Shown: one piece after another, positions 1 through 47,316 of the stretch
Layout of the letters: the number at the start of each line of letters is the position of its first letter
How positions within the stretch are numbered: position 1 is the first letter of the stretch
Origin: Candidatus Binatia bacterium
Lineage (GTDB): Bacteria > Desulfobacterota > Binatia > UBA12015
NCBI GenBank assembly: GCA_019749875.1
Contig: JAIEPK010000415.1
Span: 1-47,316 of the forward strand
DNA: 47,316 nt
Direction of reading: 5' to 3'
The notes under the pieces: model-generated
Told to the model about the DNA's origin: nothing
Databases searched by the model: none
The model's input: only the letters and a program-made list of their open reading frames with translations
Made by a program: the position numbers and the translations under genes

Positions 1-1
1 C

Positions 2-328
2 GCCGCGCGGATCGTCGTGGTACCGACCGCGGCTCCGACCGCGATCGCGAAGGTCGAGCCGCGTCCCACGGCGGCGCAGGCGGCGAGCGGCGGCAAGGGC
101 TGGAGCGTGCAGGTCAACGCGACCAAGGATCAGGCGACCGCGGACCGGCTCGTGAGCCGACTGTCCGAGCTCGGCTACCAGTCGTTCATCGTCAAGGTCC
201 GACTGGCAGACGAGACGTGGTACCGCGTGCGCGTCGGGCGCTTCCCGACCATGGAGGCTGCGACCGCAGTGGTCATGCGCCTCAAGAACGAGGAACGGTA
301 CTCGCGCGCGTTCCTCGTCAACGAGTGA
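2..328 (+). CDS. SPOR-domain protein, C-terminal part (5' truncated by window edge)
   Basis: The frame is open from base 2 to a TGA at 326-328, and the GTG at 17 is only the first possible start inside the window, so this is the tail of a longer gene. The last ~75 residues form a SPOR domain: it begins WSVQVNA, has the alternating strand/helix pattern (RLVSRLSELGY, then WYRVRVGRF) and ends in a helix. SPOR domains bind denuded peptidoglycan glycan strands, usually in a periplasmic protein anchored by an N-terminal membrane helix; here a Pro/Ala-rich linker precedes the domain and any anchor lies outside the window. trpE starts one base after its stop, so the two are probably co-transcribed. 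SPOR/DedD genes next to accD-folC-trp blocks are familiar in Proteobacteria. Confidence 0.85.
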   Translation, partial: AARIVVVPTAAPTAIAKVEPRPTAAQAASGGKGWSVQVNATKDQATADRLVSRLSELGYQSFIVKVRLADETWYRVRVGRFPTMEAATAVVMRLKNEERYSRAFLVNE

Positions 329-329
329 C

Positions 330-1805
330 GTGCGCCTCCTGCCGAGCAAGGCGCAGTTCGAGCGCCTCGCCGAGGGCGCGACGCACGTCCCCGTGTGGGG
401 CGAGCTGCTTTCGGACCGCGACACCCCCGTCAGCGCCTTCTTGAAGCTGCAGCGCGGCGGGCCGAGCGCACTGCTCGAGAGCGCCGTCGGCGGCGAGCGC
501 TGGGCGCGCTACAGCTTCATCGTCACCGATCCGGTCGCACGGCTGGAAGCGCGCGGGCGGGAGATCCGGATCACGGCACGCGACGGGACCGTGCGCGAGC
601 TCGCCGACGTCGACCCGCTGCTGCACCTGCGCGAGGTCCTGGCTGGCTATCGCATCCCGTCCGTACCCGGGCTGCCGCGCTTCACCGGCGGGTTGGTGGG
701 CTACGTCTCGTACGACGCCGTGCGCTGGATCGAGCGCCTCGAGTCGCCGCCGCCCGACGACCTCGGGCTTCCCGACCTGCAGCTGCTGCTCGCCGAGACG
801 CTGGTGATCTTCGACAGCAAGGAGCAAAAGCTCCTGCTGCTCACGCATGCGGATCTGTCGCAGGGTCGGGACGCGGCCTACGAGGCAGCGGTTGCGCGCG
901 TCGAGGATCTCGCCCGCCGGCTGGATGCGCCCGCACCGCCGCTGCGCGCGCGCTTCACACCGGCTGCGCAGACCACGGTCGAGTCGACGATGTCGCCGGA
1001 GCAGTTCCGCGCCGCGGTGGTGCGCGCGAAGGAGTACATCACGGCGGGCGACATCATCCAGGTGGTGCTCGCGCAGCGCTTCTCGCGCGCGACGACCGCC
1101 GATTCGTTCGACGTGTACCGCTGCCTGCGCTCGATCAACCCGTCGCCCTATCTGTACTACTTGACGCTGGGCGACGTGGCGGTCGCCGGTGCGTCGCCGG
1201 AGGTACTGGTGCGGCTCGAGGACGGCGTGATGACGGTGCGTCCGATCGCCGGCACGCACCCGCGCGCCGCCTCGCCCGAGGAGGACGAGAAGCTCGCCGC
1301 CAAGATGCTCGCCGACCCGAAGGAGCGCGCGGAGCACGTGATGCTGCTCGATCTCGGCCGCAACGACGTCGGCCGCGTGGCCCTGCCGGGGACCGTCGAG
1401 GTGACCGAGCAGTTCGTGGTCGAGCGCTACTCGCACGTCATGCACCTGGTCTCGAACGTCGAGGGCAGGGTCGCGCCCGAGTTCGACGCGATCGACGCGC
1501 TTCGTGCGGCGTTCCCCGCTGGCACCCTGTCCGGTGCGCCGAAGGTCCGGGCGATGCAGATCATCGACGAGCTCGAGCCGTCGCGACGCGGCGTCTACGG
1601 CGGCGCCTTCGGCTACTTCGGCTTCTCGGGCGCGATGGACACGGCGATCACGATCCGCACCGCCGTACTGACCGGCGGCAAGGTTTACGTGCAGGCGGGT
1701 GCGGGCGTCGTCGCCGACTCCGATCCTCAGTCGGAGCACGAGGAGTGCGTGCGCAAGTCCCGCGCGATCCTCGCGGCCGTCGAGCTCGCCGAGACGCTGG
1801 ACTGA
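330..1805 (+). CDS. trpE: Anthranilate synthase component I
   Basis: With TrpG this enzyme converts chorismate and glutamine (or ammonia) to anthranilate, the first committed step of tryptophan synthesis. The 491-aa length is typical. The N-terminal region carries an LLES motif (SALLESAV), the conserved tryptophan-binding feedback site. The chorismate-binding domain shows IIQVVLAQRF, GASPEVLVR, RPIAGTHPR, LSGAPKVRAM and GGAFGYFGF. The GTG start at 330 lies one base after the SPOR gene stop, leaving no room for a leader peptide or attenuator. TrpG follows 9 bp downstream. Presence of the feedback motif suggests allosteric control is intact; it separates TrpE from para-aminobenzoate synthase PabB, as does the full trp operon behind it. 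Confidence 0.97.
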   Translation: MRLLPSKAQFERLAEGATHVPVWGELLSDRDTPVSAFLKLQRGGPSALLESAVGGERWARYSFIVTDPVARLEARGREIRITARDGTVRELADVDPLLHLREVLAGYRIPSVPGLPRFTGGLVGYVSYDAVRWIERLESPPPDDLGLPDLQLLLAETLVIFDSKEQKLLLLTHADLSQGRDAAYEAAVARVEDLARRLDAPAPPLRARFTPAAQTTVESTMSPEQFRAAVVRAKEYITAGDIIQVVLAQRFSRATTADSFDVYRCLRSINPSPYLYYLTLGDVAVAGASPEVLVRLEDGVMTVRPIAGTHPRAASPEEDEKLAAKMLADPKERAEHVMLLDLGRNDVGRVALPGTVEVTEQFVVERYSHVMHLVSNVEGRVAPEFDAIDALRAAFPAGTLSGAPKVRAMQIIDELEPSRRGVYGGAFGYFGFSGAMDTAITIRTAVLTGGKVYVQAGAGVVADSDPQSEHEECVRKSRAILAAVELAETLD

Positions 1806-1814
1806 GAGCATGTC

Positions 1815-2399
1815 ATGATTTTCATGCTTGATAACTACGACTCGTTCACCTACAATCTGGTGCAGTACCTGGCCGAGCTGGGTGCAGAGGTCGTGGTGCG
1901 GCGGAACGATGCGGTCACGGTCGAGGAGGTCGGCGCGATGCACCCGGCCGCGATCGTCATCTCGCCGGGACCGTGCACGCCGCGCGAGGCGGGGATCTCG
2001 GTGCCGCTCTTGCAGCGCTACGCGAGCACGATCCCGACCTTGGGCGTGTGCCTCGGACACCAGTCGATCGGCGCCGCGCTCGGCGGCGACGTGGTGCGTG
2101 CGCCACGCATCATGCACGGCAAGACGTCGCCGATCCACCACCGCGACGTCGGCGTGTTCCACGGTCTGCCGGAGCCGTTCGAGGCGACGCGCTATCACTC
2201 GCTGGTGATCGAGCCCAAGACGCTGCCCGAAGACCTCGAGGTCACGGCGTGGACCGACGACGAGGGCACACGCACGATCATGGGCGTGCGCCACCGCACC
2301 TGGCCGCTCGAAGGCGTGCAGTTCCACCCGGAGTCGATCCTCACCACGTGCGGCAAGCAGCTGCTGGCGAACTTCCTCGCCCGTGTAAGCGAGGCGTGA
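1815..2399 (+). CDS. trpG: Anthranilate synthase component II (glutamine amidotransferase)
   Basis: Class I glutamine amidotransferase that feeds ammonia to TrpE. The 194-aa protein begins [19 protein letters not shown], the classic TrpG/PabA N-terminus. The catalytic cysteine is in [10 protein letters not shown] and the His-Glu pair in FHPESILT near the C-terminus; the oxyanion segment is SPGPCTP. The ATG at 1815 is used; an ATG three codons later is also possible. The same subunit may serve folate synthesis (PabA role), since folC is in the same operon. The stop overlaps the start of trpD. Confidence 0.96.
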
Positions 2400-3451
2400 G
2401 CGCGGGCGTGTCGAGCGCGGACGCGTTGCGCGCGGCGCTGATCCGGTTGTGCGACGGGGTCGCGCTCGAGCGCGACGGCGCAGCGGCCGCGTTCGAGGAG
2501 ATCATGTCCGGTGCCGCGTCGCCGACGCTGATCGGCGCGTTCCTCGCGACGTTGCGGGCGCGCGGCGAGACCGTGGACGTGGTCGTCGCCGCCGCGGGCG
2601 CGATGCGGGCACACGCAAGGCGCGTCGCCACCACGCGCACACCCGTGGTCGACAACTGCGGCACCGGCGGCGACGGCTGGAGCACGTTCAGCATCTCGAC
2701 CGCGGCGGCTCTCGTTGCCGCCGGCGCCGGCGCGGCGGTCGCGAAGCACGGCAATCGCGGCGCGTCGGGCAAGTTCGGCGGCGCCGACGCGCTCGAGAAG
2801 CTCGGTGTGCGCATCGAGCTCGATGCGGAGCAGGCCGGCCGCTGCCTCGACGAGGTCGGCATGGCGTTCCTGTTCGCGCCGGCGATGCACCCCGCCATGC
2901 GGCACGCGGGTCCGGTGCGCCGCGAGCTCGGCTTCCGCACCGTCTTCAACCTGCTCGGCCCGCTCACCAACCCGGCCGGCGTGCGCCGGCAGGTGGTCGG
3001 CGTGCCGTCGCGGGATGCGCTGCGGCTCGTGGCGGGGGCGCTCGCGGCGCTGGGCTGCGAGCACGCGCTGGTGGTGCACAGCCGCGACGGGCTCGACGAG
3101 ATCTCGCTCGGTGCTCCGACCGACGCGCTCGAGGTGCGCGGCGGCACGATCGTGGAGCGGCTGATCGAATCCGCGGACTTCGGGCTCGACGCGGTGTCGT
3201 CGGAGCTCCTGCGCGCGTCGAGTGCCGACGAGTCCGCCGCCGCCGTGCGGTCGGTTCTCGACGGACGGAACGGCCCGCATGCAGACGTGGTGCTCGCCAA
3301 TGCCGCCGCCGTGCTGCACGTCGCGGGGCTCGCATCGTCCCTCGCCGACGGCACGACGCGTGCGCGCGAGGCCATCGCCACCGGCGCTGCGCGGGACGTC
3401 CTCGCACGCCTGGTCGCGTTCACCACGGCCGTGGAGGCGCGATCGACCTGA
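2396..3451 (+). CDS. trpD: Anthranilate phosphoribosyltransferase
   Basis: Transfers phosphoribose from PRPP to anthranilate. The GTG at 2396 overlaps the trpG stop in a GTGA junction and gives 351 aa, the usual length; the longer ORF in the track extends back through trpG in another frame. The PRPP loop reads [15 protein letters not shown], followed by [15 protein letters not shown] (family usually KHGNRAVSSKSGSAD, so this is a divergent form). Anthranilate-contacting [11 protein letters not shown] and the domain-closing LGPLTNPAG segment are present. The C-terminal half shows the expected EISLGAPTD. Translational coupling to trpG is likely. Confidence 0.95.
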
Positions 3452-3476
3452 CGCACGCTCGTCGCCCGCCGCGCGG

Positions 3477-3504
3477 GTGACCGATCCGTGACGCGTGCTA
3501 GGGT
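3477..3504 (+). promoter_or_regulatory. Candidate internal trp promoter upstream of trpC
   Basis: The 76-bp gap between trpD and trpC is the longest in the trpE-lptD run. It contains GTGACC (3477-3482), a 16-bp spacer and TAGGGT (3499-3504). TAGGGT resembles the -10 form often seen in high-GC bacteria. The match is modest and no transcript data are available, so this is only a candidate. Confidence 0.28.
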
Positions 3505-3527
3505 GACCGCGGTTTCGAGACCTCGCC

Positions 3528-4337
3528 ATGTCTTCCACCGAGCAGCAGCCCGACATTCTGACGCAGATCCTGCGCGACGAAGAGGACGTGGTCGCCGCGG
3601 CCCGCGCGGCTCGTTCGGTGGATGAGCTGCGCCGCGATCCGACCTACGCGCTCGAGCGCCGCAGCCTGCGTGCGTCGCTGACGAGCCGGCGCCCGGCCGT
3701 GATCGCCGAGTGCAAGCGCCGCTCGCCGTCGAAGGGCGTGCTGCGCGAGCCGTACGACCCGGTTGCCATCGCGCGCGGCTACGCCGAGGCGGGCGCCGCT
3801 GCGATCTCGGTGCTGACCAACGAGCGCTTCTTCGGCGGCACGCTCGACGACCTGCGCGCCGTCCGCGCGAGCGTGCCGATCCCCGTCCTGCGCAAGGACT
3901 TCGTCATCGACGAGTACCAGCTCGACGAGGCGCGTGCCGCCGGTGCGGACGCGGTGCTGCTGATCGTCGCGGCGCTGTCGAGCGAGCGTCTCGACGCCCT
4001 CCACCGGGCCGCGCTCGAGCGCGGCCTCGACGTCCTCACCGAGGTGCACGACGAGGTGGAGCTCGAGATCGCGCTCGGCATCGGCGCGCAGATCATCGGC
4101 GTGAACAATCGGAACCTGCGTACGTTCGTGACCGACCTCGCGGTGAGCGAGCGCATCGCGCAGCGCGTGCCCGCGGGAACGATCCTGGTCGCCGAAAGCG
4201 GGCTGCGCGACGGTGCCGATCTGGCGCGCTTGCAGCGCTCGGGCATCGACGCGTTCCTCGTGGGCGAGGCGTTCATGAAGGCACCGGTGCCGGGAGCGGC
4301 GCTCGCGGAGATGCTCGCGGGAGCGGTCACGCGATGA
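3528..4337 (+). CDS. trpC: Indole-3-glycerol-phosphate synthase
   Basis: Closes the indole ring by converting carboxyphenylaminodeoxyribulose phosphate to indole-3-glycerol phosphate. The 269-aa TIM barrel shows the family signatures in order: IAECKRRSPSKG, LRKDFVIDEYQ with the catalytic lysine, DAVLLIVAAL, EVHDEVE, GVNNRNLRTF and VAESGLRDG. The catalytic Lys and Glu residues are therefore all present. The ATG at 3528 is followed by a polar N-terminal helix typical of TrpC. TrpC and TrpF are separate proteins here, unlike the fusion in enterobacteria. The stop overlaps trpF. Confidence 0.97.
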   Translation: MSSTEQQPDILTQILRDEEDVVAAARAARSVDELRRDPTYALERRSLRASLTSRRPAVIAECKRRSPSKGVLREPYDPVAIARGYAEAGAAAISVLTNERFFGGTLDDLRAVRASVPIPVLRKDFVIDEYQLDEARAAGADAVLLIVAALSSERLDALHRAALERGLDVLTEVHDEVELEIALGIGAQIIGVNNRNLRTFVTDLAVSERIAQRVPAGTILVAESGLRDGADLARLQRSGIDAFLVGEAFMKAPVPGAALAEMLAGAVTR

Positions 4338-4978
4338 GCACGCCGTCGACGACGCAGGACGCGGCGCGGGTGCGCGTCAAGATCTGCGGCGTGACGAACG
4401 TCGCCGATGCGCGTGCCGCGGTCGCCGCCGGCGCCGACATGATCGGCCTCAACTTCTTTCCGCGCAGCAAGCGCTTCGTCCCGCTCGAGGGCGCTCGCGC
4501 GATCGTCGCGGCACTGCCGCCGCACGTCTGGAAGATCGGCGTGTTCGTCAACGCCACGCGCGAGGAGATCGAGCACGCACGCGCGCAGCTGCACCTCGAC
4601 GCGATCCAGCTGCACGGTGACGAGCCGCCGGAGATGACGCGCGGGTTCGGCGTGCCGGTGATCCGCACGCTGAAGCTGTGCGGCGCCGACGACGCGTCGC
4701 GGGGGCTCGCGCGCTTCTCCGCCGAGTACTACCTCTGCGAGGGCGACGCGGGTGCCGCATACGGTGGAGCGGGCGCGTCGTTCGACTGGGAGTGGGCACG
4801 CGCGGTGCCGCGCGCGCAGCTGATCGTCGCGGGCGGGCTCACGCCGGACAACGTCGCGGCGGCGGTGCGCGCGCTGCGACCGTTCGCCGTGGACGTCGCG
4901 AGCGGCGTCGAGAGCGCACCGGGGATCAAGGATCCGGCCAGAATGGCCGCGTTGGTCGCACATGCAAAAGCAGCCTGA
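4334..4978 (+). CDS. trpF: Phosphoribosylanthranilate isomerase
   Basis: Catalyses the Amadori rearrangement of phosphoribosylanthranilate. The ATG at 4334 overlaps the trpC stop (ATGA) and yields 214 aa; the 422-aa track entry extends through trpC in another frame and is not real. The general-base cysteine sits in VKICGVTN, followed by [16 protein letters not shown]. The catalytic aspartate is in [11 protein letters not shown], and QLHGDE and VAGGLTPDN complete the TIM-barrel signatures. The gene overlaps trpB by 17 bp, consistent with coupled translation. Confidence 0.96.
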
Positions 4979-6188
4979 TCAGATCGGACACTTCGGCCCG
5001 TACGGCGGACGGTACGTGAGCGAGACGCTCATGCCGGCGCTGCTCGAGCTCGAGGAGGCGTGGCGACGCATCAAGCGCGACCGGAAGTTCCGCGCCGAGC
5101 TCGACGCGCTGCTGTCGGAGTACGTCGGCCGCCCGACGCCGCTCACGCTCGCGGCGCGCCTGTCCGACGAGCTCGGCGGCGCGCGCATCTTCCTGAAGCG
5201 CGAGGACCTCTGTCACACCGGCGCGCACAAGATCAACAACACCATGGGGCAGGTCCTGCTCGCGGTGCACATGGGCAAGCGGCGCATCATCGCCGAGACC
5301 GGTGCGGGGCAGCACGGCGTCGCGTCGGCGACGGCCGCCGCTCGCTTCGGCCTCGAGTGCGAGGTGTTCATGGGCGCCGAGGACGTGCGGCGCCAGGCGC
5401 TGAACGTCTTCCGCATGAAGCTCCTCGGCGCGAAGGTCCGCGTCGTCGAGAGCGGCAGTCGCACGCTCAAGGACGCGATGAACGAGGCCCTGCGCGACTG
5501 GATCGCGACCGTCGAGGACACCTACTACATGATCGGCTCGGCGGCAGGCCCGCATCCGTACCCGATGCTGGTGCGCGATCTGCAGAGCGTCATCGGCCGC
5601 GAGGCGCGCAAGCAGACGCTGCAAGCGACAGGTCGATTGCCCGACGTGCTGATCGCCTGTGTCGGCGGCGGCTCGAACGCGATCGGGCTCTTCCATCCGT
5701 TCCTCGGCGACGAGACGGTGCGCATGGTCGGTGTCGAGGCCGCCGGGCACGGCATCGAGACCGGGCGGCACGCGGCGACGCTGAGTGCCGGTCAGAGCGG
5801 CATCCTGCACGGGGCCAAGTCGTACCTGCTGCAGGACGAGCTCGGGCAGGTGCGCGAGGCGCACTCGATCTCGGCCGGTCTCGACTATCCGGGCGTCGGA
5901 CCGGAGCACAGCTTCCTGAAGGATCAAGGCCGCGCGTCGTACGTGACCGCGACCGACGACGAGGCGCTCGACGCGCTCGAGCGGCTGGCGCGCACCGAGG
6001 GCATCATCCCGGCGCTCGAGACCGCGCACGCGGTCGCGCACGCGATCCGTCTCGCTCCGACGCTGTCGCGCGACGAGGCGATCGTCGTGTCGCTGTCGGG
6101 ACGCGGCGACAAGGACATGGAGACCGTCGCCTCGGCGCGTGGCGTCGAGCTGCGGGCCGCGAGGCACGGCAACGGAGCGCAAGCGTGA
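4962..6188 (+). CDS. trpB: Tryptophan synthase beta chain
   Basis: PLP enzyme that condenses indole with serine to make tryptophan, acting in an alpha2-beta2 complex with TrpA. Length (408 aa) is standard for TrpB1. The PLP lysine is in HTGAHKINN; the phosphate-binding loop is VGGGSNAIG; the C-terminal SGRGDKD motif binds the cofactor ring. It starts [19 protein letters not shown], the usual N-terminus, with the ATG at 4962 inside the end of trpF. TrpA follows after 61 bp. Confidence 0.98.
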
Positions 6189-6249
6189 TCACCGGGTACG
6201 AGAACGGAGACGCGGTCGGGGCCGGTGCGCAGGGCAGGGGGGCACGCTC

Positions 6250-7122
6250 GTGAGCACCGCAGCGGCAACGACGGACGCGGGCGTGCGGCCGACGAGGAGC
6301 GTCAAGCGCAGCACGGGGCGCCTCGCGGGACGCTTCGCGGCGTTGCGGGCGCGTGACGAGGCGGCGTTCGTGCCGTTCCTGATGGCCGGCGATCGCGGCC
6401 TCGACTGCACGGCGCGTCTTCTCGATGCGGTGGTCGAGGCGGGCGCCGACGTGATCGAGCTCGGCGTGCCGTTCTCGGACCCGATGGCCGACGGCCCGAT
6501 CCACCAGCGTGCCGCCGAGCGCGCACTTCGCGCGGGTACCACGCTGCGCGGCGTGCTCGACGTGATCTCGGATTTCCGCAAGCGCTCCGACGTGCCGATC
6601 GTTCTGTTCGGCTACGCGAACCCGTTCGTCCGCTTCGGACCGGAGAAGCTCGCCGAGGCCGCGGCGGCCGCGGGCGTCGACGCGCTGCTGTGCGTCGACA
6701 CGCCGCCGGAGGAGGCCGACGAGCTGCGGGTGCCGCTGCGCAACGCGGGCCTCGACATGATCTTCCTGCTCGCGCCGACCAGCACCCCGGCGCGCATCCG
6801 TCGCGTGCTCAAGTCCGCGAGCGGCTTCGTCTACTTCGTCTCCGTGCTCGGTGTCACCGGAACGAAGGCCGCGGCACCCGAGCGCATCGCGAAGCTGGTG
6901 CGCGAGATCCGCGACGAGACCGATCTGCCGGTCGGCGTCGGCTTCGGCATCTCGACTCCCGAGCAGACTGCGAGCGTCGCTGCGATGTCCGATGCCGTGA
7001 TCGTCGGCAGCGCGCTCTCGAAGCTGGTCGAGGAGGCAGCCGACGACGACGCCGCGGTGGACGCGGTGCGCGCGCTGAGCGAGCGGCTGAAGCAGGCGAC
7101 CCGGCGCGGGGCGGCGCGGTGA
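6250..7122 (+). CDS. trpA: Tryptophan synthase alpha chain
   Basis: Cleaves indole-3-glycerol phosphate and channels indole to TrpB. From the GTG at 6250 the product is 290 aa, slightly longer than the ~265 aa norm because of a basic N-terminal extension before FVPFLMAGD. Catalytic residues are visible: the glutamate in VIELGVPFSDP and the aspartate in MADGPIHQRA. The flexible loop and phosphate site (SVLGVTGT, GFGISTPEQ) are present. The longer ORF in the track would start inside trpB and is unlikely. Its stop overlaps the accD start. Confidence 0.95.
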   Translation: MSTAAATTDAGVRPTRSVKRSTGRLAGRFAALRARDEAAFVPFLMAGDRGLDCTARLLDAVVEAGADVIELGVPFSDPMADGPIHQRAAERALRAGTTLRGVLDVISDFRKRSDVPIVLFGYANPFVRFGPEKLAEAAAAAGVDALLCVDTPPEEADELRVPLRNAGLDMIFLLAPTSTPARIRRVLKSASGFVYFVSVLGVTGTKAAAPERIAKLVREIRDETDLPVGVGFGISTPEQTASVAAMSDAVIVGSALSKLVEEAADDDAAVDAVRALSERLKQATRRGAAR

Positions 7123-8024
7123 AGGGCGAAGGCTCGGGCGCACGGCCGCCGGCCGCACGGCGCGGAGCCGCTTCCGCGCCGAGCGACGACGCCGCGGCCG
7201 ATCCCGGGCTCTTCGTCCGCTGTCCCGCGTGCAAGGAGCGCTCGTACCGGAAGGACGTCGAGCGTCGCCTCAACGTCTGCGCGAGCTGCGGGCATCACTT
7301 TCGCTTGACGGTGGAGCAGCGCCTGCTGATCACCGTCGACCGCGGCAGCTTCGTCGAGCTCGACGCGTCACTGGCGGCGTCCGACCCGCTCGGCTGGGTC
7401 GATCAGAAGCCGTATCCGGAGCGCGTGGCGGCGGCGCGCGCGGAGACCGGGCACGGTGACGCGCTGGTGACGGGGACGGCGACGATCGACGAGGTGCCCG
7501 TCGCGCTCGGCATCTTCGACTTCGCCTTCATGGGCGGCAGCATGGGGACGGTCGTGGGCGAGAAGCTCGCGCGCCTGATCGAGACCGCCATCGCGCGCGC
7601 GTTGCCGCTGGTGGTCTTCACCGCCTCGGGTGGCGCACGCATGCAGGAGGGCACGCTGTCCCTGTTCCAGATGGCGAAGTCGGCCTCGATGCTGACCCGT
7701 CTCCGTGAAGCGGGATTGCCATATCTGTGCGTGCTCACCGATCCCACGACCGGCGGCGTCGCGGCGTCGCTCGCGATGCTCGGTGACGTGCAGATCGCCG
7801 AGCCGCACGCGCTGATCGGCTTCGCCGGCCCGCGCGTCATCGAGCAGACCATTCATCAGACGCTGCCCAAGGGCTTCCAGAGCGCGGAGATGGTCCTCGA
7901 GCACGGCCTGATCGACATGGTGGTGCCGCGCCGCGAGCTGCGCGACACGCTGGCGCGGCTGCTGCGGGTGCTGGTGCGCGGTGCGGCGGTCCAGGCGGCG
8001 CGGGCCGACTCCAGTCGCGTCTGA
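7119..8024 (+). CDS. accD: Acetyl-CoA carboxylase carboxyltransferase subunit beta
   Basis: The beta half of the carboxyltransferase that moves CO2 from carboxybiotin to acetyl-CoA, the entry step of fatty acid synthesis. The GTG at 7119 overlaps the trpA stop (GTGA); the protein is 301 aa. After a short Ala/Pro-rich extension comes the four-cysteine zinc finger (RCPACKER and NVCASCGHH), then the crotonase-like fold with DFAFMGGSMGTVVGEK, ASGGARMQEG and TDPTTGGVAASLAMLGD. trpFBA-accD-folC is a recurrent arrangement in Proteobacteria. The partner accA is not in this window. Confidence 0.97.
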   Translation: MKGEGSGARPPAARRGAASAPSDDAAADPGLFVRCPACKERSYRKDVERRLNVCASCGHHFRLTVEQRLLITVDRGSFVELDASLAASDPLGWVDQKPYPERVAAARAETGHGDALVTGTATIDEVPVALGIFDFAFMGGSMGTVVGEKLARLIETAIARALPLVVFTASGGARMQEGTLSLFQMAKSASMLTRLREAGLPYLCVLTDPTTGGVAASLAMLGDVQIAEPHALIGFAGPRVIEQTIHQTLPKGFQSAEMVLEHGLIDMVVPRRELRDTLARLLRVLVRGAAVQAARADSSRV

Positions 8025-8039
8025 CGACGCGGAGCCGCC

Positions 8040-9292
<1,253 letters not shown>

Positions 9293-9296
<4 letters not shown>

Positions 9297-11785
9297 GCCA
9301 CGGACGTCGGTCGTCGCGCCGTCCCGCGGGTGCGCTCGCGGCACTCGCGGCCGTGATCGGTGCGTCCGTGGTGCTGCCGCTCGCCCTGGTCGGGATCTCG
9401 CGTGCGGAGCCGCCGGGGGGAGGGCTGTTCGCCGTCGGCGGACGCGACGGCGAGACGGTCACCGTCGACGCCGACAGCCTGACCTACGATCGCGAGGCGG
9501 ACACGCTGCACGCGACCGGCGACGTCGTCGTGACCGTCGGCAACAGCGTGCTCGCCGCCGATCAGATCGACATCGACCGCAAGAGCAGCCAGGCGGACGC
9601 CGATGGGTCGGTCGTCGTCGAGGATCCGCAGGGTCGCATCCGGGCGGAGTCGGCGTCGTTCCTGCTGGAGGACGAGACCGGGTTCCTCGAGGACGGCGAG
9701 GTCTACCTGCCGCAGTCGCGCTTCCAGATCACCGGTGCACGTCTCGAGAAGGGCATCGGTCAGACCTACCGGATCTGGGACGGAACGTTCACCACCTGCC
9801 AGTGCGAGGACGGCGCGCCGGACTGGAGCATCGAGGGCGACGAGATCGATCTCGAGCTCGGCGGCTGGGGCAAGCTGCGCAGCGGTCGCTTCAAGATCAA
9901 AGACCAGACGATTCTCTACCTGCCCTACGGAACGTTCCCGATCCTGCGCGACCGCCAGACGGGATTTTTGTTCCCCAACGTCGGCTACGCGACGCGTCGC
10001 GGCTTCCAGTACGTGCAGCCCTTCTTCTGGGCGATCGACAAGAGCAGCGACCTGACCCTCAAGTCCGACGTCGAGACCGAGGCGCGCATCGGCTTGCTCG
10101 CCGAGTACCGCTACCTGTGGTCGGAGAAGGCGGGCGGCAACATCGGCGGCTCGTACTTCAACGAGGCGATCCGCACGAGCAAGCCGAGCGACTTCGTCGA
10201 CACCTCGAACCTCGCCGATCCGCACGTGTCGCAGAACCGCTGGGACGTGACCGGCTATCACCAGCAGGTCGGGCCGGGCGGCAGCCGCATCTACGTGCAG
10301 CCGTTCTACGTCAGCGACAACCTGTTCCTGCGCGAGATGAACGTCCTCACCGACCTGCCGTACGAGAACCTCAACCTGTCGACGCTGCGTTACACGCGCT
10401 CGCGCGCCGGCATCTCGAAGGTCTGGGACTGGGGCTTCGCGCAGGCCGAGTCGTCGTGGAAGCAGGACTTGATCCAGAAGCAGTCGCGCGTACCGCAAGC
10501 GCTGCCCAGGCTCCTCCTGCAGCTGCGCAAGAGCCTGTTCGACTCGCAGCTCCTGCTGCGCCTGAACACCGAGGCGGTCGAGTACTACCGCGCACCGCTC
10601 GACTCGGGCCCGCGCTTCGACATCGCGCCGCAGGCGCTGGTTCCGTTCCGCTTGGGCGACTACGCGTACGGCGATGCGACGCTGACGCTGCGCGAGACGG
10701 CGTACTACCTGTTCGACAACGACCAGCCGGTCTATCCGGACGTCATCACGCAGAACAACGTCAATGATCCTCTGGCGACGCGCATCGTGCCGCACTACCA
10801 GCACCGTGAGATCCTGACGGGACAGGTCAATCTGCGCTCGGAGATCTCGCGCATCTTCGAGGTCGAGGACCTCGGCGACATCAAGAAGCTCAAGCACACG
10901 ATCGAGCCCTACATGGGCTACCAGTACGTGCCGGTGGTCGCGCAGGACGACCTCCCGCTGTACGACAGCGTGGACCGCATCCGGGCGAAGAACCTGCTCA
11001 GCTACGGTGTCCTGACGCGCCTCCTGGCGAAGGTCCGCAGCGGTGCCGGACCCGTGACTGCCTACGAGGCACCGGCAGCGGAGACGGCGCAGAACATCCT
11101 GCTCGGCGACCAGCCATACGGTCCGCCACCGCCCCCGCAGGTCTCCGGCGGAAGCTCGCCGGAAGCGCTCGCGGACGAGCGGATCCAGGAGCTCGGCCGT
11201 GCGTGGCTGCAGCAGAGCTACGAGATCTCGCAGCCGATCAATCCCGGCCAGCACTTCTCCGCCGTCGACGTCGGTGCGCGCTTGACGCCGCTGAGCTACT
11301 TCGGCGCCAACGGGCGCGTGATCTACGGCGTGCAGAACCCGACCAAGCTCTCGTACGCGACCGTCGGCGTGAACCTCTTCGACCCGCGCCCGATCGCCGG
11401 ACCGGACGATCTCTTCCTGACGCAGCTTCGTCCGGCGAACTCGATCTCCGCGTTCTATCAGTTCACCGGCGGCGGTGCGGTCGAGAACATCAACCTCGCG
11501 GCGACCTACCGCGTGACGAACAACTTCGCGCTGTCCTACTTGACGCGCTACGACGCGCTCGACCACAGCTTCCTCGAGAACTGGGCGGGCTTTCGCGTGA
11601 TCTCGTCGTGTGACTGCTGGGTCGTCGACATGGCGTTCGTCGACCGCTCGAATCCGAACACGACCGGCGTGCGGGTGCAGGTGTCCTTGGTCGGCCTCGG
11701 TACGTTCGGCCAGCAGCAGTCGGGCGGCGCGTTCGGTGGCTTTCCGCGCGTCGTCGACACAACGGGCATCGGGAGATCGTATTGA
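9293..11785 (+). CDS. lptD: LPS-assembly outer-membrane protein LptD
   Basis: Outer-membrane beta barrel that, with LptE, inserts lipopolysaccharide in the outer leaflet. The GTG at 9293 overlaps the folC stop and gives 830 aa; the 914-aa track entry includes folC sequence. A signal peptide (residues ~1-37) ends near SRAEPP. It is followed by the OstA-like beta-jellyroll domain (VTVDADSLTYDREADTLHATGDV) and then the LptD barrel, marked by LYLPYGTFPI and TGFLFPNVGYATRRGFQY. Two Cys-x-Cys pairs occur: C169/C171 (CQC) between jellyroll and barrel, and C773/C775 (CDC) near the C-terminus. These sit where other LptDs have disulfide cysteines. A Pro/Gly-rich loop (YGPPPPPQVSGG) is a likely extracellular loop. 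Confidence 0.93.
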
Positions 11786-12759
11786 CGACGGGCGGTCCGC
11801 CCGGAGGCCCTGGCCGCATGGGCGGCGTCCCCGCGATCTCGGTCGTCGTCCCATCCTACCGTGCCGACGCGACGATCGGCGCCTGCGTCGAGGCGCTGCT
11901 GACGCAGACCGGAGCGCCGGCGTTCGAGGTGATCGTCGTCGACAGCTCGCCTGGTGATGCGACGCTCGCCGTGGTGCGGGAGTGCGCGGCACGCCATGCG
12001 AGCGTTCCGCTCCGCTGCGAGCATCTCGCGGCACGTGCGTTTCCCGGTGTCGCACGCAACGTCGGAAGCCGGCTCGCACGGGCGGAACGGCTGCTGTTCG
12101 TCGACGCGGACTGCGTGCCGGCGAGCGACGTCGTCGCCGCGGCTGTGCATGTGCTCGACGACGGTGCGAGTGCGGTGTCCGGCGCGATCGGGCTCGCGCC
12201 CGCGGCAGGTCCTTCGGCGCGTCTGCGTCATCTGCTCGAGTTCAAGGAGTCGCTGCCGAGCTGTCCGCCGCGACGCACCTGGATGCTGCCTTCCGCGTGT
12301 CTCGCGATCCGCCGGGACGTCTTCGAGCGCTACGGCGGCTTTCCCGAAAGCCGGGCGTCGGAGGACTGGCAGCTCGACTGGCGCATGTGGCAGGCCGGCG
12401 AGGATCTGCGTTTCGATCCGATCCTGCGCGTCCTGCATCGCACCCCGTCCGGCTGGCGGTCGTTGTGGCGCTACAGCCGACTGCTCGGCTTCCACTCGGG
12501 TGCGGGACGTCGACGGGGTGGGCTGCCGGGGCAGCTCTTCGTACGGCATCCGTGGCTCGCGCCGTTGCTGCTGCCGCTCGGCCGCACGGCGCGAGCGTTC
12601 GGCTGGTGCGCGCGCCATGCGCGCGGCGAGGTACCGTTCTTGGCGCTCTACGGGCCCGCCTATCTCGCCATGGCCTTCGTTTGGGCGCTCGGGTTTCGTG
12701 CCGGCGTCCTGGCCGAGGACGGTTCGGACCGGCTTGCCCACGACGGCGCGAGCCCGTAG
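11782..12759 (+). CDS. Glycosyltransferase family 2
   Basis: A GT-A fold nucleotide-sugar transferase. It starts with TTG at 11782, overlapping the lptD stop (TTGA); an ATG at 11818 would remove 12 Gly/Pro-rich residues and is an alternative. The N-terminus shows ISVVVPSYRADATI and VIVVDSSPGD, the metal-binding segment is LLFVDADCVPAS, and the later acidic motif is SEDWQLDWRMWQAG. The C-terminal ~60 residues are hydrophobic enough for one membrane-associated helix. Position between lptD and gmd/rmd points to LPS or capsule sugar assembly. Donor and acceptor cannot be told from sequence. Confidence 0.85.
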   Translation: MTTGGPPGGPGRMGGVPAISVVVPSYRADATIGACVEALLTQTGAPAFEVIVVDSSPGDATLAVVRECAARHASVPLRCEHLAARAFPGVARNVGSRLARAERLLFVDADCVPASDVVAAAVHVLDDGASAVSGAIGLAPAAGPSARLRHLLEFKESLPSCPPRRTWMLPSACLAIRRDVFERYGGFPESRASEDWQLDWRMWQAGEDLRFDPILRVLHRTPSGWRSLWRYSRLLGFHSGAGRRRGGLPGQLFVRHPWLAPLLLPLGRTARAFGWCARHARGEVPFLALYGPAYLAMAFVWALGFRAGVLAEDGSDRLAHDGASP

Positions 12760-12770
12760 GGAAGGGGCGG

Positions 12771-13962
<1,192 letters not shown>

Positions 13963-13970
13963 ACGACACC

Positions 13971-14951
13971 GTGCGCGTCCTGGTCTTCGGAGCGACCGGA
14001 TTCGCCGGCCGCTACCTGGTGGACGAGCTCTTGCGGCGCGGCTGCGACGTCGAGGGGGCGGCGCGCCGGCACGATGCGTCGGGGGAGGCGCGGCATCCGA
14101 TCGGGCTCGACGGCATTGCGATGCATCGTTGCGACGTCGCCGACTCGGCGCAGGTGCGCGCGGTGCTGGAGAAAGCCCGTCCCGATGCCGTCGTCCTGCT
14201 GTCGGGGCTCGCATCGCCGCCGGCCGCGAATCGCGATCCGCAGCAGGCGTACGCGGTGCACGCGATGGGCGCGGTGAACGTGCTCGAGAGCGTCGCCGCG
14301 GCGTCCCGGCGGATCCGCGTGCTGGTGGTGACGTCGAGCGAGGCGTACGGCTCGACCGGCATCGACGGCTCGCCGCTCGACGAGGACGCGGCACTCCGTC
14401 CGACGACCATCTACGCGGCGAGCAAGGCTGCGGCGGACCTCGCGGCAGGCGCCTTCGCGACCGCGCGCGGCGTCGACGTGATCCGCGTGCGGCCCTTCAA
14501 CCACACCGGTCCGGGGCAGCGCTCGGACTTCGTTTGTCCGGACTTCGCGACACAGGTCGCAGCGATCGCCGCCGGACGGCGGGCGCCGGTGATCGAGGTC
14601 GGCAACCTGGAAGTCCGTCGCGACTTCCTCGACGTGCGTGACGTCGTGCGCGGCTATGCCGACGCGATCGAGCGCGGCCGGACGGGCGAGATCTACAACC
14701 TGTGCTCGGGGCACGGGATCACGATCCGCTCGATCCTCGACGACCTCTGCACGCTCGCAGGAATCCGGCCCGAGGTGCGGGTCGTCGCTGAGCGCCACCG
14801 TCCGGCCGAGGTACCTGCCTACTGGGGCAGCGGCGCGCGCGCGGCCGCGACCCTTCGTTGGGTACCGAGCATTCCGTGGCGCCTCACCCTCGCCGACTTG
14901 CTCGACTGGTGCCGGCCCGGTGAAGCGACCGGCCCGACGCACGTCGAATAG
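13971..14951 (+). CDS. rmd: GDP-4-keto-6-deoxy-D-mannose reductase (Rmd-like NAD-dependent epimerase/dehydratase)
   Basis: Probably reduces the Gmd product to GDP-D-rhamnose. From the GTG at 13971 the protein is 326 aa and opens with the Rossmann loop VLVFGATGFAGRYLVDELL. The catalytic Ser and Tyr-x-x-x-Lys are in VTSSEAYG and IYAASKAAADL, and RVRPFNHTGPGQ plus RRDFLDVRDVVRGY are typical of the extended SDR group that includes Rmd. Fcl/GMER (GDP-fucose synthase) is the main alternative, but its usual N-terminal pattern is not seen. Adjacent gmd strongly supports the pathway; the exact product sugar is inference. Confidence 0.8.
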   Translation: MRVLVFGATGFAGRYLVDELLRRGCDVEGAARRHDASGEARHPIGLDGIAMHRCDVADSAQVRAVLEKARPDAVVLLSGLASPPAANRDPQQAYAVHAMGAVNVLESVAAASRRIRVLVVTSSEAYGSTGIDGSPLDEDAALRPTTIYAASKAAADLAAGAFATARGVDVIRVRPFNHTGPGQRSDFVCPDFATQVAAIAAGRRAPVIEVGNLEVRRDFLDVRDVVRGYADAIERGRTGEIYNLCSGHGITIRSILDDLCTLAGIRPEVRVVAERHRPAEVPAYWGSGARAAATLRWVPSIPWRLTLADLLDWCRPGEATGPTHVE

Positions 14952-14953
14952 GC

Positions 14954-16738
14954 GTGGCGCTGGCGACAAATGGCATTGGACGTGGCCGCGTGGTAGTCCC
15001 GCCCGGGAAAGGTGGCGCGGTGGAGCTGCAGATAAAGTCGCTCGAAGACCTGCTCGTCGAGCGCGGCCGGGTCAGCACCGAGGACCTGCGCAAGATCCGC
15101 AAGCTCCAGGCGGAGCGAGGCGAGCGCATCGAGCGCCTGCTGCTCGACCTCGGGTTCATCTCCGAGGACGACCTGCTGCCGGTGTTCAGCGAGTATCTCG
15201 GCGTCCCGCTGGTGTCGCGCAAGGAGCTGCCGAGCTCGGCGGTCTCGATCCCCGGGCTGAACGTCAAGTTCCTCCGTCACGCGCGCGTGCTGCCGGTGTC
15301 GCTCGCCGACGGCGTGCTCACCGCCGCGATGGCCGACCCGGGCGATCGCGACTCGCGCCAGGGCCTCGAGGTCGCGACCGGCTGCCGGCTGAAGCCGCTG
15401 CTCGCCAAGGAGAAGGACATCGTCGAGGCGCTCGAGGAGTGCTACGGCGAGCACGGCGAAGGGCAGGGTGACGGCGGCGGCGACGGCCTCGTCGAGTACC
15501 TGTCCGAGGACGAGGAGGACGTCGACCACCTGCGCGACCTCGCGAGCGAGGCGCCGGTCATCCGCTTCGTGAACGTCCTGATCAATCGCGCCGTCGAGAG
15601 CCGCGCGTCCGACATCCACATCGAGCCGTTCGAGAACGAGCTCAAGGTGCGGTACCGCATCGACGGCGTGCTGCACGACGTCGACGCCCCGCAGCGCCGG
15701 CTGCAGGCGGCGATCGTGTCGCGCATCAAGATCATGGCGAAGCTCAACATCGCCGAGCGTCGCCTGCCGCAGGACGGCCGCATCAAGCTGCGCATGATGG
15801 GCAAGGAGATCGATCTGCGCGTGTCGACGCTGCCCACGCTTTACGGCGAGAGCGTCGTGCTCCGTATCCTCGACCGCGGCTCGATCGTCCTCGACCTGAC
15901 CAAGCTCGGCTTTCCGCGCGACACCCAGGCGCAGTGGGACCAGCTGATCGTCAAGCCGTACGGCATGATCCTGGTGACCGGTCCGACCGGCTCCGGCAAG
16001 ACGACCACGCTCTACGGGTCGCTGAACAACATCAACTCACCGGACAAGAAGATCATCACGATCGAGGACCCGGTCGAGTATCAGCTGAACGGCGTCAACC
16101 AGATCCACGTCAAGCCACAGATCGGACTGACGTTCGCGAGCGGGCTGCGCTCGATCGTTCGCCAGGACCCGGACGTCATCATGGTCGGTGAGATCCGTGA
16201 CGCCGAGACGGCGGAGATCGCGATCCAGGCGGCGCTCACCGGCCACCTGGTGTTCTCGACGCTGCACACCAACGACGCCGCCGGCGCCGTCAGCCGACTG
16301 CTCGAGATGGGCGTCGAGGACTACCTGCTGGCGTCGTCGCTGCTCGGCGTGCTCGCGCAGCGCCTCGTGCGTCGCATTTGCCCCGACTGCAAGCGCCCGG
16401 TGGAGGGCATGCTCGCCGATCAGGCGGAGCTCAAGAGCTTCATGGCCGACGGGAAGAACGGTGAGCGCACCGAGGAGACGCTCGCCAACACGCCGCTCTT
16501 CCAGGGGGAGGGCTGCGACAACTGCTCGCACACCGGGTATCGGGGCCGCGCGGGCATCTACGAGCTGCTGATGGTCGACGACGCGGTTCGCCGGGCGATC
16601 CTCGATCACGCGTCCGCCGACCAGATCCGCACCAAGGCGATCGATCTCGGGATGCGAACGCTGCGCGAGGACGGCTGGCGGACCGTGCGCGAGGGCACCA
16701 CGACGCTGTCGGAGATCATCCGCGTCACGCGCGACTGA
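14954..16738 (+). CDS. gspE: Type II secretion ATPase GspE
   Basis: Cytoplasmic hexameric ATPase that powers pseudopilus assembly. The frame opens at GTG 14954, two bases after rmd; a GTG at 15020 (VELQIKSLEDLL) is a plausible shorter start because residues before it look unstructured. The N1E domain (EDDLLPVFSEYLGVPLV) is followed by ASDIHIEPFENELKVRYRIDG, Walker A GPTGSGKTTTLY, the Asp box ITIEDPVEYQ, Walker B DPDVIMVGEIRD and the His box FSTLHTNDA. The four-cysteine zinc site of GspE is present (CPDCKR, GCDNCSHTG). An acidic stretch (EYLSEDEEDVDH) precedes the ATPase core. PilB is the alternative, but the gspF-D block downstream favours GspE. Confidence 0.92.
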   Translation: MALATNGIGRGRVVVPPGKGGAVELQIKSLEDLLVERGRVSTEDLRKIRKLQAERGERIERLLLDLGFISEDDLLPVFSEYLGVPLVSRKELPSSAVSIPGLNVKFLRHARVLPVSLADGVLTAAMADPGDRDSRQGLEVATGCRLKPLLAKEKDIVEALEECYGEHGEGQGDGGGDGLVEYLSEDEEDVDHLRDLASEAPVIRFVNVLINRAVESRASDIHIEPFENELKVRYRIDGVLHDVDAPQRRLQAAIVSRIKIMAKLNIAERRLPQDGRIKLRMMGKEIDLRVSTLPTLYGESVVLRILDRGSIVLDLTKLGFPRDTQAQWDQLIVKPYGMILVTGPTGSGKTTTLYGSLNNINSPDKKIITIEDPVEYQLNGVNQIHVKPQIGLTFASGLRSIVRQDPDVIMVGEIRDAETAEIAIQAALTGHLVFSTLHTNDAAGAVSRLLEMGVEDYLLASSLLGVLAQRLVRRICPDCKRPVEGMLADQAELKSFMADGKNGERTEETLANTPLFQGEGCDNCSHTGYRGRAGIYELLMVDDAVRRAILDHASADQIRTKAIDLGMRTLREDGWRTVREGTTTLSEIIRVTRD

Positions 16739-16765
16739 GCGCTGCGGCACGGAGCTGCGTCCCGC

Positions 16766-17827
16766 ATGGGCGAGCCACTGGCGAAGGAGACGGTCCGGGC
16801 GATCGCGTCGGCGCGCGTCGTGCCCGACGATCCCATGCTCCCGGACGACGATGCTGCGCTCGACGTGTCGCTGGTCGTGCCGCTGCACAACGAGCGCGCG
16901 AGCCTCAAGCTGCTCATCGACGAGTGTCACGCGGTCCTCGACGACCCGTCGCGCGACTGGACGGCGCTGGGGATCGCGCCCGGCACGGGTGTGCCGCGCT
17001 GGGAGATCATCCTGGTGGACGACGGCTCGACCGACGGGTCGTTCTCCGTGCTGCGCGAGCTCGCGGCTTCGGACGCGGTCATCCGAGCGATCCGCTTGCG
17101 GCGCAACCTCGGGAAGGCGACGGCGCTCTCGGTGGGCTTCGCCGAGGCGTGCGGCGAGATCGTCTTCTCGCTCGATGCCGACCTGCAGGACGATCCGAAC
17201 GAGATTCCGCGCATGCTCGCCCTTCTCGACTCGGGCTACGACTTGATCAGCGGGTGGAAGCGCAAGCGGCACGATTCGACGGCGCGTGTGGTCGCGTCGC
17301 GGCTGTTCAACTTCGTCGTGCGGCGCTCGTCCGGCGTCGAGCTGCACGACCTGAACTGCGGCTTCAAGGCCTACCGTCGCGGCGTCGCGCAGGACATTCG
17401 CATCTACGGCGAGCTGCACCGCTTCATTCCGGTCATCGCCGCCTGGAAAGGGTATGCGGTGGGCGAGATCGAGGTCGCGCACCGTCCCCGTCGCTTCGGT
17501 CGCTCCCGCTACGGCTGGGGCCGTGCCTTTCGCGGCATGATGGACCTCGTGACGGTGATGTTCCTCACGCGCTTCGATGCGCGGCCGGCGCACTTCTTCA
17601 GCCTGCCGGGAGCGTTCCTGATGAGCATCGGGCTCGGCGTGCTCGGCTACATCGCGTACCTGCGCTTCACCTACGGCGAGATCCTCGGCCGGCACCCGCT
17701 GCTCTCGTTCGGCGTCCTGGCGGTGCTCGCAGGTCTGCAGCTCTTCACGAGCGGCCTCCTCGGCGAGATGCTCGCGGCCAAGTCGCCGCGCGACGACGCG
17801 TCCGTCGTTCGTGAGCGGATCGGATAG
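16766..17827 (+). CDS. Polyprenyl-phosphate glycosyltransferase (DPM1/GtrB-like family 2)
   Basis: Likely transfers a sugar from a nucleotide donor to undecaprenyl phosphate at the inner membrane. The 353-aa protein has the GT-A signatures VSLVVPLHNERASL, ILVDDGSTDGS, LRRNLGKATALSVGF and SLDADLQDDPNEI, then the GtrB-like YDLISGWKRKRHD, LHDLNCGFKAYRR and GRSRYGWGRAFRG. The last ~90 residues hold two membrane helices (around LPGAFLMSIGLGVLGYIAY and GVLAVLAGLQLFTSGLL). It lies 27 bp after gspE and converges on a PMT-like membrane transferase, which would be the natural user of a polyprenyl-linked sugar. Confidence 0.88.
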   Translation: MGEPLAKETVRAIASARVVPDDPMLPDDDAALDVSLVVPLHNERASLKLLIDECHAVLDDPSRDWTALGIAPGTGVPRWEIILVDDGSTDGSFSVLRELAASDAVIRAIRLRRNLGKATALSVGFAEACGEIVFSLDADLQDDPNEIPRMLALLDSGYDLISGWKRKRHDSTARVVASRLFNFVVRRSSGVELHDLNCGFKAYRRGVAQDIRIYGELHRFIPVIAAWKGYAVGEIEVAHRPRRFGRSRYGWGRAFRGMMDLVTVMFLTRFDARPAHFFSLPGAFLMSIGLGVLGYIAYLRFTYGEILGRHPLLSFGVLAVLAGLQLFTSGLLGEMLAAKSPRDDASVVRERIG

Positions 17828-17849
17828 TCGGTAGCGCCAGCACCAGGGT

Positions 17850-17868
17850 CGCCTCTCGGCGAGAGGCG
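17850..17868 (+). terminator. Hairpin between convergent genes
   Basis: An 8-bp perfect stem (CGCCTCTC / GAGAGGCG) with a 3-base loop lies in the 65-bp gap between convergent stops at 17827 and 17893. The plus-strand side is followed by a moderately T-rich stretch (GTGTTTGGTTCT), so it could end transcription of the upstream glycosyltransferase. The T run is imperfect. Confidence 0.4.
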
Positions 17869-17892
17869 CATCCGGTGTTTGGTTCTCCGGAC

Positions 17893-19449
17893 TCAGGGGG
17901 CTCGGCGTCGGAGGTTGCCGTCCCCTCGTTCGAAGAGCCACAGGTCTTCCGCCCCCGGTACGCGTCGCCAGTCGCGCTCGAGTGATTCGGCGAACGCTTG
18001 TCGCGAATCCAGGAGCTCCGGGAATGGAACGTAGATGTAGCGCGCGCCCTGGAGAGCCTTCGCGATGTCGGCATCGCTCGCACGCGCCGTTTCCGACGCC
18101 AGTCGTTCGCCCACGGCGTTGCCCAGGGTGAGCGCCGTCCCGCGTCGATCACAATAATAGAGCACCGTCCCGCCGCGGTCGGACAGCACGAACAACTCGT
18201 CGCTCGGCCCGGTCAGAGATCGGACGCGCTCGCAGCGCTCCAGGAGCGAGCCGTACTGGGGCGGGATCGCTGCTGCGCGCCGTGCGATCGTGATGCCGCT
18301 GACGAGCAGGAGCGCGAACAGTCCCGCAACCGCTGCATTGCCGGCCCGAGGGAAGCGACTCTCGATCCAAGCGGAGACGCTCGCGCACCCTTGGGCGAGC
18401 AGAAGTGCCGCCACCGGGACGAGCGGCAGAAGGTAGTACTCGGTGCCTCGCGCTCGTTGGTCCAGCATGCGTGTCGCGAAGACCAAGCACTGTGCGATCG
18501 TGCCGATGCCCCATGCGAGAAGTGCGCGCTCGGTCGGGGTGCGATCTCCGTGATGCAGGGCGAGTCCGATCAGCGTCACGACGAGCCCGAGCGGGGTGAA
18601 CACCATCTGCACGATCTGACGCGCGATCTCCAGATACAGTGCGGGATCGAGCAGCAATCGCGGCGCGACCCAGCCGTCGGCGACCATCGCGCCCGCCGCC
18701 GGGTACACACGATGCAGGGCGAAGGCGTGCGCGTACCAGACTGCGGGGGGAGTCGCGCCGATCGTCAGGCACGCGAGCAGCATCGTGAGCTCGCGTCCCG
18801 AGGCCGCGCGCCGAGGTGCAGATGTCGCGCGACAGAGGACGATTCCGGCTGGAACGAGCCAGAACACCGCGTGCGGCTTGAGAGCCAGCGACAGCCCTGC
18901 GAAGAGGCCGACTGCGAGCGCGCGCGCCGCTGAAGGCCCATCGCGCCACCGTAGGAGCGTCAGGAATGCCGCCAGCGACGCTGCCACCAGCGCTGCGTCG
19001 CTCATGAACGCGCGTGAGTAGACGATCCCGAGAGGCGCGGCGAGAAACCAGGCCACGGCGAGCAGCGCGACGCCGTTCGTCACGGATCGGCGGACGATGG
19101 CGTGCAGGAAGAGGGATCCCGCAAGCCAGGCGACGATCCCGATCAGCCTTCCCGCCCGTTCATCGACCCGACCGGTGAGTCGATACGCCAATGCGGCCGT
19201 GCCGGGTACCAGCGGAACTTCCTTTAAAAAATATCCTGGTCGGCCGATATCGTCGACCAGCGGGCGGAGCCACGAGGCGCGGCCACGGTAGAGGTTTCGC
19301 GCGACCATCGCCGTGTGGGTCTGCTTCGCGGCCGCGCCTTCGAGAAGTGGCGCGTCCAGATGGTTGCACCGCAGGAGGAGCCCGGACAGAAGAAGACCCA
19401 CGAGAGCGATCCAGGAGATGGGCTCTCGGCGAGAGGAGGAGGGGATCAT
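17893..19449 (-). CDS. PMT/ArnT-like membrane glycosyltransferase (GT39/GT83 type)
   Basis: A polytopic enzyme of the GT-C fold that probably uses a polyprenyl-phosphate sugar to glycosylate lipid or protein on the periplasmic side. The ATG at 19449 gives 518 aa starting MIPSSSRREP; the upstream part of the 675-codon frame is arginine-rich and unlikely coding. About ten hydrophobic segments are visible. After the first helix comes LEGAAAKQTHTAMVARNLYRG, resembling the (R/K)QTxTAxxARNxY first-loop motif of this family, with the usual acidic position replaced by His. The C-terminal soluble part (YGSLLERCERVRSL, ELFVLSDRGGTVLYYCDRRG) is periplasmic. Convergent with the GtrB-like gene, its likely partner. 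Confidence 0.8.
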   Translation of the reverse strand: MIPSSSRREPISWIALVGLLLSGLLLRCNHLDAPLLEGAAAKQTHTAMVARNLYRGRASWLRPLVDDIGRPGYFLKEVPLVPGTAALAYRLTGRVDERAGRLIGIVAWLAGSLFLHAIVRRSVTNGVALLAVAWFLAAPLGIVYSRAFMSDAALVAASLAAFLTLLRWRDGPSAARALAVGLFAGLSLALKPHAVFWLVPAGIVLCRATSAPRRAASGRELTMLLACLTIGATPPAVWYAHAFALHRVYPAAGAMVADGWVAPRLLLDPALYLEIARQIVQMVFTPLGLVVTLIGLALHHGDRTPTERALLAWGIGTIAQCLVFATRMLDQRARGTEYYLLPLVPVAALLLAQGCASVSAWIESRFPRAGNAAVAGLFALLLVSGITIARRAAAIPPQYGSLLERCERVRSLTGPSDELFVLSDRGGTVLYYCDRRGTALTLGNAVGERLASETARASDADIAKALQGARYIYVPFPELLDSRQAFAESLERDWRRVPGAEDLWLFERGDGNLRRRAP

Positions 19450-19734
19450 CGCGACACCACGATGGCTGCTGCGCTCGAGGCCTGGCGCGGAAGCGATAGC
19501 AGATCGTGGGCGGTGAGCACGAGCGTATGGAACTCTCGAGATTGACTGAGGAGGCCGAAAGAATTCGCACGCTCGGTCGTCTTTAGGCAGAGCGTTAAGC
19601 TCGCGATGGCGAGCCGAGAGCGTTGGCCGCCGTGTTCGAAGGAATCGCAAGATCGTTCTGCGGCGGCGTTGTCGGTTGCAATGCGCTAGTCTCGATGGTA
19701 GGACGAAAAACCGTTTCGGTGTCTGGGGGGTTGT

Positions 19735-20229
19735 GTGCGGGTCGCCGATGCGGGCAAGGATACGGTGTTGGCGCAGAGTGGCTCTGGGCGGCAAGTCAAG
19801 GCTGCCGTCGCGATTGGAATCGCTGTCCTGGTCAGTGTCGCGGTAATTGCTGGATGGCAGAACAGCATTTGGCCGCTCAATCAGCATTCCGAGAAAGCCC
19901 TCGCGAGGCGAGCGCAGCAATACTGGGATTTGAAGATCTCAGGAGACACGTTGGGTGCGTATGGGTTCATGGCGGCATCGTACCGCCGCCGCGTCACTCC
20001 CGACGGGTTCGCGCGCGTGGGTGGCGGCTTGGTGATTCACACCGGGGCGGTGGTGAAGTCGGTCCATGTCCATGACGGCGACGCAACGGTCGACCTTGAG
20101 CTTCGCTATGTCCTCAACCATGGCCGCTTCGCAGACACCGAGTCCGTCGTTGAAGCGAAAGAACGCTGGGTGTTTGAGGACGGAGCCTGGCATCGATGGC
20201 CACCGGATGTTGGGCCGGATGTTGGTTGA
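19735..20229 (+). CDS. Small membrane-anchored protein of unknown function (NTF2-like fold possible)
   Basis: A 164-aa protein with one membrane helix at residues ~22-42 (AAVAIGIAVLVSVAVIAGW) and a soluble extracytoplasmic domain. The rest has a helix then strands: RAQQYWDLKISGDTLGAYGFM, RVTPDGFARVGG, VVKSVHVHDGDATVDLEL, ERWVFEDGAWHRW. This order, with a helix leading to a curved sheet and ending in a W-rich strand, is reminiscent of NTF2/SnoaL-like domains, a structural guess only. The start is a GTG at 19735 preceded by a G-rich stretch (TGGGGGGTTGT). Base composition around it is lower in GC than in flanking operons. It ends in a short duplicated DVGPDVG. No function assigned. Confidence 0.65.
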   Translation: MRVADAGKDTVLAQSGSGRQVKAAVAIGIAVLVSVAVIAGWQNSIWPLNQHSEKALARRAQQYWDLKISGDTLGAYGFMAASYRRRVTPDGFARVGGGLVIHTGAVVKSVHVHDGDATVDLELRYVLNHGRFADTESVVEAKERWVFEDGAWHRWPPDVGPDVG

Positions 20230-20242
20230 GGCATCCGGGGAG

Positions 20243-20270
20243 TTGAAAACGGAGGTTGTTTCGTTGTAGT
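20243..20270 (+). promoter_or_regulatory. Candidate promoter of the secreted 534-aa protein gene
   Basis: TTGAAA (20243-20248), a 16-bp spacer and TGTAGT (20265-20270) match five and four of six bases of the standard -35 and -10 boxes. The site lies in the 187-bp gap before the large secreted-protein gene and would give a leader of roughly 140 nt. Confidence 0.38.
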
Positions 20271-20416
20271 GGCTGATGCTACGCAAGCCATTGTGGAGGC
20301 AGGTGCGCTGACCTCAACCTCGCGCCCCAGTCGTTGCTGGCAGGCGGTGCGGAAGTCGAGAACTGGTCAAGGCAAGGCTTTCCCGAGAGGAGAGACGTAT
20401 GAAAGAGGAGGCAGGA

Positions 20417-22021
20417 ATGAAGCGTAGGGGAGCGTCGAGGGCGCTAGTGGCGTTGGCTGCGGCGGGGCTCGTGGCCTGCATCGGGTCCATCGCGTCGGCC
20501 CAAGAGAACATCTACGAGAACGAAAGCGGTCTGATGGGCGGCACTTTCGTCCCGGTTGGGGACAGTGCGGTGCAGTCCGACTTCGTGATCGCGGGACCGC
20601 GCCTGAACCCGAATGGGATCGGACAGTACCTGGTCGGCTCGTACTACGATGTGCGTCCCGTCGGTGTGGGCAACCCGACGAACGTGAACATCCAGATCAT
20701 CAACACCAACACGAACAACACGGGGCTTCCGCTCTGCAGCGAGGCCGACTACGCGAACGGCACCGACGGCGCCGGTTGCTACAACCCGCGCGGCGGTATC
20801 CTCGCCAAGATTCGTTTCCGCGAGTCGAAGCTCAGCAAGGAGGTCCTCGACTTCGTGGTGCCCATCTCGTGTGGCGAGGTTTGGGCAGGTGAGGTGTCGC
20901 TCGGCGACACGCTCCCGATCATCAAGTCGAAGTACCCGATCGCGACCAGTACCTCGAACGCGAACGCGATCATCGCCGACGACCTGCTCCTCAATGGCCA
21001 GCAGTTCGTTCCGAGCGGGACCCTTCCGGCGGGCGTGACGGCGGCGGACGTGCAGCACGGCTACATCGAGGTCATCGCGATGGAGGCCCTGAACTGCGAG
21101 CCCGACGACGGCACGCTCGACATCTCGTCGGCGGAGACCTGGACCCGCCTTGGTGTCGACCGCACGCCTTCGAACGCACTCGGTGCCGAGGCCTTCCTCG
21201 TTCGTCCGGTCGCCGGTGTCTCGTTCGCCTATAACTTCACGGCCATCAGCGCCTTCGTCGGCAGTGGTCTCGGCAGCATCGCGCCGCAAAACCTCTTCGC
21301 GGACAGCAATCCCGATTGGAACAGCTGCCGTGGCCTCGACATCAACCTGAACCCGTATGCCGATCAGTTCGATTGCGTCCGTCAAGCGAACCTCGCGCTC
21401 TCGAAGAGCCGCCTGGTCTCGCAGTACGACGTCGATCCGACCACGGCGGCCGACACGAACGTCGTCGTCACGCTGCCGACCAAGTACGTCAACTGCAACC
21501 TGAATGGTCAGGGCACCAACTACGCCACCAAGCGCTACGCGGGCACGTCGTTCCAGTGCGCGCCTGAGGGCGAAGAGATCTCCTGCACGCTGTACAACCG
21601 CGAAGAGGAGTTCGACAGCCCGGAGGAGCCGCCCTTCTCGCCGAGCGAGCCGGGTGAGGCCTGCCGTCTGCCGAAGGAGCTCACGATCATCAACATCACG
21701 GATGATCCGAACGTTCCTGGCATCCTCGGTGGCTTCGGTGACGTCGTGTTCAACACGGCCGCTGCGAACTTCGATCCGAAGGATAGCGGCTGGCTGGACC
21801 TCGATCTGGTGCGCAACGCCTCGGGCAACATCGTGCACCGCGAGATCTTCCCGAACGACACCACGCACGATATCCTCGGTGCGTACCTGCACGGCTACCG
21901 TGGTCTGCCGGCCATCGGGCTCGTCGCCCAGGGCTTCTTCAACGGTGTCGCTGGTGGCGTGTACGGCTCGATCGTTCCGTCGCTGGCGGAGCAGGTCGTG
22001 CTCAAGCCGAACCAGAGCTGA
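20417..22021 (+). CDS. Large secreted protein of unknown function, probably abundant
   Basis: A 534-aa exported protein (540 aa from the ATG at 20399). Both starts have a good Shine-Dalgarno, GAGAGGAGAG before 20399 and GAGGAGG before 20417; the second gives a normal signal peptide (MKRRGASRALVALAAAG, cleavage near ASA-QE), while the first would add two acidic residues to the n-region. The mature part is acidic, Asn-rich and beta-strand-like, with about ten cysteines. One segment, AKIRFRESKLSKEVLDF followed by EVWAGEV, resembles a pattern I recall from secreted proteobacterial proteins of unknown function. Codon choice is strongly restricted (AAC, AAG, ATC dominate). Own candidate promoter and strong terminator suggest high expression. 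Surface-layer or type II exoprotein are possibilities, not conclusions. Confidence 0.75.
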   Translation: MKRRGASRALVALAAAGLVACIGSIASAQENIYENESGLMGGTFVPVGDSAVQSDFVIAGPRLNPNGIGQYLVGSYYDVRPVGVGNPTNVNIQIINTNTNNTGLPLCSEADYANGTDGAGCYNPRGGILAKIRFRESKLSKEVLDFVVPISCGEVWAGEVSLGDTLPIIKSKYPIATSTSNANAIIADDLLLNGQQFVPSGTLPAGVTAADVQHGYIEVIAMEALNCEPDDGTLDISSAETWTRLGVDRTPSNALGAEAFLVRPVAGVSFAYNFTAISAFVGSGLGSIAPQNLFADSNPDWNSCRGLDINLNPYADQFDCVRQANLALSKSRLVSQYDVDPTTAADTNVVVTLPTKYVNCNLNGQGTNYATKRYAGTSFQCAPEGEEISCTLYNREEEFDSPEEPPFSPSEPGEACRLPKELTIINITDDPNVPGILGGFGDVVFNTAAANFDPKDSGWLDLDLVRNASGNIVHREIFPNDTTHDILGAYLHGYRGLPAIGLVAQGFFNGVAGGVYGSIVPSLAEQVVLKPNQS

Positions 22022-22051
22022 TCAGTTTTCGCTCTGAACTGTCCGTGAACG

Positions 22052-22080
22052 AGAAGGGCCGCCGTAATGGCGGCCCTTCT
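22052..22080 (+). terminator. Strong rho-independent-type terminator after the secreted-protein gene
   Basis: A perfect 12-bp stem (AGAAGGGCCGCC / GGCGGCCCTTCT) with a 5-base GTAAT loop starts 31 bp after the stop, followed by TCGTTGT. Only 24 bp separate it from the wzt start, so any transcription of wzt-wzm from the upstream promoter must read through it. Confidence 0.85.
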
Positions 22081-22104
22081 TCGTTGTAGGGAGCATCCTC
22101 GCAC

Positions 22105-23160
22105 TTGAACGCGATCATCGCGACCGCTCTCACCAAGAGATACTCCGCTCCTCGCACGAGCTGGGCGGCGAAGACCACGGGGTTCATCGGCGGCGTCGCC
22201 GATGTTTCCTTCCAAGTTCAACGATCGGGAGCGCTCGCGATCATTGGACGCAACGGCGCCGGTAAGAGCACCCTGCTTCGGATGCTGGCCGGCCTTTCGC
22301 AGCCGAGCTCAGGCGATCTGCAGATCGTCGGGCGGCGCGGCTGCCTCCTCGAGCTCGGTGCGGGCTTCGTCGAGGAATGGTCGGGAAGCGAGAACGCGCG
22401 GAACACCTTGACGCTGCTCGGGATGTCGCCTTCCGACGCTTCGCGCGCCATGGTGTTCGCGGCGGACTTCTCTGAGCTCGGTCATTTCCTCGACCAGCCG
22501 GTGCGCATCTACTCGGCGGGGATGCGGCTGCGACTCGCGTACAGTCTGGTGATCGCGGCGCACCCCGAGGTGATCATCGCCGACGAGGTTCTGGGCGTCG
22601 GTGACGAGGCATTCCAGCGGAAGTGCTCGCATCATGTTCTGCAGTTTTTGAAGGACGGCGGAACGATGGTTCTCGCGACGCACAATCTCTACTTGGCGGA
22701 ACGGCTGTGTCAGACCGCCATCTGGCTCGACGCCGGAACGGTCCGCGCCCAGGGCAACTGCCACGAGGTGACGAAGGCTTACCGGGCGCACCTGGAGTGT
22801 GCGGACGCCAGCGATGTCGAGGCGGTCAGTGGGACCGGGGCCGACGCGGACCCGTTGATCTGGATCGATGGTCAGCCTCGTCGCGGCGCCACACTGCAGT
22901 TCTCGATGCCCCTGCGCATCGTGGTGGGCGCCAAGGATCGCGCTCGGATCGAGGTCCGCCGCCCGAACGGGACGCTCGTTCTCTCTGCCGAATCCCTCGG
23001 AGTCGGGACGAGCGAGATCGCCCATCCGTGGCTGCTGCCGGGTCAATACTTCGTTCGGCTCGTCGGCCAGGGGGACCGTGTGCTCGACGAGATCCCGATC
23101 AACTGTGTCGGTGAGCGGCGTGAGCTCGGCACCGTCTACCTTGAGCACCAATGGACGTGA
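22105..23160 (+). CDS. wzt: Polysaccharide ABC exporter ATPase, Wzt type (first copy)
   Basis: Energises export of undecaprenyl-linked O-polysaccharide or capsule through the adjacent permease. The 351-aa product starts at TTG 22105. Walker A is IGRNGAGKST (residues 47-56), the signature segment is YSAGMRLRLAYS and Walker B is VIIADEVLGVGDE, all in the form characteristic of Wzt/TagH/KpsT ATPases. Residues ~235-351 form an extra beta-rich domain (RIVVGAKDRARIEVRRPNG, PGQYFVRLVGQGD) where Wzt proteins carry their polysaccharide-recognition module. This one is shorter than usual, so it may recognise a different terminus or none. It overlaps wzm by 10 bp. Confidence 0.9.
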   Translation: MNAIIATALTKRYSAPRTSWAAKTTGFIGGVADVSFQVQRSGALAIIGRNGAGKSTLLRMLAGLSQPSSGDLQIVGRRGCLLELGAGFVEEWSGSENARNTLTLLGMSPSDASRAMVFAADFSELGHFLDQPVRIYSAGMRLRLAYSLVIAAHPEVIIADEVLGVGDEAFQRKCSHHVLQFLKDGGTMVLATHNLYLAERLCQTAIWLDAGTVRAQGNCHEVTKAYRAHLECADASDVEAVSGTGADADPLIWIDGQPRRGATLQFSMPLRIVVGAKDRARIEVRRPNGTLVLSAESLGVGTSEIAHPWLLPGQYFVRLVGQGDRVLDEIPINCVGERRELGTVYLEHQWT

Positions 23161-23981
23161 TCGTCGCGCCGGCAGATCTGCGCCGCAGCAAATTGGTGCT
23201 CGAAACCCTCGTTCGTAAACGCCACCTGGTGTGGGCGTTGATCAGGCGAGACGTGAGCTCGCGCTTCGCCGGCTCCAGGTTGGGCTTCTTCTGGTCGCTC
23301 TTGAACCCGGTGATCCAGCTCGCGTCGTACGGAATCATCTTTGGCTTGATCTACGCTCCGGCGAACGGGCGAGTTGCAGGCGGTAGCCTCGTGCCGGCAC
23401 TGTTCTGCGGACTCTGGCCGTGGTGGGCGTTCAGCGAGGGAACGATCCGCGGCTATGCCGCGTTGGTGGATCAGAGCGCGCTGCTGAAGCGCTTCCCGAT
23501 GCCGATCGAAGTTTGCGTGGTGGCCGCCGCGACGTCGGCGTTTCTCCTGCAGATCGTCGGGTTCGCACTGTTCTTGATCGTCTTCGCGCTTCTCGGCGTG
23601 GTCTCGCCGCAGATGGGGTGGTGGTTCGTTCCCGGCGTCGTGGTGGCCCAGCTGGTGCTCGTCAACGTCCTCGCGCTCGTTTTGGCGCCCCTGTACTTGG
23701 TGGTGCGAGACACCGGCTACGTCGCCAATGCGTGTCTCACGATCGGGTTCTTCGCATCCCCGGTCCTGTTCGTCTTCGACTCGCTGCCCGCAGGACTCCG
23801 TGTCGTCCCGATGCTGAATCCGATGGCCTCGCTGATCGGGCTGTACCGAGCGCTCGTTCTGGGCCAGCCGTGGCCGCCGGTGATCTCTCTGGTCGTCTTG
23901 GTGGCGAGCATTACCGGGCTCTTCCTGCTTGCGGGACGCTTGCTCGCTCGGTTGGACGGAGTACTCGACGAGTACTGGTAG
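23151..23981 (+). CDS. wzm: Polysaccharide ABC exporter permease, Wzm type
   Basis: Inner-membrane half of the exporter; 276 aa with about six membrane helices in the ABC-2 arrangement. The N-terminus shows the amphipathic gate helix and RRDVSSRFAGSRLGFFWSLLNP, a hallmark of Wzm/TagG/KpsM permeases. Later helices include FLLQIVGFALFLIVFALL, VVAQLVLVNVLALVLAPLY and the C-terminal LVVLVASITGLFLLAG. The ATG at 23151 lies inside the end of wzt, so the two are translated together. It is the only such permease seen in the window although two Wzt ATPases are present. Confidence 0.93.
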   Translation: MDVIVAPADLRRSKLVLETLVRKRHLVWALIRRDVSSRFAGSRLGFFWSLLNPVIQLASYGIIFGLIYAPANGRVAGGSLVPALFCGLWPWWAFSEGTIRGYAALVDQSALLKRFPMPIEVCVVAAATSAFLLQIVGFALFLIVFALLGVVSPQMGWWFVPGVVVAQLVLVNVLALVLAPLYLVVRDTGYVANACLTIGFFASPVLFVFDSLPAGLRVVPMLNPMASLIGLYRALVLGQPWPPVISLVVLVASITGLFLLAGRLLARLDGVLDEYW

Positions 23982-24212
23982 ATGAACGCGGACACTCTCC
24001 GCTGGACCGGGTGATCGGAAGGCGGCGAGGCGTTTCACCGTGGACGGACCGGTAGGACGACCGCCGAAAGGGATCCGACTGGAGACAGCGTGCTGCTCAT
24101 TGCACGTTCTCGGTCGAGCAACGTCCAGGTCGAACGCCATCGACGCTCTGCCCGCCACGTCACCGCTGCTCGTCCGTCGGACGACCGCCGTCGAATGCGG
24201 CGCAAAACGAAA

Positions 24213-24240
24213 GAGGGGGGCCGCCGAAGCGGCCCCCCTC
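24213..24240 (-). terminator. Rho-independent terminator with UUCG tetraloop for the minus-strand secreted-protein gene
   Basis: Read on the minus strand this is a perfect 12-bp stem (GAGGGGGGCCGC / GCGGCCCCCCTC) closed by a TTCG tetraloop and followed by TTTCGTTTT. It begins 26 bp after the stop of the gene at 24267. The plus-strand exit has no T run, so it is mainly a minus-strand terminator, though it may also block transcripts coming from wzm. Confidence 0.85.
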
Positions 24241-24266
24241 GATGCGGAGCGGAGAAGATTTCCCGG

Positions 24267-24989
24267 TCAGCTCACTCGCCACGCGAGGCGGTATCGTGAG
24301 CACGCGGACGGGCCGCCGGTCACCGTGATCACGTAGATGCCGCGGGCGGTCTGCTCGGGCGTGAGCCGCGATCCGATCTTGCCGTAGTAGTAGAAGTTCC
24401 CGCTCGCGGAGTAGCCGACGCCACCGCGCGGGCGCAGAGGCGGGTCGACCGGGTCGATGCGGACGTTGAGCGCACCGCAGTCCTGATCACTGACGTCGTA
24501 CCACGAGAAGGTGATCTGATTCGGTGCCGTGTTGACGAGCGGCGAGGTGATCGGCGCGCAGAACACCTTGGTGACGCCCTGCGGGACGTCGACCGTCACG
24601 CCGTACCACGGATCGGTCTTCGACGCGGGCTCCGTGATGTAGCCGTCCGGGCACAGCTCGGGATCGCCCGGGGGGGTTGGGCCGATGGTCGGCGTTGGGG
24701 TGACCACTCTCGGCGTCGGCGTCGGTGTCGGCGTGGCCGTGACGACGTTCTCCAGAGGAGCGCAGCCTTCGATGTGCCACGTGAACGTGCGTGGACCGTC
24801 GATGCCGTCACCGACGGTGAGGTACATCTGCCCGCAAGGTGTGTCGCCGATCATCAAGGTGCCCGGCCACTTCATCCTGGGGTCCGCGGCGACCGACGGC
24901 AAAGCGCTGGCCACCGTGAGGGCCAAGGCGAAAGACCAAATCGCGACGGTCCGCGCGAGCTGCATCCTGCCTCGCAACATCATCATCAT
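24267..24989 (-). CDS. Secreted two-part protein with Thr-Pro linker, unknown function
   Basis: About 237-240 aa. The start codon is one of four tandem ATGs directly after an AAGGAGG Shine-Dalgarno; spacing favours the third or fourth. A signal peptide (VAIWSFALALTVASALPSVAA) precedes a ~55-residue N-terminal part with two cysteines, a linker of Thr-Pro repeats (ATPTPTPTP, TPTPTIGPTP), and a ~120-residue C-terminal part. The latter (ITFSWYDVSDQDC, GGVGYSASGNFYYYGKIG, GIYVITVTGG) looks like a beta-sandwich domain. Thr-Pro linkers join modules of secreted proteins and are often glycosylated. It has its own candidate promoter and a clear terminator. I do not recognise a catalytic motif. Confidence 0.78.
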   Translation of the reverse strand: MMMMLRGRMQLARTVAIWSFALALTVASALPSVAADPRMKWPGTLMIGDTPCGQMYLTVGDGIDGPRTFTWHIEGCAPLENVVTATPTPTPTPRVVTPTPTIGPTPPGDPELCPDGYITEPASKTDPWYGVTVDVPQGVTKVFCAPITSPLVNTAPNQITFSWYDVSDQDCGALNVRIDPVDPPLRPRGGVGYSASGNFYYYGKIGSRLTPEQTARGIYVITVTGGPSACSRYRLAWRVS

Positions 24990-25300
24990 CCTCCTTGCCC
25001 GGGCGGCGACTTGAATTCCCTACTAGCGTGCGACCCAGCTGTCAACTTCGCCGGCGGGCCCGTCCCGCCTGCTCAACTCGGCACGAGCGCACCAACTCGG
25101 CCCGGCAATGCGACGCACCAGAGCAAGCCCACGGCCATCTCTGATGCCGCATGAATGCTGTGGCTTCCGACAACGGGCCACGGCAACGGCAGCGTAGACG
25201 TAACGCAGCGTCACACCGTTGCCGCTGTCGCGCGTCGTCCTGCCTGGAATTGGCCCCCCCCAATCGTTATCCGCTCGCACGGCGTAGCGGGAGGGACACG
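24990..25300. other. Divergent intergenic region
   Basis: 311 bp between two divergently transcribed exported-protein genes. It holds the minus-strand candidate promoter at 25017-25045 and a 9-bp inverted repeat (CGGCAACGG at 25181-25189, CCGTTGCCG at 25216-25224, 26 bp apart). The 25151 and 25023 ORFs of the track here have arginine-rich, non-protein-like translations. I see no gene. Confidence 0.55.
25017..25045 (-). promoter_or_regulatory. Candidate promoter of the Thr-Pro-linker protein gene
   Basis: On the minus strand a perfect TTGACA -35 box (25045-25040) is followed by a 17-bp spacer and TAGGGA (25022-25017), a high-GC style -10 box. Predicted transcription would begin near 25010, about 20-30 nt before the tandem ATG starts, just enough for the AAGGAGG ribosome site. 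Confidence 0.5.
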
Positions 25301-26251
25301 ATGAGGACTAGTCAGTATCTCGTTCTGGGCGTCGCGACACTGCTCTTGACGTGGCGAGTGCCGTGCCCGAGCCCGGCCGCCGCCGACGAAGGTCCGGTCG
25401 TCGAAGTGGGCGATCTGCGGCCTACCGCTGCCGACTTGAAGGCAGAATTCGCCTACCTCCCGCCGCCGGTGCTGCAGCGTCTGCGCAACGACGACAACGC
25501 GGCTCGGATCTTTGCCGTCGATTGGTACGCGCGTGCACTCTTCGCCAAAGCCGCGAAGGAAGACGGCCTGCTTGCGAAGAGCCCCGGGCTCGTTGCCGCC
25601 GCGACGTCGCGGGAGCGCGACCTGATCGCGACGCAGTACCTCCGTCAAACCGAGGGCGAGTTTCGCGTCACCAACGAAGAGGCGGAGCAGTTTCGAAAGA
25701 TGGAGCCGGAGGTCTGCCGGGAGCCGGGCAGGGTACACTTCGCCCGCATCGGTGTGATCACGGGGAAGAAGGCCGCGTCCGACGAAGCCGAGCTCGCCGG
25801 AAAGCGTTTTGCCGACATCCAGAAGCGCATCGCCGCCGGCGAAGATTTCGGGAAGATCGCCGACGAGGCGTCGGATTATTCGTCGAAGGCGGCTGGCGGC
25901 GACATGGGCTGGATGGAGATCGAGAAGGTTCGCGAGTCTCCGCACGGCGAGGCGATCTTGAAGCTCGCCGTGGGGGAAGTGTCGCAACCGCTCGACACCG
26001 GCCAGGGCAAGGTCGTCTACAAGATCCTCGCCCGCGAGGACGCGCACGACCTCCCCGCGGCGGAGTGTCGTGAGCGGGTGGACAAGCTCCTTACCCAGAA
26101 ATATCGCAAGGAGACGTTCCTCCGCCGCGTCGACGAGCTCGCCGCTCGCTTCAAGGCGTCACTGAATCTCGACGCCTTCATCGCCGCGGTTCGCGCCGTG
26201 CCGCTGCAGGAAGGGTGGGAACGCACGTACCAGTCCGAGGAGGTCTGGTGA
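25301..26251 (+). CDS. Exported peptidyl-prolyl cis-trans isomerase, parvulin (PpiC/EpsD) type
   Basis: Folding helper for exported proteins. The ATG at 25301 has a GGGAGGGA ribosome site and a signal peptide (MRTSQYLVLGVATLLLTW, cleavage near PAAA-DE); the longer ORF start at 25151 lacks these. Product: 316 aa. A helical N-terminal segment (residues ~40-130) precedes the parvulin domain (~140-250): VHFARIGVI, AAGEDFGKIADEASDYSSKAAGGDMGWM and LAVGEVSQPLDTGQGKVVYKIL. This is the SurA/PrsA/EpsD layout. Its stop overlaps the second wzt (GTGA), placing it in a polysaccharide export operon as EpsD-type isomerases often are. Client unknown. Confidence 0.88.
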   Translation: MRTSQYLVLGVATLLLTWRVPCPSPAAADEGPVVEVGDLRPTAADLKAEFAYLPPPVLQRLRNDDNAARIFAVDWYARALFAKAAKEDGLLAKSPGLVAAATSRERDLIATQYLRQTEGEFRVTNEEAEQFRKMEPEVCREPGRVHFARIGVITGKKAASDEAELAGKRFADIQKRIAAGEDFGKIADEASDYSSKAAGGDMGWMEIEKVRESPHGEAILKLAVGEVSQPLDTGQGKVVYKILAREDAHDLPAAECRERVDKLLTQKYRKETFLRRVDELAARFKASLNLDAFIAAVRAVPLQEGWERTYQSEEVW

Positions 26252-27504
26252 CCGCAGCCCACGGGCCGGGCGAGAAGCGCCCCATCCTGTGCGCACGGAA
26301 CCTCGGCAAGCACTATTCGCTGTCGCGGTCGCGCTTGCGTCGTTTGTGGCGCGGACCGAACGCGGCTTCCCGCGCTGCGCCTCACGACGAGGGACTGTGG
26401 GCCGTCCGTGACGTCTCGCTTGCGCTCGATCGGGGGGATGCCATTGGCGTCATCGGCGCGAACGGCGGCGGCAAGTCGACCTTGCTCCGCCTTCTGGCCG
26501 GAACGGCCCGACCGAGCGAGGGGACGATCGAATGGGGCGCGAGCGTGGCTTCGTTGCTCGACCTCGGCGTCGGCTTTCACCCGCTGGAGACGGGCCGTGA
26601 GAACGCGGAGACGGCGCTGATCCTTCAAGCGGGGATGAGCCGTCGCGAGGCGCGCCAGCGGGTTGCGGAAGTGGCTGCCTTCGCGGACCTGCGTGACTTC
26701 TTCGATCGCCCGATCCGGATCTATTCGGACGGCATGCGCCTGCGTCTCGGATTCGCGGTGATCACGCTGCTGTCGGCCGACGTCCTGGTCACCGACGAGA
26801 TCCTCGCCGTCGGCGACCAAGGATTTCAGCGCCGCTGCGAGGCCTGGCTCGATCGCTTCATGGGCAATGGCGGGACCTTGATCCTTTGCTCGCACGATCT
26901 CTCACAGGTGCAGCGGCTGTGTTCGCATGCGCTGTGGATGAGCGGTGGCCGGGCCCGGGCGAGCGGTGACCCTCGCGCGGTGATCCGTGCGTACCGTCAA
27001 TCGCTCGGCGGTTCCGATGACGATGCACTCGATCAGCCGTTGCCCGGCCGAGCACACGCCATCGGCGAGGTGACGAACCTTCCCTTCGAGGTCGTTGCGC
27101 TCGCGCTGCAGGACGAGACGGGGCGCGACGTGACCAGCGTCTCGGAGGGGGCGACCGTTCTCGTCACCGTCGACGTGCACGCTCCAGCGGCCGTGCCACA
27201 GGTCTTCATCGGGATCACGCGCGCCGACTTGACGCCGATCTACGGACTGGCGAGCGACATGGACGGTGCCGTGCCGCAGCGGATCGACGGGGATCGCTAC
27301 CGCTTTCGCCTCCGCTTCAGCGACCTGCCGCTGGTCCCCGAACGCTATCGTCTTCGGGCCCACGCCATGGACGAGACCGGAACCCGCCTCTACGATACCG
27401 TGGAGCTGACCTTCGACGTGACGGGTCGACCCTGCGACGGGGGATTGGTCCGACCGCACGTCCGGAGGTCGTCCTCGATCGACGCGATCTCGCCACCGTC
27501 ATGA
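26248..27504 (+). CDS. Polysaccharide ABC exporter ATPase, Wzt type (second copy)
   Basis: A 418-aa ATPase starting at GTG 26248, overlapping the isomerase stop and preceded by GAGGAGG. Walker A reads GANGGGKST (residues 70-78), the signature segment is YSDGMRLRLGFA, and the Walker B region is VLVTDEILAVGDQ. The C-terminal ~165 residues (LPFEVVALALQDETGRDVTS, TVLVTVDVHAPA, GLASDMDGA, LPLVPERYRLRAHAMD) form the classic Wzt C-terminal beta sandwich that binds the modified non-reducing end of the O-polysaccharide in well-studied systems. No permease is adjacent, so it may share Wzm from 23151 or act with one outside the window. Confidence 0.9.
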   Translation: MTAAHGPGEKRPILCARNLGKHYSLSRSRLRRLWRGPNAASRAAPHDEGLWAVRDVSLALDRGDAIGVIGANGGGKSTLLRLLAGTARPSEGTIEWGASVASLLDLGVGFHPLETGRENAETALILQAGMSRREARQRVAEVAAFADLRDFFDRPIRIYSDGMRLRLGFAVITLLSADVLVTDEILAVGDQGFQRRCEAWLDRFMGNGGTLILCSHDLSQVQRLCSHALWMSGGRARASGDPRAVIRAYRQSLGGSDDDALDQPLPGRAHAIGEVTNLPFEVVALALQDETGRDVTSVSEGATVLVTVDVHAPAAVPQVFIGITRADLTPIYGLASDMDGAVPQRIDGDRYRFRLRFSDLPLVPERYRLRAHAMDETGTRLYDTVELTFDVTGRPCDGGLVRPHVRRSSSIDAISPPS

Positions 27505-27550
27505 GGATCACGACAGCGCCTGCGCGACGTCCCGTCAGCGAGCCGATTCG

Positions 27551-28810
27551 ATGACCGCAGATGTCGCGGTCTGGCTCTGGCCCGCCGGCATCGTCGCTCT
27601 CGCGGCGCTGCTGGCGTGGTGGCGACCGGCGCTGGTCTTTCCGATGGTCCTGATCGCCGTGCCGCTGCGACTCCCGGTGTTTCCCGAGGTCGAGATCGCG
27701 ACGCTTCTCTTCGTCGGCGCCGTGCTGGGCCGCGCCACCCACATCGTGGAGGCGTTGCTCGCGTATCCGGGGCTCACCCTCACCACGGCAGCGTTGCCCG
27801 CATGGTTTCTTGCCTCCGCGCTGTGGGCGCGGCAGGCGATCTTCGTGTTTCCCGCGGCCGGCAAGTGGCTGGTCGTGTGGCTCGCGATGGCTCTCGTTCT
27901 TTCCGACGAGACCCTGCGGCCGAAGCGGGTGGTGGTGGCCGCGCTCGCGGCGATGGTGCCGATGGCGCTCTGGGGAGCTGCAGAGCGCCTTCATGTGATC
28001 GCGCCGCTCGGTGATCAACAGATCCTGCGCAACCGAGCCATCGAGCTCGGAACTCTCGTCCGGGGCCGCGCGCTCTTCTGGCATCCGAACCGGCTCGCCG
28101 AGTTCGTCGAGCAGCTGGGCCTGCTGCTGGTGGGCTGCGGTACGAGCGGTCTCCTGCCGCTCAGCTCGCTGATCGGCGCATTGATCGCGTGTCTCGGCGT
28201 ATGGGGAACCGATTCGAAGGCCGGCCTTGCCACGATGGTGGGCGGCGGCGTCCTGGTCGCGGTATGGCTCTCGACGTCGGCCAGCACGCGGCGACGCGCG
28301 ACCCCGGTCCTCGTCGTCGGGCTCCTCGCGAGTGCCGCCGTCGTGACCTGGGCGTACGTCGCGCACGGCGGCGTCGGCACGCGGACCCTCATCTACCGCT
28401 ATGCGTGGAAGCTGCTCGAGAATCATCCGCTGCTCGGTGTGGGAGGCGGCAACTGGGCGCTCGCGGTCGGCATGGCGCCGCTGTCCGTCAGTCGCTTCTG
28501 GTTTCGCTCGCACGCGCACTCCTTGCCCCTGCAGCTCGCCGTCGAGGTAGGGCTCGTCGGGCTCGGGCTGGGGGTGCTCTTCTTCGCGTCGCCGGTGGTC
28601 TTCGCCTTGCGACGCATGCCTCCGTCCGGCTCGGAGTGGCGCGGGGTGACCTGTGGTGCCCTCGCCGGCGTGCTCGGTCTGCTCGCACACAACCTCGTGC
28701 ACTACTTCCTGCGTGATCCCGTCGACGGCATCACCACCGGGCTCTTGCTGGGCCTCGCCGTGCGGGGGGCCATCGATGCAACGACCGGCTCGAGCCGGAA
28801 ATGCGATTGA
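27551..28810 (+). CDS. O-antigen ligase / polymerase (WaaL/Wzy_C family)
   Basis: A 419-aa integral membrane protein with about 11-12 helices. Near the C-terminus it carries the Wzy_C/WaaL signature: WKLLENHPLLGVGGGNW, then RSHAHSLPLQLAVEVGLVGLGLG in a large periplasmic loop; His and Arg of this loop are catalytic in the family. It either joins finished O-polysaccharide to lipid A-core or polymerises repeat units. Because the locus exports by ABC transporter (where chain growth is cytoplasmic), the ligase role is the better guess. An internal patch RALFWHPNRLAEFVEQ also fits the family. ATG at 27551, 46 bp after the second wzt. Confidence 0.82.
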   Translation: MTADVAVWLWPAGIVALAALLAWWRPALVFPMVLIAVPLRLPVFPEVEIATLLFVGAVLGRATHIVEALLAYPGLTLTTAALPAWFLASALWARQAIFVFPAAGKWLVVWLAMALVLSDETLRPKRVVVAALAAMVPMALWGAAERLHVIAPLGDQQILRNRAIELGTLVRGRALFWHPNRLAEFVEQLGLLLVGCGTSGLLPLSSLIGALIACLGVWGTDSKAGLATMVGGGVLVAVWLSTSASTRRRATPVLVVGLLASAAVVTWAYVAHGGVGTRTLIYRYAWKLLENHPLLGVGGGNWALAVGMAPLSVSRFWFRSHAHSLPLQLAVEVGLVGLGLGVLFFASPVVFALRRMPPSGSEWRGVTCGALAGVLGLLAHNLVHYFLRDPVDGITTGLLLGLAVRGAIDATTGSSRKCD

Positions 28811-28940
28811 CGCACCGGTGAGGGCGGACCCCCATCCTTCACGTCGGGATGGAGGTCGCTCGCGGACGCGAGGACACGACGCGAAGGCCAGGACGCCGCC
28901 GTCCTCGACGACCTTCGGGACATCGGGTAAGCAGGTCAAC

Positions 28941-30032
28941 GTGTCTTGCTCTGCGTTGGTGCGCTCTTCCGTTCGTTCTCCTTGGGTGATCGTCGTGGCG
29001 AGCTTGCTCGCGGCACCGCTCCTTGCGGGGCCGCTGTGCGGGCCGTCCTCGGCTGCGACGAGCGCGGCGCATGCGCCGAAGGCGGTCGTGGCCGAGTCGT
29101 CGATCGATCTCGTCAGCCGCTCGGCCCGGGAGGCGGCCCGTGCGACCTTCGTCATTCGCAACGAGGGCGATCAGCCTTTGCGACTCGAGGTCGGGACGCC
29201 ATCGCCCGCAACTCCGCCCATGACGCTCGAGCTCGAGGGCGATCCGGTGCCGCCCGGCAAGGAGGGCAAGATCAAGATTTCGATCGTTCCGGGCGCTCTG
29301 ACGGGTCCCGTTGCGTACCGCATTCCGGTGAAGACCAACGATCCCCGCTCGCGCGATCTGACGCTTCGACTGATGCTCACCGACCGCGCCCCGCTGGTCG
29401 CGAAACCCGGTTCGCTGCGGTACTCCGCCGTCGAAGACGACCCGGAGACGACCGTCGTGGTCGACGTCTCCTCGACGGACGGCGAGAAGTTTCGCGTGCT
29501 GCGCGTCGACGTGCCGGAGGGTGTGAAAGCCACGTTCGAGGAGGCCAAGCCCGACCAGCGCCGTGAAGGTGCGACCGGAAGTCAGTGGCGCGTGACGGCC
29601 AAGCTCTCTGCGGTCAGTGCGCAGCCGTCCGCGACCAAGCTGGTCATCGTCACGGATCACCCGAAGCAGAAGGAGATCACCGTCCCGATCTACAAGACGG
29701 TGACGCCGCTGCTTTCGTCGCTTCCCGCGGCGGTGGTCCTGAACCCCGACGATGCCGGGAACGCGCCGCCGGTCGTGGTCCACCTGATGAGCGTTCGTGA
29801 CGTGGAGATCAGCCGCGTGACCTCGACCGTTCCGAACCTCGAGATCGAGTTCAAGCAGGATCGGACGCCGCGATCGTTCAAGCTGCGTGTGTCGTCGACG
29901 CAGCCGCTTCCCCCGGGGCCGGTTGAAGGGACGATCGACGTGACGCTCGCAGGAGACCGGCCGTACACGTTCAAGATCCCCGTCCGGCGCCTGATGCCCC
30001 CGCCGCCCGGGAGCGACGTCCCCGGTCTCTGA
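28941..30032 (+). CDS. Exported protein with DUF1573/ASH-like Ig-fold repeats
   Basis: 363 aa from the GTG at 28941; upstream sequence in the same frame is low-quality coding, so the 459-aa ORF is too long. A signal peptide or anchor (VIVVASLLAAPLLAGPLCG) is followed by repeated beta-sandwich modules. The first (ARATFVIRNEGDQPLRLEVG, PGKEGKIKISIVPGALTGPV, RIPVKTNDP) matches the DUF1573 pattern in which a protein compares with FxxxNxGxxPLxI and ends in xVxxND. A second and third module follow with SATKLVIVTDHPKQKEITVPIY and PGPVEGTIDVTLAG. Such domains are structural or protein-binding on the cell surface. It converges on the metalloprotease gene with only 6 bp between stops. Family call is tentative. 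Confidence 0.7.
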   Translation: MSCSALVRSSVRSPWVIVVASLLAAPLLAGPLCGPSSAATSAAHAPKAVVAESSIDLVSRSAREAARATFVIRNEGDQPLRLEVGTPSPATPPMTLELEGDPVPPGKEGKIKISIVPGALTGPVAYRIPVKTNDPRSRDLTLRLMLTDRAPLVAKPGSLRYSAVEDDPETTVVVDVSSTDGEKFRVLRVDVPEGVKATFEEAKPDQRREGATGSQWRVTAKLSAVSAQPSATKLVIVTDHPKQKEITVPIYKTVTPLLSSLPAAVVLNPDDAGNAPPVVVHLMSVRDVEISRVTSTVPNLEIEFKQDRTPRSFKLRVSSTQPLPPGPVEGTIDVTLAGDRPYTFKIPVRRLMPPPPGSDVPGL

Positions 30033-30038
30033 ATCCGC

Positions 30039-32069
30039 TTACGGCTGGTAGGCGATCAGCTCACTCGAGCCGTCACCGGTGACGTCGGCGAGGAGGCATC
30101 GCTCGCCGGCCCGGCACGCGCGCGCGGGAACGTACCCGTCGGCCGCGACGAAGCCGTTCCCGGCGGCGAGCAGAGTTTGGCTGCTGCCATCGGGCGAGAA
30201 TCCGACGACGTCAGCGCGCCGGTCGCCGTTCATGTCCGCGATCTCGAGCGCCTCCACACCGGAGAGCATTCTCGAGTAGGACGGAGTGATGACGAAGGCC
30301 CCACCGGTGGACCGTGCCACCTGAAGATTGCCGGCAGGGTCGAGCGCCACGACGTCCGCGGAGCCGTCGCCGTCGACATCCCCGAGTGCGCACAGGTTCC
30401 CTGGCGCGCAGAGCGACGGATGCCAGAGCACCGGGTCGGCGAAGCTCGTGCCCGTCGATTTCGCCACCTGGATTCCCGACACCCGGCGACGTTTCGGGAT
30501 TGCGACGATGTCTGCCTTGCCGTCGCCGTCGACGTCCGCGAGCTGGCAGCTCCAATCGTTCGTGCAGAGATCGCCGTGCCACCGAACGGCCGGCTGGAAC
30601 TGGCTGCCGTCGGACAGCGCGACGGTCACGTCGCCGAGCCGGTTCGACTCGCGTGCGCGCTTGGCCTTCCGTGAGCTTCCGCCGCGGAAGGCGATCAGGT
30701 CGTCGCGACCGTCGCCATCGACATCGCCGAGCCGGAACGTCTGGGCGCGCGGAGAAGTGCGTTCGCTCCACGAAAGCGCTCCGGGGTTCGGGCTGAAGCC
30801 GGCTCCGTTCGACAGAGCGACCCAGGCGCGATGCGATCCGGCACCATCCACCGCGATCAGATCCGCGCGCCCGTCGCCGTCGACGTCGCCGGCGAAGCAC
30901 GACTGATGCGGTAGACAGAACACGTCGTGCACGAGCGACCGCTGCGCGTCCGCTGCATCGCCGTGCGCGGTCATCCACACCGGGGATTCGTAGAGCAGGT
31001 GGGCGGCTGCGACGTCACCCACCGATAGTCGGTTCGCTCGCGCCCATGCCGAGCCGTCCAGCCGCGTGATGGTCGGACGCGCGGTGTCGTAGACGTACGA
31101 GGGATCCCGGATCAGCGACGGGTAGATCATGATCGAGTCGAAATCGAAAGGTCCGAGATCGACGCCGTCCTGGTTCATCTCTTCGTAGGTCGCAAAATTC
31201 TGCTCGACGCCCGGTCGAACGTTGTCCCAGTGGATCACGACATGCTGGTCGCGATCGACGCGGCTCTGCTCGTGCCACAGGCCGATGGCGTGGCCGAGCT
31301 CGTGAACGACGTTCGGAGTCGCGCAACCATAATCGAGGCGGAGCTCCTGGCGGCCGCCCTGGCGCCCGACGGGCGAAGTGCATCCGTTGCCGGGGGTGAA
31401 ATCGATGTAGTCGACGAGCCCGGAGCTCTTCTCTTCCTCGCTGACGGGGCGAAAGCGGATTCTCGAGCTGGCTTCCCACTGGAGGATCGCGTCGGTCACA
31501 CGCTCCGGCCACGGCAAGGCGGGATCGATCGAGAACGGAATCGTCATGTCCGGCCAGCGCGCGTCGGGACCCGCCCGGCCCGCTCCCATCGTCGTCGCGA
31601 CGCCGGACGAGCTCGTCTCGGCGGTGCCGTCGAGAGCAGTGACCGCGATGTCGCCTTCGAAGATCAACTGGCGATCGACGATCGTGACGGTGCGAGGAGC
31701 AGGGCCGGCGGGGGTTTCGATCACGCGCGTCGTCTCGCTCATGCTTGACGGAAAGCGCGGCTCGAACCCGTCGACGACGCAGCCGTCCTTCGCCCTCATG
31801 GCGCGCAGCGCATCGTCGTTCGTTCTTTGGCAAGCTTGGCGGCAGGCCTCGGTCGACGTCGCACGGCCCGCGGGAGTGATGGGGTTACTCGCGCAGTCGT
31901 CGAGGCACCGTGTCAGAACGCGCTGTTGGCGCGCGACCTGAGCGCGGCAGTGGACGGACCCGTCTTTGACGTCCTGTGCGTGCGCGGAGCCAATCCAAGA
32001 AAATTGCAAAACGGTGCTCAGGGCCGTTGTAAGACACGCCGTTGCGATCTTCGTCGTTGCGGTTTCCAT
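30039..32069 (-). CDS. Secreted astacin-like zinc metalloprotease with FG-GAP/VCBS repeats
   Basis: 676 aa from the ATG at 32069, which opens a signal peptide (METATTKIATACLTTALSTV, cleavage near AHAQD); the 53 codons upstream look non-coding. Residues ~40-110 form a cysteine-rich propeptide. The catalytic domain (~165-360) has H256-E-L-G-H260-A-I-G-L-W-H266-E, the full astacin zinc signature, and a Met-turn SIMIY (M314, Y316) supplying the fifth ligand. Six calcium-binding FG-GAP/VCBS repeats follow (GDVDGDGRADL, GDVDGDGRDDL, ADVDGDGKADI, GDVDGDGSADV, ADMNGDRRADV, ADVTGDGSSEL), predicting a beta-propeller-like C-terminal domain. It probably degrades extracellular protein and is a natural candidate substrate for the Gsp system in this locus. 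Confidence 0.92.
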   Translation of the reverse strand: METATTKIATACLTTALSTVLQFSWIGSAHAQDVKDGSVHCRAQVARQQRVLTRCLDDCASNPITPAGRATSTEACRQACQRTNDDALRAMRAKDGCVVDGFEPRFPSSMSETTRVIETPAGPAPRTVTIVDRQLIFEGDIAVTALDGTAETSSSGVATTMGAGRAGPDARWPDMTIPFSIDPALPWPERVTDAILQWEASSRIRFRPVSEEEKSSGLVDYIDFTPGNGCTSPVGRQGGRQELRLDYGCATPNVVHELGHAIGLWHEQSRVDRDQHVVIHWDNVRPGVEQNFATYEEMNQDGVDLGPFDFDSIMIYPSLIRDPSYVYDTARPTITRLDGSAWARANRLSVGDVAAAHLLYESPVWMTAHGDAADAQRSLVHDVFCLPHQSCFAGDVDGDGRADLIAVDGAGSHRAWVALSNGAGFSPNPGALSWSERTSPRAQTFRLGDVDGDGRDDLIAFRGGSSRKAKRARESNRLGDVTVALSDGSQFQPAVRWHGDLCTNDWSCQLADVDGDGKADIVAIPKRRRVSGIQVAKSTGTSFADPVLWHPSLCAPGNLCALGDVDGDGSADVVALDPAGNLQVARSTGGAFVITPSYSRMLSGVEALEIADMNGDRRADVVGFSPDGSSQTLLAAGNGFVAADGYVPARACRAGERCLLADVTGDGSSELIAYQP

Positions 32070-32428
32070 GGTGATTCTCGGTGAAGTCACCACCCTCGGT
32101 TGCAACCACCGTGCCGCACGGCCGTCGTTTTTCGGGCGCTGTGCCGCATGGACCGGGTACCCGCCGTTGCGGGGGTGCATGGTCTGGCGGGGACGCTCTT
32201 GAAACCGATGCTCTACAGCGCTCACCATGGAGCAGCCGCTTCAACGGCCGGGGTCTGTGTCGGTGTGTGCTCGGGAAGCCGGACCCGGTCGCGCGGCGCA
32301 GGTCGGTCGGTTCTTGTGTTAAGGCCCGGCATGCCCGTGCTGCCGGAACTTCCTGCTCGCCGTCGGCTCCCGTCGGCGAGCGGCCCGGAGAAGGACTGTC
32401 TCCTGCCGACGAATCGGTGTCGCCGACG
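32070..32428. other. Divergent intergenic region between metalloprotease and glycosyltransferase
   Basis: 359 bp with two small palindromes close to the metalloprotease start (listed separately) and an 8-bp hairpin GCTCGCCG (32355-32362) / CGGCGAGC (32374-32381). The plus-strand ORF 32100-32432 here is Cys/Arg-rich and has no recognisable domain. I see no convincing promoter boxes or gene. Confidence 0.5.
32080..32107 (-). promoter_or_regulatory. Two tandem palindromes upstream of the metalloprotease start
   Basis: GGTGAAGTCACC (32080-32091, 5-bp arms, 2-bp centre) and GGTTGCAACC (32098-32107, perfect 10-bp palindrome) lie 10-38 bp upstream of the ATG, with centres about 17 bp apart. They could be an operator or sit in the mRNA leader. 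Function is speculative. Confidence 0.22.
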
Positions 32429-33604
32429 GTGAGCGCGGCTCGATCGCTGCGCATCGCGGTCGTGGGACCCCTCCATCCGTTCCGCGGCGGCATCGCCCTG
32501 CACGGCGCGGAGATGGCAGCTGCCGCGGACCGAGCGGGGCACGATGTGCGGGTCCTCTCCTACGCGCGACTCTACCCGGGGTTTCTCTTTCCCGGCCGCA
32601 CGCAGCTCGACCCGGATTCGGCGCCCGCCGCCGTGCGATCCATCGAGCAGCGCGCCCTGCTGGACTCGTGTACGCCGTGGCGTTGGCCGCGCGCGGCCCG
32701 CTGGCTGACGGCTTGGAGGCCCGACGTCGTGGTGCTGCAACGCTGGCATCCGTTCTTCGCGCCGGCGCTCGCGACCGTCGCGCGCGCGCTCCGAAGACGC
32801 GGGGCCCTGATCGTGTGGATGGTGCACAACGCGCTGCCGCACGAGGGGAGCCGATGGCTCTGGCGACCGCTCGCACGGCTGGGATACGCCGCCGGCGATG
32901 TATGCTTGACGCATGCGCAGAGCGAGCTGCACGAGCTGCGCGCGCTCGGCATCCCGTCGCACGTGCGCCACGTGCCACACCCGGCACCGGCCGCGACGAC
33001 GACTGCACGTGCCGCGGTCGACGAGTCGCGCGCGGCGCTCGGCATCGCGGAGGGCGAGGCGCTGTTCGTCTTCGTCGGCTACGTGCGCGAGTACAAGGGC
33101 GTCGACGTCCTGCTCGATGCGCTCGTCCGTCTCGACGCCGAGGGGCCGTCGTGGCGCGCCATCATCGCCGGTGAGTGGTACGTCGATCGTACGGCCGCGG
33201 ATCGATTGGTTTCCCAGCCGCCGCTCGCAGGGCGAGTGCGCATCGACGACCGCTATCTGCCCGGCGAAGACGTCGCGCGCGTTCTTGCCGCGGCGACGGT
33301 CGTGGTGCTGCCCTATCGTTCCGGTACCCAGTCCGGGGTCGTGCCGCTCGCATACGCCCACGGACGCGGCGTGATCACCACGCGTGTCGGCGGGCTCGCG
33401 GAGGCCGTTCGCGAGGGCGAGACGGGGCTGCTGGTGCCGCCCGGCGATCCGGTGGCGCTGGCGGACGCGCTCGAGCGGGTGCGGCGCGGATTCCGCTTCT
33501 CGCCGGCGGCGATCGATGCGATGCGGGACCGTGCCCGTTGGAGCGCATTCGTGGACGTTCTGGAGGAGCTCGCGGACGAGCATTCACGATCCAGCCGCCC
33601 TTGA
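32429..33604 (+). CDS. Glycosyltransferase family 4
   Basis: A GT-B retaining glycosyltransferase of 391 aa from GTG 32429 (GTG 32417 is an alternative); the longer track ORF starts in non-coding sequence. The N-terminal Rossmann half opens LRIAVVGPLHPFRGGIALHGAEM and contains DVVVLQRWHPFFAPAL and MVHNALPHEG. The C-terminal donor half shows FVFVGYVREYKGVDVLLDAL, YLPGEDVARVLAAATVVVLPY and the nucleotide-sugar loop VITTRVGGLAEAVREGETGLLVPPGD with the E-x7-E pair. It opens a run of three glycosyltransferase genes and is likely a cytoplasmic step in O-polysaccharide synthesis. Sugar unknown; mannose or D-rhamnose transfer is plausible from gmd/rmd. Confidence 0.9.
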   Translation: MSAARSLRIAVVGPLHPFRGGIALHGAEMAAAADRAGHDVRVLSYARLYPGFLFPGRTQLDPDSAPAAVRSIEQRALLDSCTPWRWPRAARWLTAWRPDVVVLQRWHPFFAPALATVARALRRRGALIVWMVHNALPHEGSRWLWRPLARLGYAAGDVCLTHAQSELHELRALGIPSHVRHVPHPAPAATTTARAAVDESRAALGIAEGEALFVFVGYVREYKGVDVLLDALVRLDAEGPSWRAIIAGEWYVDRTAADRLVSQPPLAGRVRIDDRYLPGEDVARVLAAATVVVLPYRSGTQSGVVPLAYAHGRGVITTRVGGLAEAVREGETGLLVPPGDPVALADALERVRRGFRFSPAAIDAMRDRARWSAFVDVLEELADEHSRSSRP

Positions 33605-33834
33605 ACGGTGCGTCGGCGTATCGGCGCCGCGAGCGGAACGAGCGCGGCCCCGCACACGGCGAGCCGAGGTGGCCCGCGGCGCCGACGACGTTGTCATCGC
33701 GAGCGGCGCGGGCGCGCTCGCCGCGGGCAGGCCGCGCCGACCCAGGTCTCATGCGGTGAGCCCGATTGCCGACCGAATGCTCGGCGCCGGCTTTGCATTG
33801 GCCGCGGCAGCGTCGTCCGCTACAAGCCTCGGCC

Positions 33835-36066
33835 GTGCGGATCGCCGTCGTCGTGCACGGGTACCCGCCCGTCGAGTGCGCCGGCGTGGAGCTGGTCGCA
33901 AAGGAGCAGGCGGAAGCGCTCGCGGCGCGCGGTCACGCGGTCGCCGTCTTCGCGCGTACGCTCGATCCGTCGCGCGCGGACGGTGACACGGCGGACGAGC
34001 TCGTCGACGGGATTCGCGTGCGCCGCGTGGTGGCGAACCACGGCCCGCGCGACTCCTTTCTCGACTACGAGGACACGCTGCGCTTCGACGAAGCGTTCCG
34101 CATCTTCCTCGCCGAGCATCGTCCGGACGTGGTGCACGTGCAGCACACGATCCTGCTGTCGCCGAACCTGCTGCGCGTCGCGCGCGAGGCCGGTGCCGCG
34201 ACGGTGCTCGCGCTGCACGACGCGTATTACCTCTGCCATCGCATCTTTCTTCTCGACCGCGACGGTCGCCGCTGCGCCGGCCCCGAGCTCGGTGCACGAT
34301 GTGAGCGATGCCTGTCGGACGTCGCTCGACCCGGAGAGCCGCGCGCGCGCTTCGACTTCATGGCGCGTGCGCTCGACGTGCCGCACGTGCTCGTGGCGCC
34401 GTCGCATGCGCTCGCGGCGCGCTACGCCGAGTCGCTGCCGTTCCTCGCCGGTCGCATCACCGTGGTGGAGCCCGGCATCGAGCCCGTGCGCACCGACGAG
34501 GCGGCTCGTCGTCGGCGTGCGGTGCGGACCGCGGCCGATCCGCTGCGACTGCTCTTCATCGGGACCTGGCTGCCCCACAAGGGGCTCGACCTGCTGATCG
34601 ACGCGGTCTGCGCGCTCGATCCGGCGCGCTACGAGCTGAGCATTCGGGGCGGTGGTGTGGCCGGCCGGGAGGACTACGTCCGCGATCTCCAGGCACGCAC
34701 CGCGGGCCGGCCGGTGCGCTGGGACGGCGCGTTCGCGGCCGACGAGCTGCCCGCGATTCTCGATGCGGCGGATGCGCTGGTCCTTCCTTCGCGCTGCGAC
34801 GAGTCGTACTCGCGAGTCGTCCGCGAGGCGCGCAGTGCCGGCTTGGCGGTGATCGCGCCGGCCGTGGGCGGCCCGTCGGAAGCGCTCACGCACGAGCGCG
34901 ACGCGCTGCTGGTGGCACCCGACGACGCGCAGCAGCTGCGCGCCGCACTCGAGCGACTGGTGTCCGACGTCGCGCTGGGCGCACGTCTCGCGGCAGCGCC
35001 GGCCGTATTCCCCGACGTGGCGACCGGCGTCGCGCGTCTCGAAGGCGTGTTCGACGACGCCCGTCGCCGGGCGAGCCGCGCCGAGGAGCTGCCGTCGGTG
35101 ACGGTCGCCTACGTCACCAAGAACGGCGCGCCCTGGCTCGAGGCGTCCCTCCAGGCGGTACGTGCGCAGCGCGGCCCGTTCAGGTTGGTGGAGATCCTGG
35201 CGATCGATTCAGGGTCGACCGACGGCACGCTCGAGATCCTCGCTCGAAACGGTGTGCGGATCCGCAGGATCGCACCACACGAGTTCGGTCACGGCCGCAC
35301 GCGGAACCTCGCCGTGCGCGAGGCGGCGGGTGACGTGATCGCCTTCCTGACCCAGGACGCGACGCCGGCCGACGACGGCTGGCTCACGGGACTGGTCGCG
35401 GCGTTGCGGCACGACCCGCTTCTCGCCGGCGTCTGGAGTCGCCACGCCCCGCGGCCGGACTGTCATCCCATGGAGTGGCGCATGCTGGCCGAGTTCCCGC
35501 TCTTTCGTGGCCACGATGCGCACGCGCCGCCAGTCGTCTCGGCGGCGCGCGGCAACCCGGAATACGCGTCGAATCCGGAACGCTTCTACTGGTTCTCGAA
35601 CAATGCCGCGGCATTCCGTCGCGACGTTCTGCTGCGCTGGCCTCTTCCCGAGGTCGACTTCGCGGAGGATCAGGCGTGGGCCCGGCGCGTGCTCGAGGCA
35701 GGCTTTCGGACCGCCCTGGTCCCGTCCTCTCTCATCTTGCACTCGCACGCGTACTCCGCCTGGAGCAACCTGCAGCGCAACTTCGATCACGCCCGCGCGA
35801 TGCACGACGATCTCGGCCAGTCGGACGACTTGACGCTCGGCGACGCACTGCGCGCGGCCTGGCGCGAAAGCCGTCGCGACGTCGCGTTCTGGGCCGACTT
35901 CCGGCGGCGAACACGCGCAAGGGTCGCCGTGCGCTGGGGACTGCGCGCGCTCGCCTATCATCTCGGCGCCTTCGGCGGCCGCTGGCTGGGCGCGCACGCG
36001 CGTCATCTGCCCGCGGGGCTCTCCGGTCGTCTGTCGCAGCACGAGCGCGTCCGTGCCGGCGGGTGA
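33835..36066 (+). CDS. Two-domain glycosyltransferase: GT4 fused to rhamnosyltransferase-like GT2
   Basis: 743 aa from GTG 33835; the TTG at 33766 of the track would add 23 atypical residues. The first ~400 residues are GT4: VRIAVVVHGYPPVECAGVELVAKEQAEAL, VVHVQHTILLSPNLL, LLFIGTWLPHKGLDLLIDAV, and PAVGGPSEALTHERDALLVAPDD. A CxxC motif (RCERCLSD) sits in the acceptor half, as in a subset of GT4 enzymes. From residue ~420 a GT2 domain begins (VTVAYVTKNGAPWLEASL, IDSGSTDGT). Its HGRTRNLAVREAAGD and FLTQDATPADDGWL match the rhamnosyltransferase subgroup. Two linkages may thus be made by one polypeptide. A C-terminal basic region may bind membrane. Confidence 0.88.
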   Translation: MRIAVVVHGYPPVECAGVELVAKEQAEALAARGHAVAVFARTLDPSRADGDTADELVDGIRVRRVVANHGPRDSFLDYEDTLRFDEAFRIFLAEHRPDVVHVQHTILLSPNLLRVAREAGAATVLALHDAYYLCHRIFLLDRDGRRCAGPELGARCERCLSDVARPGEPRARFDFMARALDVPHVLVAPSHALAARYAESLPFLAGRITVVEPGIEPVRTDEAARRRRAVRTAADPLRLLFIGTWLPHKGLDLLIDAVCALDPARYELSIRGGGVAGREDYVRDLQARTAGRPVRWDGAFAADELPAILDAADALVLPSRCDESYSRVVREARSAGLAVIAPAVGGPSEALTHERDALLVAPDDAQQLRAALERLVSDVALGARLAAAPAVFPDVATGVARLEGVFDDARRRASRAEELPSVTVAYVTKNGAPWLEASLQAVRAQRGPFRLVEILAIDSGSTDGTLEILARNGVRIRRIAPHEFGHGRTRNLAVREAAGDVIAFLTQDATPADDGWLTGLVAALRHDPLLAGVWSRHAPRPDCHPMEWRMLAEFPLFRGHDAHAPPVVSAARGNPEYASNPERFYWFSNNAAAFRRDVLLRWPLPEVDFAEDQAWARRVLEAGFRTALVPSSLILHSHAYSAWSNLQRNFDHARAMHDDLGQSDDLTLGDALRAAWRESRRDVAFWADFRRRTRARVAVRWGLRALAYHLGAFGGRWLGAHARHLPAGLSGRLSQHERVRAGG

Positions 36067-38194
36067 CGCCTTGCACGCCGTTCGCGCGACGATCATCGTG
36101 CCGAGCTTCAACCACGCCGCCTGGGTGGAGGAGGCCGTCGCGAGCGCGCTCGCGCAGACCGAGCGCGACGTCGAGGTCGTGGTCATCGACGATGGATCGA
36201 CCGACGACAGCCTCGTGCGGCTCGCGCGGCTCGACGACGATCGCCTCGACGTCGTGTCGCAACCGAATGCGGGCTTGTCGACCACGCTCGATCGCGGACT
36301 CGCTCGGGCGCGCGGCCGCTGGGTCAAGTTCCTGCCGTCGGACGACGCCCTGCACCCGGAGTGCATCGCGCGCCAGCTCGCCGCGGCGGACGCAGCACCG
36401 GGAGCGCGGCTCGTGTTCGCGCTCCCGACGGTGGTCGATGCGGCCGGCGCGCCTCTCTCCGACCCCGCCCCGCAGGCGTGGTTCGACCACACGCCCGAGG
36501 GCCGTGATGCCATCTTGCGCGATCTCCTCGAGCGAAACTTCCTGTGCGCACCGGCCGTGCTGTTCGATCGCGACCTCGCGCGTCTCGTCGGCGGCTTCGA
36601 TCCGGGGCTGCGTATCGCGCAGGATTACGACCTGTGGCTCAAGATGCTGCCGTGGGCGCCGGCGACGTTCGTGCGGGAACGTCTGGTCCGCGTCCGCTGG
36701 CACGGGGCGAATCAGAGCGGCGTCGTGACGGCGGCCAGCGAGGGCGAGCGGGCTCGCGTGGTACGACGCAGCCTGGACGGCTTCGGTCTCGAACGCTGGG
36801 TCGATCTGTTCCGCGCGCGTGACGACGATGGCGCGTCCTCCGCCAGCGCGGCGCTCGCGGACGCGTTGACGCGCTCGGGTCTCCACGAGCTCGCGCCGCT
36901 GGCGGCGCGTTTGCGCGCGCTGCGCGACGACGCGCATCAAGGCGAGGGAATCCGCCGGCTCGCGGGGCGCATCGGTCGGCTGCTGCGTCCCGCCGTGCCG
37001 CTCTCGCCCGGCGCGACGCCGCCGGTCATCGAGACGTCGCCGCGCGTCGAGCGCTGGATCGTCGTCGCGGCACGCGCGACGACGGCGTCGCGAGCGGGTG
37101 CGCTCGCGACGGTGCTCGCCCACGACGGGGTGAGCGTGACGCTCGCCGGATCGACTCCGATCGCGACCGTGCCGGGCGTGACGCTCGCTTCGTGTGACCT
37201 CGCAACCCTGCGTACGCTGCTCGGAACGCGCGACGAGCGGGTCCGGCTCGTGGTGCAGGAGCCCGATGCGGCGGTCATCGCGTTCGCGCGCGAGGCGCGC
37301 CTCGCCGGCGTGCGCGTCATCTACGACAAGGCGCCCGGTGTCGCGGCGTTCGCGCGAGCCGGAATCGACAGCGAGCGCGCGCTGATCGACGCCGCCGACG
37401 ATCTGGTCGGGGATCGCCGCGACACCGTCAAGCAGCTCGCGACCGCTCGACGTCTCGTTCACCTGCTGCCCGAGCCGACCGGGGTGGAGGGCGCAGCGGA
37501 GCGATCGCGCGCGCTGCGCGCGATCGCGGCCCGGCCGACCGTCGCGGTCGTGGTGTCGTGCTCGCGTGTGCACGAGCCGAGCGAGGTGGAGGCGTGTCTC
37601 GCAGGACTCGAGAGCGCACGCGACGAGCTGCCGTATCGCATCGTCGTGGTGGACGACGGTGTGCGCGACGACGTTCTCGACGTGCTCGTGGCACGCGACG
37701 ATGCCGGTGCGATCCAGCTGCTGCGGAACGCGTTGCGTGGCCGCGTGTCGGGACGGAACCTCGCGCTCCGGGCCACCGCGAGCGAGCTCGTCGTACTGCT
37801 CGACGCGGATCGCCGCGTCGCGGGTCCGGGCTGGCTCGAACCTCCGGTCGCGGCGCTGCTCGAGGAGACGCGTCTGGGCGCGGTGGTCGAGCGTGGACGC
37901 GACGGCGGCACCGGCTGGGCGTGGCTCGCGCCGCGTCGGCTGCTGCAGCACCTGAGCGGGTTCGACGAAGCGTACGATCCCCAAGGTCTGGAGGACCTCG
38001 ACCTGCAGCACCGGCTCCGGTCGGCCGGTTACCGCGTTGCGCACTGGCAAGAGCTCGCCGTCGCACCGATCCCCACCCGAGGACGGAGCGTCGTCGATCC
38101 GACCGCACTGCAGCGGGCGAGCCGACGCTTCGTGCGACGCTTCCCCGACGTGCCGCTGCCTCGCGACTGGTCACGGTTCGCCGAACAGGTTTGA
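36053..38194 (+). CDS. Large glycosyltransferase with two GT2 domains and an unclassified middle
   Basis: 713 aa; GTG 36053 overlaps the previous gene by 14 bp. Domain 1 (~10-260) is GT2: TIIVPSFNHAAWVEEAV, VIDDGSTDDSL, KFLPSDDALHPE and DYDLWLKML. The middle (~340-490) has no clear motif but alternates strands and helices, with VRVIYDKAPGVAAFARAG and RRLVHLLPEPTG resembling the core of a GT4 or a degenerate GT-B half. Domain 3 (~500-713) is GT2-like with VVVDDGVRDDV, ARGR-type RVSGRNLALRATASELVVLLDAD and FDEAYDPQGLEDLDLQHRL. Its DxD is intact (LDAD), so it may be active. The last gene before gspF; probably polymerises or caps the glycan. Confidence 0.82.
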   Translation: MPAGDALHAVRATIIVPSFNHAAWVEEAVASALAQTERDVEVVVIDDGSTDDSLVRLARLDDDRLDVVSQPNAGLSTTLDRGLARARGRWVKFLPSDDALHPECIARQLAAADAAPGARLVFALPTVVDAAGAPLSDPAPQAWFDHTPEGRDAILRDLLERNFLCAPAVLFDRDLARLVGGFDPGLRIAQDYDLWLKMLPWAPATFVRERLVRVRWHGANQSGVVTAASEGERARVVRRSLDGFGLERWVDLFRARDDDGASSASAALADALTRSGLHELAPLAARLRALRDDAHQGEGIRRLAGRIGRLLRPAVPLSPGATPPVIETSPRVERWIVVAARATTASRAGALATVLAHDGVSVTLAGSTPIATVPGVTLASCDLATLRTLLGTRDERVRLVVQEPDAAVIAFAREARLAGVRVIYDKAPGVAAFARAGIDSERALIDAADDLVGDRRDTVKQLATARRLVHLLPEPTGVEGAAERSRALRAIAARPTVAVVVSCSRVHEPSEVEACLAGLESARDELPYRIVVVDDGVRDDVLDVLVARDDAGAIQLLRNALRGRVSGRNLALRATASELVVLLDADRRVAGPGWLEPPVAALLEETRLGAVVERGRDGGTGWAWLAPRRLLQHLSGFDEAYDPQGLEDLDLQHRLRSAGYRVAHWQELAVAPIPTRGRSVVDPTALQRASRRFVRRFPDVPLPRDWSRFAEQV

Positions 38195-38223
38195 TTTTCT
38201 CCGAATTTCCTGGCGGATATACC
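38195..38223 (+). promoter_or_regulatory. Candidate promoter for the gspF-D operon
   Basis: In the unusually AT-rich start of the 159-bp gap before gspF, TTTTCT (38195-38200), a 17-bp spacer and TATACC (38218-38223) give a weak -35 and a fair -10. A separate promoter would be expected because gspE lies 21 kb away. Confidence 0.33.
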
Positions 38224-38353
38224 GTCCATGGAGCCAGGCCGGCCCGTGGTCGGCGCTCCGCCCGGCTGAAGGCCCGCGCTCGCGACGAGCAGGCGCGGAA
38301 CGACGGTGCGGGGCGTTGCGCCGGATGTCCATTTCCGGCGGGCAGAGCACAGC

Positions 38354-39580
38354 ATGGCGCAGTTCCAGTACCGGGCCACCGACGCCGAGGGAAAGATCCT
38401 CGAGGGCGTCATCGACGCCGCCGAGCGCAGCATTGCCGTCGCGCGTCTGCAGGACCGCGGCCTGATCCCGCTGAAGGTCGCCGAGCCGACCGCGCAGAAG
38501 AGTGGGCTCGCCAGCATCTCGCTGCCGTCGTTCAGCTTCAAGCGCGGCGTGCGCGCGCGCGACCTGCTGATCTTCACGCACGAGATGAGCACGCTGCTCG
38601 CGGCCGGTATGCCGCTCGATCGCAGCCTCTCGATCCTGACCGACCTCTCCGAGCGTCCGGAGATGAAGGCGATCGTCGCCGACGTCCTGCAATCGGTGCA
38701 GCGCGGCAAGTCGCTCGCCGAAGCGCTCGCGCAGCACCCGAAGGTCTTCCCCCCGATCTACATCAACATGGTGAAGGCCGGTGAGATCGGCGGTGTGCTC
38801 GACCACGTTCTGGGCCGTCTCACCGACTACCTCGAGCGCGCCAACGAGCTGCGCGACGAGGTGCGCTCGGCAATGGTCTATCCGCTCATCCTGCTGTTCA
38901 CGGCATTCGTGTCGGTGACCGTGCTGCTGACGTACGTGCTGCCGAAGTTCGGTGCGATCTTCGCACAGGCCGGGCATGCGTTGCCCTTCACCGCACGCAT
39001 GCTGCTCGGAATCTCGGACGCGATGCGCTCGTACTGGTGGGCGGGCCTGGTGGTCGCCGCCGCCGTCGGCTTCGCCGTGATGCACTTCCTGCGTACCCCC
39101 ACCGGACGCCTGCAGTGGGATCAGATCAAGCTGCGTCTCGTGCTGATCGGCGATCTCACGCGGAAGGTGGCGGTCGCGCGCTTCGCGCGTACTCTCGGTA
39201 CGCTGCTCAAGAGCGGCGTCCCGATGCTGCAGGCGCTCGAGATCGTTCGCGAAGTCGCGGGCAATCTCGTCCTGGCCCAGGCAATCGACGAGGTGAAGGT
39301 CGGTGTCCGGGGCGGCTCGGGGGTCGCGCAGCCGCTCAACCACACCGGCGTGTTCCCGCCGCTCGCGCTGCAGATGATCAGCGTCGGCGAGGAGACCGGC
39401 AAGCTCGACGAGATGCTGATCCAGGTCGCCGATTACTTCGACAAGGAAGTCCGCCAGTCGGTGAAGCGGCTCACGTCGCTCCTCGAGCCCGCGCTGCTGC
39501 TGGTGGGCGGCGTCGTCGTCGCGTTCGTCGTGCTGTCGATGTTCTCGGCGATCTTCAGCATCAACAACATGCCGCTCTGA
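38354..39580 (+). CDS. gspF: Type II secretion inner-membrane platform protein GspF
   Basis: Polytopic platform protein that couples GspE to pseudopilin assembly. The ATG at 38354 gives 408 aa beginning MAQFQYRATDAEGKILEG, the standard GspF start; the track ORF is longer by 16 residues. Two T2SSF repeats are visible, each starting with a helical bundle: DLLIFTHEMSTLLAAGMPLDRSL and VARFARTLGTLLKSGVPMLQAL. Three membrane helices include LILLFTAFVSVTVLLTYVL, WWAGLVVAAAVGFAVM and LLLVGGVVVAFVVLSMFSAIF. It heads a contiguous run to gspD. Confidence 0.95.
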   Translation: MAQFQYRATDAEGKILEGVIDAAERSIAVARLQDRGLIPLKVAEPTAQKSGLASISLPSFSFKRGVRARDLLIFTHEMSTLLAAGMPLDRSLSILTDLSERPEMKAIVADVLQSVQRGKSLAEALAQHPKVFPPIYINMVKAGEIGGVLDHVLGRLTDYLERANELRDEVRSAMVYPLILLFTAFVSVTVLLTYVLPKFGAIFAQAGHALPFTARMLLGISDAMRSYWWAGLVVAAAVGFAVMHFLRTPTGRLQWDQIKLRLVLIGDLTRKVAVARFARTLGTLLKSGVPMLQALEIVREVAGNLVLAQAIDEVKVGVRGGSGVAQPLNHTGVFPPLALQMISVGEETGKLDEMLIQVADYFDKEVRQSVKRLTSLLEPALLLVGGVVVAFVVLSMFSAIFSINNMPL

Positions 39581-39607
39581 TCGCCCACCGGAAGGAGGCT
39601 CGAGCTC

Positions 39608-40147
39608 GTGATTCGACAGACCATCATCGCACGGTGTCGCCCGTGTCTCGGAATTCTGGCCGCGCGTCGTCGCACCGACCGCCGCATCGGGACGACGGGC
39701 GAGCCCGCAACGCTTCGTCCTCGGCGAAGCCGTTTCGTCGAGCAGGCCGGCTTCACGCTCATCGAGCTCCTCGTCGTGCTCGTGATCATCGGCTTGCTCG
39801 CGACGCTGGTGGCGCCGAACTTCATCGGTCAGAGCGAGAAGGCGAAGCCGAAGGCGGCGCGCGTGCAGCTCGAGAACCTGCGCAACGCGCTCGACATGTT
39901 CCAGCTCGACGTCGGGCGCTATCCGACCACGGAGGAAGGACTCGAAGCGCTGCGCGTCCGCCCCAACTCGGCGGCGCGCTGGGCCGGTCCCTATCTCCGT
40001 GACGAGATCCCCGTCGATCCGTGGAGCCGGCCGTACGTGTACCGCAGCCCCGGCGAGGGCGGCGGCAACTACGACATCGGCAGCTACGGTGCCGACGGCC
40101 GCGCCGGCGGCGACCAGCTCAACGCGGACATCGTCATCTCCGGCTAG
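39608..40147 (+). CDS. gspG: Type II secretion major pseudopilin GspG
   Basis: Main subunit of the pseudopilus; 179 aa. The prepilin peptidase site is AG|FTLIELLVVLVIIG with Glu at +5. The mature part contains the GspG calcium-site and C-terminal pattern: GRYPTTEEGLEALRVRP, GPYLRDEIPVDPWSRPYVY and YDIGSYGADGRAGG. The leader before the cleavage site is about 47 residues and basic, far longer than the usual 5-15. The GTG at 39608 has an AAGGAGG ribosome site, and no ATG, GTG or TTG lies closer in frame, so the long leader seems real. Confidence 0.94.
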   Translation: MIRQTIIARCRPCLGILAARRRTDRRIGTTGEPATLRPRRSRFVEQAGFTLIELLVVLVIIGLLATLVAPNFIGQSEKAKPKAARVQLENLRNALDMFQLDVGRYPTTEEGLEALRVRPNSAARWAGPYLRDEIPVDPWSRPYVYRSPGEGGGNYDIGSYGADGRAGGDQLNADIVISG

Positions 40148-40205
40148 GCGCGTGCGCCGAGACTCGGACATCCGCGCGCGCGGCGTGCGGCCGAGCGGAG
40201 CGAGC

Positions 40206-40769
40206 ATGGAGACGGCGGCTCCGCGCGGCTCTGCTGCGTGGAGCCGCCGGGCAGGTTCCCCGTCGTCGAGCGACGCGAGCATGGGGCGCTCTGGGGCGTG
40301 TGCCTCGTCGTCGGACCGTCAGGCCGGGTTCACGTTCCTCGAGATCATGATCGTGATCGGCATCATCGCGGTCGCGGCGACGCTGGTCGCACCGGCGATC
40401 GATTCCGGCATGCGCGCGCGCGAGGTGCGCAGCGCGGTGCGCAACGTCGCGGCCACGCTGAAGACCATGCAGAGCGACGCGGTCATCAGTGGGCGCGTGC
40501 AGCACCTCGTCATCGATCCACAGGAAAACCAGCTGCGCGTCGAGGACCGCGATGCGTCGTTCACGCTCGGACCGTCGACGCAGATGACCCGGGTGCGCGG
40601 CGGCGAGATCACGCCGACGGGAATGGTGCGCGTCAACTTTTACCCGAACGGCAGCACCAGCGGCGTGGACGTCGTGATCGACGATCGCGAGACGCCGGCG
40701 GACACGGGTTTTCTGGTGACGCTCGATCCGCTGATCGGCGTGGTGACGATCCAGGACGAGCCGCGGTGA
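40206..40769 (+). CDS. gspH: Type II secretion minor pseudopilin GspH
   Basis: Minor pseudopilin of 187 aa from ATG 40206. Other in-frame starts are GTG 40152 (205 aa) and ATG 40281, which would leave a normal leader of about 16 residues. The cleavage segment is AG|FTFLEIMIVIGIIAVAATLV with Glu at +5. The remaining sequence (ARNV-like RSAVRNVAATLKTMQSDAVISG, then strands with LVIDPQENQLRVED and GMVRVNFYPNGSTSGVDVVI) matches the GspH/FimT globular fold. Its stop overlaps gspI. Confidence 0.85.
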   Translation: METAAPRGSAAWSRRAGSPSSSDASMGRSGACASSSDRQAGFTFLEIMIVIGIIAVAATLVAPAIDSGMRAREVRSAVRNVAATLKTMQSDAVISGRVQHLVIDPQENQLRVEDRDASFTLGPSTQMTRVRGGEITPTGMVRVNFYPNGSTSGVDVVIDDRETPADTGFLVTLDPLIGVVTIQDEPR

Positions 40770-41173
40770 CGCCTCGGCGGAGCTCGCAAGGCGGCTTCAC
40801 GCTGATCGAGATCGCGATCGGCATGGCGGTGCTCGGCCTGTGCGTCGTGTCGGCGCTCCAGGTCTTCGGCGGCTCGATGCGGCTCGCGCGCAATGCCTCG
40901 CGCATGACCGAGGCCGTCGTTCACGCGAAGGCCTTGATGGACTCCGTTCTCTGGGCTCCGGAGCTGACCCCCGCGACGACGCACGGCACCATCGGCAACG
41001 GCTTTCGCTGGCAGCGGACGATTCGCGACGCCGGCGTCGAGGACGGCGCCGCGGAAGAGCAGACCGACCTTCGCCTCGCCGTCATCTCCGTCACGGTCGA
41101 ATGGGACGAGCCCAACGGCGTCAAGGCATACACGATCGGCACCCTGCGGGTCGTACCGAACAATGGCGAGTGA
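40766..41173 (+). CDS. gspI: Type II secretion minor pseudopilin GspI
   Basis: 135 aa from the GTG at 40766, overlapping the gspH stop (GTGA); the longer track ORF runs back through gspH. The leader is short and basic (VTPRRSSQGG) and cleavage falls before FTLIEIAIGMAVLGL, with Glu at +5. The downstream LARNASRMTEAVVHAKALMDSVL and the closing VEWDEPNGVKAYTIGTLRV fit GspI, which starts the minor pseudopilin tip complex with GspJ and GspK. Confidence 0.88.
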   Translation: MTPRRSSQGGFTLIEIAIGMAVLGLCVVSALQVFGGSMRLARNASRMTEAVVHAKALMDSVLWAPELTPATTHGTIGNGFRWQRTIRDAGVEDGAAEEQTDLRLAVISVTVEWDEPNGVKAYTIGTLRVVPNNGE

Positions 41174-42065
41174 GCGAACAGCACGACCGTGCGCACGCGC
41201 AGCGCGCGACGGTACCTCGGCGCGCGCAGACGCAGTGCTCGCGCCGGCGACGTCGGTCGTCGGCGCCGGTTCGCGCCGGTCGACGTGGTGCGACGCCGGC
41301 GCGCCGCGTGGTGCGTCACGTCGAGTGCCGCTGCCGGCGTCGTCGAGCGGCTTCACGCTGCTCGAGCTGATGATCTCCTTGACGCTGCTCGGGGTGATGC
41401 TCGCCATGGTGTACAGCGTCTTCGCGACCGCGCTCGCGGCGGTGCCGCGCGGTGAGGACGTGGCGGCGCGGTCGGCGCGCATGCGGGCCGCGACCTCGCT
41501 GCTGGCGCGCCAGGTACGCTCGATCATCTCGTTCCCCGTCGAGGGCGAGGAGGAGTCGACGCCCTGCTACTTCTGGGGCAATCGCTACGCGTTCGAGTTC
41601 GTCACGGCGACGCCGCAGCACAACGGCGGCGAGGGCCTGGCGAAGGTGACGTACAGCACCGACGGAACCAGCTTCTCGATGCGCGAGGAGGTCGTGTTCT
41701 CGGCCGCCGCGATCACCGGGGAGGCGGCGGCCGCACCGGTGTCCGCGGTGACGCTGCTCGACGGCCTGAAGAGCGTCCGCTTCCAGTACCTGCGTCTCGA
41801 CGGCACCGACAGCGAGTGGCGCGACGAGTGGGATCCCTACGAGGAGCAGACGCTGCCGGGGGCAATCCGGGTGACGCTCGACGGCTTGGGAGTCGGTGAC
41901 TCCTACTGGATCCAGGAGATCCCCGTCATGCTCGTCTCGTACGGCCTCGGCTCGTACGACTGCGAGGGCGGCTTCGGTCAGCGCGAGGGCGGCAGCCACA
42001 ACGCCATCAAGGACGGCGGCGGCCCCGACGACGGCGGCCCCGATGATGGCGGGCCCGACGACTGA
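41163..42065 (+). CDS. gspJ: Type II secretion minor pseudopilin GspJ
   Basis: 300 aa from ATG 41163, which overlaps gspI by 11 bp; a GTG at 41325 would leave only nine residues before the cleavage site and may be the true start. Cleavage is SG|FTLLELMISLTLLG with Glu at +5. The globular domain (RMRAATSLLARQVRSIISF, VTLLDGLKSVRFQYL, LPGAIRVTLDG) is typical of GspJ. The C-terminus ends in three GGPDD repeats, an unusual acidic tail. Confidence 0.88.
   Translation: MASERTARPCARAARDGTSARADAVLAPATSVVGAGSRRSTWCDAGAPRGASRRVPLPASSSGFTLLELMISLTLLGVMLAMVYSVFATALAAVPRGEDVAARSARMRAATSLLARQVRSIISFPVEGEEESTPCYFWGNRYAFEFVTATPQHNGGEGLAKVTYSTDGTSFSMREEVVFSAAAITGEAAAAPVSAVTLLDGLKSVRFQYLRLDGTDSEWRDEWDPYEEQTLPGAIRVTLDGLGVGDSYWIQEIPVMLVSYGLGSYDCEGGFGQREGGSHNAIKDGGGPDDGGPDDGGPDD
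42018..42062 (+). repeat. Three 15-bp tandem repeats in the 3' end of gspJ
   Basis: Three consecutive 15-bp units of the form GGCGGCCCCGACGAC (second and third copies carry synonymous changes) encode GGPDD-GGPDD-GGPDD immediately before the gspJ stop. Confidence 0.9.
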
Positions 42066-43153
42066 TGCGCTTCACCGCTCACCAATCCAACGCCGACGAG
42101 CGAGGCTTTGCGCTCGTCATCGTGATGTGGCTCTTCACGGTGCTGTTCGTGCTCGGCACGGAGTTCGCGCAGTCGATGCGTCAGGACGCGACCGCCACGA
42201 AGAACTTTGCAGACGAGACGCAGAGCTATTATCTAGCGACAGCCGCGGCGAACCTGACGTTCTATCGAGCGATGCTCGATCGAGACCGAGGCGGACAGGG
42301 GCAGACGGTGGGGGGGGCCGGCAGGGTGGGACAGACCGGCAAGGCGGATCAGAAGGCCGGCAAGCCGCCGATGCAGGGCCTCGACACGGAGGGCCAGGGT
42401 CCGCTGGTCAGCCGCGACGGCCAGTGGCACCAGGTGGAGCTCTGGGGTGCGCCGGTGATGGTCCGGGTGACGGACGAGGGCGGCAAGATCCCGATCAACT
42501 TCGGCGACGGCGAGTACGATTCGAAGCTCTACCCGCTCTTGGTCCACGTCCTGGGCAACATGAACGTCCCGTCGGACACCGCATCGGCGATCGCCGACGC
42601 GATCATCGACTGGGAAGACGACGACGACGAGCATCGCGTCAACGGTGCCGAGAGCGACTACTACATGGGACTCCCGACTCCGTATCCCGCGAAGAACAAG
42701 CGTCTCGACTCGCTCGAGGAGCTCTTGTTCGTGAAGGGCGTGACTCCCGAGCTGTTCAACGGCGGCACCGACGAGCACCCGATCGGACTGCGCGACGTCT
42801 TTTCGATCTTCAACACCAACGGCGAGGTCAACCTGCGCTACGCGACCAGCGAGGTGAAGCAGGTTCTTCTCGGCCTCACCAAGAAGGAGCTGGACGACCT
42901 CGAGCAGGACTCGAACAACGCCGTACCGCTCATGACGCGCTACGAGAGCCGCTTGCCCATCGAGCTGCAGGGCGGCAACCTCATGTCCGAGACGGAGACC
43001 GAAGGCTCCATCCTGTTCGTCGAAGCGCAGGCGCAGCTGCCGTCCGCGCGGGTCAAGGCGCACGTCGGTGCGGTGATCGACATCGAGGACTCGAGCGAGG
43101 GCATCGTGGTCTATCGCTGGATGGACCAGATGGCGGTGGTGGAGACCTCGTGA
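42065..43153 (+). CDS. gspK: Type II secretion minor pseudopilin GspK
   Basis: 362 aa; the ATG at 42065 shares one base with the gspJ stop (TGATG). The cleavage region RG|FALVIVMWLFTVLFVLG lacks Glu at +5, as is normal for GspK, which caps the pseudopilus tip. The large domain shows the family's helix-rich layout: SYYLATAAANLTFYRAM, DEGGKIPINFGDG, DTASAIADAIIDWEDDDDEHRVNGAE, and SLEELLFVKGVTPELFNG. A Gly/Gln-rich insertion (GGQGQTVGGAGRVGQTGKAD) after the first helix is unusual. Confidence 0.93.
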   Translation: MRFTAHQSNADERGFALVIVMWLFTVLFVLGTEFAQSMRQDATATKNFADETQSYYLATAAANLTFYRAMLDRDRGGQGQTVGGAGRVGQTGKADQKAGKPPMQGLDTEGQGPLVSRDGQWHQVELWGAPVMVRVTDEGGKIPINFGDGEYDSKLYPLLVHVLGNMNVPSDTASAIADAIIDWEDDDDEHRVNGAESDYYMGLPTPYPAKNKRLDSLEELLFVKGVTPELFNGGTDEHPIGLRDVFSIFNTNGEVNLRYATSEVKQVLLGLTKKELDDLEQDSNNAVPLMTRYESRLPIELQGGNLMSETETEGSILFVEAQAQLPSARVKAHVGAVIDIEDSSEGIVVYRWMDQMAVVETS

Positions 43154-44583
43154 GCACGTCGTCGACCACCCGCCTCTTCCAGCGCACGGCCCGGCTCGAC
43201 TTCCTGCACGGCCTCGGCATCGCGATCCAGCAGCGCAGCGTCGCGATGGTGCACCTGCAGAAGCGCCTCGCGTCGGTCTCCCTGCTGCACCACCGCGTGC
43301 TGCCCCTGCCGCCGCCGGTCGAAGCCGACCAGCGTCGCACGGCACTCGCCGCCGCCGTGGCGGGCTTCGTCGCCGAGCACTCGCTCGATGCCGACCGTAC
43401 CTTCGTCACGCTGCCGCGTGCGAGTGCCCTCCTGTCCCGGCTGTCGCTGCCGGCCGCGGCGAAGGGGGATCTCCAGCAGGTGCTCGAGTTCGAGATCGAT
43501 CGGCTGCTGCCGCTGTCGCGCGACGAGATCTACTACGACACGATCGTTCGCGAGGCGGGCGGCAAGCTCGACGTGCTGGTCGTCAGCGTGCCGCGCCGCG
43601 TGGTCGCAGAGGTCCTGTCCGCGCTCGAACAGGCGAACGTGGGTGCGCGCAGCGTCGCGATCGGCCCGGCGGCCGTCTTCGACTTCCTGACCTACACCGC
43701 CCCGGCCGACGACGAGCACGCGGTCGCGCTGGTCGAGGAGGACGGGGCGGTCGAGTTCGACTACGTCGCGCGCGGAACGTTGATCGCGAGCCACCTGGTG
43801 CGCGGCGAGGAGGTCGCCTCGCAGGCACAGATCAGCCGCCTCGTCAGCCAGGAGTCGATGGCCGCCGGCGGCGCGCCCGGGGCCGTGAAGGTCTACGCGT
43901 GGCGCGCGCCCAACGCTGACGACGCAGCGCCCGTGCTCGCCCCCGAGCTGCTCGCTTCCGGAGCCGACCTCGTGCAGCGCGCGACGGCCGCCATGTCCGT
44001 GCCGGACGACTTCGCGACGGCGGCCACGCCGGCCCTCGTGCCGGCAATCGGTGCCGCCTTGGGCGCCGTGCGCGAGGGCAGCGCCGACGTCAACCTGTTG
44101 CCCACCGAGCAGCGTCGCAGCATGGAAGAGGGCGCACCGCTGCTGACGTTCCTGTGCGCAGCCGTGCTGCTGCTGGTGACGTCGGTGTGGATCGTGAGCG
44201 CGGTGGTGAAGGACCACCGCATCGCGAGCCAGCTGCACCGGGATCTCGCCGATCTCGAGCCCACCATGCGACAAGTTCACCGCAACGAGGAGGACGCGAA
44301 GGCGATCAACGAGAAGCTGCGCATCCTCACCCAGGGCGACCGCCGCCGCATCGCGCTCATCCTCAAGGAGCTCTCGGAGGTCGTGCCCAAGGACGCGTAC
44401 TTGACGACGTTCCGCTTCCGCAGCGGCAAGGTCGAGCTCGAAGGCTTCGCGAAGTCGGCATCGGATCTCGTGCCGATGCTCGAGCGCTCGCCGTACTTCA
44501 AGAACGCGCAGTTCACCTCGCCGGTGACCAAGGTGCAGGACAATCAAGAGCGCTTCTCGCTCGCGACGGAGATCGAGGAGTGA
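43150..44583 (+). CDS. gspL: GspL-type assembly protein built from PilM-like and PilN-like domains
   Basis: 477 aa from GTG 43150, overlapping the gspK stop; the 895-aa track ORF runs back through gspK. Residues ~25-300 resemble the actin-like cytoplasmic domain of GspL/PilM (LDFLHGLGIAIQQRSVAMVHL, LEFEIDRLLPLSRDEIYYD, ALVEEDGAVEFDYVARG). A membrane helix (~340-360, LLTFLCAAVLLLVTSVWIV) is followed by a coiled coil and a PilN-like ferredoxin domain (ALILKELSEVVPKDAYLTTFRFRSGKVELEGFA). This links GspE in the cytoplasm to GspM and the pseudopilus. Confidence 0.86.
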   Translation: MSTSSTTRLFQRTARLDFLHGLGIAIQQRSVAMVHLQKRLASVSLLHHRVLPLPPPVEADQRRTALAAAVAGFVAEHSLDADRTFVTLPRASALLSRLSLPAAAKGDLQQVLEFEIDRLLPLSRDEIYYDTIVREAGGKLDVLVVSVPRRVVAEVLSALEQANVGARSVAIGPAAVFDFLTYTAPADDEHAVALVEEDGAVEFDYVARGTLIASHLVRGEEVASQAQISRLVSQESMAAGGAPGAVKVYAWRAPNADDAAPVLAPELLASGADLVQRATAAMSVPDDFATAATPALVPAIGAALGAVREGSADVNLLPTEQRRSMEEGAPLLTFLCAAVLLLVTSVWIVSAVVKDHRIASQLHRDLADLEPTMRQVHRNEEDAKAINEKLRILTQGDRRRIALILKELSEVVPKDAYLTTFRFRSGKVELEGFAKSASDLVPMLERSPYFKNAQFTSPVTKVQDNQERFSLATEIEE

Positions 44584-44619
44584 GCCTGGTGCGCCTCGAA
44601 AGGATCGCGGGGTAGCGCC

Positions 44620-45438
44620 GTGCGCGATTTTCTCGCCAACCTGCTCGGCCGCCTGCGCGCGACCAATCGCCAGCAGCGCCTGTACCTCGCGCTCGGCGTG
44701 CTCCTGCTGCTGGTCGTGGGGCGGCTCGCGATCTCGTGGTTCCTCGATTTCCGCTCGGACCTCAAGGAAGACCTCCGTCTCACGGCGCAGCGGCTCGCGA
44801 CGGCGCAGCGGCTCGCGCAGCGCGCGCCGCAGACCAAGAAGGAGTTCGACGCGCTGCAGGCGCGCTATCAAGCGACCGTCGCCGAGCTGGTTCCGGGCGA
44901 CACGCCGACGCTCGCCGCGGCGGCGCTGCAGGATCGCGTTTCCGCGCTGGCGAGCGAGAAGAAGGTCAGCGTTCAGACCACCCAGGTGCTGAAGGACGAG
45001 GCGCTCGGCCCGTTCCGTCAAGTATCCCTGCGCATCACCGCGTCGGGGGAGCTGCACGACCTCGCCGACTTTCTCACCGCGCTCGAGTTCGGACCGCTGC
45101 GCGTGTCGATCCCCTTCATCGAGCTGTCACGCCGCGGCGCGATGGTGCGCAAGCAGGGAGTCGGGCGGACCGTCTCGGCGACGATCCAGGTCTCGGGGGT
45201 CGTCCAGGGAACCGCTCAGCTCGCCAGTGTGCAGAAGGTCGCGGCGAAGGGTGGTGAGGCTCCGGCGTCGGCTCCCGAGGCGGCAGCGCCAGCGGTTGCC
45301 CCGGGGTCGGGCGAGAGCGCACCGGCCGCCGCTCCGCCGGCGGGTCTCGGCCAGCGCTTGCCGCCGGCCGCCGAAGCCGACCGTCCGCCGGTTCCCGATG
45401 ATCCGCTCGGTACCAGCCAGATGGTGACGCCGCCGTGA
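44620..45438 (+). CDS. gspM: GspM/PilO-like inner-membrane assembly protein
   Basis: 272 aa from GTG 44620. A short cytoplasmic start is followed by one membrane helix (LYLALGVLLLLVVGRLAISWFL), a coiled coil (LRLTAQRLATAQRLAQRAPQ) and a ferredoxin-like domain (LASEKKVSVQTTQVLKDEALGPF, DLADFLTALEFGPLRVSI), the GspM/PilO arrangement. It ends in ~75 residues of Ala/Pro-rich disordered tail, longer than usual. GspM dimerises with GspL. The stop overlaps gspC. Confidence 0.83.
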   Translation: MRDFLANLLGRLRATNRQQRLYLALGVLLLLVVGRLAISWFLDFRSDLKEDLRLTAQRLATAQRLAQRAPQTKKEFDALQARYQATVAELVPGDTPTLAAAALQDRVSALASEKKVSVQTTQVLKDEALGPFRQVSLRITASGELHDLADFLTALEFGPLRVSIPFIELSRRGAMVRKQGVGRTVSATIQVSGVVQGTAQLASVQKVAAKGGEAPASAPEAAAPAVAPGSGESAPAAAPPAGLGQRLPPAAEADRPPVPDDPLGTSQMVTPP

Positions 45439-46136
45439 AGCGCTTTCGGGTCCTGAACCTCATCCTGATCGCCCTGATCGGTCTCGCGACGTGGCGCACC
45501 GTGGAGGTGTGGCGTCGGATGCCGCCCGAGGTCGGCGATCAGGCAGCACCACCGGCGCAGCCTCTCGACACGGTGGGCGCGCCGGGCAAGCGTCCGGCGT
45601 TGCCGCAGCTGGTCACCAACATCACGGACAAGGATCTGTTCGACGTGTCGCGCCAGGCGCCGTCGGCCGCGTCCGGTCCGACCCCCGAGCAGACTCCGCC
45701 GCCGCCACCGCCGACGTTGAAGCTCGCAGGGGTCGTCTTCGTCGGTTCGCAGCACGAAGCGGTGTTCATCGACATCAGCCAGAACAACAAGCAGATCCGG
45801 ATGCGCGAGGGCGAAGAGATCGGCGGCTACAAGGTCGCCAAGATCAGCACGCAGCAAGTCTCTCTCGTCAGCGGCACCGGTGACGAGGTGAAGCTCGATC
45901 TGCTGCTCGAGACAGGCAAGGGACCCGGGCCGCGGCCCGCCGGTCCCGGCGGCGTTGCGCCGCCACCGCCGCACGGCAACCGTCCCGCGCAGCCGGGACA
46001 GGTCAACAATCCGCCGGGCGGCTTCGGGCCGCCGGGTGGTGCGACCGCGATGCAGCGCAACGATGCACGAGATCGCGCGCAGCGGGCGCGCGAGCGATTG
46101 AAGCGCTTGCGCGAGGAAGCAGCCACGAACCGATGA
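45435..46136 (+). CDS. gspC: GspC-like protein linking inner membrane to secretin
   Basis: 233 aa from GTG 45435 (GTGA overlap with gspM). After a membrane helix (VLNLILIALIGLATWRTVEVW) and a Pro-rich linker comes the homology-region-like beta domain: LKLAGVVFVGSQHEAVFID, IRMREGEEIGGYKVAKISTQQVSLV, which contacts the N0 domain of the secretin. No PDZ or coiled coil of classical GspC is evident; instead the C-terminus is Pro/Gly-rich and ends in a basic helix (RDRAQRARERLKRLREEA). It therefore resembles the shorter GspC/PulP forms of deltaproteobacteria. gspD follows. Confidence 0.8.
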   Translation: MKRFRVLNLILIALIGLATWRTVEVWRRMPPEVGDQAAPPAQPLDTVGAPGKRPALPQLVTNITDKDLFDVSRQAPSAASGPTPEQTPPPPPPTLKLAGVVFVGSQHEAVFIDISQNNKQIRMREGEEIGGYKVAKISTQQVSLVSGTGDEVKLDLLLETGKGPGPRPAGPGGVAPPPPHGNRPAQPGQVNNPPGGFGPPGGATAMQRNDARDRAQRARERLKRLREEAATNR

Positions 46137-46201
46137 AGCCGATCCTCGATGGTCTTAAAAAGCTCCTCGTTCTCGGCTACACCGCGGGGCAGGGAGGGGG
46201 C

Positions 46202-47316
46202 ATGGTTTGTCACGCACCGCGTGAAGGGACTGCGCGCTCGCGGAGCCGCGGCGCCGACCGAGCTTTTCGCGCGGTTCTCGTGCTGGCCGTGCTGGGGCTG
46301 CTGGTCCTCCCTCGCGCGATCGATGCACAGACCGGCGCCGGCAATGGCAATGGCGCGCCCCCGCCGCCGCCCGCGCCTGCGGATGCGGCAGCGCCGGTAC
46401 CGGCACCTGAAGGACCCGGCGACGACGCGATCGTCCTGAACTTCGAAAAGGCGGACATTCGCGAGGTCGTGCACAGCCTCGCCGGCGCGCTCGGCATCAA
46501 CTACCTGCTCGATCCGCGCGTCGAGGGTCAGGTCACGATCCGCACCGCCCCGACCGGCAAGATCCCACGCAGCGATCTGTTCCCGATCTTCAACCAGATC
46601 CTGCGCAGCATCGGCATCGCCGCCGTCAAGGTCGGCGAGGTCTACAACATCATGCCGATCGCGGAGGCGAAGACGCGCGTCAACGCTTCGCCCGCGAACC
46701 TGCAGGGCATGAGCGCCGACGATCTGTTCGTCATCGAGCTGGTGCCCGTCAAGAACGTCGCCGCGCAGGAGATGGTGAACCTGCTTGAGCCGTTCATCAC
46801 GCCGGGTGGCGACGTCTACGCGTACCCGCGCGCCAACGTCCTGATCATCACCGACATCTCGACCAACGTCGACCGTCTGCGCGAGATGGTCGATCTGCTC
46901 GATCGCGACAGCTTCAAGCTGCTCAAGGCCAAGATCTTCAAGATCACGCACGCCAACATCGAAGACCTCGGTGCCGAGCTGCTGTCGGTGCTGGACACCT
47001 ACGGCATCACCGGCGAGGCGGCGCAGGAGCGCGGCGTCTACGTGATCCCGCTGCTGCGCCTGAACTCGATCGCGGTGCTCGCCTTCAACGACGAGATGTT
47101 CAAGGCGGTCGACTACTGGATGCGCCTGCTCGACGTCCCACCGGATGACGAGCTGACGCGGACGGTGCGCGTCTACAACGTCCAGAATGCGAAGGCGGCC
47201 GATCTCGCGATCGTGCTCAACGAGCTCTACGGCGGCGGCAGCGGCAGCAGCGGTGGTGGCCCGGGAGCGCCGCAGCGCGGCCAGCCCGGCTTCGGCGGCG
47301 CGGGTGCGGCGGGTGG
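46202..47316 (+). CDS. gspD: Type II secretion outer-membrane secretin GspD (3' truncated by window edge)
   Basis: Open to the window end, hence absent from the ORF track. The ATG at 46202 has a GGGAGGGGG ribosome site and gives a signal peptide with a basic n-region and AVLVLAVLGLLVLPRAIDAQ. An in-frame ATG at 46133 overlaps the gspC stop (ATGA) and is an alternative. After a Pro/Ala linker, the N0 domain reads IVLNFEKADIREVVHSLAG and NYLLDPRVEGQVTI. N1 is FVIELVPVKNVAAQEMVNLL, YPRANVLIITD. N2 contains FKITHANIEDLGAELLSVL. N3 starts TVRVYNVQNAKAADLAIVLNELY and enters the Gly-rich loop (GGGSGSSGGGP). The secretin pore domain lies outside. It forms the outer-membrane channel for GspC-delivered substrates. 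Confidence 0.95.
   Translation, partial: MVCHAPREGTARSRSRGADRAFRAVLVLAVLGLLVLPRAIDAQTGAGNGNGAPPPPPAPADAAAPVPAPEGPGDDAIVLNFEKADIREVVHSLAGALGINYLLDPRVEGQVTIRTAPTGKIPRSDLFPIFNQILRSIGIAAVKVGEVYNIMPIAEAKTRVNASPANLQGMSADDLFVIELVPVKNVAAQEMVNLLEPFITPGGDVYAYPRANVLIITDISTNVDRLREMVDLLDRDSFKLLKAKIFKITHANIEDLGAELLSVLDTYGITGEAAQERGVYVIPLLRLNSIAVLAFNDEMFKAVDYWMRLLDVPPDDELTRTVRVYNVQNAKAADLAIVLNELYGGGSGSSGGGPGAPQRGQPGFGGAGAAG

Follow-up and report, generated by a model that had tools for sequence, protein, structure and literature searches.

The stretch of DNA analysed here (the window, 47,316 nucleotides) carries a genuine gene, referred to below as SURF, in an open reading frame that extends from 20399 to 22021 on the forward strand and for which 20417 is the better start. 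SURF occurs once in its own genome and lies in an island of genes for type II secretion (T2SS), polysaccharide export and glycosyl transfer (Table 1).

Table 1. Features in and around the SURF island, in window coordinates.
Feature	Position	Strand	Remarks
GspE, T2SS ATPase	14954..16738	+	
PMT-like glycosyltransferase	17893..19500	-	start approximate
Small protein with membrane anchor; weakly NTF2/DUF4440-like	19735..20229	+	directly upstream of SURF
Conserved 5' block, two overlapping SD/start sites	20385..20419	+	GAGAGGAGNNNNNTATGAAAGAGGAGGNNGGAATG
SURF, candidate NpdA-type surface protein gene	20417..22021	+	534 aa; alternative in-frame start 20399
Sec signal peptide	20417..20500	+	28 aa, cleaved between ASA and QEN; sequence reading, alignment
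N-terminal beta-rich domain, residues 58-300	20588..21316	+	motifs GQxLxGxYYDVR, NIQIxNTNT, VRFRESKxSKEVLDFxIxLSCGEVW
Terminator-like hairpin, 12 bp	22052..22080	+	GC-rich
Wzt-like ATPase 1, polysaccharide exporter	22105..23160	+	
Wzm-like permease, polysaccharide exporter	23151..23981	+	
PpiC-type peptidylprolyl isomerase, periplasmic	25301..26251	+	
Wzt-like ATPase 2 with Wzt_C domain	26215..27504	+	
Wzy/O-antigen-ligase-like protein	27551..28810	+	
GspF	38306..39580	+	
GspG, major pseudopilin	39608..40147	+	
GspH/I-type pseudopilin (N_methyl)	40238..41173	+	
GspJ	41163..42065	+	
GspK	42065..43153	+	
GspL (PilM/PilN domains)	43201..44583	+	start approximate
GspM subtype b	44620..45438	+	
GspC-like protein	45435..46136	+	
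GspD secretin	46137..47316	+	truncated at contig end; start approximate

The Wzt/Wzm genes at 22105-23981 follow SURF directly, in agreement with an earlier sequence-only reading of this DNA that had pointed to an adjacent polysaccharide ABC exporter. The gsp genes are split around SURF, with GspE 3.7 kb upstream and GspF to GspD 16-26 kb downstream, yet they belong to one conserved island, which in the window also includes several other glycosyltransferases and LptD, and whose gene order is retained in six other family genomes as far as their contigs extend. Contig C506 of the same genome opens within a matching GspD C-terminal half and is probably the continuation of the window's gene, because each of the genome's other two secretins already has a long open frame; beyond GspD it encodes a further Wzm/Wzt, another small lipoprotein and one more secreted protein. 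A second GspK found elsewhere in the genome suggests that there is another T2SS, which would suit a dedicated system in the SURF island.

Some neighbouring genes were recorded in passing. The cassette on C506 (L127, 5422-9272) encodes a secreted protein 58% identical to one in another genome (G002, L057), with a 35% identical counterpart beside a T2SS in G018 (L126). In the window, the product of 24267-24989 (-) is small and secreted, contains a Thr/Pro linker, has no Pfam match and occupies the same place in the family islands, and 30042-32228 (-) encodes an astacin-type metalloprotease with FG-GAP repeats; in L111 and L113 the small lipoprotein also has FG-GAP-like neighbours.

Expression signals and protein features of SURF

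Both in-frame starts of SURF are preceded by a strong Shine-Dalgarno sequence (GAGAGGAG..ATGAAAGAGGAGG..GGAATG), arranged as GAGAGGAG-N5-TATGAAAGAGGAGG-NN-GGAATG. This 35-nt block was found exactly once per genome in five family genomes, each time before an orthologue, whereas the reversed pattern gave no match in these five genomes; it is kept although the family proteins are mostly only ~45-50% identical. The two overlapping ribosome sites described from the sequence are therefore borne out, as is the GC-rich terminator, whose hairpin is strong (dG -32.5 kcal/mol, z -6.8), though its T-tail is weak (TTCTTCGTTG). The promoter boxes claimed in the same reading were not recovered: between 20200 and 22200 no sigma-70-like site reached the threshold, against 0.3 expected by chance. 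As for the proposed narrow codon choice and high expression, SURF has a codon adaptation index (CAI) of 0.64 relative to the ribosomal proteins of its own genome, inside the range of the ribosomal set itself (0.55-0.83) and about 11th among the 30 window genes, while its GC3-corrected residual is the highest of the 30 (+0.067, z 2.3). The codon bias is thus modestly raised, and the very high expression typical of S-layer proteins is only suggested by codon usage, because the raw index is mid-range and stands out just after the GC3 correction.

The N-terminus reads by eye as a standard Sec signal peptide (MKRRGASRALVALAAAGLVACIGSIASA followed by QEN, with cleavage after residue 28), so that the clean signal peptide of the sequence-only reading holds. 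A lipobox-like LVAC (residues 18-21) is present in SURF and its nearest orthologue, and is unconserved across the family. The mature protein (~53.7 kDa) is acidic and beta-rich, with a pI of 4.33, 5.5% Lys plus Arg and 11.5% Asp plus Glu. Acidic pI and low Lys/Arg are S-layer traits, as are few or no cysteines, which is typical though not universal; SURF departs from the latter with 10 Cys, most of them conserved in the family. The absence of a recognised domain was confirmed, since searches by sequence of Pfam, NCBIfam and PDB returned no match and the profile gave only chance-level matches to PDB. Structure prediction, which the earlier reading had proposed as a check, gave no match to a solved fold: both AlphaFold models were of low confidence (for the whole protein, pLDDT 49; for the N-terminal domain, pLDDT 69 and pTM 0.72), and three Foldseek searches returned nothing at E <= 1e-3.

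Family distribution, distant homology and a small partner protein

In a single-sequence search of 145 relatives, SURF was present in 14/14 genomes of its own GTDB family, several of which also have paralogues, and was absent from the remaining class relatives. Matching public contigs are titled 'Deltaproteobacteria bacterium' and similar MAGs; one family contig, CAMBZJ010000028.1 (L031), is labelled Klebsiella pneumoniae, apparently by mistake. The viral contigs searched held no relative. The family profile reached other lineages of the same phylum (11/395 genomes), and tblastn with one of these distant members led to plasmids of Nitratiruptor (Campylobacterota) and Comamonas odontotermitis. 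Aligned with hhalign, the family profile matches the Comamonas/Nitratiruptor group at 99.5% (E 1.6e-22), six further distant members at 99.2% (E 1.6e-19) and the Comamonas protein alone at 97% (E 9e-11, 311 columns), compared with 0.1% for an unrelated PPIase as control; SURF and the Comamonas protein are just ~20-25% identical.

SURF itself and most island copies are stand-alone proteins. Among relatives, the SURF domain also occurs behind LRR_5 (L025) or Cys-rich DUF4215-like stretches (L010), frequently with a Thr/Pro linker in between, and in one case it is followed by PKD repeats (L041). Contigs of G005 break within SURF genes (loci L021/L025 and L023/L024). Exactly 141 nt at the break are common to two genes with unlike N-termini, one stand-alone and one fused to LRR_5-Thr/Pro, and two differing 3' ends likewise have exactly 141 nt in common, which suggests that near-identical core copies were collapsed in assembly. 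Two copies in G006 (L003/L015) are ~90% identical. These copies may point to gene conversion or antigenic variation. The small plasmids of Nitratiruptor (L043, L045) combine T2SS genes with genes for NpdA-like proteins (two or one), PPIases, an S8 protease, a PMT-like enzyme and proteins rich in Ser; these last have a repeated ~60-aa domain, and their C-termini end in GAFEGI-like tails that may act as a sorting signal.

The Comamonas relative very probably connects SURF to a characterized S-layer protein. NpdA forms the S-layer of Delftia acidovorans Cs1-4 and Paracidovorax citrulli, where its deletion abolishes the S-layer, and this type is established in Betaproteobacteria by deletion and cryo-EM (PMC10765051; PMC3110197). 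In Paracidovorax, NpdA has a 25-aa signal peptide and a domain-free mature protein of 52.4 kDa, and npdA adjoins 12 gsp genes, which lie upstream; the orthologues listed come from 62 Beta- and 49 Gammaproteobacteria, C. odontotermitis included (PMC10765051). The C. odontotermitis relative of SURF (510 aa, mature ~51 kDa) follows gspE-F-G-H-I-J-K-L-M-C-D and a small lipoprotein gene, and is itself followed by a PPIase and Wzm/Wzt. Given its place downstream of the gsp operon and the inclusion of C. odontotermitis among the species with npdA, we identify it, by locus and species listing, as very probably the NpdA of this species. A 'nanopod' gene cluster in a 2026 benzene paper (PMC13101534) was considered and set aside, as it concerns DUF1329/MMPL proteins, not NpdA.

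Two further genes recur with SURF. A homologue of the PpiC-type isomerase is found beside or near it in Comamonas, Nitratiruptor, G459, G432, G384 and G513. The other is the small gene directly upstream, whose product belongs to a family of membrane-anchored proteins, mostly lipoproteins in the distant relatives, with shared YW, AY and W...WY positions (motif YW..D..AY..E / W..WYH) and no Pfam entry. An NTF2/DUF4440-like Pfam match is sub-threshold (E 0.035), and we offer this affiliation as a guess from sequence resemblance. The small gene adjoins SURF in all family islands that cover the stretch and in nearly all distant loci; in Comamonas it separates gspD from the surface protein gene, and in Nitratiruptor the surface protein gene from the isomerase gene. 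In a hold-out test, HMMs made from family and plasmid sequences alone recovered the small partner next to the surface protein gene in all the distant loci tested but one, L064. Across 395 genomes of the phylum, the small-family profile gave 49 matches, of which the 11 strongest were exactly the 11 SURF genomes; this rank is partly built in, because members from those genomes were among the profile rows, and the independent part of the evidence is the hold-out test. Of the weaker matches that we examined, several fall within T2SS operons or adjoin genes for Wzm/Wzt and other secreted proteins, so that the small protein may have a wider role with T2SS cargo of this type. Beside such weaker lipoprotein matches, the secreted proteins L114, L115 and L120 are distant SURF relatives (hhalign 94%); for secreted proteins of the L111, L117 and L127 type no link to SURF was established, and they were left uncounted. 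A text search of the NpdA paper (PMC10765051) found no mention of a lipoprotein or an isomerase, and a literature search joining S-layer, type II secretion, NTF2 and lipoprotein found no paper. We regard this conserved, uncharacterized gene as the freshest element of the finding.

A putative T2SS-exported surface layer and its known counterparts

We consider it reasonably likely that SURF is the subunit of an NpdA-type surface layer, exported by the T2SS and held on an ABC-exported polysaccharide. The signal peptide, the homology and the gene linkage are what the analysis shows; dependence on the T2SS, anchoring on the polysaccharide, lattice assembly and the parts played by the isomerase and the small lipoprotein are inferred. 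Sec would move the protein by its signal peptide into the periplasm, where folding and disulfide formation would be aided by the PpiC-type isomerase and perhaps also by the small lipoprotein. The T2SS encoded in the island would then carry SURF across the outer membrane, and at the surface it may assemble as a two-dimensional coat held on the O-polysaccharide delivered by the neighbouring Wzm/Wzt. The Aeromonas A-layer is anchored on O-polysaccharide. In Delftia, reconstitution of the S-layer and assembly of NpdA reportedly depend on LPS (PMC3110197), which fits the linkage of SURF to polysaccharide export. The earlier suggestion of a surface-layer or matrix protein finds good support in the NpdA-type homology, the dedicated-looking island T2SS, the O-polysaccharide exporter and the PPIase, whereas its description of the family as unrecognised does not wholly stand, because the homology extends to an S-layer type that is already known.

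Several observations speak against an S-layer, namely the ten conserved cysteines, unusual for a classical S-layer protein, the weak AlphaFold models that match no solved fold, the distance of the GspF-D genes (16 kb off rather than immediately upstream), and the relatives fused with LRR_5, other domains or PKD repeats, which would suit an adhesin or matrix module equally well. In the main rival reading, the T2SS exports SURF as a non-crystalline protein of the surface or biofilm matrix, which would bind the exported polysaccharide and serve as an adhesive scaffold instead of forming an S-layer. The family members with the domain behind Thr/Pro linkers, LRR_5 or DUF4215-like stretches, or with PKD repeats, favour it, coupling to polysaccharide export suits a matrix protein as well as an S-layer, and Slr4 of Pseudoalteromonas tunicata is itself both (PMC7821379). 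However, SURF and most island copies are stand-alone, NpdA-sized and homologous to a very probable NpdA, and we regard the scaffold as unlikely, though deserving serious consideration.

Enzymes are the most frequent T2SS exports, and SURF is disulfide-rich, so that a soluble exported enzyme or lectin of new fold might also be considered, with weak, non-significant Foldseek resemblance to jelly-roll/lectin folds. But the alignment shows no conserved catalytic-looking constellation, its invariant residues being mostly Gly, Cys, Pro and Asn, no fold matches at E <= 1e-3, and both the NpdA-like homology and the neighbours point elsewhere, making this very improbable. The chance is slimmer still that SURF is a periplasmic or outer-membrane lipoprotein that bypasses the T2SS: LVAC would fit a lipobox in SURF and G003, but across the family its cysteine is unconserved, and an A-x-A type site for signal peptidase I is widespread.

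S-layer proteins diverge fast and are therefore seldom found by sequence. If SURF is indeed an NpdA-type surface-layer subunit, an S-layer type so far known from Pseudomonadota alone would take in an unannotated protein from an uncultured family of 'Deltaproteobacteria', as well as 'hypothetical proteins' of Campylobacterota and other lineages, and the SURF group would be a distant, cysteine-rich, non-Pseudomonadota branch of it. More tentatively, and with some doubt, NpdA-type export could be an old multi-phylum system with a fixed small lipoprotein as chaperone, pilot or anchor, a PpiC isomerase and an ABC-exported polysaccharide, whose S-layer domain has in some lineages become modular and adhesin-displaying, with near-identical copies recombining. 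The profiles from this analysis (A3 and A4) allow further NpdA-type coats to be found, and the role of the small lipoprotein is open to direct testing in culturable Delftia or Comamonas.

Among known systems, SURF resembles NpdA in its Sec signal peptide, its mature size (~53.7 kDa; NpdA ~52 kDa), the lack of domains, the profile homology to the C. odontotermitis protein as a very probable NpdA, the polysaccharide/LPS link, and the linkage to a gsp cluster, though less tightly than by the immediate adjacency in Paracidovorax. It differs in coming from another phylum, whereas reported NpdA orthologues end at Beta- and Gammaproteobacteria, in having ~10 conserved cysteines rather than 4, in being flanked by split gsp genes, and in having paralogues fused to other domains. 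Slr4, an S-layer protein whose gene lies beside a T2SS operon, is likewise stand-alone, domain-less, secreted and of similar size, a likeness drawn by description alone, but its homologues are nearly all from marine Gammaproteobacteria (PMC7821379). Aeromonas VapA is similar to SURF in gene setting, being an S-layer gene beside the operon of a dedicated T2SS, as cited in PMC10765051.
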